Assembly: GCA_013180625.2 (NCBI GenBank)
Contig: SNVD02008183.1
Span: 62,001 to 126,000 of the forward strand
Direction of reading: 5' to 3'
From: Boswellia sacra
Lineage: Eukaryota; Streptophyta; Magnoliopsida; Sapindales; Burseraceae
DNA length: 64,000 bases
Shown here: positions 1 through 64,000 of the stretch, piece by piece
Layout: every line of letters begins with the position of its first letter
How positions within the stretch are numbered: position 1 is the stretch's first letter
Notes under the pieces: generated by a model
Databases searched by the model: none
Told to the model about the DNA's origin: nothing
The model's input: the letters and a program-made list of their open reading frames with translations, nothing else
Position numbers and translations under genes: made by a program

Positions 1-171
1 TTGATTGTGGAGAATTAAATACTTCTGAGTATTGCGCTGAAGTTGTCCTGGTACGACATGGATACTAAGGAGCTGAGTGAAATTACCATGGAAGCTGATG
101 CTTATTGCTTTCCCATGCCAAATTTCCATTATCAAATATTGAGGGATACAATTAAGGTTAGTCAAGAGTAG
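1..171 (+). pseudogene. 3' end of an F-box/FBA gene, broken
   Basis: The window opens inside the last part of a gene related to the F-box cluster that follows. In the frame ending at the stop at 169-171 the peptide has the signature YDMDTKELSEITMEAD, which matches the C-terminal YNMDTEELSE region of the intact copies. A TAA at 16-18 lies in the same frame directly after LIVEN, where the intact copies read LIVENR or VENH, so this copy is probably a pseudogene. A good donor (AAG/GTTAGT, about 158) and an acceptor (TTTGCAG, ending at 244) suggest a short last exon from 245. The upstream part lies outside the window. Confidence 0.6.
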
Positions 172-244
172 TAGTATGGATAAATGGTACTCTTATCTCT
201 TTTTGTGCTATGATTTTGTGCTCCGTTTTGTTTTTGGTTTGCAG

Positions 245-342
245 GGGAACCTTTCATTGATTAGCAAGCCACTCCTTATGACCCCAGCTACCATAAGGAA
301 TGGATGAGGAACCAAGCTCGAAAGGAGCGCAATGAACTTTGA
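245..342 (+). other. possible 3' exon of the preceding F-box relic
   Basis: A pyrimidine-rich tract ending in TTTGCAG at 244 is followed by a short stretch. Spliced in phase from 157, it gives only six residues before TAG. If that stop is ignored, the same frame runs on as PYDPSYHKEWMRNQARKE to a TGA at 340-342. I do not recognise this peptide. It may be coding DNA of the original last exon or chance. Confidence 0.25.
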
Positions 343-554
343 TAGATCAAGGAACTAGGGAGAACATGCAGGACCAAGATTTTCAGAAACAGGGCATGCA
401 GAAACCCCTCTGAAACAACCCAACATTTACCTCTTACGGCTCTAAGCACCTTGGTTTACTTCCAAGAAATTTCAATAGCTTCAAATAGCCAACTTGACTT
501 CCACTTGTTTATTTCTACGATGCTGAACATTTGGCTCAACAAGACTTATCCAAA

Positions 555-835
555 TGACGACGTATCTTAAAGAGTAGATGAGTATATAGGATTGATTGTA
601 ATATGTTACCATATCGATTGAAAGGCGAAATTGGGATAGAGAGTATACCGTATCAAGTAGAAGGCGAAATTGGGATATGCAGCATATAAGATCTTAAAGA
701 GTAGATGCACATATAGGATTAATTTAAGATCTTAAAGAGTAGACGCATATATAGGATTAAGATTTAAGATATTTCAGAGTAGATGAATATGTAGCAGTCA
801 TTGTAATATGTTACCGTTTCAATTGAAAGGCAAAT
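555..835. repeat. degenerate short repeats, ~60-bp phrase
   Basis: The phrase ATCTTAAAGAGTAGATG, followed by ATATAGGATTAA, recurs four or five times with small changes (near 565, 690, 727 and 768). It is interleaved with two or three copies of a second phrase, GTAATATGTTACC plus ATTGAAAGGCGAAATT (near 598, 657 and 805). The block looks like an old local array of two mixed units. Nothing in it suggests coding. Confidence 0.6.
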
Positions 836-1365
836 TAAACTGGGATACAGCTGTATGAATATATGAAAATATATCACAATAATTCAACTATATCAGAAAT
901 TAAATTAAGAAAAATGTCGTCTCATTTAATTAGATAGATTTGTTGTTTCATAGATTACTAAAATAGGATTATAATTATCATTATCATCATCATATTATTA
1001 TTATTATTTTGGAAATTAATTTCCTATTGTGTTTTGATTAATTAGCAATTGGATTTTTACGGTAAATACAATTCAAGCATGAGTTTGTTTTCTAGTGCTA
1101 CTAAAACTTTTATATGATTAATTCCTAAGATATAAGGATTCCTAAATTAAAATCAATCCTAAATTAAAAATATTGTTATGGCTCCTTATTTAAGGGAGGA
1201 TTTATAGTAAGACTCTTATACATCTGGAGGTTAGGTAAACACAGTCTAAATTCTCCAAAAGATTACTTTCCCCTCTGATTTTTTTCTTGCCTTGCAGGGA
1301 GACCTATTCAGATCGGTGAAATAATTTTGGCAGAAACTTTTTTCTCAATTTCTCTACAGTTTATT

Positions 1366-2634
1366 ATGAAGGAAAATCAACCCAAAAGAGGTGATCAAGG
1401 TTCTCATCATGGCCTGCCTCAAGTTATCCTGGAAGAGATTATAGTGAGGCTTCCAGAAAAATCATCAGTCAGATTCACGAGTGTCTGCAAGGAGTGGTTC
1501 AACATCATCTGTGGCCTTGGTCTTGATCTTGCAGAGCTCAATTTTCGACAAACCAGATCAAAGATCAATATTTTTTACAAAATCAGTAATGATCGATATT
1601 GGGATGCTGATCGGTACCGTTTATTCAAACTAGATGAAAAAGGCCTGGGAGCAAAGGAAGTGGCCACTTTGCGTTTAGAGAATGTGAGCAAGATGGAGTC
1701 AGCTTGTAAAGGTTTACTCCTCTTGGAGTTGGAAGGCAATCCACCTGGTGGGGCAAAGTGGCTTGTGTATGATACTGTCAGCCATCGGCAGAAGCTACTT
1801 CCAGAAATAGATGGATTGCATAGAAGAAAGAGATTCTGCACAACAATGGTGTACGATGCATCAAACAGAAAATATAAAGTGATTGTATTCCTTGATGATG
1901 TATTTCGAGGAATGAAGCTGTTGTTTTATAACTTGACCTCTTCTCAAGAGTGGTGTAGAGAAGAAAGAAAATTAGGAGAGTGGAGGCAGTCGAAACCTCC
2001 GTTGGCACAGATAATAGGGCAACACTCTCCAGTTGTTGTACAAGGTGTATTATATTGGGTAGCACAACCGCCTGAACCTGAACACAACGTCGTCGGACGA
2101 CGTTTTGCAGGTGATTGTTTTATCCAGCCAATGGAGATTGCAACCGAAAAGTTCATGAAAAGAATAGAGGCTCCATGTCAACCACATCACAGGCCTGGCC
2201 CGCCTGGCGTTGACTTCTACCGATTGTTAGAGGTGAAAGGATGCCTTGGTTTGTTGACCGTAAACTCTGTAAGCGGTCTTCGTTTTTCTGCTGGCGATGA
2301 GTTATATATATGGGTTATGAAGGATTCTTGGATTAAGCAGTACACCATTGCTCTTTCGTCAATGGAGCGCAAGGTGGCTCCTCTTTTAAAGTATGGATTC
2401 TTGCATTATTGTAATTTCCACCCCAGGTTGACATTGCATAATTATATGCTGGTGACTATTGGGCTTGATGATAATCTCTTTTGGTACAACATGGCTACTG
2501 AGGAGCTGAGTGAAGTTGCCATGCAAACTGATGCCTACTCTAGCTATCGCCATCCACTCAGAGATATAAAAACAAGCATTCCATTTTATAACACTCCTTA
2601 TCGATGCAGAAGCATTTTTTCCATCACCCGTTGA
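1366..2634 (+). CDS. F-box protein with C-terminal F-box-associated domain (copy 1, intact)
   Basis: Single-exon gene of 422 residues. The start was set at the ATG at 1366 (MKENQPKRGDQ) because all cluster members begin M(E/K)ENQP; the in-frame TTG upstream is not used. Residues about 17-55 form an F-box (LPQVILEEIIVRLPEKSSVRF, then CKEWFN), which should bind SKP1 in an SCF ubiquitin ligase. The rest is a substrate-binding FBA-type region with the motifs VYDASNRKYKV, GMKLLFYNL, VVVQGVLYWVA, FMKRIEAP and WYNMATEELSEV. An acceptor-like CCTTGCAG lies about 65 bases upstream and suggests a 5'-UTR intron. It is the only intact copy on the plus strand. The substrate cannot be deduced. Confidence 0.88.
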   Translation: MKENQPKRGDQGSHHGLPQVILEEIIVRLPEKSSVRFTSVCKEWFNIICGLGLDLAELNFRQTRSKINIFYKISNDRYWDADRYRLFKLDEKGLGAKEVATLRLENVSKMESACKGLLLLELEGNPPGGAKWLVYDTVSHRQKLLPEIDGLHRRKRFCTTMVYDASNRKYKVIVFLDDVFRGMKLLFYNLTSSQEWCREERKLGEWRQSKPPLAQIIGQHSPVVVQGVLYWVAQPPEPEHNVVGRRFAGDCFIQPMEIATEKFMKRIEAPCQPHHRPGPPGVDFYRLLEVKGCLGLLTVNSVSGLRFSAGDELYIWVMKDSWIKQYTIALSSMERKVAPLLKYGFLHYCNFHPRLTLHNYMLVTIGLDDNLFWYNMATEELSEVAMQTDAYSSYRHPLRDIKTSIPFYNTPYRCRSIFSITR

Positions 2635-4800
2635 AGGATACAATGATTTCTTTAAAGTTGTTAATTATTTTTTTTTATTAGCATTGAAAACTAAATTGCT
2701 TACTATTTGGTTGCAATTTTTAAATTTTTAATCTGTGTTATTTTATTTTCTTTATTTATCCGATTTTTAAAAAATATATTTTGTTCAAATTGATATCTTA
2801 AAATGTTATCAAGTACTAAACTAACTCAGTTAATGCATTAAATTTTAAATTTGGGATCCTATTTTTTTTAAAAAAAAGTATAATTACTCTTACTAAAAAT
2901 TAGATTTTATTATCTTAATTATATGATAATTATTCCAAAAAATTGATCTGTTTGGGAACTTAATTAATTATAAACAATGCCTGACATAGCTTGAATTGTG
3001 GTCTTTCCCAGCCCCATTTTTTAACTAGTTTTATTCTACTGGTATTAGAGCCCACCCTAATTTAAATCCATCAATATTTATGGTCCATAATTACTTAATT
3101 CCAAGTTAAAGCCCATACATATCGCATTTGTATATTTTTTCACGGAAACTGCTAATATGGTAGAATTAATTCTGATACTAGATGGAGAAGTTTGAAAAGG
3201 AAATTTCTTAAATAGAAATAAGAATATTAGCCCTATTTTAGGAATATATAAAATGGATTCTTTTTAATTAGATAGGAAACCCTTTTTTTTAAATATTTCT
3301 GAAATCTATATATTACAAATTTACAGGAATATTTTGATACAATTTTAGTATATGATTGGGGCGATTAATGAATGATTTTACAGTATCCACTAAGTTTGTA
3401 TCTCAATGTTCCTTGAACTGATACATAACATATTTACGGCAAACTTGTTAGGTTTTAAGAATTCTTTTTAATAATCTTAAACTCACGAATTTGGTATACA
3501 AATTCATGCAACCCAATATAAGTATCATAAGAGTTTTCATATTTAGAAAGGAGAAGCCATTGATTTAATTCCTTTTAAGAAAGAATTTATGTCTATAATG
3601 ATAGGAATAGGATGATTTTATTTCCTTCTTGGACCCCATATAAGTGTGGATATTACCTTTTCTTTTTTTGGAAACATCAATATTATCTTTTAGTTTATCA
3701 ACATCTAAAATTTAGCTTGGCATGTCCATGTACGTCAAGAAGTTTATTTTTTTAAGAAAATTTAAATTAATTATCGATTGAATAATTAAGGTATAAAGCT
3801 AATCAAAGATTTTGTTTATTTTTAAAGGATAAGAAAAAAAAAAAAGAAGTTGACGAAGTTGGAGAAGAGAGATGTGAGAAGTGAGGATGAAGGAAAAAAT
3901 AATAAGTTTGAAGAGCGGAGAGAGAGAATGGATAATTAATTGCGTGATAGTTCTAGTAAAGTATATGCTTAATACATAATAATTTGTTAATTTAAATCTC
4001 ACCGTTGATTAATCTCCAAAATCTAAGGTTTGAGAATGAGCGTAAAATATTGGGTTGCCGAATCTCTCCTTAGAATGAAAGTATTGTATTGAGTTTGATT
4101 CCTGGTGCTATAAAACCTTTTACATAACCGCTTCTTTAAGTTTCGAGGTTCTTTCAAATCAGTGACTGAGCTAGCCATCTACTTTAGTGGGGGCAAATTA
4201 AGACATTAGAAAAATTATTCATAAAAAAATCATATTCATTATTAGATTTATATATTTTCTTATATTAAAAAGATGAAAAAATTAAGAATTCAACAGAAAA
4301 AATATTTATAAACTGTAAAAAGTAGTAGTTCGTAAATAGTTTTATATTTATTTATAGAGTTCAATTAATATCAATAAAAATCTTAGTAAAATATTTGATA
4401 TATACGCTCTTTGTCTACAAAATATATATTTTTTAATTATAAGTATTTATGTAAAACATATTATAAAAAAAAAATTTGATAGAAGATTAAGTATTGTAAT
4501 TTAATTCTTAACTTGAATGTTTAACAAATTAATAAAATTAATTATGGAGTCTTATAAATTAAAAATATATTTTGATATTAATTTTTCATATATTAAGATT
4601 TACTAGCTAATGTAGATAACTATTGTTGAAGTCTTTAAAAATAAAAATAATTATAAGATAGATTAAAAATTTAAATCACCTAAAATATAAAAAAAGGTTT
4701 GTTGTGTTAGAATACAAACTTGAAGGGATTACATGAAATTTTACAAATTCAGTGGGGACAATTGCCCCCACTCGTAACTATGTGGCTCCGTCCCTGTTTC
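2635..4800. other. A+T-rich intergenic stretch
   Basis: About 2.2 kb of A+T-rich sequence with stops in all frames. The only open stretch (3799-4002, minus) is low complexity. No RNA gene or clear transposon end is seen. Confidence 0.5.
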
Positions 4801-4819
4801 AAATCATATATATAACAAC

Positions 4820-5060
4820 AACGCAGTTGTAAAGGAATGCAACCACTTCATATTCTCTTCTTGATGCATCGCAGTCAGTCCAGTTTGTAGCATGTTTCTC
4901 CTCCAAGGGCTGGCGTCTGATGGTATCATACACATATAACTTAATTGCCCTCTAATCATATTTTGCCTTGAATGAGCAGTAAACCATTATAAGATGCCTT
5001 AATGGAACATGAAAATCTGTAAACGCAAAGAGGAAAGTCACGAAAATCAGACTTTCCTCG
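4820..5060 (-). pseudogene. F-box gene fragment (central part only)
   Basis: On the minus strand this stretch aligns by eye to the middle of the intact copies. It matches the region coding YVYDTIR (the GTCTGATGGTATCATACACA block at about 4916), the region coding DASKR-YKV (TTGATGCATCGCAG, about 4862) and the stretch around CSFK upstream. Both ends of the gene are missing and no frame stays open. It lies just downstream of copy 2 on the same strand, so it is probably the residue of another tandem copy. Confidence 0.6.
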
Positions 5061-5488
5061 GTAACAGTTTTGGATGGCAGCGGAGATGGATTTTCTCTTT
5101 TCTCGTTTTTTGAATCTCTTGTTAAATATTTATTTTTCTATAATAGTCACTAGAAAATCGTGTTAGTACCAGTGATGAAGGCAAATTAAACTATATGCCA
5201 TAAGTTATGGAACATGTATTTATTTTCAATGAAATATTGGTAATTGATGGATGTAATTAAAGGATACGATGACTTCTCCCTGGTGAAAAAGAAACTTCTT
5301 AACATTGCGAAAATCTTGATACTAAAATTAAAATTTCAGGGCAAACAGAATGGAACACAAGAAAAGACATGGATTATGAGATCAAGAAGAAACTCTGAAA
5401 TGACAAATAATGATTTAAAATAAATTTCAGGTTCCAATCTATCACTTTGTCGAAAAAGAAGTCCTTTAAAGCTGTATTAAATATCTAA

Positions 5489-6661
5489 TTATTTAAGCAA
5501 AATAGAATGAATATATATCACTGGATTGCAATCAGGATCAGCTTCCATGGTAATTTCACTCAGGTCCCTCGTATCCATGTTGTACCAATACAGGCCCACT
5601 TCATGATTACTTACCAGAATACGATTCTCCACAATCAGCAAGGGATGAAAATAAGAAGGAACCAATAAATTACCCTCATCTAAGCTAGGTGGTCTATGCA
5701 GGATTGATGAAAAAACGATGTTGTGTAGCTTAATCCAAAAGCTTTGAACTGAGTCCTTCAGACGTACCCATATGTTTAACTTTTCACCAGAGGCCGCATG
5801 CACCAAACAAAGTGATCCTTCCATCTCTAACAACTCGTATGTGGCTAACCCTTGAAATGGCACTTGAACTGGTTGACGTGGCGCTTCTATCCTTTTCATG
5901 AATTTTTCTGTTGCAATCTCCATCGGCTGAATGAAACAGTAAATGTCAAAAGGATTATAACTTTTTTCTGCTATCCAATACAACACCCCTTGTACGACGA
6001 CAATCGAAGAGTGTTCCACTATCATCTGTGCCAATGGAGGTGTGGACTTCCTCCAGTTTCCTTTCCTCCACAACTTTTGAGGGTCCAAGTCATATAAAAA
6101 CAGCTTCATTCCTTGAAATTTATTACCAAAGAATATCAGCACTTTATAGTTTCCTTTTGATGCATCGTAGACCATTGTGTGGTAGATTACTCTACCATAT
6201 AATTTACCAACTGGGAATTCAGGGAGAAGCTTGCGCTGTTGTCTGATGGTATCATACACATATACCCTGCGCCCACTGCCTAGAAGGAGTAGTAAACCAT
6301 CACAGGATAACTTTATCGTATGATGATAATTCGAAGCATCCCGTAAACTAAAAGTGGCTACTTTCTTTGCTTTCAGGCCTCTTTCATCAAGTTTGAAGAG
6401 GGAGTAAACACTTTTACTTTGAGCACTGAAATTCAGGTGTACTATCCTTAGCTTTGATAGTGATCGTCGAAATTTGAACTCTAGAGGACCAAGATCAAGA
6501 TAAGAGATCATATTGAACCACTGCCTGCATACACTCTTGAATCTGACTATAGATTTCTCTGGAAGTCTCACTATAATCTCTTCGAGAATATCTTGAGGCA
6601 GCTCATGATCATGCCCTCCCCGTCTTGAAATAACGAAATTGTTAGGTTGATTTTCCTCCAT
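5489..6661 (-). CDS. F-box protein with F-box-associated domain (copy 2, intact)
   Basis: Single-exon gene of 390 residues. The start was set at the ATG at 6661 (MEENQPNNFVIS) by homology with the other copies. An in-frame ATG 27 codons upstream is probably untranslated, because a splice acceptor (CTTGCAG) lies between the two. The F-box is at about residues 22-60 (ELPQDILEEIIVRLPEKS, then VCRQWFNMISYLDL). FBA motifs follow: YVYDTIRQQRKLLPE, MVYDASKGNYKVLIFFG, VVVQGVLYWIAEK, CFIQPMEIATEKFMKRIEAP and LYWYNMDTRDLSEI. It is likely an SCF ubiquitin-ligase adaptor. The 5' and 3' flanks resemble those of copies at 14-17 kb, so the duplicated unit includes flanking DNA. Confidence 0.88.
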   Translation of the reverse strand: MEENQPNNFVISRRGGHDHELPQDILEEIIVRLPEKSIVRFKSVCRQWFNMISYLDLGPLEFKFRRSLSKLRIVHLNFSAQSKSVYSLFKLDERGLKAKKVATFSLRDASNYHHTIKLSCDGLLLLLGSGRRVYVYDTIRQQRKLLPEFPVGKLYGRVIYHTMVYDASKGNYKVLIFFGNKFQGMKLFLYDLDPQKLWRKGNWRKSTPPLAQMIVEHSSIVVVQGVLYWIAEKSYNPFDIYCFIQPMEIATEKFMKRIEAPRQPVQVPFQGLATYELLEMEGSLCLVHAASGEKLNIWVRLKDSVQSFWIKLHNIVFSSILHRPPSLDEGNLLVPSYFHPLLIVENRILVSNHEVGLYWYNMDTRDLSEITMEADPDCNPVIYIHSILLK

Positions 6662-7880
6662 ATGTTCTTCTGCAAGTCTAGAAAAAGAATGCCTAAATAT
6701 ATACCTTAAATAATGATCAATGATGCAGAGTCGCAGAAGCAATTAAAGAAATATTTTTCAACACAATACAAATTCATTCTATCTAGCGTAGTAGAATTCT
6801 TATTACGAGTCCTAATACAACAAGGAAAGTGTACTTTCCACATAATAATGCTAATAAAAAAAAGGATTAAATTAACTTGAACGCATATGCAGATAAAGCT
6901 TAGAAAAAATCCGGATTAAGTCTAGTAATTTAGAGTATAGTTAATATTGATTTACAAAAATTATATTCACGAAAAAATAAATTGTGTTTCATAAATAGAT
7001 TTTTTTTCACGGAAATGCTCTCATTTATTATGGTATCTATTTTAATGGGGAAATTATTATTTTTGTTTAATGATCAAAAAAGGAAATTTAAAAAAAGAAT
7101 AATAAAGGAAAAAGAAGAAAATTTGTTCATTAAATAATTTTACATCATTTAAGACGTAAATTTAACTAATATTATGAAGGGGACGAAAGTGTCATTTTTT
7201 AAAACCTTGGAGTAGATGGGTGATTAAGCAAAGCCTCAACGCAACCTCTAACACGGCCATTCAAAAAACAAAATTAAAAATTAACAAACCCTAATCCCCT
7301 TTAATTCATCATTACCGTTTACCCTTTTATGTGTTAATTTATGAAAGTGGCTCTTGTTAGATTCGCATCCTCGAAAAATTAAATTATTTGGTGTGGCAAA
7401 TTACTAAATTATTTAATAATATTGATACATCAAAGTATGAGTCCAGTAATGAACCCGAAAAAGTTAATTTAATAAATATGTCACTTCAACAAATATGAGT
7501 CAGAATTATCATATTATTGTCAGATAAAATAACTCAGTACATGGAACCGCAAACTGCCAAGGTTGATACTTGATCAATTGAAAACATAGAACAACAATTG
7601 TTAATTACTTCAAAATAGTAATTGGAATACGAATTTACACAACTGCAGAGCCCTTTTGAGGAGTAGCTGGCATGCCCAGTAAATATATATGAATTATGAA
7701 ATTCTTTCATTATCAATTAGGATAACCAATTAATTACCAATTTGGAGAAAGCAAATTTGTTAAGACAAATTTGAGGTTCCAATCTAACATGTGGCCAAAA
7801 ACAAGTAGGAAGAGTACTTTGAAGCTGGACTAACTGTTTAATTAAATAAGCAAAAATAGATTGAATTAATTAAATAATCA
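6662..7880. other. intergenic, with duplicated F-box 5' and 3' flanks
   Basis: The first ~200 bp is the upstream flank of copy 2. It is shared with the flanks near 11750, 15500 and 17520 (phrases GCAGAAGCAATTA, GTAGAATTC and GTACAACAAGGAAA). The last ~150 bp (7700-7860; AACCAATT, ATTTGAGGTTCCAATCTA) matches the 3' flanks at 5420-5500 and 14090-14170. In between is A+T-rich DNA with no convincing gene. Confidence 0.5.
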
Positions 7881-7882
7881 AA

Positions 7883-8984
7883 TTAAATAGCAAGAACGTA
7901 TACTGCTGACGCACTCCTGACTCTCCTTGTACACCCTTCAACATTTGGTAATAGGAAAAGTGCGTGGATAATTTCACTCAGCTCCTGGGTATCCATGTTG
8001 TAGCCATACAGCGCCAGCCTAATAGTTACCAGTATATGGTTTTCCACAATCGGCTTGGGTCGGAAACAACAATGAGGATCCGAGAAATCGTAATATAAAA
8101 GATTTGGCATATCCACCAGTGACGAAAGAGAGATGGTGTATTGCTTATCTCAAATGCTTTGCTCTGGGTTCTTGAGAACCCATATGTCAACTCATCAACA
8201 GTGGCTGCATGCGCCAAACAGAGTGATCCTTTTATCTCTAATAACTTGTACTTGGCTAACCCTTTAAATGGGCTTCCAAATGGTTGATATGGAGCTTCTA
8301 TTCTTTCCATGAATTTTTCTGCTGCAATCTCCATTGGCTGAATAAAACATTTAGCGGGAAGAACTTCCATTTCATTATAAGTTCTGCTATCCAATAAAAG
8401 ACCCCTTGTAGGACAATTGAAGAGTGTTTCACTATTGGCTGTGGGAATGGAGGTTTGCACCTCCTCCACTGTTCTTTTCTCCCCTGTTTTCTAGGGTTCA
8501 AGTCAAATAACAATAGCTTCATTCCTCGAATTTCGTCAGGCACGAATTGAATACCACCACTTTATATTCTCTTTTTCATGCATCGTAGACCATTGAGTAA
8601 CAGCTTCTCCCTCCCTCCTTGAATCCGTTTATGTCAGCAAGTAGTTTCTGCTGTTGTTTGATGGTATCATAAAAATATAACTTGCTCCCATGTGGGTTGC
8701 CTCGAAAGAACAATAAACTATTACACAATACCAACTTCCGCGAGCCAGTAGTCACATTCTGTAAACAAAAAGTGTCTACCTTCTTTGCTTTCGTGCCTTT
8801 CTCATCCAATTTGAATGAACAGTAACTGTACTTCTCAGCAGCACTTGTAGCATCGTTCCTGAACTGGTAGAAAATCTTGATCTTTCATATGGATCGTTGA
8901 AACTTGGCCTCTGGAAGATCAACCTCAGAGATGATATTCAACCACTGCCTGCACACACTCTCGAATCTGACAACAGACTTCGCT
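7883..8984 (-). pseudogene. F-box pseudogene, 3' part (split by solo LTR)
   Basis: This is the larger part of an F-box/FBA gene whose first ~110 bases lie beyond the inserted LTR, at 11581-11696. Homology jumps between frames: YFYDTIKQQQKLLADI and MVYDA (8576-8809), RGMKLLLFDLNPRK (8298-8543), CFIQPMEIAAEKFMERIEAP (8026-8469) and YNMDTQELSEI (7883-8116). There are at least three frameshifts. A TGA replaces the serine codon in the DASKR motif (about 8576). The right edge stops inside the F-box at RLP, where the LTR begins. Confidence 0.85.
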
Positions 8985-8989
8985 GGAAG

Positions 8990-11580
8990 TGTAATATCCT
9001 AAGTTTTTGTAATGTACATTATAGCATGTGTTATGGTTACATGTGTAATATATGTATTAATGTATTAGTTATGTGTTGGATTTGTAATGTAATAGATGAG
9101 AGAATGAGGGGCTTAATGAGAAGAATAATGGATTAAATGGTTATAAAGGAGGAGAGATGGACTAAATGGAAACTTTGCCTTGTGTTTATATATAAAATGA
9201 GAAGAATTCTAGAATTCTTCCATTCTAACTTACCAGGTCACGTTTCCAGCCCTTCACTCCCTCTAAGCTCCACACAACACACACAATTTCACCAAGAATC
9301 CAAGCAAGCAAGTGGTAAGAACTCTTCTCTCCTTTGGAATTCTTGTGCTATTGTGTATGTATTTGCAAGAATTCTTTTGGGTTGTGATGTGAGTATATGA
9401 ATTGTTGTTTGTGCTGCTGGAAAATTGTATGGAGATGTGAATTTGAATGAGTTTTGAATGCATCTAAGTAAGGAGATGAAGATATAAGCTAGAATTGAGA
9501 GTTTAGTTCAAATCCTGGAAATTTTGTTACACTGAACAGTATATGTTCCGAAAATTCTCAAAAATCAGGGGGACATTTTCTTGTTCTGAAAATTTTATGG
9601 ATGAAAATAGACATGTCCACGAGTTTATCGAAATTGGAATCACTTAAAAATTCATAGTGTGTAAATTGTAATGAATTTTGAAATTCTGGTTCGAAATTTG
9701 TGAATTTCCCCTGTTTTAAAACAGGGCAGGGAGAGTGAACTCGATTTGAGGGGCCAAATCTTTGTAAAAGTGTCTGAATTTTTGTATGCAAGTTTTTCTA
9801 TGTGTCATATATGAGACTGTAAATTTTCACTGAGATTGAAGCTCTGTGTGAATTGTTATAGATTTTTAAAGTTGGCTTGTTAAAACTGGAATTTTTAGTT
9901 TCCAAAACAGGGCAGTTAGAAATAAATGGATTTGAATGGGTTAAACATCTTGAAAAGCCCTGATTTTTGGTATGGAGGTATATACATATGTTATATACCA
10001 GCCTGTAAATTTTTGTAGCCATTTAAGTAGGATTGAAATTCCTACAAATTTTTAAGTTGATAGTGCTCAGTGAAGTGAATGCAGTGGCAGAATTGTTGAG
10101 GTAATAAATTTGATTATTTTGAGTGGTCAAATGACCCCAAATTGGCTCTGAAAATTTTAAGAAGACATGAGGTATGTGTGTAAAAGATGTCTACCTTCTT
10201 GTGTGAATTTTTGGAAGTAGATAATTGTTGTTGTGAATTGTTTGTCAAAGTAAGTATGGAAATAGAGCCAAAAAGGGGGAAATATTTTACAAGTGTATGG
10301 TGACCTAAAAAGAGATTTTGTTTTATTTTTAGGTCAATCACAAGCATCGAAAAGCAGCTATACAAGGTAAGTAAGCTAACTATTCTGAGGCCACAATAAA
10401 TTTTGTGTACTGTATGTATGTAATTTTGTGGATTGTAACACTATTAATTGTAAGCACCTTGATGCTTGAATGTGAGATATTGTGACTGTTTTAGAAGCCT
10501 GATATCGAGCTTCTTTAATGTGACTGATTGTGAATGAGGAAAAGTGATTGGCATGCCAAGACCTAGGAAGTTTAGCTCTCATGGCTTGAGGGGAGGTCTG
10601 GACCATGTGTTTCTCTAGATGAGATTCGGTAGCATGGGCCCGGTATCACCCAGATTGTCAGACTAGCCTCGAGCTATTTCAAGTGTAGGCATCTAAACGT
10701 ATTTGTACTGTTCTGTACTGTTTCATGGCTTGAGGGGAGGTCTGGACCATGTGTTTCTCTAGTTGAAATTTGGTAGCATGGACCCGGTATCACCCGGATT
10801 GTCAGACTAGCCTTGAGCATTTCGTACTCCCATGACTTGAGGAGAGGTCTGGACCATGTGTTTCTCTAGACGAGATTCGGTAGCATGGGCCCGGTATCAC
10901 CCGGATTGTCAGACTAGCCTTGAGCTATTATATGGGAACTGACTGTGAAATGAAAAGTCCTACCTTGATTAGAGAGTATTTTCCCTTAGGTGACTGTAAT
11001 TGATACTATGGAAGCTTCCTCATTATGTGATTATGATTGTACATGAAAAAGCGATGAGTAGAGAAATGTGAACTCACTTATGTGAGGTTGAATCGACCTA
11101 TAGAGGTCTAGAAAGAAAATCGGCGCGGGAGCGCAAATGTAACCGAAGTGAACTCTGGGGCATTCTTTCTTTAACGAGTTAGCTAATGCTTGTATAGTTA
11201 GAAATGGATAGTTTCATACTGGACTGAATTCTATTGTTATTGTTTATTACTGTATATTCACCTAGCTTACTTACTGAGTTTTACTCATTAAAGTTGTTGT
11301 GTGCATCAGGTGATCAGTAGATTGAGCTATGGATGGAGGACTTTTGGCATTGCTGACAGAGTTCCCTTGGCAACCAAAGACCGCTACTCTATATTAGCAT
11401 AGCCATACTGTAGAACCTCTTTTGATTTTTGAATGTATCTATATACAGTGAAATGGTGTGGTTATGATTAGAACTTCGTTTTGTGTGATACTAAGATTAA
11501 TTTTTGAAAGAAATAACAGAGCTCATATTTAAATGACTGTATAAATGCTATATTTTGTATGTCTAGTATGAGTTGTGACA
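8990..11580 (+). mobile_element. solo LTR of a Ty3-type retrotransposon, 5-bp target duplication
   Basis: A 2591-bp insertion interrupts an F-box pseudogene. It begins TGTAATATCC and ends TTGTGACA (TG...CA), and both sides carry GGAAG (8985-8989 and 11581-11585). Taking it out rejoins F-box homology exactly at the codons for leucine-proline. No gag or pol homology, primer-binding site or second LTR is seen, so this is a single long LTR left by recombination. A TATATAAAA at about 9188 fits an LTR promoter on the plus strand. The start and end style resembles long LTRs of plant Ty3/gypsy chromoviruses; that class assignment is inference. Confidence 0.85.
10580..10932. repeat. three ~100-bp tandem copies inside the solo LTR
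   Basis: A ~100-bp unit recurs from about 10580, 10724 and 10831. Each starts CATGRCTTGAGGRGAGG, continues TCTGGACCATGTGTTTCTC and ends near TTGTCAGACTAGCC. Copies 1 and 2 are separated by ~45 bp of unrelated sequence. Internal arrays of this type are known in long plant LTRs. Confidence 0.85.
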
Positions 11581-11696
11581 GGAAGTCTTACTATAATCTC
11601 TTCTACGATCTACTGAGGCAAGTCATGGTCATGCCCTTCACATCTTGAAAGAATAAAAATGTTGGGTTTGGCCCGTTTGTGTTGATTCTCCTCCAT
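11581..11696 (-). pseudogene. F-box pseudogene, 5' part (split by solo LTR)
   Basis: This is the start of the same broken gene as 7883-8984. The ATG at 11696 opens MEENQHKRAKPNIFILSR and GHDHDLPQ, and then a TAG stop falls where intact copies have His or Asp (about 11610). IVEEII homology follows up to the LTR junction. The upstream leader (AAGAACAT before ATG) is shared with copies 2 and 4. The nonsense codon and the LTR insertion are independent lesions. Confidence 0.85.
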
Positions 11697-12105
11697 ATGT
11701 TCTTCTCCTAATCTTGAAAAAAAATGAGTGTAATCTGAATGATGCAGATCAACGGAAACAATTAAAGAAATATATAGTTTCAACACGAAGAAATAATTAC
11801 ATTCATATATTCTTTCGATGTCTGAAGAAATAATTAAAGTCATAAATTCGTTCTATGTACGAAGAAATATTCTAGTGATATTCTAATTACTAGTCCTAGT
11901 ACAACAAGGAAATAACTTTCCAAATGATAATAATAATCCTATTGTATTAGGAATCTACAAAAAAGAGATAAGAGAGAGAGAGATCTATATAATTATTGAA
12001 TAGGATATATTTATCTCCTATTGTATTTAATCTTTATCTCCTTATCATTATCTTAGATAATATTTATCATAGTTATCTCTATGTGTTAGGAAATTGTCTC
12101 ACCTC

Positions 12106-12115
12106 TATAAATATA
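12106..12115 (+). promoter_or_regulatory. TATA-box-like element upstream of the hairpin
   Basis: TATAAATATA lies in the context ACCTC-TATAAATATA-AAAACC, about 90 bp before the hairpin at 12203. Plant MIRNA promoters usually have a TATA box near this consensus, but LTRs of Copia elements do too, so its meaning is uncertain. Confidence 0.35.
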
Positions 12116-12202
12116 AAAACCTCTACTTATTTTGCAATTCTAAATCTTCCAGGGAAGCTATTATTCTCTGATTGAGAGAAGAATTTGGTCGACAATGTCA
12201 GA

Positions 12203-12292
12203 GGGGGCATGTATCCGGTAGTAGTCATAGTCCAGGGCCAACTTGGCGTAAGTTAGCCCTGGAGTTTGTCTACTACCGAATAAATGTCCCGC
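12203..12292 (+). ncRNA. candidate miRNA precursor-like hairpin
   Basis: A ~42-nt 5' arm (12203-12244) is nearly self-complementary to a ~43-nt 3' arm (12250-12292) around a 5-nt loop, GGCGT. The inner parts are GTCCAGGGCCAACTT and AAGTTAGCCCTGGA; the outer parts are CCGGTAGTAG and CTACTACCG. I count about 35 paired positions, with scattered single mismatches and one 1-nt bulge. That is the architecture of a plant MIRNA stem and too long to expect by chance. I do not recognise either arm as a known miRNA. It could also be a tiny inverted-repeat transposon. It sits between two divergent F-box relics. Confidence 0.45.
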
Positions 12293-12881
12293 TACTTCTT
12301 CATCTTTTGCTGCTTCTTTTCTGAATTCTTGCTGTTTTCAGGTTCTGTCCGTGTCCTTCTCTTTTGTTGATCTCTTACGTTCTAGATATTTGTAGATTTT
12401 TATCTCTTGAATTCTGTATTGTGTCTTTTTTGACTTTTAAATGACATCTCTATTAATTGTAAATGATTAGCGATCTGTGTATAGATTATATTTTATTATC
12501 TCTGGTTAATACAAGTGTACCTTGAGCTCCTTGAATCTTGACGTCCGAGTCTCATAAGACTGATCGAAAACATTTGACGAGAGATTTTGATTGATCCTGA
12601 TAGCCTCTGTTTCTGGTTTCTGAAAGAGAAGCGAAGAGATTAAAAGAACCCTTAACACAGGATTGTTCACAGACTTGAATAGCGTAAATTAATATTAATA
12701 TATATATAACATATATTAGATATTTAAATATTAGGGGAATCAATTAAATTAAAATAATTATCTTAATGTTACCATTATTTACACTAATATACTTATCTTA
12801 ATGTATATTGTGATAATTTCAATGTTACCAAAATTTGTGAAAAAAAAAAGTATCTCCTATTTATCCTAACATTGATTATTG

Positions 12882-12883
<2 letters not shown>

Positions 12884-12931
<48 letters not shown>
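12884..12931. repeat. (TTA)n microsatellite
   Basis: About 16 uninterrupted TTA/ATT trinucleotides, preceded by TTGTTG. Confidence 0.95.
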
Positions 12932-13004
12932 TCCAAAGTAATTGCCTTGTTGTACTATGACTAAATAGAAAGATTAATGTATAAGTTTGTTTACTTGTGC
13001 CGGA

Positions 13005-13400
13005 AGAAATTCTGCGATTGCTTCTGCATCATTGATAAGATCAGATTCTGAAATTTTTTTCGGTAGAATTTGTTCATATCGAGGAAAATCAACCCAGTAA
13101 TGTTATTAATATTCTATCGATAGGTGATCGAGTGTTCGCAGGGAGTGTTTCGATATGATCTCTGATCTTGATCTTGCAGTGATCAGCCTTCAACAATCCA
13201 TATAACAAATCATGATTATCTACACCGATTATGAATGCTCGAACTAATGAGTACTGAAATTTTTATCTTGTAATAGGTTACTGCTCTTTCCAGGCGATCC
13301 ATATGGGGGAGAGTTTTATTTGTATGGATGAAATCAGTGGATACTCGACAGAGCTAGAAAATCCTGTGTACAACATTGATACTTAGGAGCAGTCTGTAAA
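13005..13400 (+). pseudogene. F-box relic on the plus strand, internally deleted
   Basis: Pieces of the family appear in order. First comes leader sequence (GATTGCTTCTGCATCATTGAT, near 13018), then IEENQP with the start codon changed to ATC (about 13080). Next is a stretch coding FDMISDLDLA and QQSI (13155-13205). GDPYGGEFYLY (about 13293) is equivalent to the EGNPHGSKLYFY region, and YNIDT with a TAG (about 13370) is equivalent to YNMDTKELS. Large parts between these are missing. It is divergent from the broken copy at 11696. Confidence 0.6.
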
Positions 13401-13788
13401 TTATTGTGGACTCTGATTTTGAATATAATGTACGCACTTTTGGGATCATGAATTGAAGGATTCAGAATTTGGAAAACTTCGAATTTTTCATAGTCGACCG
13501 AAGTGGTTCAGATGAAATGTTAACAAAATATTACCTTTAACATAATATATAATATATATATTTCCATTATGACTATGAATTTCTTTTATTTCATGGAAGA
13601 CGAATTGAACATTCTGTGCACAGATTTACATTGACCAAAAAAGACAGGCAATAGACGGATGGAATTAAGGGATATACTATGAGTTCTTCCTGGTGAATTG
13701 AAACTTCTTCACATTGCTAATAAGTTGATACTTCAATTCGATGTTTAGGAACACAGGTCCCTTGGCTTCCATCTTATGAGATCAGGAA

Positions 13789-13866
13789 GAAGTTCTGACA
13801 TGAAAAATAACGATGTTAGATAGGTAAGAAGTTCTGACATGAAAAATAACGATGTTAGATAGGTAA
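13789..13866. repeat. perfect 39-bp tandem duplication
   Basis: Two identical 39-bp units abut (13789-13827 and 13828-13866), each starting GAAGTTCTGACATG and ending GATAGGTAA. The unit lies in the 3' flank of copy 4. The related flank of copy 2 (about 5385) has only one such unit, so this duplication is recent and local. Confidence 0.95.
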
Positions 13867-14214
13867 AGGACGAAGATCAGAGGAATCATAATCGTTACTT
13901 TGTGAGGCAGAGGTAGATATATTTATATCTTCAAAATAACTAAGGGATAAAACAACTAGAATAGGAAATAACACTTCATAGTCTTCATAAAACAATGCGG
14001 AATCATTTCAGTTTTTCTGCTAAATCATACACAAAATCAGAGTCTTGACAACATATGAATCATGAATTTTTCATAATCTATCATAGAATAACCAATTTGG
14101 ACAACGCAACTTTATTAAAATAAATTTCTAGGTTCAAATCACGAAGAGAACTTTAATATATAAGCAAAATACAATGAATGGATGTATACTGCTGTGACTA
14201 TAACCTTGCATCCT

Positions 14215-15405
14215 TCAATATTTGATGATGCAAGATTCGATTAAATTGCAGTTGGGATGAGCTTCCATGGTAATTTTACTCAGCTCCTCAGTATCCATGT
14301 TGTACCAACACAGTCCCTGCCCAATAACTACCAGGACACGATTCTCCACAATCAGCCTGGGATAAAAAGAAACAGAATTAGGCAAGGAACGATTACGCAA
14401 GAAACGATAATTTGATGACAGGGGTGGCACCAGGGATGAAAGAGCGATGTTGTACTGCTTAAGCCAAAAGCTCTGCGCTGCGTCCTTCAAAACCCATATG
14501 GTAATCTCTTCATCAGAGGCCGCATTCACCAAACAAAGTGATCCTTTCATCTCTAACAAGTCGTACGTGCACGAGCCTTCAGCTGGTTGACATGGGGCTG
14601 CTATTCTTTCCATGAATTTTTCTGTTGTAATCTCCATTCCCTGAATAAACCAATCATCAATTAAAGTATCATCACTTTCATCAACTGGTTCAGCTGTCCA
14701 ATACAATGCCCCTTGTACAACAATTAAAGAGTCGATTTGTATTGTCTCTGCCAATGGAGGTTTGGACTTCCTCCACTTTCCTTTTCTCCACCATTTTCTA
14801 GGGTTCAAGTCATAAAAAAGCAGCTTCATTCCTTGAATTTCATAAGCGAACACCACCACTTTATAGTTTAGTTTTGATGCATCGTAGACAATTGAGAAAA
14901 AGTCTCCTTCATAATAATCTGGGATTTTTGGAAGCAGTTTCTGCTGCTGTGTGATGGTCTCCTACACATATAGCTGTTCCCCATCGCCTTCAAAGACTAG
15001 TAAACTATTACAAGATAAGTTTGACAGATGACAATAATTGTTAGCATGCTGTAAACGCAATGTGGCTACTTTTTTTGCTTTCATGCCTCCATCATCGAGT
15101 TTAAACGAGCAGTAACTACGCTGATCATGATCATGAGCGATTCTTCTTCTATTTGGAGGTTTCATAGTCTGGCAGACTATCCTTAGCTTTGATATGGATT
15201 GTTGAAAATTGACATCTGGAAGATCGAGATCAGAGATCATATTGAACCATTGCCTGCATACGCTCTTGAATCTGACAATAGATTTCGCTGGCAGCATCAC
15301 TATAATATCTTCTACAATATGTTGAGGCAGCTCATGATCATGCCCTCCTCGTCCTGAAAGAACAATACCGTTGGGTTTGGCCCGTTTGGGTTGATTTTCC
15401 TCCAT
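14215..15405 (-). pseudogene. F-box/FBA gene with a single nonsense codon (copy 4)
   Basis: From the ATG at 15405 (MEENQPKRAKPNGIVLSG) one frame runs 397 codons to the stop at 14215. It is interrupted only by a TAG right after QLYV (about 14962), where the intact copies have YVYDTI. The F-box (ELPQHIVEDIIVMLPAKS, then VCRQWFNMISDLDL) and the downstream FBA motifs (VYDASKLNYKVVVF, GMKLLFYDLNPRKWWRK, VVQGALYWTAEP, WYNMDTEELSKI) are well kept. No frameshift is seen. As written it encodes a 147-residue protein ending before most of the FBA region. It may be a young pseudogene, a null allele or a sequencing error. Confidence 0.85.
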
Positions 15406-16268
15406 ATGTTCTTCTGCAACTCCAGGAAAAAAGAGCTGTAATTAAATTAAATTAAGGGTAAACCTCATCATCTTATCAATGATCACGCAGATTCGCAGAA
15501 GCAATTACAGAAATATTTCTAATAAACAAACTCATTATATTCATTCTATGTAGCGTAGTAGAATTCTAATTCCTAGTCCTAGTACAACAAGGAAAATTAC
15601 TTTCCAAATAATCAAAATAATCCTATTCTAGGAATCCACAAAAATAAGAAATCTCTTGAATTAAATAGGATACGATTTTTTTTTTCACAAAGATAAATTA
15701 AACTTGATTAACGTTTATACACATAAACATTAAAATTATAGCTTAATACGAAAAAAATGTTACAATTAACATGATTAGGTCTTGAAGGGTTAAAATTGAA
15801 AAGCCTTGAGGGGTTGAAAACAAGCATATACGTTTAATCATTTATACTTTAGTTCAGAAAACATATTTCTTTCCAGAAATCATGTAAAATCATAATCATG
15901 ATTAGAGTATATATAGATAATAAAAATTTAATAGACAAGCATGTTACACCAGTTAAAAAGTAAATATGTTTAATAGGTAGAAAATCGGAACAATACAATA
16001 TTTGTTAGTTTGGTAAATGTTCTGGTCAGTAGATGGTTTGATTCATATTATTTAATAATAAATAAATAAATAACACAACTGGAGTCATTTAACCAATTAA
16101 TTATATGAAAGGTAGTTTATCATTCAATGAAACAAAAGTTAATTAAGAACTTGAAGAAAGTTAAGGCGATAAACAATCGATATCCTCATGTATCATACAT
16201 TACTGACCCTAGCTACATTTGCATAAGATCTAACTATATAAGAAAAACATGCCGTTGACTCATATCCT

Positions 16269-17402
16269 TCAATTAATGATCGAAAAAGTTTTAGGATCAT
16301 AAATTGAATCAGATTCCTCACCCTCAATTTGACTCATCTCCTTAGTATCCATGTTGTACCAATAGAGTCTCCATGCATTAGTTACCAGTAAATAAGTGCC
16401 CACTATCAGCCTTGGACGGAAAAAAGGATATATTAAGAAACCATTTACAAGACTTGGCCTATGCACAACTGAAGAAAGAAAAATTGTGTATTGCTTAATC
16501 CAAAAGCTTTTCACTGAATCCTTCAGAGCCCATATGTTCAACTCTTCATCAGAGGCTGCTTGTACCAAACAAAGCGACCCTTTCATCTCCAACAACTCGT
16601 AGTTGCCTAAGGATCCATGAAAGGGTTGGCATGGAGCCTCTATTCTTTCCATGTATCTTTCTGTTGCAACCTCCATTGGCTGAATGAAAAAATTATGTAG
16701 AGGAAAACAAGGTTCAGCTATCCAATAGAATACCCCTTGTAGGAGAACTGAAGAGTGTGAATATACTATCTGTGCTAATGGAGGTTTGGACTCCCTCCAC
16801 TTTCCTTTTCTCCACCACTTTCTAGGGTTCAAGTCATAGAACAAAAGCTTCATTGAAGCATGAAATTGATCATAAAAGAAGGCAACCACTTTATATTTTC
16901 TTTTTGATGCATCGTAGACCATTGCGTAGCTTTCTAATTCATCCCATCCACCCTCTATTTTTGGCAGTAGTTTCTGCTTTTGTCTGATGGTATCATACAC
17001 ATATAATTTTTTTCCATATCCTTCAAAGAGCAGTAAACCTTTACATGATGCATTTATCGGATTGTAGCTATCGCTCACATCCTGTGAACACAAAGTGGCT
17101 ACTTTCTTTACTTTCATGCCTTCTTCATCAAATTTGAATGAACAGTAACTGCACTCATCAGTTTGAGCATTTCGAATCCTTAAGACCATCCTGAGCTTTG
17201 ATATGGATTGTTGAAAATTGACCTCTAGAAGATCAAGATCAGAGATCATATTGAACCACTGCCTGCACACACTCGTAAATCTGACTATAGATTTCACTGG
17301 AAGTCTCACTACAATCTCTTCTACAATATGTTGAGGCAGCTCATGTCCTGCACTTCTTGAAAGAACAATATTGGTGGGTGGTTTGGGTTGATTTTCCTCC
17401 AT
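16269..17402 (-). CDS. F-box protein with F-box-associated domain (copy 5, intact)
   Basis: Single-exon gene of 377 residues starting MEENQPKPPTNIVLSR at 17402. The F-box is at about residues 22-58 (ELPQHIVEEIVVRLPVKS, then VCRQWFNMISDLDL). FBA motifs follow: LYVYDTIRQKQKLLPK, AMVYDASKRKYKVVAFF, MKLLFYDLNPRKWWRK, LLQGVFYWIAEP, FFIQPMEVATERYMERIEAP and LYWYNMDTKEMSQI. It is likely an SCF substrate adaptor. It is closest in sequence to copy 4, its neighbour, as expected for tandem duplicates. Its leader just before the ATG differs from the other copies (AGAGCTTA instead of AAGAACAT). Confidence 0.9.
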   Translation of the reverse strand: MEENQPKPPTNIVLSRSAGHELPQHIVEEIVVRLPVKSIVRFTSVCRQWFNMISDLDLLEVNFQQSISKLRMVLRIRNAQTDECSYCSFKFDEEGMKVKKVATLCSQDVSDSYNPINASCKGLLLFEGYGKKLYVYDTIRQKQKLLPKIEGGWDELESYAMVYDASKRKYKVVAFFYDQFHASMKLLFYDLNPRKWWRKGKWRESKPPLAQIVYSHSSVLLQGVFYWIAEPCFPLHNFFIQPMEVATERYMERIEAPCQPFHGSLGNYELLEMKGSLCLVQAASDEELNIWALKDSVKSFWIKQYTIFLSSVVHRPSLVNGFLIYPFFRPRLIVGTYLLVTNAWRLYWYNMDTKEMSQIEGEESDSIYDPKTFSIIN

Positions 17403-19793
17403 TAAGCTCTAAAGAACAATTTTAGAGCTTAATTGAACTCCAAGTCTAGAAATTAAAGAGATTGTACTAATAATGGTTTCACCTTATGATAATCTGGTGA
17501 ATGATGCAGAAGCAATCACAGAATTCTCCCAGAAGACAAACTCTTACACATTCATTCTTTTTTATTAGCGGCGTAGAATTCTTGTTACAAGAGGAGTTCT
17601 TGTACGACAAGGAATAACTCACCAAATAAAATAAGAGAAATAATAATGATATTAATCCTATTTTATGAATCTACAAATATTGAATTAAAATGTATTTTCA
17701 CACAATTCTGATACCGTTGAACTATTACAAAATTTTTTTCTCAAGTTTCCATTCCAATTGATGGATACGGCCCATTACACAATGAATCCTAACGGGAAAT
17801 TATAATTATTATTTAAATATCAAACAGGAATTTTTTGGAATTTCCTCATAAATCATAATGTCAAAAGAGGAAAGTTATAGTTTTCCTAGTACGTATCGAG
17901 GGCCGCGCCGCCGCACCGACACCACAACAAAACAACAAAAAAAAAATTATGGGCGCGAAGTGTCATTTTCTGAAATGTTGGGGGAGCAAAAAATACCGTA
18001 AAACTCTTGTTTCCAAAGCCCATCCAGCCCATTAGCCGAGCCCACCAAAACAAAACCCATTCATTTTCGTTCAACCGCTAACATGTACATTCAAAAAAAG
18101 AGATAGCGCATTGATATATGTAGATATCATACATTATTTAATTAATATCATACAATCAACAAAAGCCCATCTAATTTAATATTAGAACAAAAAACTGATA
18201 ATCTAGTCAAGTCATTGACTGTTGTACAAGACAACTCTCAAGCCTAAGTATTTGTGTTAAAAACTTCTCAGAGGTTTGTCAGAATCCTTCGAATTAAATC
18301 AATTGTGGTTTGAAAATCCATAAACCTCCACTATGGCCATTTCAATTTAATTAATGCATGTATCATTTTATGTTTCTATCGTCTTTTTTAATGTAGACTG
18401 ACTAACGATAATAAATATTTGTCTGATTTCCTAATAAACTTCAAAAGAGGCTATGGATGAGATTTATCCTGTATATATTGGTAGTAGTTTCTTTAATTTG
18501 CAAACCTCTGATCGATCAAGTTGTTACCTAATCATCCACTACAACAATAGCTCGCAATTATTTAAGATGGTGAGAAAGCTGGAGCATGTATTGCACATTT
18601 TAGACACAGATGTTGTATAATGTATGATCAACTGCAAATTAACCAAAGCCACACACACAAAGATTAAAGAGGTAGCAACAGCTATTTATAAACATATATA
18701 GCATGCGTGAAACGAAATGATAGGAGGGGACCAAACCATGATGTGTTTGTATGCAGAAAGCATATATGGGAATAGTACTTGATGTTATATGTTGCTCTCT
18801 CTTCGCAATTGTATTTATTATCTTCTCTCTTTTGTCTTCTCAGCCTGCTGCTGGTTTTGAGATCGATTTTTGATAAACCCAGTAACAAAAATTAGTACCT
18901 TATTAATAGCCACAAATTTCTGATAAATTCTTTTACACATGTTTAACTAGTAATGTTATACTTATAAAATCTGTATACAAAGTTGATTACGTTAGTTTAT
19001 TAATAGAGCTATTTAATATTTATTTCATGTTTCACGTATTAAGAATATAAAATAAAATGGAATAATAAACATTTAATATAATTTTTTTTTGTACTTTCCT
19101 ATCTATCGAGATTAACCTTAAAAAATGCTACGATGATGAGGACTCAATCAGGATGTGTCTAGATAAAAAGAACTATTAAATCAAATACTCGGTTTCGGTA
19201 GAAATTGAATATAGTTACAGTGGATGTTCACCGAACATTTTCGGTGGTGGAGAGGTTGGAAAACTCGTACTTAAAGCTAGCAAGAGGTGGGAAGGATCAT
19301 TATTATTATTATTGCATCTTTATAATCATAAAACCCAATGAGTTATGGAATGTTAATGAAATAACATCATCAAGTGCCCCTCTAATTGACTATTCTATTC
19401 TTCTTTCTTTAGAAATTTAATGGTAATATTTACTATCAAACAAACAACATCCACTAGCTGGCTATCTACTCCCATTTGGCCTTAATTTCTTGCGTTAGAT
19501 CCAATAATCAATCATATCAAAATCTGTGAGCAAATATCTTACTTTATATATATTCTCGATTTGTAAGGTTAAAATAAATTAAGGGCTCTTTTATTGATGT
19601 TTATGTTCTTTATCTCGAAGAATGTGTTCGATAACATATATAATTTTTTTTTAATGTTGAAACACGAAAAAAGAAAAAAAACCTTTTTGAGAGAGTTACA
19701 ACCCCTTCGATGAAGAATTTTGAGAAAATTTAAAAAAAAAAAGTCATTCTCTTTATTTTTGGTGCATTTAATTATATTAGTATTGGTGTGGGT

Positions 19794-19922
19794 AAATCTT
19801 ACAAGAAAAATGAAATAATCAAAGCACTTAGGCTAGTTAAGTGTATAAATTCAAATTTAAAAAAAAAAAGGTTTGCTCAACAAAACTATAAATCTTACAA
19901 GAAAAATGAAATAATTAAAGCA
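19794..19922. repeat. 33-bp direct repeat, 96 bp apart
   Basis: AAATCTTACAAGAAAAATGA, followed by AATAATYAAAGCA, occurs at 19794-19826 and 19890-19922 with one difference. It has no visible link to a mobile element. Confidence 0.85.
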
Positions 19923-21157
19923 ATTATATTTAAAGAAAATTTTTTTTTAAATCTAAGTTTGAGCTAAATTAATCTAGTCAACCTCAGTTCTTCAATTATG
20001 AATTATTTGGCTCTTATAAAGAAGCAAAGAAAATGATAGTTTTTTTTTTTCAAAAAAGAAAACCCCTTTGATTCGTTCTTATTTCTTAATCTTTTGGGTT
20101 AATTATCTTATATAAAAAGAATTAGAGTAAAAATGATACTAGGGTTGAAAGAGTTCGAGCATAAACGATATTAGTATTGAATTAAAAGACAAATTGTGGG
20201 TCAATTTGTTTCTCTTCTTTACATATAAAAGAAGAAAATCCAAATTTATAGATAAAAGAAGAAATTAAAGTTAATACAATCTGTCCTTGACCAAACGAAG
20301 ATCATTTGAAACCCTTTATTACTGTAACAATTTTGACTATAAGACTCCAATTACAAAGCTTATAAACCAAGTCTTCCCTCTTTCTCTTTATAACTTTATT
20401 AACTAACCCAAATAAAAGTAGAAGGTAAAGTAATTTATAGGACAACCCATCAAGGGAACCTTCTCTTAAGTGGTCCATTTAATGGCCTACAAATTGTATA
20501 AAGATACACTAAAAAAGCCACCCTCTGCAATCATTTCTTGGAGGATCCAACGTTCCCAACAATGAAATTAATTTTCCTCCACTTTGCCCTCTTTCTTGCC
20601 TCCTGTTTCTTTCAAAAACACTAACGTTTACTTAGAATATTTTCTTTGCATTGCTTTATCTTATTGGGTTTGAAAAGTGAGGGCTAGCAAGCTATTATCA
20701 TCACTTGATCATCAACCCCACCTAAAAGAACATGAAATAATAATAATGAAGTTTAAGAACAAATTTAGAGATATTAAAGAGGGAAAAAAATGAACTTAAC
20801 TATATCACATGTTGCTTTTAATGAATTTTATATTAGTTTTTCCCAGAGGAATCTACTGCTACTCTCACCTACCATTGTTTATTCTTCACCAAACACTGGG
20901 ATATCAATGCAAAATCAATATGGGCACCGTCTTGTTTTATTGTGTTTCATATTTGAGATAAAGGGTATTAATTAATAATAAATACTTGGTCTATTGTTTT
21001 CAAGAGATATGGCACATGATTGAGATGGATATTGAATTTGAATTTCTGAACCTGTTTTTAGGATGGAAACAACAACAGAAAAGGACTGAATCATAGTATC
21101 GGTTAAAGATAACCTTATAAAATATTTTTCGAATTCAAATACTTGATTCGAAAATAA

Positions 21158-21177
21158 GATAGATAGATAGATAGATA
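21158..21177. repeat. (GATA)n microsatellite
   Basis: Five consecutive GATA units within ATAAGATAGATAGATAGATA. Confidence 0.9.
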
Positions 21178-22533
21178 CACACATCAAATAAGCCTTAGCC
21201 TGTAAATAAAATGAAATTATCCTTCATCATCATCATCAAGAAGAGGCAAGAATGTATAGATGGTAGGAAGAGAGAGAGCATGCAATATATAATAATAACC
21301 ACTTTTGGAAAACACCATAAAAACAAAAGAAATCCCATCATAGTTCAAATTAAGCTTTATAAAGTAGTCACATATATGCCATAATTTTGGCTAGATCTTG
21401 CCGTGCAGTCCAACGGTTGAAGGGTCCCATAAGACACCACACTTGTCATTTCCTAATTTGCCTTCATTGCTTGCCACTTGGAGGAACATTATCAAGTCAA
21501 ACAAAGTACCCCAACTTGGTTCAAATAATCCCGAGTTTGCCCTGTACTTCAACTCCATCTATACTAATAACAAAAAATAAATAATTGAATAAATCTTCGT
21601 AAATCCAATATGTGTGCATCCAATCAATAAGAAAATGTCATATCAATGTACATTTATCATGATAAATGTTTTTGGTATCCTCAGGATTTTTAGTATATTA
21701 TCTATTAGTAAAAGGGTAAAAAAAAGGAAAAAAATTGTAGAAAAATAAAGAAGTTATGGACCCTTTAATACTCTAAATGATGCCACTTTTGTAGTATTTT
21801 TTATTTAGGTCCAAGAAGGCTAACGTTTCAATTTCAATATTATTGATCTTTTTCATTTCTCTTCCTGAGGACTCTTCTCTTTCTCTTCAGTTTCTTTTCA
21901 TAGGCACATGACTTGGAAGTAAGAGAGCATTGAATGAGGCTCATGTATGCTTGAATATAATTGCTCATCACAAAACACGGGAACCTTGCATGTTTCACCT
22001 TCCAATTCCGCAACACTTTTGATCTATAGCTCCATTCATTTACTAAGCTCAACTCAGCCTGATCATTTTGGTTCACTTCTCCAGGATTTGTCAGAATTAA
22101 CTGTTGAAGACCCTTTAAAGGTATAGAGACTGCAGGCACAAACTTCACTTTCTCCTTGCCTTTGCAGAATTTGCTGTCCTTTGTTTATACTAATCAATTC
22201 TATGCAGAAACTCCCTCCTGTGATATTAGAGTAAGTTTTCTCTTTTAAAGGTTTGATGATGGTTTTGTTTTCATTTACAGTTCTGGATTTATAGTGCTTG
22301 TCCAATATGGTTCTTTTTCTCCTCCCTACTCACAGATTTGTACATGTATGGAATGCAGTGTCTTATACTCATTGCATTTTGTTTCCCAGGATCATTTATC
22401 AATCTCTCTCATTTGAAATGGTTTTCTGAGCATTGGATTGTGGAATTGACTGACACTGGTGTGCAGTTTTATGTTTGTTTTGGCAGTGATTTTCATTTCA
22501 TAAGAGGCTTAGATTTTGGCTGGAGAGCAAAAG

Positions 22534-23250
22534 ATGCCACAAGAAACAAATTACTCTACTGCAGTTTTCACTTCTCCTTGCAAGAACTTGAGAGGATTAA
22601 AGTCTTTGGTTTCAAACAATGAGGCTTCATACACTGAGGAGATCATCAATGACTATGAATTAGCTCATAGAAAAGCTGAAGAAGCAGGTACAGCAACACT
22701 GTTACTTCACTTTTTTCTTCTATTTATTTATTTCAAATATTTCACAGAAAAATATATACACAAAACAAAAAGAAAGGGAAAAGAACTCTTGAGTCGCTTC
22801 CTTCAGTATATCAGTTTAGTGCTTTAATTAGTTTTAGATTCTTGGTCAAAGCTAAATTTTTATCAATTGATCTCAATTTTCTGGGTTTAAGGGGTCACGT
22901 CATTGTTTCATTTCAAAACAGAAAAAAAAAAGGAAATTAAATAAAAGACTATGTGACATATCTTGATGGTCTGCAACAATCAGGAATCTCAGGAGTTTTG
23001 AAAATTGTTTGGTGCCCATCACTTATGATGCTGATATGGTCCACCTTGGAGAGAGGGATTCCATTTTTAGCCCTTTCATATTTATTTATTTGTTTGTTTT
23101 TGTACGAGTTCCATTTTGCTATATACCTACCTTTACTGTTACTCTGCCTTTTTTGGGTGTAGAGAGTGTGGAACACTGCAAATAATGATGAATAGGGCCA
23201 TTCTCAACCTTTAATTAAGGCGTAATATAAGTCTTTTATGAGGTCAACAG

Positions 23251-23286
<36 letters not shown>

Positions 23287-26200
23287 TTTGTGCAACCAAA
23301 GATGATGGAACGAATATCCAGAGACTATTAAACTGTCAGATGGATGTATGCAGAATATCAAAACCTTTTCTTTTCTTTTTCTTTTTTCTTCTTCCTTTTT
23401 TTTTTTTTTTTGTTGGGGAGCACAAAAATTCTGTTCTTGAAAAGAGGATATGAGACAAGCAGGGCAGGAATTGATAATTTGTGAACAAAAACCTAATTTT
23501 CAAATTCTGGCAAATTCAAATGTGGCAGCTAAAAGCATCAGCACACAAACCTATATATTCAAACTGGTTATATTACCTACCAAACCCGAAAGTTATAGTA
23601 TTTGTCAGTGAGGTGTGGGTCACATGCTGGCAAAGAAGAGGAAGAGTGGCCCCAGTCTGATGCTCAGCACCCTATAAATGCAAGCACTGAATGGTCACTT
23701 TTAAATCACAACAGTTTAGTTTACAAGGTTCACACCGCCCACCATTAGTGCACACCTCTCAGAATTATGACTTATAGTGTTAATTTGTACTAGATGTTCA
23801 TGGGAACGGTTGCACTCTACTAAATGTAGCTCCACAGGCTCAAACCCTGCCATCTGTTTTTCCAGGATGAAAAGAAACTAATAGATATTGATATTGCATG
23901 AAAATAGGAGATAAAAGAAAAGAATTTTAGCAATTACTTCAGAAGCTTGTGATGAATTATCATTCTCTCTTGATAAAAACAAAATAAAGATGTTAATAGA
24001 TAGAGAAAATATCTGAGCATGACTACATTAATCGTTAATGCTTCCAGCTACAAGGAGGTACCAAGCAGCAGAATGGCTAAGGCAGATGGACCAAGATGCA
24101 TCAGGAGTCCTGCCAAAGGAACCCTCTGAGGAAGAATTTTGCCTTGCTCTCCGCAATGGCCTAATTTTATGCAATGTGCTTAACAAAGTCAATCCTGGTG
24201 CTGTTCTTAAGGTACCCATTACCCAATACCGTGGTGATCAAATTAGTACCTGAATATTATGTTACCCATGTCAAGAAAAAAGTACAACATTATATTCCTA
24301 GGACTTACCATTACTAAGTCATTAGTTATATCTGATTTCATTGTTAAAATGAGCATAGGTGGTGGAAAATCCAATAATAGCAGTTCAGTCAACGGAGGGA
24401 GCTGCACAATCTGCAATTCAGTATTTCGAGAACATGAGGAACTTCCTTATGGCTGTCAAAAAAATGCAGCTCTTGACCTTTGAAGCATCTGACTTAGAAA
24501 AGGTTTAGCTCCTTAAAACTTCTTGATATATTAATCTGCATACCGATGCATTTGAATTATTGAATTCAAAGACTTAGCAGCTCTATCTGCATAGTCATAA
24601 TTGCATATTAACTACTTCACAAGTACAACTCCTAAGATTTGTGCTAGTAACAAGTGATTATTTTAAATGCCAATATGCTTAGCCCACTATATTTAGATTG
24701 TGGAATGCCGGATTTTCCTTTTTCTGTTTCAGATACTTGTGTTTCTAGACATCTGACTTCGTGGTTGGTAATACAGGGAGGTTCATCAAGTAAAGTTGTG
24801 GATTGCATTCTATGTCTGAAAGGATACTATGAGTGGAAGCAAGCAGGAGGAATTGGGGTTTGGAGATACGGCGGGACTGTCAAGATCACATCCTTCCCAA
24901 CCAGGTCACCATCCTTGGTTGGTAGTGAAAGTGCAGATGACTCCTTTGATGAATCTGAATCATCACAATATGAACAACTATTAGAATTTCTCCATCTTTC
25001 CAGTGAGGTCTCAATTGAAGAAACCAAAACTGCAAATGCTCTGGCATTCCTCTTTGATCGTTTTGCACTTCGACTTCTACAGGCTTACCTTAGAGAGACT
25101 AATGGGATTGAAGAGTTTCCTTTGAATGCAATGGTAGGTAAGACCCATTCCAATATTATTGTACACGCACTTTTCTTAGAAAAATCTTACTTTGAACACA
25201 TACTTTCTAGAACATAAACTTTGTAATATTGATAACAGATGAAGACTAAAACTTAGTTTTAAGGATGATTGCTAGTTAGAGAGCATGTGAAATATGATAT
25301 AATTATGGCAATCTTTCCCTAATGTTGTAGGCATACTAATCTCTTCTATTAGTTCAAATGATACCCTTCTTGGAATATGTTACTATATTTGATGTTTCCC
25401 TCCTTTCTTGCATATAATCACAGAATGAAATTATGCAGGTAATTGATACTTTATTCAGCAAGGTAGTTAAGGATTTCTCAGCATTGCTAGTTTCTCAAGG
25501 CACTCAGGTATTGCATTGATGCTTTGCTACAGATATCATTTCTTTACACTAACCCTCACTATACTGAAATAACTTATTCCACAACTTTTCATTTGTTCGA
25601 AGCTTGGGATGTTTTTGAAGAAAATATTGAAAGGAGAAGTTGGTTCTCTCTCAAAATCTGATTTTATGGAAGCCATTTCACAATATCTTGGTCGAAAAGC
25701 TAGTTTGGTATCTGGTGATTTCTCCAAATTTTGTACCTGTGGTGGGAAACGTGAAGTTGTTCAGCAAATAATCCAGCAATCTCCTGTTGATACAGAACAA
25801 ATTGATCTTCAACATAAACAAATTCAGGTCTGAATATCAGTTCACTGGAACAAATTAGCCAGTTGCTTTATTTAGAAATTGAGTTATATGCTTCTTTTTA
25901 GTTCACGAAAATAAATACGTGAACATGTTTATCATGAGTTAATCTACATATTTCTCTTATCTTGTTGCTTTCAGGAGTTAAAATCACAATTTCAGGAGAC
26001 AAAAGGAGAAGTGAGACAAATTCAATTAAATTGGCAGGAAGAACTAAAAAGCCTTGGTAAGGATCTGAAAACAAAATGCTCGTACATTTTTTTATGGTTA
26101 TTGTGATTTTATTCGAATATTTCCAGATATAAATTTTCCACTGAAGTGACTTCAATTCTTATCTCAGAACGTTATATTAAGAATCTTGAAGTGGCCTCTT

Positions 26201-29200
26201 CTTCCTACCAGAAAGTTTTAGAAGAAAATCGTGTACTTTACAATCAAGTCCAAGATCTTAAAGGTGATCCCTTGTCTTGCTTGTTTTCAGTTGAAGTTTA
26301 CATATGTTATGATATATGGAGCTTTATCTCATGATTTCCATACAGGAACAATAAGGGTTTATTGTAGGGTGAGACCCTTTTTACCGGGCCAATCGAACGT
26401 ACAATCTACGGTTGATTATATTGGTGAAAATGGAAATATCATGGTTGTTAATCCTTTCAAACAAGGCAAAGATGCAAGAAAGATGTTTTTATTCAATAAG
26501 GTGTTTGCACCAAGTGTGTCACAAGGTAAGTTCTAGTCTTGGAGCAAGGCTTTTCAATCCAGGCATTAATTCTGTATCAATTTTCACAGCCTTAATAGAG
26601 ATGATACACCTAGCTCAATCAATAAATTTGAAATAATCTGGAATGGCGTCAGTTCTTCAAAACTTAAACGTGATAATTATTTTTATAAAAGAAATAAATA
26701 GTTTTGAGAATTAACATGCAATATCAGCTCATCCCCTTTATATTTTATCTAGTATTATGCTTTTGGACATCACTCCTGATGATTTTTTTATTTAAACTTT
26801 ATGCAGAGCAAATATATGTTGACACTCAACCGTTGATCAGGTCTGTGCTAGATGGTTTTAATGTCTGCATGTTTGCATATGGGCAAACTGGCTCGGGGAA
26901 GACATACACTATGGTAATCCCAAACTTCTACTTAATAGTTGTGTGAATTCCTTAAAATGAAAAAAGTACCCTTGTGTGCTATGTCAAAAATTGGTTTATG
27001 ATGAACACCTCAATACTGCTTGCCACTTAAATAGGAATATTTTCTTAGTCTTGATAAACATAACTGTTATATGACATTTTTCCTTTATTTCTAACAGAGT
27101 GGCCCTGATCTGATGACTGAAGAGACATGGGGTGTAAATTACCGAGCTCTACGTGACTTATTTCAAATATCAAAGACAAGGGTAGATTTCGTAAAGTATG
27201 AAGTGGGTGTCCAGATGATTGAAATATATAATGAACAAGTCAGAGATTTGTTAGTTAGTGATGGCTCTAATAGAAGATATCCTTTCAAAATTTCTTTTCA
27301 TAATAAAATCAATGACTTAATGATTCTTCTTATATATGTAAATGAGTTTGAGTTGAATTAATAGCTGAGTATTTGATTCACCTTAACAGCCTGTACATTA
27401 GACATACGTAACACAGCTCAGGCAAATGGCCTTAATGTTCCTGATGCCAGTTTGGTTCCAGTAAAAAGTACTGAAGATGTTCTTGATTTGATGAGGATTG
27501 GCCAAAAGAATCGTGCTGTTGGTGCTACTGCACTAAATGAGCGAAGTAGCCGTTCCCACAGGTACAGATTAGATAGTCCGCAGAATCTATAAACTCATTC
27601 GCTGTTCACTATGCCTAAATGACTTAGTAATGGTTTGTGAATGCAACAATCCTCTTGCAGCGTTTTGACAGTTCATGTCCTAGGCAAAGAGTTGCTCACT
27701 GGATCCATTCTTAAGGGTTGCCTTCATTTGGTGGATTTGGCTGGAAGTGAGAGAGTGGATAAATCAGAAGCTGTAGGTGAAAGATTGAAGGAAGCTCAAC
27801 ATATTAATAGATCACTTTCTGCACTTGGGGATGTCATTTCTGCTCTTGCACAGAAGAGCACTCATATTCCTTACCGGAATAGCAAGCTTACTCAAGTATT
27901 GCAGGACTCTTTAGGTATATACATATACTAAACTTGCCACATTTTTGGTAGACATGTTCAATCTTTTCCTTCCCAGCATCTTCATTCTTTCATAACTCTT
28001 ATATGAGTTCCATTTTTTTGTATAGGTGGGCAAGCTAAAACACTAATGTTTGTACACATAAATCCTGAAGCAAATGCTATTGGAGAGACCATCAGCACAC
28101 TTAAGTTTGCTGAGAGAGTTTCCTCAATAGAGCTTGGTGCTGCTCGGTCAAACAAAGAAAGTGGCGAAATCCGAGAACTTAAAGAAGAGGTTTATTTTTT
28201 CATCACTCTGCCGTACAATTCTTCTGATGTGTTCTTTGATTTTGATACCTAATGATAATTTATTATCTCTTTAGATATCAAACCTCAAGCAAACATTGGA
28301 GAAAAAGGAAGCAGAATTGGAGCAACTGAAAGGTGGGAATATACGAAGCACTGCAGAATCTCAAAAGTCGAGAGCAGTTTCACCTTTTACTGTGCCAAGA
28401 TACGGTATTAGTGCTAGCTTGAAGCCTGATCAACGATCAAATGATGATGGTAAAAACGTTGAGGTAAAAGACAACAGAATGTACTTGTTCATCCTGATGC
28501 AATTTCTGAAACTTGCCTGCTTCTAATGGATGATTCATCCCCATCTTCTGATTATAATTGACTTGTAGGCTAGAAGCTGTTCTTCAGGTAAGCAGAGAAG
28601 GTCAAGATTTCCTTCTGCATTGGCAGACAAGGAGACATTACCAAAGATGGCTCTTGCGTCAGAAGAGAGATTGGGGGGATCTACAAAGCCAGGACAATCA
28701 TCCCCTTCAGTTAGGAGATCAATATCCACTGACAGAGGTACTGTCATTAGAAGCAGGGTCAAGGCCGACACGACTGAGAACCAACCAATTGTAAAAGTAC
28801 CATTTCCTGCTAGAGTACCAGTCAATAAATCCATTGCCACAACACCAGTGAGCACATCATCAACAGATAGCAATAATTCAAGGATAAATATCCCTTTACA
28901 AGAGCCAATAAAGCAGGAGAACATATTAGATGCATTGTCTAGCTTCCAAAAAGTCAGCTTCAGGAGAGTACACCCAGAACATGAAGATGACCAGTTCAGG
29001 CAAGCTCTTAATATAAGACAAGGCGGCATTAGGAAAAGCAAGCCAGAGAGCAAGGCCAAGGCAAAGCTTCAACCCCCAACTATGATCCAGAAATCCGATA
29101 AGGGGATAACATTACTTTCTGAAGTGGATACCAGTGAGAAGATAGAAGAGCCTGGAAAGAGTGACTTTTCTGAGCCAGAAAATGAGCATGCACTTGAGTC

Positions 29201-29579
29201 ACCGGTACATTCTGTTTTGAAGGTAAAGAAGGGTCGACAGAACTTCTCGAGGAACTCTCAAAATCTTGAACCAAGGTATGCTAGAAAATTTTTATTCCCA
29301 TTTGAGAAACTAAATGTCGATAAAAAGTTTTCATAATGTTCATTAGTTTCTGTAATGGTTGCTACAAATACCTTTATGAATTCATTGTTAATAATGAATG
29401 TGGTATCTCCCAATGTGTGCAGGGACCTAGTGCAGCCAGTAGAACCATTTTTGTCTGGGAAATTTGAAAACAAGCTCTCAAATGGTCCATCCAACCAAGC
29501 AAAGGAAGGAGGCAATACATCTATTCCTGAATTTAGGAGGAGTCGGTCTACACCTCGAGGAAAGTTTTTGATACCTTGA
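22534..29579 (+). CDS. KIN14: kinesin-14 motor with N-terminal calponin-homology domain
   Basis: Seventeen exons join in frame to 1130 residues: 22534-22687, 24048-24211, 24359-24502, 24777-25133, 25439-25507, 25603-25827, 25975-26056, 26168-26263, 26346-26525, 26807-26913, 27098-27276, 27397-27561, 27661-27914, 28026-28189, 28275-28463, 28569-29275, 29423-29579. Residues ~50-175 are a CH domain ([39 protein letters not shown]), and ~370-430 are helical neck. The motor (~430-770) has a P-loop GQTGSGKT (516-523), switch I NERSSRSH, switch II DLAGSE (666-671) and [11 protein letters not shown]. The [20 protein letters not shown] neck-motor junction marks a minus-end-directed kinesin-14 of the plant CH group (KP1/KATD-like). 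The tail ends [14 protein letters not shown]. Intron 11 is U12-type; the others are GT-AG. Confidence 0.93.
23255..23282. repeat. (AG)n microsatellite in kinesin intron 1
   Basis: About 14 uninterrupted AG units inside the first coding intron of the kinesin gene. Confidence 0.95.
27277..27396 (+). other. U12-type AT-AC intron in the kinesin gene
   Basis: There is no GT donor after the codons for SNR. Instead the exon ends ...GAAG and the intron begins ATATCCTTTC, the U12 (minor spliceosome) AT-AC donor consensus. Near the 3' end lies CCTTAAC (27381-27387), a U12 branch-point match, 9-10 nt before the terminal AC at 27395-27396. Joining 27276 to 27397 restores the conserved motor sequence [12 protein letters not shown] in frame. 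The intron is 120 bp. Confidence 0.92.
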
Positions 29580-31001
29580 GGGTTCAAAGTTTACACAGAA
29601 GAAATTTCTTGCCACTAATATTTTTAAGGTTTTGTACATTGATTGCTCATGTTAAAGTCTTGAGTTGCATAAATTTTTTTTTTTCCAAGCGGAGTTCTGA
29701 TGATGGTATTGGATGTAGCTTCTTAAAACCTCTCTCTCTTTACATTATGGACAAATTTCTCTGTAATTGAGTATAAGACATGTGTATTTTCCCAGTACAT
29801 TTCTTATACTGTAAATTGGTTAACCTGCGTGTGAGTGTTTATATTGAAAGCAGATAACTGTTAGAACTCTTTATAACATATGCTTGTCTATAGAGATTCT
29901 TTTTATTGGAGTCAAGAGTTTTTTTTTTTTTTTTTTTAATTCATGCCTTCAAACTCTCTATTCCTTCCCTTATGGGATTTTTTTTTTGGAGATTTAACAT
30001 CAGGGTGGCTATAGAAAGGTTAATTTGTTTTCATATTCCATAATTAAACCGGTTTAAAGGTATTCAAAGTGACCAAATAATACTATATATATTTTTCAAG
30101 TTATATTCAAGTAATGTGATAATAATTTAGGAAACCATAAAACTTGTTACATGAATCCAATCATTTACCACATTGATATTATATCTACAGGCAATTTTAT
30201 TTGAAGCCACATCACTTTAACTTCATAATATTATTTAATTGTACTTATACAACTTACTTCTAAATTCTTGCTAGAAACTTTCGGAAACTGTTTTATACTT
30301 ACTAAAGATAGAGTTAATATTATGCAGGTGGTTCTAGAATTGATTTGCCAGATTTACCTCCAACTTGTAAGTAAAATTGATTCAAAAAATCTATACATAG
30401 TAAAACGAGATAAAGGTAATGGTTAAAACAAGAAAACTTCCGACTATGACACTTCATTGACAGCCTCAGCTTTGATGTCAATCACCCATTGTAACCTCCA
30501 TAGCAAATTTCCCAAAACCTCTCACCATTGCCCCATTTCCTAATTTCTTACTCTTGCAAATTTTCAATCCATGACTCAGTTTCCCCACATTTTCAATAGG
30601 TGGGTGGTGTTCCTCTCGAAAAATATGAATTTTTTGCACAAATCAGCCTCAAGAACTCAATTGGCTTCAATCTATATCAGTATTCAATGATCATCATTCC
30701 AGCTCTGGTAATGCGAACATGTTTCGTTTAGTCAGTTTGGAACTTATACTGTTAATATCCAGACACAGATTATAGTAGATATTACTCCTGCTTCTCTCGC
30801 TTTACCAACAAATCTTATTCGGATACACATAGATGATATTGTGAGATTGAGAAAAATAAATATTTTTATGTACTCTCATAATTTCTAGGTCACATAATTC
30901 TTTATCTGGACTATTCAACAAATTGTTTTTCTGCAGAAGCTAGCCTATCTCAATATCACATCTGCAGGCTCAATTTAGACTTCAAGTACAAGGCCTTGAC
31001 A
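29580..31001. other. intergenic between kinesin and DUF868 genes
   Basis: It starts with the kinesin 3'-UTR (a poly-T tract near 29920 may lie beyond it). The rest is A+T-rich. An acceptor-like TCTGCAG at about 30967, just before the DUF868 ATG, suggests a 5'-UTR intron. No other gene is seen. Confidence 0.4.
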
Positions 31002-31745
31002 ATGCTTAATTGTCATTCAGTCACCGGATCATCTTACACCCCTAAGCTGCTGTCAACCCCAAAACAAGCTCCACAGAGCTGGCTCATCCTCGTTTACCAA
31101 GCCAAAATAGCAGATTTGATCCGCAATGTAACAGTGACTTGGTGCAAGAACCTGAGCAACCATTCCCTTAGCATAAGCGTGGAGAACTCTTTTGATAATG
31201 AACATCATTGCACCTGGAACATTGATTTAAAGAAAAGCCAGTTCTGGAACAAAAAGGGTCTCAAAAACCTTGAAGTAGATGGTAAAAGAGTTTATTTTTA
31301 CTGGGATTTTCGGCAGGCCATATTCTCCAGCAGCCCTGCTCCGATCTCAGATTATTATGTTGCAATTGTGTATGAACAAGAGGTGGTCCTATTGCTTGGT
31401 GATCTTGAGCAAGCTGCATATAACAGAACCAGAAGAAAACCATCCTTGTTTGAGGCTACCTTGTTGTGCAAGAAAGAGAATGTGTATGGCAAAAATTTAT
31501 TCTGCACAAGAATGACATTGGGTGAGGAGAAACAAGAACATGATATCATCATTGAGAATGCTATATACGGCCCTAGTGATCCTGAAATGTGGATCAGCAT
31601 AGATGGGATTTTTACAATTCATATTCTGAATTTGCATTGGAGATTTAGAGGAAACGAAACGATATCCATAAATAACACATCGGTCCAAATTTACTGGGAC
31701 GTTCATGACTGGTTGTTCAACAAGTCTCCCTCAGAACATGCCTAA
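31002..31745 (+). CDS. DUF868 family protein
   Basis: Single-exon frame of 247 residues from the ATG at 31002 (MLNCHSVTGSSYTPKLL). It shows the layout of the plant DUF868 family: QSWLILVYQAKIADLIRNV (usual start of the domain), VTWCKNL near residue 45, NLEVDGKRVYFYWDFRQA, YYVAIVYEQEVVLLLGDLEQ in the middle, and MWISIDG with LHWRFRGNET near the end. Family members are usually about 280-320 residues, so this copy is somewhat short, mainly at the N-terminus. The family has no established biochemical role. No signal peptide or membrane segment is evident. Confidence 0.85.
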   Translation: MLNCHSVTGSSYTPKLLSTPKQAPQSWLILVYQAKIADLIRNVTVTWCKNLSNHSLSISVENSFDNEHHCTWNIDLKKSQFWNKKGLKNLEVDGKRVYFYWDFRQAIFSSSPAPISDYYVAIVYEQEVVLLLGDLEQAAYNRTRRKPSLFEATLLCKKENVYGKNLFCTRMTLGEEKQEHDIIIENAIYGPSDPEMWISIDGIFTIHILNLHWRFRGNETISINNTSVQIYWDVHDWLFNKSPSEHA

Positions 31746-32391
31746 TTCATTTTCAATCCAACTGTAGAATGTGCATCAAAAAATAATGGTGATGGAAAGA
31801 CTTTTAGCACAGGCAACGAAGGTGATTGTAGATTTGACACAACAACAAAGGACAATCAATCCATTTCAGGATTTTGCCATATTCTATATGCTTGGAAAAC
31901 TGAGTGAAGTGATTATAAATTCATTTTCAAGCCAACTAATTATTATGTAGATACTTTTGAAGTAATGCGGCATCATGTTGATATGACATTACAATTTTTA
32001 CGATTGTGAATTAATATAATATTTTTTATAGAAGTGAGTCTCTGTGTATCTATCCTTGATTGATTGATCAATAATGTTATTGTATACCATCAATCTATAC
32101 AACTTAATTTATAAGATAGTTATTTTTATTCATCCACTAATATTATGTCGAATCAAATTATAATTAAAATTATATAAGGTAGTTACATATAACATCACTT
32201 TAAATCCATCAATCAATTTTCATTGTTTAACGTGCATGTTGATTTCAAGCTTTTGATTGATTAGGTATATCAATACTGAGTGCATGGAAGGATTATGTAA
32301 CTTGTATCTCTATTTACCTTATCAATCCAATGTTGCATCAATGTATTTTTTTGTTACAAATTAAGTTTTTTATTTTAAGAAAAGAATATAT
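31746..32391. other. 3' flank of the DUF868 gene
   Basis: A+T-rich sequence of about 650 bp with no further coding frame. It ends at the target-site duplication of the TRIM element. Confidence 0.4.
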
Positions 32392-32396
32392 ATAAG

Positions 32397-32530
32397 TGTT
32401 GAGACTATAAACTACACAAAACTCCACATTATTGTGAATTGTCCATTTTAGGCCTAAACCCTCATGGAAGACATCGCCTATGATCTTTCCTATGTCTAGC
32501 TGATGTAGGACTTTGATCACACTCCTAACA
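32397..32530 (-). repeat. TRIM 3' LTR (shortened)
   Basis: 134 bp, similar to 32815-33003 but without the block around CAAAAGGCCTCATACCAA. In the minus orientation it is the downstream LTR, and a purine-rich stretch lies just before it. Confidence 0.85.
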
Positions 32531-32814
32531 ATCCTTTTCTCGAACAAAGGATCACATTATTGTGATTTTTTTTCTTTTGGGACCTCCCCTTAAACGACCA
32601 TCCATCCATTTGCTCCATCGAGTTCCGCTACATGAGAGTATACTGCCTGGTCTAATAGAGTATAACCACGGATCTAATCGTAAACTTAATCTGAGGCTCA
32701 AGACCTACCACCTTAGTTTAGCATAATCGGAGCCCACCAACCTTTGCTCAACACTCTAAGAATTTTCTCCAACTATTCTCCTGATTAAGTCTGGGTCTGG
32801 GCTTTGATATCACT

Positions 32815-33003
32815 TGTTGAGACTATGGACCACAAAAAACTCTTCATTCATATGATATTATCCACTTTGGACTTAAGCCCTTATAGATTTGCTTTTGGAT
32901 TCTATCCAAAAGGCCTCATACCAATAAAAATCTTGTCCATACTTATATGCTCATGATCTTCTCCATGTCTAGTCAAGGTAGGACTTTGGTCGTACTCTCA
33001 ATA
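32815..33003 (-). repeat. TRIM 5' LTR
   Basis: 189 bp. It adjoins the primer-binding-like sequence at 32800-32812. Its outer end reads ATA on the plus strand where the partner has ACA, one substitution in the usual terminal dinucleotide. Confidence 0.85.
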
Positions 33004-33355
33004 ATAAGAATTTATGATGTTTTATTATGGAATTTTATAACAATTTAAAATTCAAATTCATATTGTGAGCATTTTTAATATTTTAACCGTAAATATTCTT
33101 CTATAGTTTTTTGTGTCTATTATTTGCTCAGTCCAAATTATAATCATTAAAAAAAAAAAAACCTCACATGCAAGCACGTGATGTGTACTATTTTAAAGTT
33201 CACAAATCGCGCCAAAAGTGGGGTCATCCATGGTTTCTAAAAACACAACCATTACGCGCCTTTGAGACAATGTCACAAACGCGCTGCGGGAACAAAATCC
33301 AGGGTTTGTGAAGTGGAAAGCGCTTTCGGCCCTGAAATTTGAATTGAGATATAAT

Positions 33356-36300
33356 ATGGCAAATCTAGCGGGAGATATCGGCCTCAAAATCTCGTCTCGG
33401 ATTCAATTTCGCGTCTCCATGTTTCCCTGGTAAGAACCCTAACTCGGTGTTGGTTTCAATCTTTCTTACCCTCTGTTTGGTTGCTTAGAAATTGAAGGAA
33501 AAGAAAAGAAAACCCTTCTCTCAGAAACCATATTCTTTTAAAACCCTTTTCTCATTTTTTAAAGTTTCAGTTTATAATCCAATCTATTGTACTAGCTTAT
33601 TTTCTTTTATTCTTTTATTTATTTATTTATTTTACTTTTCCTGCATTTTCTACTAAGCCAAACATTGAATATCAAATTGCTAGAAAAATAAGGAACTTTA
33701 GATTCATAATTGGGGAAAATATAATTTTGTTTTGGTTCGAATAATGAAGTTTAGATTTTTCTTTTTTCTTTTTTTTTTTTTTGGATATATAGGTTGGGAA
33801 AAAACAATGCGATTTTGTGCGTGAAAGGAAAGGACTATAGTTCATCGGTTCCAGTTAGGTATGTTCCGAAGAAGTCTTCAAAGACTAATGAATCAGAAAA
33901 TTCTTTGCCAACAAGGGGTTTGGAGAAAAATGAATTGCGCAGAAGTTTGGACGGAAGTGAGTGGAGAATTGAGGTTAAAAATGGTGGGAATGGTGTTCAA
34001 AGAAGTAATCTTTTTAATGAGAAGTTCCAGAATCAAAATCGAATGAGCAAGAGCAACCTGTTGTTTGACGATGGTAAACAAGGTATAATGTTCTTCTGAA
34101 CTCACTCATGGACTGAAATGAATTATGGATATTACTAATGTTCTGCTTTGCAGACAAAAATTTTAGTAATGTTTGGAATTTAGTTTTTACTTGTTATTCT
34201 GAATGACCGTGCTCAATTGAGCACTTTCATTAGGACATAGTGTGTGCGAGTAGGCAATGTTATATGCACAGGTGATCATTACAAATTCCATTAGTTTGCA
34301 TGAGCATGGATTGAGTGTGTTATTATTTCAATTTTCTTGTAGACGTCGGTCTGAAAAAAATGGAAGATTTTGCTTAGTAGGCTTTCGTGGGTCGTGTTGT
34401 GCAAGGGCAAAGCTCTTATGGGCCAAATGAAATGTTGTACCTTCGAACTTTTTCCCCTCTCAGCATTTCTACAATTTTGGTTGTCTTTATGTTGCTTTTA
34501 AGTATTACAAATATAGTAACTTTTAAGATGCAATAGGACTCTTTAGAAACCTTAATTTTCTTGTGCAAATGTGTACAAAAATAAATATAATTTTTAATTC
34601 TAAGGATTCCGTTTTATAAAGAAAATTTAGCTATATGGTATCATGATTGTTTCCCTTAGTTTTAGCTATATTCTTTTTTCTTTTTTTCTCTCACTTTCTT
34701 TCAGAGTCAGAAGAAGAAAATTGGGGTTGGGGGTTTATAGAGCATGGACTGATGGAAGATGCTGAAGAGTATATTGAAGAACCAGAGGAGGTTGTTGAGG
34801 AGATCAAAATTCGTCAAGAAAAGGATGTTGATGAGCAGAATCTGTTACGAGCCGGTAAAACTACGCAGGATGCTGAAAAGTTGGCAATCAAATTACTTGC
34901 AACAAGGTTAGAACATAGCTTTCACTAATATCAAGGGTTTGATTTTCTGAATTTCAAAATATTATTGTTTATATATGTATCTTGTCTGTCAAAGTTTCGG
35001 TTTTTTTTTTTTTAAAAAAATTAGCTCATTACTTCTAGAAATATAAGTGAAAGCTTAACAGTTGAATAATGCTTCTCATTGGCTTAGCTTGTTTGACAAT
35101 ATCATCAGTAATGGTGATTTTCTCCTCTCTCTATCTCTCTCTCTTAAATTCTGGTAGTGCTAAATGTTAGCAGATTAGGGCCTTTATCTTTCACAAAGTA
35201 GTTTGTTGGTCAAAGGATCCAGAATTTTTCACATGATTGAAGAAGAGTAGTATCAAGTTATGTTAAATGCATGAAGAAATGCAATTTATTTTATCAATGA
35301 CTTGGTACTTAAAATACCAGGAATAAATAGAAAATCCTCCTTCTTGGATAGCTTATCATGATAAACTTGAAAGGTTGTTGTATTTCCGGTGAATTAAAAA
35401 AGCCGTGCTTATGTTCAAAGCTTGTTTCCTTTTTGGTAGAGCATTTACAGTAGTTGAGCTGAGAAAGAAGCTGAATGGAAAGAAATTTCCTCCTAATATT
35501 ATCGAGGCAGTGATAAATAATTTTAAGAGCAGGTGCATAACTAACTATTTAAAATATAGTCCTTCTGAAATTTGTTTGCTTACTACTTCTTGGAACTGCC
35601 ACCGTTTTTTCTGAAAGGTCTGTAGGCTGATTATGAAAAGTCTTTTTTGGTTATTGTAGGGGATTGATCAATGATAGCTTGTATGCGGAAGCATTCTCTC
35701 GGTCTAGGTGGACTTCCTCATGCTGGGGACCTAGACGAATAAAGCAAGTAAGCTATTCCCATAGCATTTTTGTTTACTGTAAACTGTTTTAAGCATAAAC
35801 TTTTATTCATAGTTTGTTGTTTCTTTCGTGAGTTTGGACATTTCTTTTGGGAGAAACAACCTGCATGGTTGTGGATGGTTATTCTTCCTAATTGATCAAA
35901 TTCCAAATATCATCTGTCTACATCCTAAACATTGGGAAAGTTACGTGATCTGATTTATAATTTTATTTATATAACTCTGAAAGAATGCACATAAAAAATC
36001 AGACAATATTTTTATGACTTTTTTTGAAAATTTAAGGGTTAATTTCCTTATAAATTATTCATCAAGACAGCAGGAATGAAGGAAGGGAGCAGCTTTGTAA
36101 AATAATTGGTCAAATATAATAAATTGTACCTATGATGTCAATAGAGATAGCCCCCTTTTCTCTTTCAACTTTCCAGTCAGTAGACCCTTCTAGGTTGCAA
36201 CAGATCATATACTGTGAGGCCTCATTGGAGCTTGAGGGAAACATTAGATATGTTTAATTTCCCCAAAGATATTACACTATTATTATCTGGTTGTCAGCCA

Positions 36301-36740
36301 TGGTTAAAATAGAGAATTTGTAGTAAGTTGATTTATTGATGAAAGCTACAAAAGGAAATGGAATGGGACAAAAGCTTTGATTTTGTTTTCTTTTCAATTT
36401 CTATAATTTCAAGATAAAATCTTGAGTACTGATTTTTGGAGCATTATTGATGAATCAGGCATTGTACAATAAGGGAATAAATGAAACTGATGCAGATAAG
36501 GCAGTAAAACTGGTTTTCAGGGAAGATGAATCTGATGGAGACCAAGAATCAAGACTTGGCATGTCAAAGCTTTCAATGGATCAGCTATTTGTTCAAGCCA
36601 CAAGGCAATGGCTCCGAAGTCAGGATGCATCCAAAGAGACACGTAAATCGAGGATTATTCGTTGGCTTCAGTACCGTGGCTTCAACTGGGGTGTTACTAG
36701 TTTCATATTGAAGAAGCTAGAGTCCCAGTATCCTCCCTAG
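33356..36740 (+). CDS. RecX-family regulatory protein
   Basis: Six exons join in frame to 342 residues: 33356-33429, 33793-34082, 34705-34906, 35440-35532, 35660-35747, 36459-36740; all introns are GT-AG. The N-terminus (MANLAGDIGLKISSRIQFRV) is basic and hydroxyl-rich, as in organelle transit peptides. Residues ~120-170 are acidic (EESEEENW, EDAEEYIEEPEEVVEE). The C-terminal ~160 residues are a RecX domain: AEKLAIKLLATRAFTVVELRKKL, PPNIIEAVINNFKSRGLINDSLYAEAFSRSR, GPRRIKQALYNKGIN and RIIRWLQYRGFNWGVTSFILKKL. Bacterial RecX binds RecA filaments and limits recombination. Plant homologues are presumed to act in an organelle, but that is inference. The start codon is the least certain part. Confidence 0.87.
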
Positions 36741-37960
36741 AGCTCAATAATGATTTCTCTTTACCTACGATACGATGGTCCGACCCCATTAATTGCCATA
36801 TAAGTTGCATAAAAAGGATAGTGGTAACCCTTCGTTGGAACAAGCTGTAGTGGCCAAAAGTTTAGTCGCTGTAGACCATGACTGTGCCAAACTTGATGTT
36901 GTCAGCCTACCCTAGCGCGCTCAAAGTATAGGCGTGTGAAGCCTTGATGACGACATAACTTATAGACAAGGCGACTAGCGGGCACTGCTTTGATGCTGTT
37001 GATAAGATCAGCACCTTTTTCGCTGAATATAGAGATCCCCATCCATTCATGTACCGCAAACAAGTACTAAAATTTTCTGGTTTTTGTTTGCTTAATTGTC
37101 AGTTTGTTGATTTGTACATATTGAAGAAAATCGCTCACTGCTACCAATCAACTGGGTCCCAACAAAAAGCTCACCATTGAAGTGCTACTGTCAAGATTGT
37201 GGTTAAACCTCCTTAGACAAGGACAATAGAACTTCAAAACAACAGCTTGATAAAACACTGACAATTACTATTTTTTGCATCATTTACAGTTCTTGCAGCT
37301 TAAGGTAGCCTTAATTATACTAGTAGCTCTGCAGTAATACTCATAATGGGACCTAAATTTCTTTGCATGCGAAGCAATATTTATTTTATTTTGTGAAGTA
37401 TACAAGGGTAATGTTGCACATGTTCTTCCGATTAGAACATGCTGTCTTCTATACAAAGGTTAGTATTCTTTAGCAGGGTCCTTACATTGCTGGAAAGTCT
37501 CTCTCAGACAGCACATGGTCATGTGATGTGAGGAGCGTGGGACCATGTGAGCACCGCTGTTGAGACTGACTGGTTCAGAGATAAGAGTGGAGAGAGAGAA
37601 TCTCATAACTTAGCATTAAATTCTAATCACATAAATACAAAGATACCAATCATTGCTTCAGCGTCTGCATACATTCTCTTGAGCTCCAAAACAGCTGCCA
37701 TCTTTTCTCCCAAGATAATAATCTACTCTAGTAACAGCAACAGGGCTTTCAACCTCTTAAATGCCCCTACATTGCTTCTCTTATTTTTGTTACATTGTTA
37801 AATATACTATATTAGCTGACTATTATGCTAACAGATTAAATCTTTCAATCTTCAATACAATACTAGACATAGTAAAAATTACAATTCCAGGAAATGAAAG
37901 AGACTTGTGTTGAAATCCCCTCCCTAAAACTCTGCCAATGCCTTTGATCTGATTTGATGG
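36741..37960. other. intergenic between RecX and receptor kinase genes
   Basis: About 1.2 kb holding the convergent 3' ends of the two flanking genes. An 84-residue open frame at 37547-37801 has no recognisable domain and is not called. Confidence 0.4.
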
Positions 37961-40900
37961 CTATACTGAGTCATCAGAGAAGGCAAAAGAGCAGTTAGAA
38001 GATCCTTGTGAGACTACAATGCCGGGAGGAGGCAAGGAAGGAGGAGTTGATGACAAATTTCCTCCCTTTGTTATGTCAGTTTCTGCCCTGGTTGCCTCAA
38101 CATGTCGAATCTCCTTGAGCATTGCAACAACGTCCTTCATCATTGGACGATCATCTGCTCTTGTGCTGGTGCAGAGAAAGGATACAGCAAGTGTCTGTAG
38201 CATCTCATGCATTGTAGGGTCAGCTCTCCCTCTAAGCTTTGGATCAAGTATGTCAGCGGGGTCTCTCTTGCTGGCCAAGTGCTCTCTAACCCACTGAACC
38301 AAGTGTGCACCACCAGGCAAGGTTGGGTCTAATGGATGCCTTCCTGTTAAAACCTCCAAAAGTACCACCCCAAAACTGTACACATCGCTTTTCTCTGTGA
38401 TGCGCTGCATTGATGCATGCTCTGTGAACAATCCACAAAAATGAAACTAATTAGTGATATGGTAAAAAATGAATCTAAAATCTGGAATGAAAAAGCAATA
38501 AAAAAGTAAAATACCTGGAGCCATGTATCCATAAGAACCTGCTAAGTGAGGCCTTTGACTTGGTTTAGAAAAGCCATCATCGGTGTTGCTGTTGACAATT
38601 CTAGCTAGTCCAAAGTCAGCTAGGTAAGCCTGATAGCCAGGACCTAACAACACATTCATTGCTTTAACATCTCCATGCAATATAGCAGGAACACAATCAT
38701 GATGCAAGTATGAAAGCGCATGTGCTACACCCAAAACAACATCATATCTAGCATCCCAGTCAGCTCCTCCTTTGTTGCTTGCACCATGAAGCAGGGAGCT
38801 CAAGCTTCCATTAGGCACGTAGTCATAGAAAAGAAGTTTCAGGTTCTTGTTTGAACCCCAACCTAGAAGCCTGACAATGTTCTTATGCCTGATTGAACCA
38901 AGTGTCTGAATTTCAGAACTGAATGCCCCGGACTCCTCTGATGACCACATCTTCTTCACTGCTAGTGTCTCCCCATTTGGAACTGTCACTCTATACACCA
39001 CCCCAGAGCTTCCAGTGCCAATCACATTTGATGACGTTAGATTCCTCACAATGTCATCTATGGAGAAGTCAAGCTTCTGGTACAAAGTCATCTCCCAAAT
39101 GTCATCTTCCATGAACTTTTTGCTGGCCATTCTTGTACGAATCAAGAAGTAGATCGTTAATAGCACAAGTACTGCACTGCCACTAACAAGGACCGACATC
39201 ACTAGCTTCATTGCTGATCTAGCATGGCCTGCAGGTCCTAATCCATCTGTTGGAGCTAGAACCCCACTAGAGATGTAGAGACCTCGGTTGGAGGCAAGAT
39301 CACTAAGCGGGAGCTTTCGAAAGAATGGAGTGTCAGGCAATTCGCCTGAGAAGTCATTGAAGGAGACATTGAGGGAGACAAGGTTTTGCAGGCTTGCTAG
39401 AACATTTAAGTCCCCCGTTAGCTTGTTGTGGGAAAGGTCAAGTACTCCTAGCTTGCTGAGACCAGAGAATTCTGATGGGATCTCTCCTGTAAATTGGTTA
39501 CAGCTAAGATTGAGAGCCATTTCAAGTGCTGGAATTTGGCCCAGTTCCTTTGGAATTTCACCAAAGAAACCATTGTTACCGATGTCTAACAATATCAGCT
39601 TCCTGCAGGCCAGTATCTCTCCCGGAATTCCACCAGAGAGTTTATTCTTTCCCAGAAGAAGTTTGGTTAATTCTGTCAGCAAACCGATGCTATGAGTCAA
39701 TGGACCTGTAAGCCTGTTGTCTGAAAGGTCCACAAACTGTAGGCTTGTGGGCAGAGTATCAGGCACAGAACCAGTGAGCCCATTTGAATGAACATCAAGA
39801 AACTCGAGGTTTTGACATCCAAAAATTGATGGAGGAATTGCTCCAACAAGATGATTTTCACTCAAGTCAACAAAATTTAATCTCTTCAAGTTGCCAATCT
39901 CCGATGGAATAGTACCGCCTAGCTTATTGCCATTCAACCGCAGCCTACGCAAGGTGGTGCAGTTTCCTATATCCGGAGGTATGAAGCCGGATAAATCATT
40001 TGAAAGTAAAAGCAGCTTGGTGAGATTTCTTAATCCAAAAATCTCTTTTGGTATTGAACCAAAGAGGTTGTTGTAGGACAGGTCAAGAGCCTGAAGTTCC
40101 TGACACTGAGAAAGACTCTTCGGAATATTGCCTGCGAGCTTATTTTGCCAGGCGAAAAATAGAGTCAAGCTCTTTAGATTGCCAATGGCAACAGGAATCT
40201 CACCTGAAATTTCGTTGTTGTCTATTTCCAGATGAGTCAATCCTGTGCAGTTTGCAATTTCAATAGGTATGGTGCCTGACAACTGATTGACACTTAGCTG
40301 AAGCTCTTGAAGATTCATAAGGTTTCCAAAACTACTTGGTATGCTGCCGGTGAGAAGATTCTCCGAGAAATCTATTACTGCCAGCTCTGTGCAGCTTCCC
40401 AGTTCATCAGGAATTGTACCCACTATGCTGTTCTGCCACAAAAGTAAATTTTGAAGCTTTTTGAGCTCCCCAATTCGCTTTGGGACTGGTCCGGAGATGG
40501 AATTCTGATACAAGTACAGATTATGCAACTCACTGCAGTTCCCGATCTCTTCTGGGATGGGACCTGACAGTAATGATGTATAAATGGCTATGGTTTGAAT
40601 TCTTTTCAGCATTCCAATTGAGGAAGGAAGCCTTCCAGAAATGCCGGTTTCAGCAAGGCCTAGCATGACCAAGTTGGTGCAGTTTCCTATCTCCGTTGGC
40701 AGCTCACCCTTAAGATTTTGATTCCCTCCAGCTCGAAACACTTCTAGCTTGCTCAATGCTCCAACACTTTTCGGAATTTCTCCGCTTAGTTGATTGTCAT
40801 AGAGTGTCAGAGATACAAGACTTGATAAGTTTCCAATGCTGGAAGGAATTTCACCTTCAAGAAAGTTTGTGTTGAGATATAAACTTTGCAACTTTCTTAG

Positions 40901-41338
40901 CCAGCATATCTGCATTGGAATTTCACCTGAAAGAGAATTGCTACTGAGATCAATGAAAGTGAGCTCCTGATATTCTCCAAGTTCTTTCGGGATTGTGCCG
41001 GTGAGATTGCATGATGAGATGATAAGAGTCTTCAAGGACTTCAGAGACTGAAAATTTAAAGGCAGTGAACCCTGCAAATCTAACTCTTTCAGACTTATCT
41101 CTTCTACTTCTCCATTTGAGTTGCAATGGATCCCAAACCATTTGCATGGACTTCTGTCTGCAGGATTCCATGACTTCAACGCATCTGTGGAGCTGTTTAA
41201 ACTGTTCTTCCATGTTAAAAGAGCTTGGCTTTGTTCATCAATGGAATAACAGGTGGAGAAGAGAAGAGAGTTTATTAGGAGAAATGAGGTGAAGAAGATA
41301 TTTGGAAAAAGAAAGGGATGCCTTAGAGTTGCAGGCAT
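37961..41338 (-). CDS. RGI3: LRR receptor-like serine/threonine kinase, RGI3/RGI4 type (complete)
   Basis: Two exons (41338-38515 and 38421-37961) encode 1094 residues. Order: signal peptide (MPATLRHPFLFPNIFFTSFL, cleaved near CYS 32); N-terminal cap ALLTWKNSLN with SPCKWFGIHC; more than 20 LRRs (GNLSSLVSLTLYDNQLSGEI type); transmembrane helix ~709-731 (MSVLVSGSAVLVLLTIYFLI); kinase with GTGSSGVVYRV, AVKKMW, LHGDVKAMNVLL (~889) and LADFGLAR (~909). The catalytic loop is HGD, not HRD, as in this clade. The C-terminus SSNCSFAFSDDSV and the single intron at MAPE match Arabidopsis At4g26540/At5g56040 (receptors of root meristem growth factor-type peptides, LRR-XI). Exact orthology to RGI3 or RGI4 cannot be settled by eye. 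Two damaged copies lie downstream in the window. Confidence 0.93.
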
Positions 41339-43496
41339 TGCTTAGAGATGAGAACAGTTGATCTGTTTTGGGATTGTAGAGGGGGGAACCCCATGTTTTG
41401 TTTATAGAAGAAAAGCAGAAGATCTGGATCCAAGAGCACCTTCTTTTTTCTATTATTATTGTAATAGGTGCAGTTGTTTAATTGAGCCATGGTGATGCAG
41501 GTAGGTATTTAGTTTTATTTAAGTGAGTGGACTTTTTATGGGGTTGTTTTTTTAGTTTATTCCGTCAAAATTTTGGATTTTGCTTTCTGAAAGCATTTCT
41601 GCTTCTAACTTTCTCAACACAACTCAACACTAATTTTTACTATAAGTTAACTGTCATAAAAGGGAAATCTTGGTACTTGATACCATCTATAAATTATAAA
41701 TTATCCATTTTTTTAACTTACCCTTTTTAACAGTTTATTACTCTCTTGTATCCACTTTTTCTCGTCATTTTAGTTGTCACACTCAAAGAGAATTTCAAGT
41801 TGTCATAGTCAAGAGATAATAAGATTTTCCCCACCAAAATATTTCTATAGCTGAAATGATTATTGATTAACCAGCCCTAAAAAGAACTGATTAGATGAGA
41901 AGCATTATTGGCTTTATATCACTTAACAAGACATGCGATCAGATTGATGGATTATCTCTCAGACAGTGATAGCTTAATGATCAAACCAACCATATACAAC
42001 AGCCCAATTGAATGTTCCTAGTTCTTCTTTCGTATAATCTCAGTTGATCATCAAATCTTCTTTAATAATCCACGGACGACTGATCAGGTGGTCCATCAAT
42101 TTATGTGGTCACAATTTCTGAACCATCCATGTGTTTGTTATATGTATGCAATGTTCTCCATTATCTTTTCCAATCATTTAGGCAGCTAAATATATAGGAT
42201 TATGTCACATACATATTAGGCTTTAAACCCATATCTTTATTAAGTGCCACAAATTAAGGTGAAAATGCATTGTGGTAGACTTCAGAAACTTTTCACTGCA
42301 TGCTTATAAACAAGAGTCATTTTTTGCTGTGATTTTTTTTTTTCCTCTTGTAGTAGTATATGATTTAAAGATTTAATCTGTTTATCTTAGTGACAGCAAA
42401 TTCTTATGAATTTTTGGGATCTGGATTGGTTACTCTATGGAAGGAGCTGCATGGGTTGGTATGTTTAATGAATTGAATAAACCCAGAAAGAGATTTATCT
42501 CAAGGAATCTGATGAACTAGTGAAGTGCACATGAAAGTGAGGAATATGTTAAAATAAATTAAAGGGTTTTTTTTAAACTGCAAATCTGGTCATTCTGTCG
42601 GCTGGTCTTTGCTGTAAAGGACTAAAAGATAACACAGAAATGAACCATTGGCCTTGAGTGGAAGGGACAACATTACATCAACTTAAAAGAGTTGTTAATC
42701 AATATTGCTTACCCATCAAAGCTGAATTACCTGCACAAAACAAAAGATGGTTTATATTATAATTTTCTAGATGATGGGTCAGCTCAGCCAGCTCTCATGC
42801 CATTGCCTGCAGTCTAGCATTATTAGGTCACGGGACAGATTCCAAATATTCAAGTTTAGCACTTAAATGAGTTTTCTTGTTAAAGTTTTGTATATGTGAT
42901 AAAACCAGAATCTTTGATTCAACAGATGTATATGCATCCGATCAGAAATAAAATATCTCATCGGCGAACTTGATATAGACATTCTCTCTTACTAGGCAGA
43001 TCTACATGCATTAGTTGAACTCAATTTCTCTGGACCGTTAAAAGTGAGATTTGTATCAGCCGAAGTAAATTTCAATTAAATCAACAAACGAAGCCTGTAG
43101 TGACACAGACCATTCAAGGTTGTACAATTTAGTCTTCGTTCTTTGCTCCACTGAAGATTCCTGATCTTGATCACGAAATCTTTTTCATTTTGACTACGGA
43201 TTCTTGCCCTCAATCACATCGACATGATTTCACTGTAATTTGATGTTGGCATCAAATATATTTCATGATCAGAAATCATTCATCAATGGTCCCATGAGGA
43301 TCACTTACAGGAAGATAGTAATTGTTCTCAACAACCAAGATCTAAGTTTTTTAAGACACAGCATAAAATAGTTAAGTGAGATGGGGTTTGGATATGATAT
43401 AATTAATATCTCAAATTACCTAGTTTTTTTGGGGTTGTATGAAACCATTCAAGGGATTCCAAAAACAAATTGAAAACGAACTATAATATTATAAAA

Positions 43497-43560
43497 TAAT
43501 ACTAGACTTATAATTCAAATTTATTAAAAAAATCTATAATATGATGTGACAGTTTAAGCG
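43497..43560. repeat. single arm of a MITE-like family
   Basis: AATACTAGACTTATAATTCA, followed after a gap by TCTATAATATGATGTGACAG, resembles one terminal arm of the inverted-repeat elements at 45875 and 48313. I see no clear second arm. Confidence 0.4.
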
Positions 43561-44750
43561 ATAAAATAAGATTATTTTATTTGATATAAACATGCTATAA
43601 TTTCTTATGTAAAATTTGGTTAATAGAATGAACACAGACTCATACAAGAAAAGGGCAAGAAAAAAATATATATATTTGATGCAAAAAGAGAATATCTATG
43701 GAAACCCGTAAAAGAAGATTACAGAAACAGCTAAACAAATAAAGAGACAACAACGACATCAAAAGAAGAGACAAGGACCCCAACCATATATAGAAGAGCA
43801 AAATTATATATAAACTAATGAAATGGTCCCTGCTCCAACCACGACACCTTTTATTGTTAACTTTTTGGTGAAGTGCAACTTGAAAAGTTTTCTGCCTTGG
43901 AGATAAAGGATTCATTTGTAAGATGTGAAATTTGTGGTACCCAAATGGCTCAATAATTAATAAATGGGCAGTTTAGATTCCAAAGTTATGGTACAAAAGG
44001 TCTAGCTTTTCATTCCGAAATTAATTTCTCACTGCTTCAGGAAATGGGTAACATTGACATTGTAACTTCTTCTTAACTCTCTTTGAAAGCCTTTCTACTT
44101 GCTTTAACCTCTCTTAAAAGCACTTACTTAAAAGCGCCCAAAAGTCCAAAATCACTTGAAAGCATTTTAACTCTTTGGTATGATTCATAGCATGCATCCA
44201 TCCCATCCTTTTTTTAACTTAAAAATAATAGAAAACAATTTGAAATGGATCTAAATCACAACATATGGTCATAGATGGAAGATCTCATCACATGAAGGTG
44301 ATCTTCTCATGCATGTTCATACAATTTTAGGCTTTTTAGCTTCAAAGAATCACAAACTTGGGAGATGGGAATCTCAGGCCCTGCTAAATTGTCAAATGAC
44401 TTTAATTGGTTCACAATGGGAAGAAAAAGATAGAGAGAGTGCACATGATATGACCTAACATTGCTAGTCTTTTCTATGACAGTATAGTACAAAATTAACT
44501 GAAAGCTCATTAATTACTAGAATAAATGGTTTGTTGCAAAGATAGGAGAAGAGGAAACTTCTGTTTAAAGCTTAGTAGTTTACAAGTTTATTGTTCCTCC
44601 ACCCAGAGGGATAACAGGTTTTTTAGTGCTTTTAATTGTCAGTTGTTGGCTGTCACATGAGAGCCTGCACATGAAACCAGAGCTTGAGAGATGGAATCAG
44701 AATCAGAATGGAGAAATTTATTTTTTTTTAAGGTTTGTTTTAGTTAGATT

Positions 44751-44756
44751 ATATAC

Positions 44757-44793
<37 letters not shown>
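44751..44793. repeat. compound (AT)n(AG)n microsatellite
   Basis: About ten AT units run directly into about ten AG units. Confidence 0.95.
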
Positions 44794-44795
<2 letters not shown>

Positions 44796-45874
44796 AAAGA
44801 ATCTAGATTAAATGAGAAAAAATACATAAAAATATTAATTAGTTACTTTTTAGGATATTTGTAAGGGTGTTTTTATTAAAAGAAAAAAGTAAAAAGTACA
44901 TGTTTGACATAAAATTAAATATAAAAAATGATTTGATAAAGAAATGTATTTGATTGAAATGTTTTCAATAGCAATTTTCAGATGAAATTCTAAAAAAATA
45001 ATATTTCTTTTTTTTATAATTTTAACTCTCAAAACAATTGTTGGATTTTGTATCAACAAGGTTTCATATATTAAAAATTTTGAGATATAATTCAAATTCA
45101 ATATTTTTCAATTGTTTCTTAAATTTTTGAATTTTGTTCTTTCACCTTTGAAATACATTTTTTGTCTGTTCGATATAAAAATAAGTAATTTAACATACAA
45201 CAATGTTTGAAAGGGTAATAAAAGTACCTCTAAATAGGTTTTATAATCTTATATAGAAAAGCTTATTCTTTATTATCGAAACGTGCATAATATAAACGAT
45301 CAATAAAAATTTATTGAATATTAACAAAATTGTTAATCTATGAATAACATTCAAAGATTATAATTGATTCAATAACATTATGAAATGGCAAATAAAGTTA
45401 TTCCCTTATACAAGAAAGAAAGAAACTGTTTCTAATGGAGTTTGTGGAGGGTTGTGGTGGAAAAGCTAAACAAAGAAAATAAAAAAGGGCTTGAAAGGGT
45501 TAAAGCAATCCTAATTCTAGCAAGAAGAGCCAAAGAAAAGAAGCACACGTTCACACAAGCAAGAAAGAAGGAGAAGATAAAAAGAGCAAAACTTAATAAT
45601 TGGGATTGCAAAGGGGGTTGCGTTAGTGGCCCCTAAGAATGGCCGATCAATCCCTACCATCACAAGACCTCTTTTGTTGGGACATGGCCACACGTGCTCA
45701 ATGGAGTTGGCATTTTTGGATCTTTATGAAATCAACTCCAAAAATATTTTAATGAGAAATTGACAATAACCTCCCCTATCATTACCAGCAAACCAAAACA
45801 CCCCAAAGATTTGACAACATCACTCAAAACATTTTTCTTGAGTATAATTAATTCACAGAACTTTTATTAATCAG

Positions 45875-46056
45875 TAATACTAGACCTATAATCTAAAGTC
45901 TACAACCTGATATTAAAATTTACATAGCAAAAATTCACTGAAAGAGAAAAAAATGAATAAAGAATGTTCAATCTCTAATATGATTTTTTCATCTAGGTTG
46001 TCACGTCAGGTTGTAGATTTTAGATTATGTTTGAACTGTAAGTCTAACATTATTAT
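45875..46056. mobile_element. MITE-like inverted-repeat element
   Basis: The left arm (TAATACTAGACC, then TAATCTAAAGTCTACAACCTG) is mirrored at the right end (CAGGTTGTAGATTTTAGATTA, then AAGTCTAACATTATTA). That gives imperfect ~45-bp terminal inverted repeats around an A+T-rich centre, ~180 bp in all. Size and structure fit a non-autonomous DNA element. I could not fix a target-site duplication. Confidence 0.6.
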
Positions 46057-47545
46057 TTATTAATATATTTACAATATAATTACACGTCTTTATGCTGAAT
46101 TACTTTTTTAAAAGAGTGGTTTCAGAAACTATATACTCAATAATTTGATAAGAAAAACATAATTTTTGGGGTGATTTAATCATTATTATAATAATGCATA
46201 ATTTTTAGGTTTTAACATGTGCTATTAGAGTACACATGAAGGCTACTTTTTTAGAAATTAGATTATAAGTGTATTAATAAAAATCTATCAAATTAATTAA
46301 ACTTTGGTGAGGCTTTTGAAAAGTTTCAAACCTTTGGGGTTTGTTAAAGCACCTTATTTTAATTAGTAACCTGATTAGGCCACTATGTAATGATGGATAC
46401 CAAATGAGATTTGTCATTACACCAATCAAAATCAAACCCACACCGGATCTATAAATCTTTGTTCGATATATGGTGTCCATCACATTCACAGTCCAAGATG
46501 AATTCTAATCAATCAAATTGGTAGAATTCTATTATTTTAGTGCACATTATTGCCGCTTCGCTTTCCTCTCTCGAATTTGACCCATAATATCATTAGGCCA
46601 AGTGTATCTTTCTTCTGACAAATCTCAATTGATTATTCAATTATCTCTAATGCTTTGGCTAATCTCATGATTGAAGTCATACCTCACTCTTTGATGTGGC
46701 CGGCTGATTTTCTGAGATTCTTGTACACTTTTTCTTTCTCAGTTTCTTATTATTTATATTTTCTAATTCTCCCGTTGAGACCCATTTATGATACAATTTA
46801 AAACAAAAATATATAAATATATATCTAATTCCAAAGTTTTGCTTCCAAATTAATTTAACAATTACTAGAAAAAACCACCCACATAGAGTGTCTAATTAGT
46901 ACATTGGAACTTGGAATCGCTCATATTTTCTTGAATAGTAATTAAGAAGATGCAAAACCAAAAGTGGGTATCAAAGATTAGATAATTAAAGCACCAAACA
47001 ATAAGAATGAATCACATATTCTGATTGAAATATATCATTTATTAATATCTATAATTCTCTGTCTTTTTACTGGATTGACGCTTGATCATACATCTTTTTC
47101 TCTTCTTAACTCTCTTGCTTTTTAAACCGCTAAAGCAATACCTAAGTGATATAGCTAGCTACTTGAAAATTAACAAATTCAAATCATTGCATGGTTATGT
47201 CATACTTGTATAAGATGCTTGAACCCTTCATATTGCCAATCTCTTTTTAAACTTTGATTTTCTTAGTGAAGAAGACGGGCAATTGCTATCAATAATGTGC
47301 TTTAAAAATCAAGGGTTTGTCATGTATAAGCTCAATAAAGGTCAAATCATTGTCCCCCCCTTATCTAACTTGATGTCCTCATCCTTCCTTAATTTCAGGT
47401 TTTGGGGCTCCCGAACGCATCTTTTTATAATCTTTTTACAATATTGTAATAGGGAAGTAGTTGTGAAGCGGGGAGAAAGCTCTTGCCTTGGCTTTTTTTA
47501 ATCCTAACTTTTAACTAAAGTACACAACTTCTAACAAATTTGTTT

Positions 47546-47630
47546 AAGCTGCTTAGTCAAAGTTTGTGGCTTAGGGGAGGGGCTCTTTCGTTCCTTTGAA
47601 TGAAATGAAGTAACCTTGACACCAACAGCT
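47546..47630. repeat. 85-bp dispersed repeat, copy A
   Basis: It runs AAGCTGCTTAGTCAAAG ... CTTAGGGGAGGGGCTC ... GAAATGAAGTAACCTT ... CCAACAGCT. A near-identical copy at 52311-52393 abuts the broken end of the third receptor copy. Confidence 0.85.
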
Positions 47631-48312
47631 CAGCTACATTGCGATTTGTGATCAGTCAAGAGTTGGATTTTTTTTTTTTTTAATTTTGTTTGCTAATGAT
47701 TATTTTAAATGGGTTTGGATCTACCTATCTATCCACCGCTTAGGGGCTGAGTTTTAATTAACCAAATTTTTGGGCCTAATTATAGTCTACTTCTTTGACT
47801 CTAAAATAGGTATAGGGCTTTCTCTCACTTGCGGTTGCGGTTGTGGACTTGCATGAACTTCACTAAGCAACTTATTTGGAATGTTTTGTTTGGATACTTT
47901 TGACTGATTTAATAATTCTTGTATAATTCATTGGTTGATAAGAAAATTTTACAGGCATCTATGATATTTGTATTTGGATTATTTTTATAGGAGATTTCAA
48001 AAACTAATACTTCAATCACTATACTCAATATAGCTCGCAACAATAATATTTATATCATTTGTAGGTATAGTTTACTTCCCGTAAAGTATCTATATGATTT
48101 TCAAGGTAAAATAACATCTAACCAATAAGAACAAGAATAAATAGAAACATATTTCTTATAAAGGACCATATTCTTCTCTAGTCTAAGTTTTCCTTAGGTC
48201 ACTAATGAATTCAACGACATATTTAAAGAAATTTTGCTCAACAATTGGAGTGATTTATAGATTCCAAACAGGGTGTTGATGTTAATTTTTACCCTAGGTA
48301 TCTCTATATCGA

Positions 48313-48500
48313 AGTGTTAGACTTACAACTTAAATACAACCAAAAGTTTACAATTTGATATGGTAGCTTATATAACAAAAATTTATTGGAGGAGAGAAAA
48401 CAAAACTGAATAAGTTACATTAATATGATTTTATCACTTAAACTATTACATCAAATTATAGACTTTGAATTATATTTAGAATGTAAGCTTAGTATTATTA
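48313..48500. mobile_element. MITE-like inverted-repeat element, second copy
   Basis: The left arm (AGTGTTAGACTTACAACTTA, then AAGTTTACAATTTGATATGG) is mirrored by the right arm (ATCAAATTATAGACTTTGAA, then AATGTAAGCTTAGTATTATT). The arms match those of 45875-46056 in layout and in the phrases TTAGACTTACA and GTTTACAA, so both belong to one family of ~185-bp elements. Confidence 0.6.
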
Positions 48501-48895
48501 ATAGAAATAACAAATTCAAAAGCCTCTAAATCTAAGAAATTAACAAAAATTTCGTGGGTTTCAAGGGAGCATTTATGGGTTGGAATAATTGTATTAAGCC
48601 CATAGCCTGACCTGAATTTATAGACCAAATCTTAATAATGGTACACAACAATTGACCCAATTGCAATTCACTTTGTTGTTGCTTGCTAATTCTTGTTACA
48701 TTAATCTTAAACTTTTAATTATGCATAAGGCCGACAGCCCAATTAATATGTTTTGATGTGAAACTTGTAGTTGAATTTCGTGATGATCACCATTGCCATA
48801 AAATTAAGAAGATGAGAAGAATAAACAATTAAATAAAAGTTTTTTTATTAATTTAATCCGGGTAGAACAAAATAAAGAGCACAACTAATAGTTAA

Positions 48896-50065
48896 TTAGA
48901 CACGAATAGATTGAGGATTGACGCCCATTTGTTTAAGAACGTTAGAGCAGTCAGCATTGGCTTGCTTCTTCTTGAACCCAAGAGGATTGGCATGACGGAC
49001 GGCCTCGGTTACACCCACTTTGTTGGTGAGGAGTATCCTGGCGTAGGGGAGACTAAATTTCTCTGAACAATCAGAGTCGGGGCTGTCTTTTAGATGAACC
49101 TGGCAGATTTCACGCTCATGGTCACCCTCCACAGTGATGTTGTACAAACCCCTCTTGTCTGTCACAGCCTCTGTTGTGAATTTCACATCCCCGTCCTCTC
49201 TTTCTCTGCATTCCAGCACCGCCTTTACACCTAAACCAAACCCACCACAATCCATCATCAGGTTACCTCATCCCATGCGTCCATGCATGCATAATCTCTC
49301 AAGTTATTTGTAAGATATCATTATTAGAAAATAAATACTCAAGGTAATCCACGTCTAAAAATTTAAACTTTAAAAAAAATAATAAATTTAACATAGCATC
49401 AGAGCGAGAATGACAAAACAGTGCAGATTTAAATCAAGCTTTACACATGAGAAAATGTATTAGAGAATAAACACTTAAGCCCATATCTAAAAGTTTAAGT
49501 CTTTAAAAAAAGTGAAAAACTTAACAATATTTTATTATTCTATTTTGATTCCGAATATATACCTATTTCTTATCCTTTATTTTCGTTTTTCTAAAACTCG
49601 AATTGCTAATAAAAGTTGTATGTATGTAGCTAGAAAGTTGTTTCTATCTTTATAATACATATATACAGAACAGAATTCATCAATGAATAGAATTCCCACC
49701 TGCAATCTATTTGTTTATGTATTTAGAATTCTATTTTTTGTATTACATATTTTTAATCTATTTTAAATTCAATATTTGCAATATTTTTTTCCAAATTTTA
49801 ATACCAACCATATATTTTTAAATATTTTTTAAAACAAAACATTAAAATTATAAACAAATAGGGATAAGCAAGTTACATTTATTATACCTTCGAGGGGCTT
49901 GCTGAGTTTGGTCTCGAATTCGACACGGCAGGGGTCGCAGTAAGCCATGCCTTGAACATAGAATTTCTCATTGTTGCTAGTGGGATTGGCGGAGGAGAAG
50001 CTGAGGAGGGAAGAGAAGCAGAGAGCTGTGGTAACGAGACCAGCGACCTCAAAAACCATGGCCAT
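48896..50065 (-). CDS. pollen Ole e 1 / extensin family protein
   Basis: Two exons (50065-49888 and 49230-48896) join to 170 residues; the split falls inside KPLEG/V. A signal peptide (MAMVFEVAGLVTTALCFSSL ... SSA) is followed by the family signature FYVQGMAYCDPCRVEFETKL. Conserved cysteines follow in LECRERE, REICQVHL, SDCSEK and ADCSNV, and the family phrase RHANPLGFKKKQ lies near the C-terminus. These are secreted six-cysteine proteins of pollen and other tissues, thought to act in the cell wall; the molecular role is not established. The length (~170) is normal for the family. The start is the first of two in-frame ATGs (MAM). Confidence 0.9.
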
Positions 50066-50438
50066 TGTTAATGCTCAGCTTGGTGTTAAAGAGCTTTGGC
50101 AGCTTAATTAGCCACCTCTTATAGCCACATTTTGAGGCATCCTGCAGTTACGTTCTCGTGGCTCTTATTCATCTAATTTCTATTTTTAAAATTTGTTTCT
50201 TTTTTATTACCGATATTCTTTATTAATCTCAAATTAATGAACAACCGGTTAATTCGTTAGTAAAATATAGTGCTCGAAACCCATAATTACAAACTCAATC
50301 TTGGATTAATTTCTCAGGCAGATAACATAAGAAATTTTGATAGTTAAAAGATAGAAAGAAGGTCCACTAGGAAAAAACGAAATAGTAACTAGAAAGTCAA
50401 AGATTATATGTGGAGAAAACTTTTTCTTAATGCAAAAT

Positions 50439-51662
50439 CTATGTTGATATTGGACCAAAGAGGCCATTGTAAGACAGATTAAGATACCAAAGTTCCTGAC
50501 ACTGAGAAAGACTCTCTGGAATATTTCCTGTTAGCTTATTTTTCGCGGCATCAAATTCAGTCAAGCTCTTCAAGTTGCCAATCTCCCCCGGAATAGTACC
50601 GGATAAATTATTGGATTTTAAGAACAGTTGGGTGAGATTTCTCAATGCAAAAATCTCTTTAGGTATTGGACCAAAGAGGTTATTATAACTCAGGTCAAGA
50701 GCCTCTAGTTTCTGACACTGAGAAAGACTCTCTGGAATTGTACCCACTAAGCTGTTCTCCCACAAGAATAAAGTTTGGAGCTTGCTGAGCTTCCCAATTC
50801 GCTTCGGAATTGGTCCGGCGATTGAGTTCTGATACAAGGCCAGAATCTGCAACTCGCTGCAGTTCCCAATCTCTTCTGGGATGGCACCTGACAGTCGTGA
50901 TCTATAAAAGACAATGCTTTGAATTCTCTTCAGCATTCCAATTGACCGAGGAAGACTTCCAGCAATGCTGGTTGCAGCAAGGCCTAACCAAACCAAATCG
51001 GTGCAGTTTCCTATCTCTATTGGCAGCTCACCCTTGAGATCTTGATTCCCGCCTGCTCGAAACACTTGTAGCTTGTTTAACGCTCCAATACTTTTAGGAA
51101 TTTTTCCGCTTAGTCGATTGCTGTAGAGTATCAGATTTAAAAGACTTGAAACATTTCCAATGCCAGAAGGAATTTCACCTTCAAGAAAGTTATCCTGTAG
51201 ATATAAACTTTGCAATTTGCTTAGCCTACATATCTCCTCTGGGATTTCACCTGAAAGAGAATTGTTACTGAGATCAATGAAAGCGAGCTCGCGATATTCG
51301 CCAAGTTCTTCTGGAATAGTGCCTGTGAGATTGCATGAAGAGATGATAAGGGTCTTCAAGGACTTCAGAGGTTGAAAATTTGAAGGGAATGAACCCTGCA
51401 AATATAATGCTTTGAGACTTATCTCTACTACTTCTCCATTCGAATTGCAGTGGATCCCAAACCATTTGCATGGACTTTTGTCTGCAGGATTCCATGACTT
51501 CAATGCATCTTTGGAGTTCTTTAAGCAGTTCTTCCACGTTAAAAGTGCTTGGCCTTGTTCATCAAGGGAATAACAAGTAGAGAAGAGGAGATAATTCACT
51601 ATGAGAAATGAGTTGTAGAAGATATTTGGAAAAAGAAAGAGATGCCTTAGAGTTGCAGACAT
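50439..51662 (-). CDS. truncated RGI-type receptor copy: secreted LRR ectodomain only
   Basis: An open single-exon frame of 407 residues closely matches the first part of the receptor at 38-41 kb: signal peptide MSATLRHLFLFPNIFYNSFL, cap ALLTWKNCLK with SPCKWFGIHCNSNGE, then about a dozen LRRs. Relative to the full receptor, a block of LRRs after LVGTIP is missing. The motif ESLSQCQ-L-LSYN-LFGPI occurs twice, which suggests unequal recombination between repeats. The frame ends at LSYNGLFGPIST with a stop; the remaining LRRs, membrane helix and kinase are absent, and the downstream DNA is unrelated. It may be a pseudogene, or it may make a soluble LRR protein. No stop or frameshift interrupts it. 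Confidence 0.75.
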   Translation of the reverse strand: MSATLRHLFLFPNIFYNSFLIVNYLLFSTCYSLDEQGQALLTWKNCLKNSKDALKSWNPADKSPCKWFGIHCNSNGEVVEISLKALYLQGSFPSNFQPLKSLKTLIISSCNLTGTIPEELGEYRELAFIDLSNNSLSGEIPEEICRLSKLQSLYLQDNFLEGEIPSGIGNVSSLLNLILYSNRLSGKIPKSIGALNKLQVFRAGGNQDLKGELPIEIGNCTDLVWLGLAATSIAGSLPRSIGMLKRIQSIVFYRSRLSGAIPEEIGNCSELQILALYQNSIAGPIPKRIGKLSKLQTLFLWENSLVGTIPESLSQCQKLEALDLSYNNLFGPIPKEIFALRNLTQLFLKSNNLSGTIPGEIGNLKSLTEFDAAKNKLTGNIPESLSQCQELWYLNLSYNGLFGPIST

Positions 51663-52310
51663 TGCTTAGAGATCGATGCCAACATAGTCTATCCGTTCTG
51701 GGATAACTTAAATGATAAAACCAACCAAACACAACAACCCATTGAATATATTCTTGTCTTCTTTCATATAATAATCCAAGGACGGAGGTAGTGGTCAATT
51801 TCATTAATTGGGTTTGCGAAAGGGTCAAGAGTTGATGAACATTTTCGCGCAAGGAAAAGAAAAAAAAAGGGGTTGGTTGCTTGTGGCTGCTAAGAATAGT
51901 CAATTCATGACGGCATAATAAGAAACTGTTCATATTTTCTCATAGATTCTATACATGTATAATGTGGGAGCCATGTTTACAATTAATATGATATTCCTAT
52001 AATAAACTCAACTATTCAAGCCTGAGACTAGCACTTGTCTTGAAGGTGAAGTTTTCATAGGGCCAAGGATGAGGTTGCAATTGTAACAGAGTTGTATGCA
52101 TAAAGAATTTTGATTAGGTGAAATTCAATGAATCATATGCATTTGATAATATAAATTCTAAAATGATATTGTGAACGTGATTTTAAGAGTTTTGATTACC
52201 TTAACTTTTGTTAATTTCAATGATTTGAGAAAATAGTTCAAGATTGAGAAGGTTTCATTCCCTTCGAAAGAAGAGGAAAAAAATTCTATCGAGAACCATG
52301 AGAAACAAAT
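51663..52310. other. 5' flank of the truncated receptor copy
   Basis: The first ~150 bp (to about 51810) resembles the receptor upstream block at 41960-42110 and the end-of-window block at 63400-63560 (phrases AACACAACA and GTGGTCAATTT). The rest has no gene. Confidence 0.5.
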
Positions 52311-52393
52311 AAGCTGCTCCGTCAAAGTTTTGGCTTAGGGGAGGGGCTCTTTTGTTCCTTTGAACGAAATGAAGTAACCTTACACCAACAGCT
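52311..52393. repeat. 85-bp dispersed repeat, copy B
   Basis: 83 bp nearly identical to 47546-47630. It ends within a few bases of where receptor homology starts on the minus strand, so it marks the breakpoint that truncated the third receptor copy. Confidence 0.85.
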
Positions 52394-52397
52394 TATA

Positions 52398-52776
52398 TTA
52401 ACGCTCCAATACTTTTAGGAATTTTTCCGCCTGTTGAGTATCAGAAATGTAAGACTTGAAAAGTTTCGTATGCCAGAAGGAATTTCACCTTCAAGAAAGT
52501 TTTCTTCTAGATATAAACGCTGCAATTTGCTTGGCCTACATATCTCCTCTGGGATTTCACCTGAAAGAGAACTGTCAATGAGATCAATGAAAGTAAGCTC
52601 GAGATATTCGCCAAGTTCTCTTTGAATAGTGACTGTGAGATTGCATGAAGAGATGATAAGGGCCTTCAAGGACTTCAGAATTTGAAAATTTGAAGGGTAT
52701 GAACCCTCCATTTGAATTACAGTAGTGGATCCCAAACCATTTGCATGGACTTTTATCTGCAGGATTCCATGACTTT
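52398..52776 (-). pseudogene. third receptor copy, LRR fragment (3' piece)
   Basis: Minus-strand homology to residues ~50-200 of the receptor: a region coding SYPSNFQILKSLKALIISSC, LEGEIPSGIRNFSS and neighbouring LRRs. It has small indels (a ~13-bp deletion near 52430 relative to copy 2), and GIHCNSNGE is damaged. It ends on the right at the Copia insertion, where the receptor DNA continues at 63225. All downstream LRRs, the membrane helix and the kinase are missing. Confidence 0.85.
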
Positions 52777-53351
52777 TAATATTATGAAACCAAGGATATT
52801 TCCAACCAATTTCACCCAAGAGTCAAGCAATAACAAAGCACAATAGAGGTTTTAATTAAGGCAAGCAAACAAAAGCAATAATAAACACAATAGATAACAC
52901 CAAAATTTAAGTGGTTTGGTTCAAGGAGAACCTATATCTACTTGGAAGGCTGTAGAAGAATTTCACCATAAAAAAAATGGATTACAAGGTGTTACAATAT
53001 CTCTCTTACTAGAATCACTCCCTTCTTAGCCTTACACATTTCCTAGAAACCCTACAAAAGAATATTCATAAGTTCTCGCTCAAAAAGAAAAGAAAGTCTT
53101 TAAATAGTGTCCTGGTCATGAACAGTAACCACCATTTGCACAATGGCATAATGTGCTTTGCGCTGGAGTGCAAGGTCTTTGCCTGAAGATGAAACGTCTT
53201 TTTCCCGTTGTTGCATAACGACTCAACTCACCTTATGCAGAAGTGCAACATCTCTATCACATTGTGCAGGAGCGTAGTCCTTCTTGTGTAGGAGTGCGAG
53301 TCCCTACGTCTAATACCAAATTCAGCTAAGATTTGTAAGCCAAAACTAACA
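52777..53351 (-). repeat. Copia 3' LTR
   Basis: About 575 bp matching 62650-63224 along its whole length with many substitutions. It ends ...AACTAACA on the plus strand (TGTTAG on the minus), next to a purine-rich CCAAGATGGAAATT that serves as the polypurine tract. The divergence between the two LTRs indicates an old insertion. Confidence 0.88.
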
Positions 53352-53759
53352 AATTTCCATCTTGGATCTCAAATCCTCTATCTCCATAACACACTACAGT
53401 CTTCCTTCAATAGAACTCATCAAGGAATCTTATCCTAGACCTTTAACAGATCTAGACAATGCAAGAACTTACTTAATGGTACTACATTCGTAGTAATATT
53501 AGTAGGATTACCTTTCGTAGAAATCTTCTCCATTTTTATATGCCATTTCGCTATAACATCACGAACAAAATGCAACTTTACATCAATATGCTTAGTACGT
53601 TCATGATACAATATGATTCTTCGTCATATATATAGCACTATGACTATCAAAAAACACAGTCATAGACTTTTGTAACACTTCAAGTTTAGCTACCAAACCC
53701 ATTAACCATAAAGCTTCATTTGTAGCTTTAGTAACAGCTATATATTCAGACTCTGTAGT

Positions 53760-54824
53760 TGATAAAGCAACAATGGACTATAACTGAGCTTTTCAACTAA
53801 CACATCTTCCATTAAATGTGAACACATAGCCCGTTTGAGACTTTCTTTTATCAAGATCCCCTGCATGATCTATATCAACAAAACACCTCAAAACTATTCT
53901 TTCTTGTTCTATTTTACTAAACATCAATCCTCTACTGAATGATCCTTTCAAGTATCTCAGCAACCATTTTATTGCTTCACAATGAACCTTTCCTGTATTC
54001 GTCACAAACCTACTAACAACTGATACAGCCTGTACAATATCTGGACGAATACACACCATCAAGTACATGACACTCTCTATTGCGTTCGCATATGAAATCT
54101 TATACATTTGAAGTTTCTCCTAATCTATCTTGGGACACAACTCAGATAAGGGTCTAAAATATGCTACCAATGGTACACTAACAACCTTGCACCACTCATG
54201 TTAAACTGATGCAAGACATTTTCAAAATAGTTTTTCTGAGATAAAAAGAGTATACCTTTGTCTCTGTCTTTGTGAATGTCTATCCCCAATATCATCTTGC
54301 TACAAACTCAGTTTGTAGCAACTCCTTCAAATTTTGGATTTTTAAGATTGTCTTACTGGCTATGAGCATATCATTAACATACAAGAGCAAGTAGACCATA
54401 TCCAGACATGTGGTTCTCCTATAATAAACACAACTATCATAGGAACTCATTGAGAACCTTTACTCACTATAAATGCATCAAACCGTAGATATCATTATCT
54501 TGGACTTTGCTTCAAATCATACAATGATTTCCTCAATAAGCAAACATAATGTTCTTTAGCTAGAAGCTCAGATCCCTCAGGCTGGCTAATGTAGATCTTC
54601 TCTTCTAACTCACCATGCAAGAATATAGTTTTGACATCCATTTGCTCAAGCCTAAGATCAAAACAATCCCCTCATGCTGTGTAAACCCCTTAGCCACTAA
54701 CCTCACCTTGTATCTAGGCTTCTCACTTGACAACCGTTCCTTTCGTTTCAATATCCATTTACAACCAACAAGCTTTTGTTTTTCAAGCTTCTCTACAATC
54801 TACCATATCTTATTCTTATTTAAA
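53760..54824 (-). pseudogene. Copia pol: reverse transcriptase (C-terminal part) and RNase H, decayed
   Basis: A minus-strand frame at 54107-53793 reads YANAIESVMYLMVCIRPDI, VSVVSRFVTNTGK, WLLRYLKG and DIDHAGDLDKRKSQTGYVF, the usual Copia RNase H neighbourhood. Further right are pieces coding KPRYKVRLVAKGFTQ and GCKWILKRKE from reverse transcriptase. Stops separate the pieces. The right edge is the CACTA insertion point. Confidence 0.85.
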
Positions 54825-55538
54825 CACTACAAGAATTTTTTAAATATTTGTCACTTTACAATTTTTTTATTTAACGGTTTTAAAAAAAAGTGAGAAATAT
54901 AACACTGATCTAGAAGTCAAACCTGCATTTTCCTCATATTTGTCACTCTTTTTTATACTTTATTATATATTTATCATATTTTTAGATAGTGACAAGCATG
55001 CACAGAAATATAATAATATATAAATTTTTAAAATAAATAAAATTTAATTAATTTTTTATAAAATAAGAAATAAATTTTAATTCATTGGTAAATATAAATT
55101 TTTAAACAAAATTTTAAAGAAATAAATAAAATAATATAAAAATTTAGAAGTTAAGAAAATGAATTAATTATTTATTTATTTAAAAAATTTATGAATTAGG
55201 AATATATAAAAATCATTGTTAAATAATATAATTTTATATTTAAAAAGTTACTCATCAAAATTTAAAATTAAAAAAGTAATAAAGTAAAAATTAATAAAGA
55301 AATTGTACATCCAAAACTATGTCGTTTTGGTTGAAAGTAGGGCAAAATAAAAAATGAAGATCATGTTCTTTTTCTTATTGATTGCCGCCACTACCACCTC
55401 CATCAATTTCTTCCATTCCACCAACACCACCATAGCGCCAACACTGCCATAGCCTAGGGTTTCCAGTCCTGTCAGTTGGGGCATCAACTATCGTTTGGGC
55501 ACCTTGCGTCTATCACCACATCGCCAACTACAATCGCC

Positions 55539-56091
55539 ATGCCCAGCCCCAAGTCATCAAACACCCAACCTAGATTAGCCGCGTTTTCAACTCCGGTGGG
55601 CAAGGAGGTCAACGATGGGAACTCGTTGGGCGTTCTTAATAATCATCGGCGAAAAAGAAGAAAGATGGTGAAAGTGTCAACGTTCTTCGCAATGTCACTG
55701 GGAGCCTTCATCTTCTGGCATTCCATGGACAAACTCCACGTCTGGATCGCTTTCCATCAAGATGAAAAGGTCTAATCTTTTATCTCTCAAAACGATAATC
55801 ACTCACAATCTCAGATTCTCATAACTGTTTGTTACAGTTGATATTAACATCTTTCCCTGAACTTTACTTTCCTGTTTGATTTTGTGCCATATCATTTTCC
55901 AATTAGGTCGAAACCCTAGAATTTCTAATGTAAATTTTTGGTTGGTTTCTAATTGATGATCTTAGCAACGAGAATAATGTAGGAGTTGGTTGGTTTTGAT
56001 GTGTCAGAAAGAAAGGATGGAAAGAGAAGAGGAGATCAAGAGAGTAAGAGAAGAGATGCTTCGACAAAGGAATTACAAGGATGCCCTGTAG
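55539..56091 (+). CDS. captured small membrane-protein gene, two exons, intact frame
   Basis: Exon 1 runs to 55769 (donor AAAAG/GTCTAA) and exon 2 is 56008-56091 (acceptor GTGTCAG). From the ATG at 55665 the product is 62 residues: MVKVSTFFAMSLGAFIFWHS, MDKLHVWIAFHQDEK, then KERMEREEEIKRVREEML and RQRNYKDAL. That is one membrane-type segment and a charged helix. An in-frame ATG at 55539 would add 42 residues. The shorter form looks like a small conserved plant protein of unknown function, from memory and unverified. It lies wholly inside the CACTA element and keeps an intron, so it was captured at the DNA level. Confidence 0.55.
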
Positions 56092-56534
56092 TTCGATTCT
56101 TATTGTTTCTGTTTTTATTTCCGGTTATTGAATTGTTGGTTGGTTGATTTTGTTATAAGCATGATGTATACTGTAAGTTCATGCCATGAATTTTATGAAC
56201 GTTGATGAAAATGGAATTTGTGCTTTAATTTGCGCTTTAATTTGCTTTTTGTTTTGCTAATGAGTTAATGCTCTTACTGCCATTTGGTTTGTGTCTCTTT
56301 TTTTATAAATGAGGAGCGACATTGCTCAGTTCACCTTATAGATGTTTTCTGAATTGTTGCTGATGTAGACACTTCTTTTTTCTAGCATAAAATGTGAATT
56401 GCTCATGTGAGACCGTATGTGCTGTTTGATTGTGTGTCTTTCATTCACCATTGTCGACTACCTTTCCATTCTCATTGCCGTCTGTTTTTAATCAAAATCT
56501 AATTCTGATTTCATGTTTATTGTATCCAACCAAG

Positions 56535-56666
56535 GTTATGTTGAAGGCCGAGCAGTTGAAAGAACAAAAGAAGGAAGCAGAGGCAGTGATCATAGGAGGC
56601 ATGGTGTTGGACATTCATGCCACTCCATCTGCGCCTGCAAACCCAAGAACCTCTACTCCTGGCAAG
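56535..56666 (+). pseudogene. captured exon of a pfkB/pseudouridine-kinase-like gene
   Basis: Bounded by CCAACCAAG/GTT and GGCAAG/GTCCGT, an exon-like open stretch ends in EAVIIGGMVLDIHATPSAPA and NPRTSTPGK. The IGGMVLDI and ATPS-NP-T-TPGK phrase is the start of the pfkB carbohydrate-kinase domain as found in plant pseudouridine kinases. The remainder of that gene is not seen here. The first part (VMLKAEQLKEQKKE) may belong to another source. Confidence 0.6.
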
Positions 56667-56842
56667 GTCCGTTTGAACCCTTTTTTTTTCTCTTGAAGTT
56701 TTTATTTGTCTTTTGATTATGTTTTGAAATAAGAGAAAATATATAATTTAGTAAACAACATATGGCTTTTGATTGCTCTCATTGCTTATAGAAGGAACAT
56801 AAATCAATTTCAGATTTTCAATTACATAGTTTATTTCGAGAA

Positions 56843-56898
56843 TTCTTCACTATGCAAACTCAGTCCTCCATTCTTCACTATACAAACTCAGTCCTCCA
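56843..56898. repeat. 28-bp tandem duplication
   Basis: TTCTTCACTATGCAAACTCA, followed by GTCCTCCA, is repeated directly with one base changed (56843-56870, 56871-56898), inside the CACTA element. Confidence 0.9.
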
Positions 56899-57709
56899 AC
56901 TTCTTAGGTGTGTATTACATTAGATCTTTAAGTTTCTTGAAGATTTTTATTTTTTCTTTTAAATTTTCTGGGTAGGAATTGTAGGGACTATATGCTTTTC
57001 TTGTATTAAATTGCTGGAGTTTCAACATTCTCTACATGTTTTAAGTAGAACACTCATAAAAGTCTGACTTAATCACCTCACTTTCTGATGTGAGATAGTA
57101 GACTTCGCATCAGTTATCAGCAACCCTCTTTAGACAAATATTCTAGCTGCCCAATTTTCCTATATCTTTTCAAGGTTGGGAAACTAAAGAAGTTTGTTCC
57201 CGATCGCCAAATCCAGTTGTCAAATCCAAATAACTTTCTGATTATTATACGACCAATCAAAATCACTCCCGTTCATACAGGCAAAAAAGCGTCCCCACCT
57301 CCAATTTTATTCTGCTAAAACCAATTGGAGGGCAGCCTGGCTGAAGTTAGCTTTCTCCTTCCAATCTTTTTATTTATGCAGATATATAAACATAGACCAT
57401 GTTAAATGCGTTTCCAAAATGCCCATGTCAGCTTTTGTGAATAGTAATCGCATTATTGACCTTGATGCATCAAATTTGTTTAAAATCGATGAATCTTGTG
57501 TTACTTATATGGGTAAGACTTGAGAGAATTGCAACAAATTATAAATCAGAAATAATTATTAGATGTCAAATCGATTTCCAGTTATACCCTTCATGTGAAC
57601 TATCCTTTTCCCAATACGATGAGGCACTTAATGTACATAATCTTCACAGAGATCTAGCTAAGAAAAAGCTCATTCCTTTGCTTTTCCCCTGCACTAAAAA
57701 TTGGAGAGG

Positions 57710-58250
57710 ATGGTCTCTTCATTGGCTAATCTTCTCTTCATTGCAGCACTAATGGCTGCTTGTTATTCTTCATCTAAAGCAGCTGACTCAAAAGGATCTT
57801 TTGAAGATAACTTCAGTATAATGTGGTCTGAAGATCATTTTAAAACTTCTGAAGATGGGCAGATCTGGTATCTCTCTTTAGACAAAGATACAAGTATGCA
57901 TAAGCAATATTCATGAGCAATGCATATTTTAATCTGTTTTTCTTCATATACATATATATTTATTTCTTGAAGAAATTTTGACTAGGCTGTGGATTTCAAA
58001 CCAAGCAGAGATACAAATTTGGATGGTTCAGCATGAAATTGAAGTTGGTTGGAGGTGATTCAGCTGGTGTAGTCACAGCTTATTATGTAAGCTCTTGTTT
58101 CTGTTAGAAGTAAAAAATCAATGAGGCTACAATAATGTTATAATGTCTTGAGAAACTGTTTCATTTGGTCGCCATTCGCAATGAAGTTGCTAAATTAACC
58201 TGAATTTGTTGCAGATGTGTACAGAGAATGGGGCGGGGCTAACAAGACAA
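57710..58250 (+). pseudogene. captured xyloglucan endotransglucosylase/hydrolase (XTH) fragment
   Basis: Three exons in correct order and phase: 57710-57893 (signal peptide MVSSLANLLFIAALMAACYS, then FEDNFSIMWSEDHFKTSEDG and WYLSLDKDT), 57986-58086 ([33 protein letters not shown]) and the start of exon 3 at 58215 (MCTENGAGLTR). Homology stops there, before the catalytic DEIDFEFLG motif. The family would continue, but the sequence switches to kinase-derived DNA and meets TGA. The fragment cannot be an active enzyme. Confidence 0.85.
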
Positions 58251-59150
58251 CAACTTCTTCCCCAATGAGAAGCCAATGTACTTAGCGCAGGTTTAGTTGC
58301 TGACAGTAACTTCTTATATTACTAGCATCGGCATGGTATCATGCCATATTTCAGAATCACATACCAATTGATGTATTAATTCACAGGTTTCCATGGTTTC
58401 GAGGTTGAAGCATGAAAACTTTGTTCAATTGCTTGGTTACTGTGTCGATGGAGCTTAAGTTTTTGGGTTGCATTTCGTTATTCTATAACTTCCATGGATC
58501 ATTTATATGGCAGATTTGTCTGGAGATTTGCTATGAACCTAGTACCACAACTTGTGGACACAGGTAAAGCCAGCAATTTCTATTGCTTACACGAATTTCT
58601 TTTCTTTTTTTGTTTTTGCCAATTATGGCCACAAAAATAGATGGAGTTAACGTCTGATTTTTCCTCTACTTTTTTATTTTTTGTTTATATCTGTTTTACA
58701 ACTAGTATTTCTATTTGTTTGTAGTTTTTATAAGAAATGTTTGCGATCTGCTGCTGATAAATGTGGAAGTGCCCAAAGTGCAAACAATTAATAATGTAAA
58801 TTACTCATCCAAATATTCAAGCTGATTAGCTATTTCAATTGCAAGGTGTTCTGTTATTGTAATACATTTGCTTGATTTGCATCAATGGAAGATCTTGTAC
58901 CGTGGACACTGTTCTTTGAAACACTATACAGCTTTTGTTTCCCCTAGAGATTGGAGTAAGAAAGGCTGCTGCAGCAACCTTAAATTGTAAAGAAGCTGAG
59001 CATCATCAAAACCCACAAAGAGTGATCCATAATAATGTGAGGACAAGCAGTATAAGAGCTTTGGTGGTATCAATCAGCGATAAAAGTATGAGGAGAAGGG
59101 AGATACCAAGCCAACAGGAGGATTCTGCATTTTTTTTTAACTTGAGATCA
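58251..59150 (+). pseudogene. captured PTI1-like protein-kinase fragments, joined to the XTH piece
   Basis: Directly after the XTH break comes an exon end coding YLAQ (to 58290, donor CAG/GTTTAG). After an intron, the exon from 58388 codes VSMVSRLKHENFVQLLGYCV and DG. This is the phrase of PTI1-like cytoplasmic kinases around the alphaC helix. A frameshift follows, but the next ~60 bases still resemble the VLAYEFA-MGSLHDILHGR part in another frame. A weaker stretch near 58950-59060 (RVIHNNVRTSS) recalls the catalytic-loop exon. No functional kinase can be made. Confidence 0.6.
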
Positions 59151-59429
59151 CCCATTATAGTATTGCTTTCCCCTTTTGTAACTTGAGATCTAGTATATTT
59201 TTTATTTTTATTTTTGAAATTATTATACTTGGTAGCCAAAAACTGCTAAGTATTTTTTTTTTAATTTTTAAACGTATTATATTTGGCGGTAAAAAACCGT
59301 CAAGTATAGTCAGATCCATATTTGGTATTTTGACTGACTGCCAAATATAGTCAATTTTGACTATATTTGACGGTGCCATTGGTGGCGCTTTTAAGACCGT
59401 CAAATATGATCATTTTTCTTGTAGTGAAA

Positions 59430-60735
59430 GAATTAATCCCATCTAACATTACCTCTTTTCATTAGACGGATTCATCACAACTCACGGCCTTAAGGTGTGT
59501 AAGTGGCTCATTCCCATCAATCACATCAGCCGTATACAAAGCATAAGTCACAAAGTCAGAATACCCATACCTTTTTGAAAGTTTGATCTGCCTCCTTTCT
59601 CTGCCCCTCGCTAGTCTATAATTAGGCTGTGGTATTTTTTGTTGTTTATCCTTGGGTAAGGTGCATCCTTAATTACTTGCTGACGAACAATGCTTACATG
59701 CTCCATCTCAAAACCAACAGTCTGTAACCTTAAACCAGTTGCCTCATATTTGCCTAACCTAGAAACTCCAACATGTTGCACTGTCAATCCCAGAATTTCA
59801 TCTTTATTAAAGACAACATCTCAACTAACAATCGTTTTGATACTCCTTAGGCCTTATGCCACAATCTATAGCCTTTTATACTTTCGAGGTAACCAACAAA
59901 GATACATTTCAATGCTCTAGGCTCTAACTTCCTATCATTCACGTGTGCATATGCTGTACAGCCAAACACTCTTAAGTTTCTCAGGTGTTTTACAATTAAT
60001 GGTTGTAGAAGGTCTTTTATTCAATAAATAAATTGTAGTACTCACATTTTCAATCTAGAACTCTTTTCCGAATCCTATATTAAAAAGTGTACACCTAACT
60101 TGTTGTACCAAAGTCCATTCATTCTCTTAGCTAAGCCATTTTGTTTGGGGTATGCCCAACTATTTTATGTCTCACAATGTTATGTTCTTTATAATAATAA
60201 TCAAACTCATGATTACAAAACTCAAGCCCATTATCGGTCCTAATTCTTTTTACACTTTTACCAGTCTGAGTTTCTGCGAGCGTTTTTCACCGTCTAAACT
60301 TTTCAAAAGCTTTATTATTATGTTTCAACAAGTAAATCTACACCTTCCTAGAATAATCATCAACTAAGGACAAGAAATACTTGTTATCACCATATGAAGG
60401 CTTGCTAGTTGGACCCCAGAGATCTGAATGCACATAATCAAAAGTACCATTTGTAATATGAACACCCATTGAGGAACTTAGCCGATATTACTTCCCAAAG
60501 GCACAGTGCTCGCAAAACTCAAGTTTACCTACTTTATCACCATACAATAACCATTGACTGCTCAGTTCTTTCAAACCTCTCTCACTGATGTGATCAAGCC
60601 TTTGATGCCAAAGCTTAGTTTTATCCTTATCAGATACTTCTTCTACTGCTAGTTCTTTAGTTAAAACCTTCTTTTCAACACATACAAGTCATTGTGAATC
60701 TTAGCTATCATGACAACTAGTACTCTCTTTGTCAT
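59430..60735 (-). pseudogene. Copia pol: integrase and start of reverse transcriptase, decayed
   Basis: Minus-strand pieces code for HSDLWGPTSKPSYGDNKYF (~60430), LVDDYSR, KRIRTDNGLEF (~60240), and upstream LWHQRLDHISERGLKEL (~60600) from the GAG-pre-integrase region. The integrase DDE positions are partly readable, but in-frame stops follow (for example near 60127). Confidence 0.85.
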
Positions 60736-61460
60736 TAGGGATGGCAAAAAATCCGAAGGATGCAAGTACCCGGTTTTTAGCCAGATTTTTCGGATGAAAT
60801 TTTATTTGTATTTGCAGGGATACAATACGGAGGCGATGATGAAATTGGTTTTAAAATCCAGGTGTGGTATTTACCATCCTCGTACCACACCTGCAGCGGA
60901 TAATTTTAAAAATAAAAATATATATATAATTTTATATGTAATATTATATTATTACACTTCTAGGATACTAGGACTTTCATTGAATCACTTGAATTTATGA
61001 TTTTGTAATGAGAATTTGGATTTTGGATTTTGGATTTTTGTATGTAAGATGTATACTAATATTTGTATTGTATTGTAGTAATGAGCTTTTGTTTTGAATA
61101 TTTGTACAGAACTTCATTTGTGTATTTGTATTGTTATGAGCCTCGATTTCTCTATTTGTATTGTAATAGGCCTAATGGGGGGCTTGGTACTTGGTAGCAA
61201 GCATTTTTTGCTTTAATATGAATTGAAATAGAGTAAAGTTACAAAATATAGCATGTAGAATCACAAGACCGGAGAATTTGTGGGGATTAAATCGGGGTAA
61301 AATACGAGGTAGGGAGGGGATATACAAATCCAGGGAAAACTGCATCCACATCGTACAAAGAAAACCCGGGAAAAATTCTATGATCGTGGGCGACCTTACA
61401 TCATTCGGTCCAAGTGTAAAAATGCAAAACCCGCACCCACACCCGATTTTGCCATCCCTA
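60736..61460. mobile_element. hAT-like non-autonomous element inside the Copia element
   Basis: A 725-bp insertion with terminal inverted repeats TAGGGATGGCAAAA ... TTTTGCCATCCCTA. It is flanked by TTTGTCAT (60728-60735) and TTTGTTAC (61461-61468), an 8-bp target duplication with two differences, as expected of hAT elements. The interior is rich in CCCG/CGGGT phrases typical of this plant family and has no transposase frame. Its removal rejoins Copia homology. Confidence 0.85.
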
Positions 61461-61468
61461 TTTGTTAC

Positions 61469-62640
61469 ATGTAACATCCTAGAGGACATCTTCTATTCAC
61501 AACCCGTTTTATCCAATGTGCCCAAGGAAATCAAGTTTCTTTTTAACCCAGGAACATGCCTTACTTCTTTTAATATTCTGATAGACCATCAAACATCCTA
61601 AATATGAGACAACCGATTCCCACCGTATCACAAGCTACATTATGCCTCGTCAAAACTTTTTCCCTATCAACAAATTGATATGAAGCAAAAAAAATTAGGA
61701 CACATGTGGAATGTACAACTTAAATTGAGAGTCCACTCACCATCAGATCTCATGTCTGACATTGTGAAAACCTGTACACCTTCATAATTAAATGTTGATG
61801 CCATAGTTGCATCACCATACTCAACTCCATTCTCATTTTTGTTCTTCTAATCAGGACAGTTATGCCTAAAGTGACCCTTCTTCTTACAGTGATAGCATTT
61901 CTTCTCTTGCTTGAATTTAGACTTCGATCTTGACTTGTCATTACCTTTTTACTCTCTCTTCTCGGATCTACCTCTCACTGCCAAACCCTTTTCATTATTT
62001 TTGGTCTTTCTCTCAATTCTAATTTCAAACTCCCTAGATCTCAGAGCTCCAAGTATATTATCCAAATCAAAACTATCTCTAGCATATTTAATAGCAGATT
62101 TAACCTCTCTGAAATTATCTAGTAGAAAGTTTAAGAGTATAACTACCTGGTTTTATTATTAATCTTCTCATCGATATTAGCAAGGTCAACCACAATCTTT
62201 TAAAGTCATCAAAATTATCTTTTAGTGCCTTAGATGGGTCCATCTTGAACCCAAACAATTGCTCTTTAAGATAAATCTTATTAGACAAAGATTTAGTCAT
62301 ATACAAAGATTCAAGTTTTAGCCAAACCTTTTGTCACATTATCATTTCCATCGATTTGTCATAGAACATTATCTGTCAGGTAGAGTATCAGAGTGCTATA
62401 GGCTGTCTCAATTATCTCATCTTTCTCCTGCTCAGGCAGATTTTCTTTAAGGGTAGTTTTACCTTTAAAAGCTTTCGCACGCTTCTACTGCAAGAGAATT
62501 GCCATTATCTTCTTCTTCCAAAGACCGAAATCACCCTTGCCATCAAACTTCTCTATTTTAAACTTTGTTCCAACCATTGCTTCTCATTTAGGAATTTTCA
62601 TGAACAGGTTGTATGTAGAAACAAGCCAAAAACCAAGGTC
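61469..62640 (-). pseudogene. Copia gag and protease region, decayed
   Basis: On the minus strand this stretch contains the zinc knuckle KKCYHCKKKGHFRHNC (~61900-61862) after a lysine-rich part. Upstream gag-like pieces lie near 62115-62306 (KIYLKEQLFGFKMDPSKAL). Frames are broken by stops. It adjoins the primer-binding site and the right LTR. Confidence 0.75.
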
Positions 62641-62649
62641 TGATACCAG

Positions 62650-63224
62650 ATTATTGTGAAATCAATGATCTTTGCCAACCAATTCCACCCAAGAGTCAAG
62701 CAATAACAAAGCACAATAGAGATTTAAATCAAGGCTAGCAAACAAATAAGTAATAATAAACACAGGGGACAACACCAAAACTTAAATGGTTCAGTTCAAG
62801 GAACATCCACTGGTAAAACTGCAGAAGAATTTCACTATGAAGAAATACGGATTACAAGGTATCACAATACTTTCTCTTACTAAGAATCGCTTCCTTCTTA
62901 GCCCTACACGTTTTCCTAGAAACCTTACAAGAGAATATTTAGAAATTCTCTCTCAAAAAGAAAAGAAAGTCTTTAAATAGTGTTCTAGTCATGAACAGTA
63001 ATAGCCATTTGCGCAACGGCACAATATGTCTTGTGAAGGAGCGTAAGGTCTCTACCTGAAGACGAAGTGTCTTGTCCCTGTCATTGCATAGTTGTGCAAC
63101 TCAACTTGCGTAGGAGCGCAACATTTCTGCCAGGTTGCATAAGAGTGCAATCCTTATTGTGCAAGAACACAAGTCTCTAGATCTGAAACCAAATTCAACT
63201 ATGATTTATAAGCCAAAACTAACA
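62650..63224 (-). repeat. Copia 5' LTR
   Basis: About 575 bp and the partner of 52777-53351. It ends ...AACTAACA on the plus strand, followed by the ACTTT target duplication. The left edge borders the primer-binding complement. Confidence 0.88.
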
Positions 63225-63229
63225 ACTTT

Positions 63230-63393
63230 AATGCATATTTGGAGGCTTTTAAGCTGGCCTTCCACGTTTAAAGTGCTTGGCCTTGTTCGTCAAGGGAATA
63301 ACAAGTAGAGAAGAGGAGATAATATTCACTATGAGAAATGAGGTGTAGAAGATATTTGGAAAAAAGAAAGAGATGCCTTAGAGTTGCAGACTT
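63230..63393 (-). pseudogene. third receptor copy, signal-peptide region (5' piece)
   Basis: Continues the receptor fragment at 52398-52776 on the other side of the Copia element. The minus strand matches the receptor from the signal peptide (SATLRHLFLF) to LTWK-type sequence. The position of the start codon (63393-63391) reads AAG, so initiation is lost, and small indels break the frame after the hydrophobic stretch. The ~300 bp beyond it match the receptor's 5' flank. Confidence 0.85.
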
Positions 63394-64000
63394 TACTTAG
63401 ATCGATGACAACAATTTATCCGTTTTGGGGCAACTTAATGGTCAAGGTCAAACGAACTAAACACAACAGTCCCATTTGAATGTATTTTAGTCTTCTATCC
63501 CATAATCAGACTTTATCATCAAGTCATCGATCTTAAATAGTCCAAAGACTGGGGTGGTGGTCAATTTAATTCATTATTTGGTGAACCATGCGTTATCGCA
63601 TTTGCTGTACGACGTGTCTCCAATATTATCTTTTCAATACTGTAAGGACCTAACATTTGTTACTGCTCTTTCAAATACGTATTTGGTTTAAATTCATTAT
63701 TATTGAGTGCCACAAATCAAGGTGAAAACTGAAAAGCAACAAATCATTGTTATATTCCTTGATTAATGTTAAGACCACAATATAAAGCTTATATATTTAT
63801 ACGAGAAAAGTTTTCTTAATTACCATCCTGGCAACCGCGTTGGTAACAATATTAATCAAATTAAAAGATGTGGGTCTAGACTTTGACCAACAACATTCAA
63901 AGTCAAGCCAATAGATTAGATATTAATTTCCGCATTGTAAAAGAGTTTGTGCAGGGTTCTAGTATTAAACAAAGAAATGAAGGCCTTAAACAGGCAAGAA
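63394..64000. other. duplicated receptor 5' flank, then unannotated sequence
   Basis: From about 63430 to 63735 the sequence follows the receptor upstream region 41960-42280 (phrases ACTTAATGGTCAA, AACACAACAGTCCCA, GAGTGCCACAAAT and AAGGTGAAAA). The remainder to the window end has no recognisable feature. Confidence 0.6.

Follow-up and report, generated by a model that had tools for sequence, protein, structure and literature searches.

CACTA elements with captured pieces of host genes are known from the Tpn1 family of morning glory. In soybean, Tgm-Express1 at the wp allele is described as a CACTA element of 5.7 kb with exons and introns from five host genes unrelated to one another, and a 2007 paper reported its chimeric splicing (PMC1947982). 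Pack-CACTA elements of Arabidopsis are likewise characterized as non-autonomous, with CACTACAA terminal repeats and captured coding DNA (PMC8903248; PMC13317346). Here we analysed a locus in a 64-kb stretch of Boswellia sacra DNA, referred to as the window. Our preferred reading, which we hold at a probability of roughly 0.93, is that a non-autonomous CACTA element (Pack-CACTA) collected five host-gene segments as DNA with their introns, jumped into an old copia retrotransposon and now persists as a decaying passenger. As far as the published description of Tgm-Express1 goes, the element is close to it in design, with another five genes and another host. Tgm-Express1 is reported to occupy intron 2 of an active gene, and all isolated transcripts began at that gene's promoter (PMC1947982), whereas the present element lies in an old copia. 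It differs from the Pack-CACTA elements described in Arabidopsis in its five gene pieces and its host plant. Carriage of gene pieces is a known habit of the CACTA type, of which this element is a clear new example; among the papers listed by a literature search on these gene names, judged on titles and the start of abstracts, none deals with the five-gene set. With five pieces in a small element and some joins placed to tens of bases, the locus could be a good case for studying the order and mode of CACTA gene gathering, given sister copies.

The borders of the element can be read directly in the sequence, and its ends, its coordinates and the flanking AAA agree with the initial annotation (Table 1). 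The window contains two mismatch-free sites of CACTACAAGAA, at 54825 and 59426, one per strand, and no further exact 11-bp end beyond this pair. Under a first-order Markov model, chance would yield about 0.023 and 0.025 exact occurrences, and about 4e-6 inward pairs no more than 20 kb apart with a common 3-bp flank. All six window matches of the subterminal motif ATATTTG[AGT]C[AG][CG]T, which was picked post hoc with the ends already inspected, fall within about 150 bp of the element ends. CACTA-starting terminal inverted repeats, a 3-bp target-site duplication and clustered subterminal repeats together place the element in the CACTA (En/Spm) superfamily. The flanking identity does not extend from 3 to 5 bp; the CACTA target-site duplication is given as 3 bp in one source (PMC8978399) and as 5 nt for a rice and maize element set in another (PMC8903248). 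AAA is in itself weak evidence of a duplication in AT-rich DNA.

Table 1. Positions in the window of the element, its captured gene pieces and its insertion site.
Feature	Position	Strand	Remark
Old Ty1/copia retrotransposon, host of the insertion	52780..63229	-	
Target-site duplication AAA, left copy	54822..54824		
Whole Pack-CACTA element	54825..59426	+	4,602 bp
Left terminal inverted repeat CACTACAAGAA	54825..54835	+	exact 11 bp
Left subterminal repeats, ATATTTGTCACT type	54844..54947		2 copies
Gene 1 exon 1, small conserved plant protein	55665..55769	+	start codon to GT donor
Gene 1 exon 2	56008..56091	+	AG acceptor to stop codon
Gene 2, one pseudouridine kinase (pfkB family) exon	56535..56666	+	
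Gene 3 exon 1, XTH	57710..57893	+	start codon, leader and first GH16 part
Gene 3 exon 2, XTH	57986..58086	+	
Gene 3 exon 3, XTH	58215..58238	+	first exon codons, ~24 nt; end point by eye
Gene 4, exon end of plant receptor-like kinase	58276..58290	+	start possibly earlier, after 58238
Gene 4 next exon (part), VSMVSRLKHENFVQLLGYCVDGA	58387..58454	+	
Gene 5 exon, first half of C3HC4 RING	58514..58563	+	
Gene 5 next RING exon	58725..58795	+	Cys-to-Tyr at conserved RING Cys; frameshift
Gene 5 downstream exon	58884..59129	+	stop at native Trp position
Right subterminal repeats, ATATTTG(A/G)C(G/A)GT type	59279..59407		4 copies, both orientations
Right terminal inverted repeat, TTCTTGTAGTG on +, CACTACAAGAA on -	59416..59426	-	
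Target-site duplication AAA, right copy	59427..59429		

No Pfam match to a transposase was obtained in any of the 15 open frames of at least 69 codons within the element (25 frames of at least 50 codons exist), the longest of which has 105 codons. On the Pfam-scanned frames, the element is thus without transposase coding sequence, as the Pack-TYPE definition has it. Weak matches to the unrelated families CIS_spike_tip, PIN_12, NigD_N, Mlo, Integrin_A_Ig_3, PH_met_RdRP, ATP-synt_10 and DsbD_N lie below the Pfam cut-off and were dismissed as chance. The initial reading of a transposase-less Pack-CACTA element is therefore supported by the terminal repeats, the 3-bp duplication, the lack of a detected transposase and the exons and introns of several host genes.

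That reading had counted four captured genes. The complete two-exon small gene, the pfkB exon, the three XTH exons and the kinase exons are all present as claimed, on the plus strand and with introns, but the count was wrong: with a RING E3 ligase there are five. The element accordingly holds DNA of five families of host protein-coding genes, a further Pack-TYPE feature, and four of the five pieces retain whole introns with GT..AG borders. Gene 1 is intact, with two exons and 62 codons, and belongs to an unnamed plant family that was supported by 61 of 61 candidates in the relative search; its 62-aa product is the sole intact native reading frame in the element. The pseudouridine kinase family of gene 2 was assigned from 103 of 114 candidates in the same kind of search, on which the assignment rests, the match of the exon to the pseudouridine kinase structure PDB 7c1x being weak (E 0.017).

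The XTH piece is the 5' part of its gene (PDB 1umz, E 1.8e-16; Glyco_hydro_16, E 6.9e-14), and the GH16 match stops at profile position 66 of 175. No more than 37 bp separate it from the receptor-like kinase piece, which comprises about 27 codons. The latter matches PDB 5xd6 (E 4.7e-8), and its assignment rests on this comparison, as the 32-aa kinase piece gave no Pfam match at 0.01. At most a further 59 bp lead to the fifth piece, a C3HC4 RING-type E3 ligase from 58514 to about 59129, for which the best match is from Melia azedarach (E 2.9e-36). PF00097 is found in all 120 matches listed, the best of 290 passing proteins; the search region also took in the pfkB piece, so that 290 is not a pure RING protein count.

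We gauged decay by comparing residues with native proteins. Among 27 of the 120 listed RING matches, with P0063 excluded, the comparison shows that the RING copy is broken, and this is the one piece for which decay is firmly established. The pfkB exon looks ordinary against all 103 pfkB matches: its core mean identity is 0.839, compared with a panel median of 0.840, and 50 of 104 rows are lower. To judge from these residues, it shows no protein-level decay. The small protein was compared with 49 of its 61 matches (those up to 66 aa among the first 54 rows), and its mean identity of 0.729 is inside the native range, with 5 of the 49 natives lower. It has three residues absent from these natives (the native median is 0, and one native has 5) and is altered at two positions where all 49 have Leu. 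At the protein level, the pfkB and small-protein results run counter to the idea that everything in the element is decaying.

In the history that we favour, the host-gene segments would have been gathered as DNA, introns included. Stepwise capture seems most likely, in which neighbouring elements were re-mobilised along with the intervening DNA. The ends retain the sequences that a CACTA transposase requires, namely the terminal and subterminal repeats, and an autonomous relative would therefore have mobilised the element in trans. At some time it would have jumped into the old copia element. Its present state is most probably that of a decaying passenger: four of its five pieces are fragments unable to make the original protein. 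The most durable alternative, itself unlikely, is that a CACTA element lost its transposase and received the pieces by nested insertions or non-homologous repair instead of gathering them by transposition. The subterminal repeats do differ between left and right, as they would if the two ends came from different copies or had simply drifted. However, the short XTH-kinase and kinase-RING distances leave little room for a transposon between the pieces, and the scanned frames hold no transposase remnant.

If the gathered pieces are transcribed, their splice sites could join them into chimeric RNAs, by analogy with Tgm-Express1 as reported (PMC1947982), and the element may at most supply splice-ready exons to such RNAs. 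It is improbable that the element moved the complete 62-aa small gene, perhaps together with upstream sequence, and that the moved copy is still being translated, alongside a possible alternative chimera in which exon 1 is joined in frame to the pseudouridine-kinase and RING exons; if true, this would be a transposon-made gene in the making. Less probable still is an expressed and selected chimeric gene, in which splicing joins small-gene exon 1 in frame to the pseudouridine-kinase and RING exons. The phases do agree across small-gene exon 1, the pfkB exon and the first RING exon, and the in-frame join reaches 159 aa when the second RING exon is included; phase 0 being the commonest intron class, this agreement is weak evidence for such a gene. 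Tgm-Express1 is reported to produce such chimeric transcripts (PMC1947982), but here the RING half lacks one conserved Cys and carries a stop as well as a frameshift, and the small protein departs from the natives at the two invariant Leu positions. The longest chimeric frame, of 177 aa, was set aside, as the start that it used for a third RING exon has no AG acceptor. Automatic pipelines could call parts of the element XTH, kinase or RING genes, which makes it a likely annotation trap.

In other plants, the relatives of the small gene, the RING gene and the pseudouridine kinase are separate proteins, and in both Citrus x aurantiifolia and one Carya assembly the small-gene relatives are on other contigs than the RING-gene relatives. 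A plain gene or pseudogene cluster, with the CACTA ends a chance pair, would explain why five pieces share an orientation and retain their intron borders, but is very improbable given the estimate of about 4e-6 for such a pair, the subterminal motif at the ends in six of six cases (though chosen post hoc), the copia sequence abutting both exact borders, and the separate contigs of the small-gene and RING relatives. The initial annotation had named a gene cluster as what would overturn its reading; the contigs of these two genes and the copia location contradict that possibility in part. The copia element is bounded by LTR-like repeats at 52780-53356 and 62652-63229 that are about 80% identical; inspection by eye did not fix the exact ends of its LTRs or a clean target-site duplication. 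The insertion separates the integrase part from the reverse-transcriptase part: one flank matches RVT_2, the other gag_pre-integrs and, weakly, rve. The element length is a multiple of 3, so that the joined copia frame would stay open with one or two AAA and does not discriminate between the two counts. When the flanks are joined without the element and with a single AAA, one minus-strand frame continues across the junction as GINSLNKNKIW*IVEKLEKQKLVGCKWILKRKE, and this frame is interrupted by one stop inside that stretch and two just before it.

The element spans 54825-59426 (4,602 bp), starts with CACTACAAGAA, finishes with TTCTTGTAGTG and is bordered by AAA at left and right. In the 64-kb window, searched on either strand, the exact terminal 11-mer occurs only twice, at the two element ends. 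Modelling the window as a first-order Markov chain gives a chance expectation of ~0.02 for each exact 11-mer end, and ~4e-6 for inward pairs at most 20 kb apart with a common 3-bp flank. All six window matches to the subterminal motif ATATTTG[AGT]C[AG][CG]T, picked post hoc with the ends already known, lie within ~150 bp of these ends. The 11-mer ends and AAA flanks confirm the borders claimed for a transposase-less CACTA element in the initial annotation; the four host-gene pieces it listed are present as well, but its count fell short, as a C3HC4 RING E3 ligase piece makes five. The element is a real, well-bordered Pack-CACTA with five captured genes, all on the plus strand in the order small gene, pfkB, XTH, kinase, RING.

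Features in and around the Pack-CACTA element (window coordinates)
Feature	Position	Strand	Remarks
LRR protein with kinase domain	38450-41341	minus	longer open frame
LRR protein	50442-51665	minus	longer open frame
Apparent parts of an LRR receptor-kinase type gene copy	52390-52775, 63225-63506	minus	DNA similarity alone
Copia repeats	52780-53356, 62652-63229		DNA comparison
Open frame upstream of small gene	55458-55664	plus	same frame as small gene, extra ATG, no Pfam match
Piece 1, small gene	55665-55769, 56008-56091	plus	complete, 62 codons, one GT..AG intron
Piece 2, pseudouridine kinase (pfkB) exon	56535-56666	plus	103/114 candidates, best E 9.3e-11
Piece 3, XTH	57710-57893, 57986-58086, 58215-58238	plus	start codon, leader, first part
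Piece 4, plant receptor-like kinase	58276-58290, 58387-58454	plus	~27 codons
Piece 5, C3HC4 RING E3 ligase	58514-58563, 58725-58795, 58884-59129	plus	exons placed by tblastn

For the small gene, all 61 candidate relatives pass E 1e-3, and those with a named organism are flowering plants without exception, labelled just hypothetical, uncharacterized, unnamed, transmembrane or coiled-coil. Its top named matches come from scattered genera (Lonicera, Macadamia, Juglans, Rhodamnia, then Citrus), though of five small proteins compared just three (two Citrus, one unnamed) share its YKDAL stretch. The open frame upstream of it could be a leader or a sixth captured piece. The pfkB exon has Dipteronia and Xanthoceras as its best two named relatives and Rhododendron as the third; downstream of this exon lies a 28-bp tandem duplication with one difference (56842-56897). 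The XTH piece (PDB 1umz, E 1.8e-16) covers positions 1-66 of the 175 in the Glyco_hydro_16 profile and, going by the XTH motif, would end short of the catalytic residues. The kinase piece matches PDB 5xd6 (E 4.7e-8, alignment starting at MYLAQ) and would be named 'PTI1-like'. The spliced RING stretch exceeds the Pfam cut-off for zf-C3HC4 and zf-RING_UBOX. Its search, with a query region that also included the pfkB piece, passed 290 of 554 candidates, and PF00097 is present in all 120 matches listed. Among these, Melia azedarach is best (E 2.9e-36) and Melia, Acer and Citrus are the top three named relatives; these genera, like Dipteronia and Xanthoceras, belong to the Sapindales, and the host is likely to be of this order too.

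Comparison with natives, the ordinary plant relatives of each protein, indicates that the pieces differ in their state. At a mean identity of 0.681, the RING copy ranks below all 27 natives of its set (0.705-0.802). One conserved RING Cys has become Tyr, KCG is followed by a frameshift (the frame change in tblastn agrees) and a stop stands where VLWNTIQ has Trp; the third exon of the copy appears to be preceded by GCAT in place of the expected AG acceptor. Decay of the RING piece is thus clear. Mean identity of the small protein lies inside the range of its 49 natives, and the replacement of a Leu present in 49/49 of them, by Phe at one position and by Met at another, hints that this gene may be decaying. 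In the pfkB exon, comparison with natives revealed nothing unusual and no decay, and the XTH and kinase pieces are plain fragments.

An ordinary gene cluster, the alternative that the initial annotation had set against its own reading of four pieces, is not borne out for the small and RING genes, whose relatives lie on separate contigs in Citrus x aurantiifolia and in Carya. In Citrus x aurantiifolia (tags AB3S75) these contigs measure 38.46 Mb (small gene) and 41.23 Mb (RING). In one Carya assembly, I3842_10G111900 (a small-gene relative that is partial, covering 44% of the query) and I3842_04G032700 (RING) are on contigs of unequal size, and by tag-naming convention point to chromosomes 10 and 4. 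As far as tested, with placement covering the small and RING genes, the captured pieces form no native gene cluster. Capture took place at the DNA level, because introns are kept. Subterminal repeats are unlike between the ends (left TCACT type, right CGGT/CAGT type). Joint mobilisation of neighbouring elements with compatible ends and the DNA between them, a model outlined in PMC8903248 and PMC13317346, would be compatible with these unlike ends, though unproven by them. A literature search including gene names and general queries returned no paper on this gene set, and a new set is expected for every Pack-CACTA element.

Enumeration of 121 exon combinations gave a 159-aa open frame, which starts at an in-frame ATG ahead of the small gene and runs through small-gene exon 1, the pfkB exon and the first two RING exons, and a 118-aa frame joining XTH exons 1-2 with the kinase exon. 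A longer chimeric frame of 177 aa was rejected, since one exon start lacks AG. Judged from sequence, chimeric products are only a possibility. For Tgm-Express1, the soybean CACTA element of the wp allele and nearest known counterpart, PMC1947982 reports twelve alternatively spliced transcripts, and isolated transcripts that all begin at the surrounding gene's promoter. The present element lies in an old copia read in the opposite direction and is therefore probably less open to being transcribed from outside.

This Ty1/copia, on the minus strand, makes up both flanks. RVT_2 is matched below the insertion (E 6.6e-13; a second match, E 7.9e-6, is under the cut-off), and the upper flank holds gag_pre-integrs (E 1.6e-14) and a weak match to the integrase core that falls under the cut-off (E 0.0026). 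When the flanks are fused around a single AAA, one frame on the minus strand reads INSLNKNKIW*IVEKLEKQKLVGCKWILKRKE; it has one stop inside this stretch and two more a few codons earlier, and the stretch resembles the usual lead-in to copia reverse transcriptase. Because the element length is a multiple of 3, an open joined frame does not by itself prove the AAA duplication. The copia repeats are 79.9% identical over 582 aligned bases (87 transitions, 30 transversions; K2P 0.243), a divergence that marks the copia as old; the CACTA insertion is younger than its host. DNA matches pair 51070-51500 with 52390-52775 and 51497-51772 with 63225-63506; the second member of each pair flanks the copia, one on either side, and the copia seems to interrupt a copy of a leucine-rich-repeat kinase gene. 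The whole appears to be a three-level nest: CACTA element in copia in LRR receptor-kinase type gene copy.

Elsewhere in the window are a plant DUF868 gene frame (30882-31742, plus; E 6.4e-83) and a Pollen Ole e 1-like domain (48899-49267, minus; E 4.5e-10). An F-box gene family occupies 1279-2631 (plus), 5492-6742 (minus) and 16272-17408 (minus), both minus-strand genes having F-box associated domains; F-box-like DNA also occurs at 7969-8990 and 14245-15612, and mutual DNA matches among the copies are ~64-73% identical.
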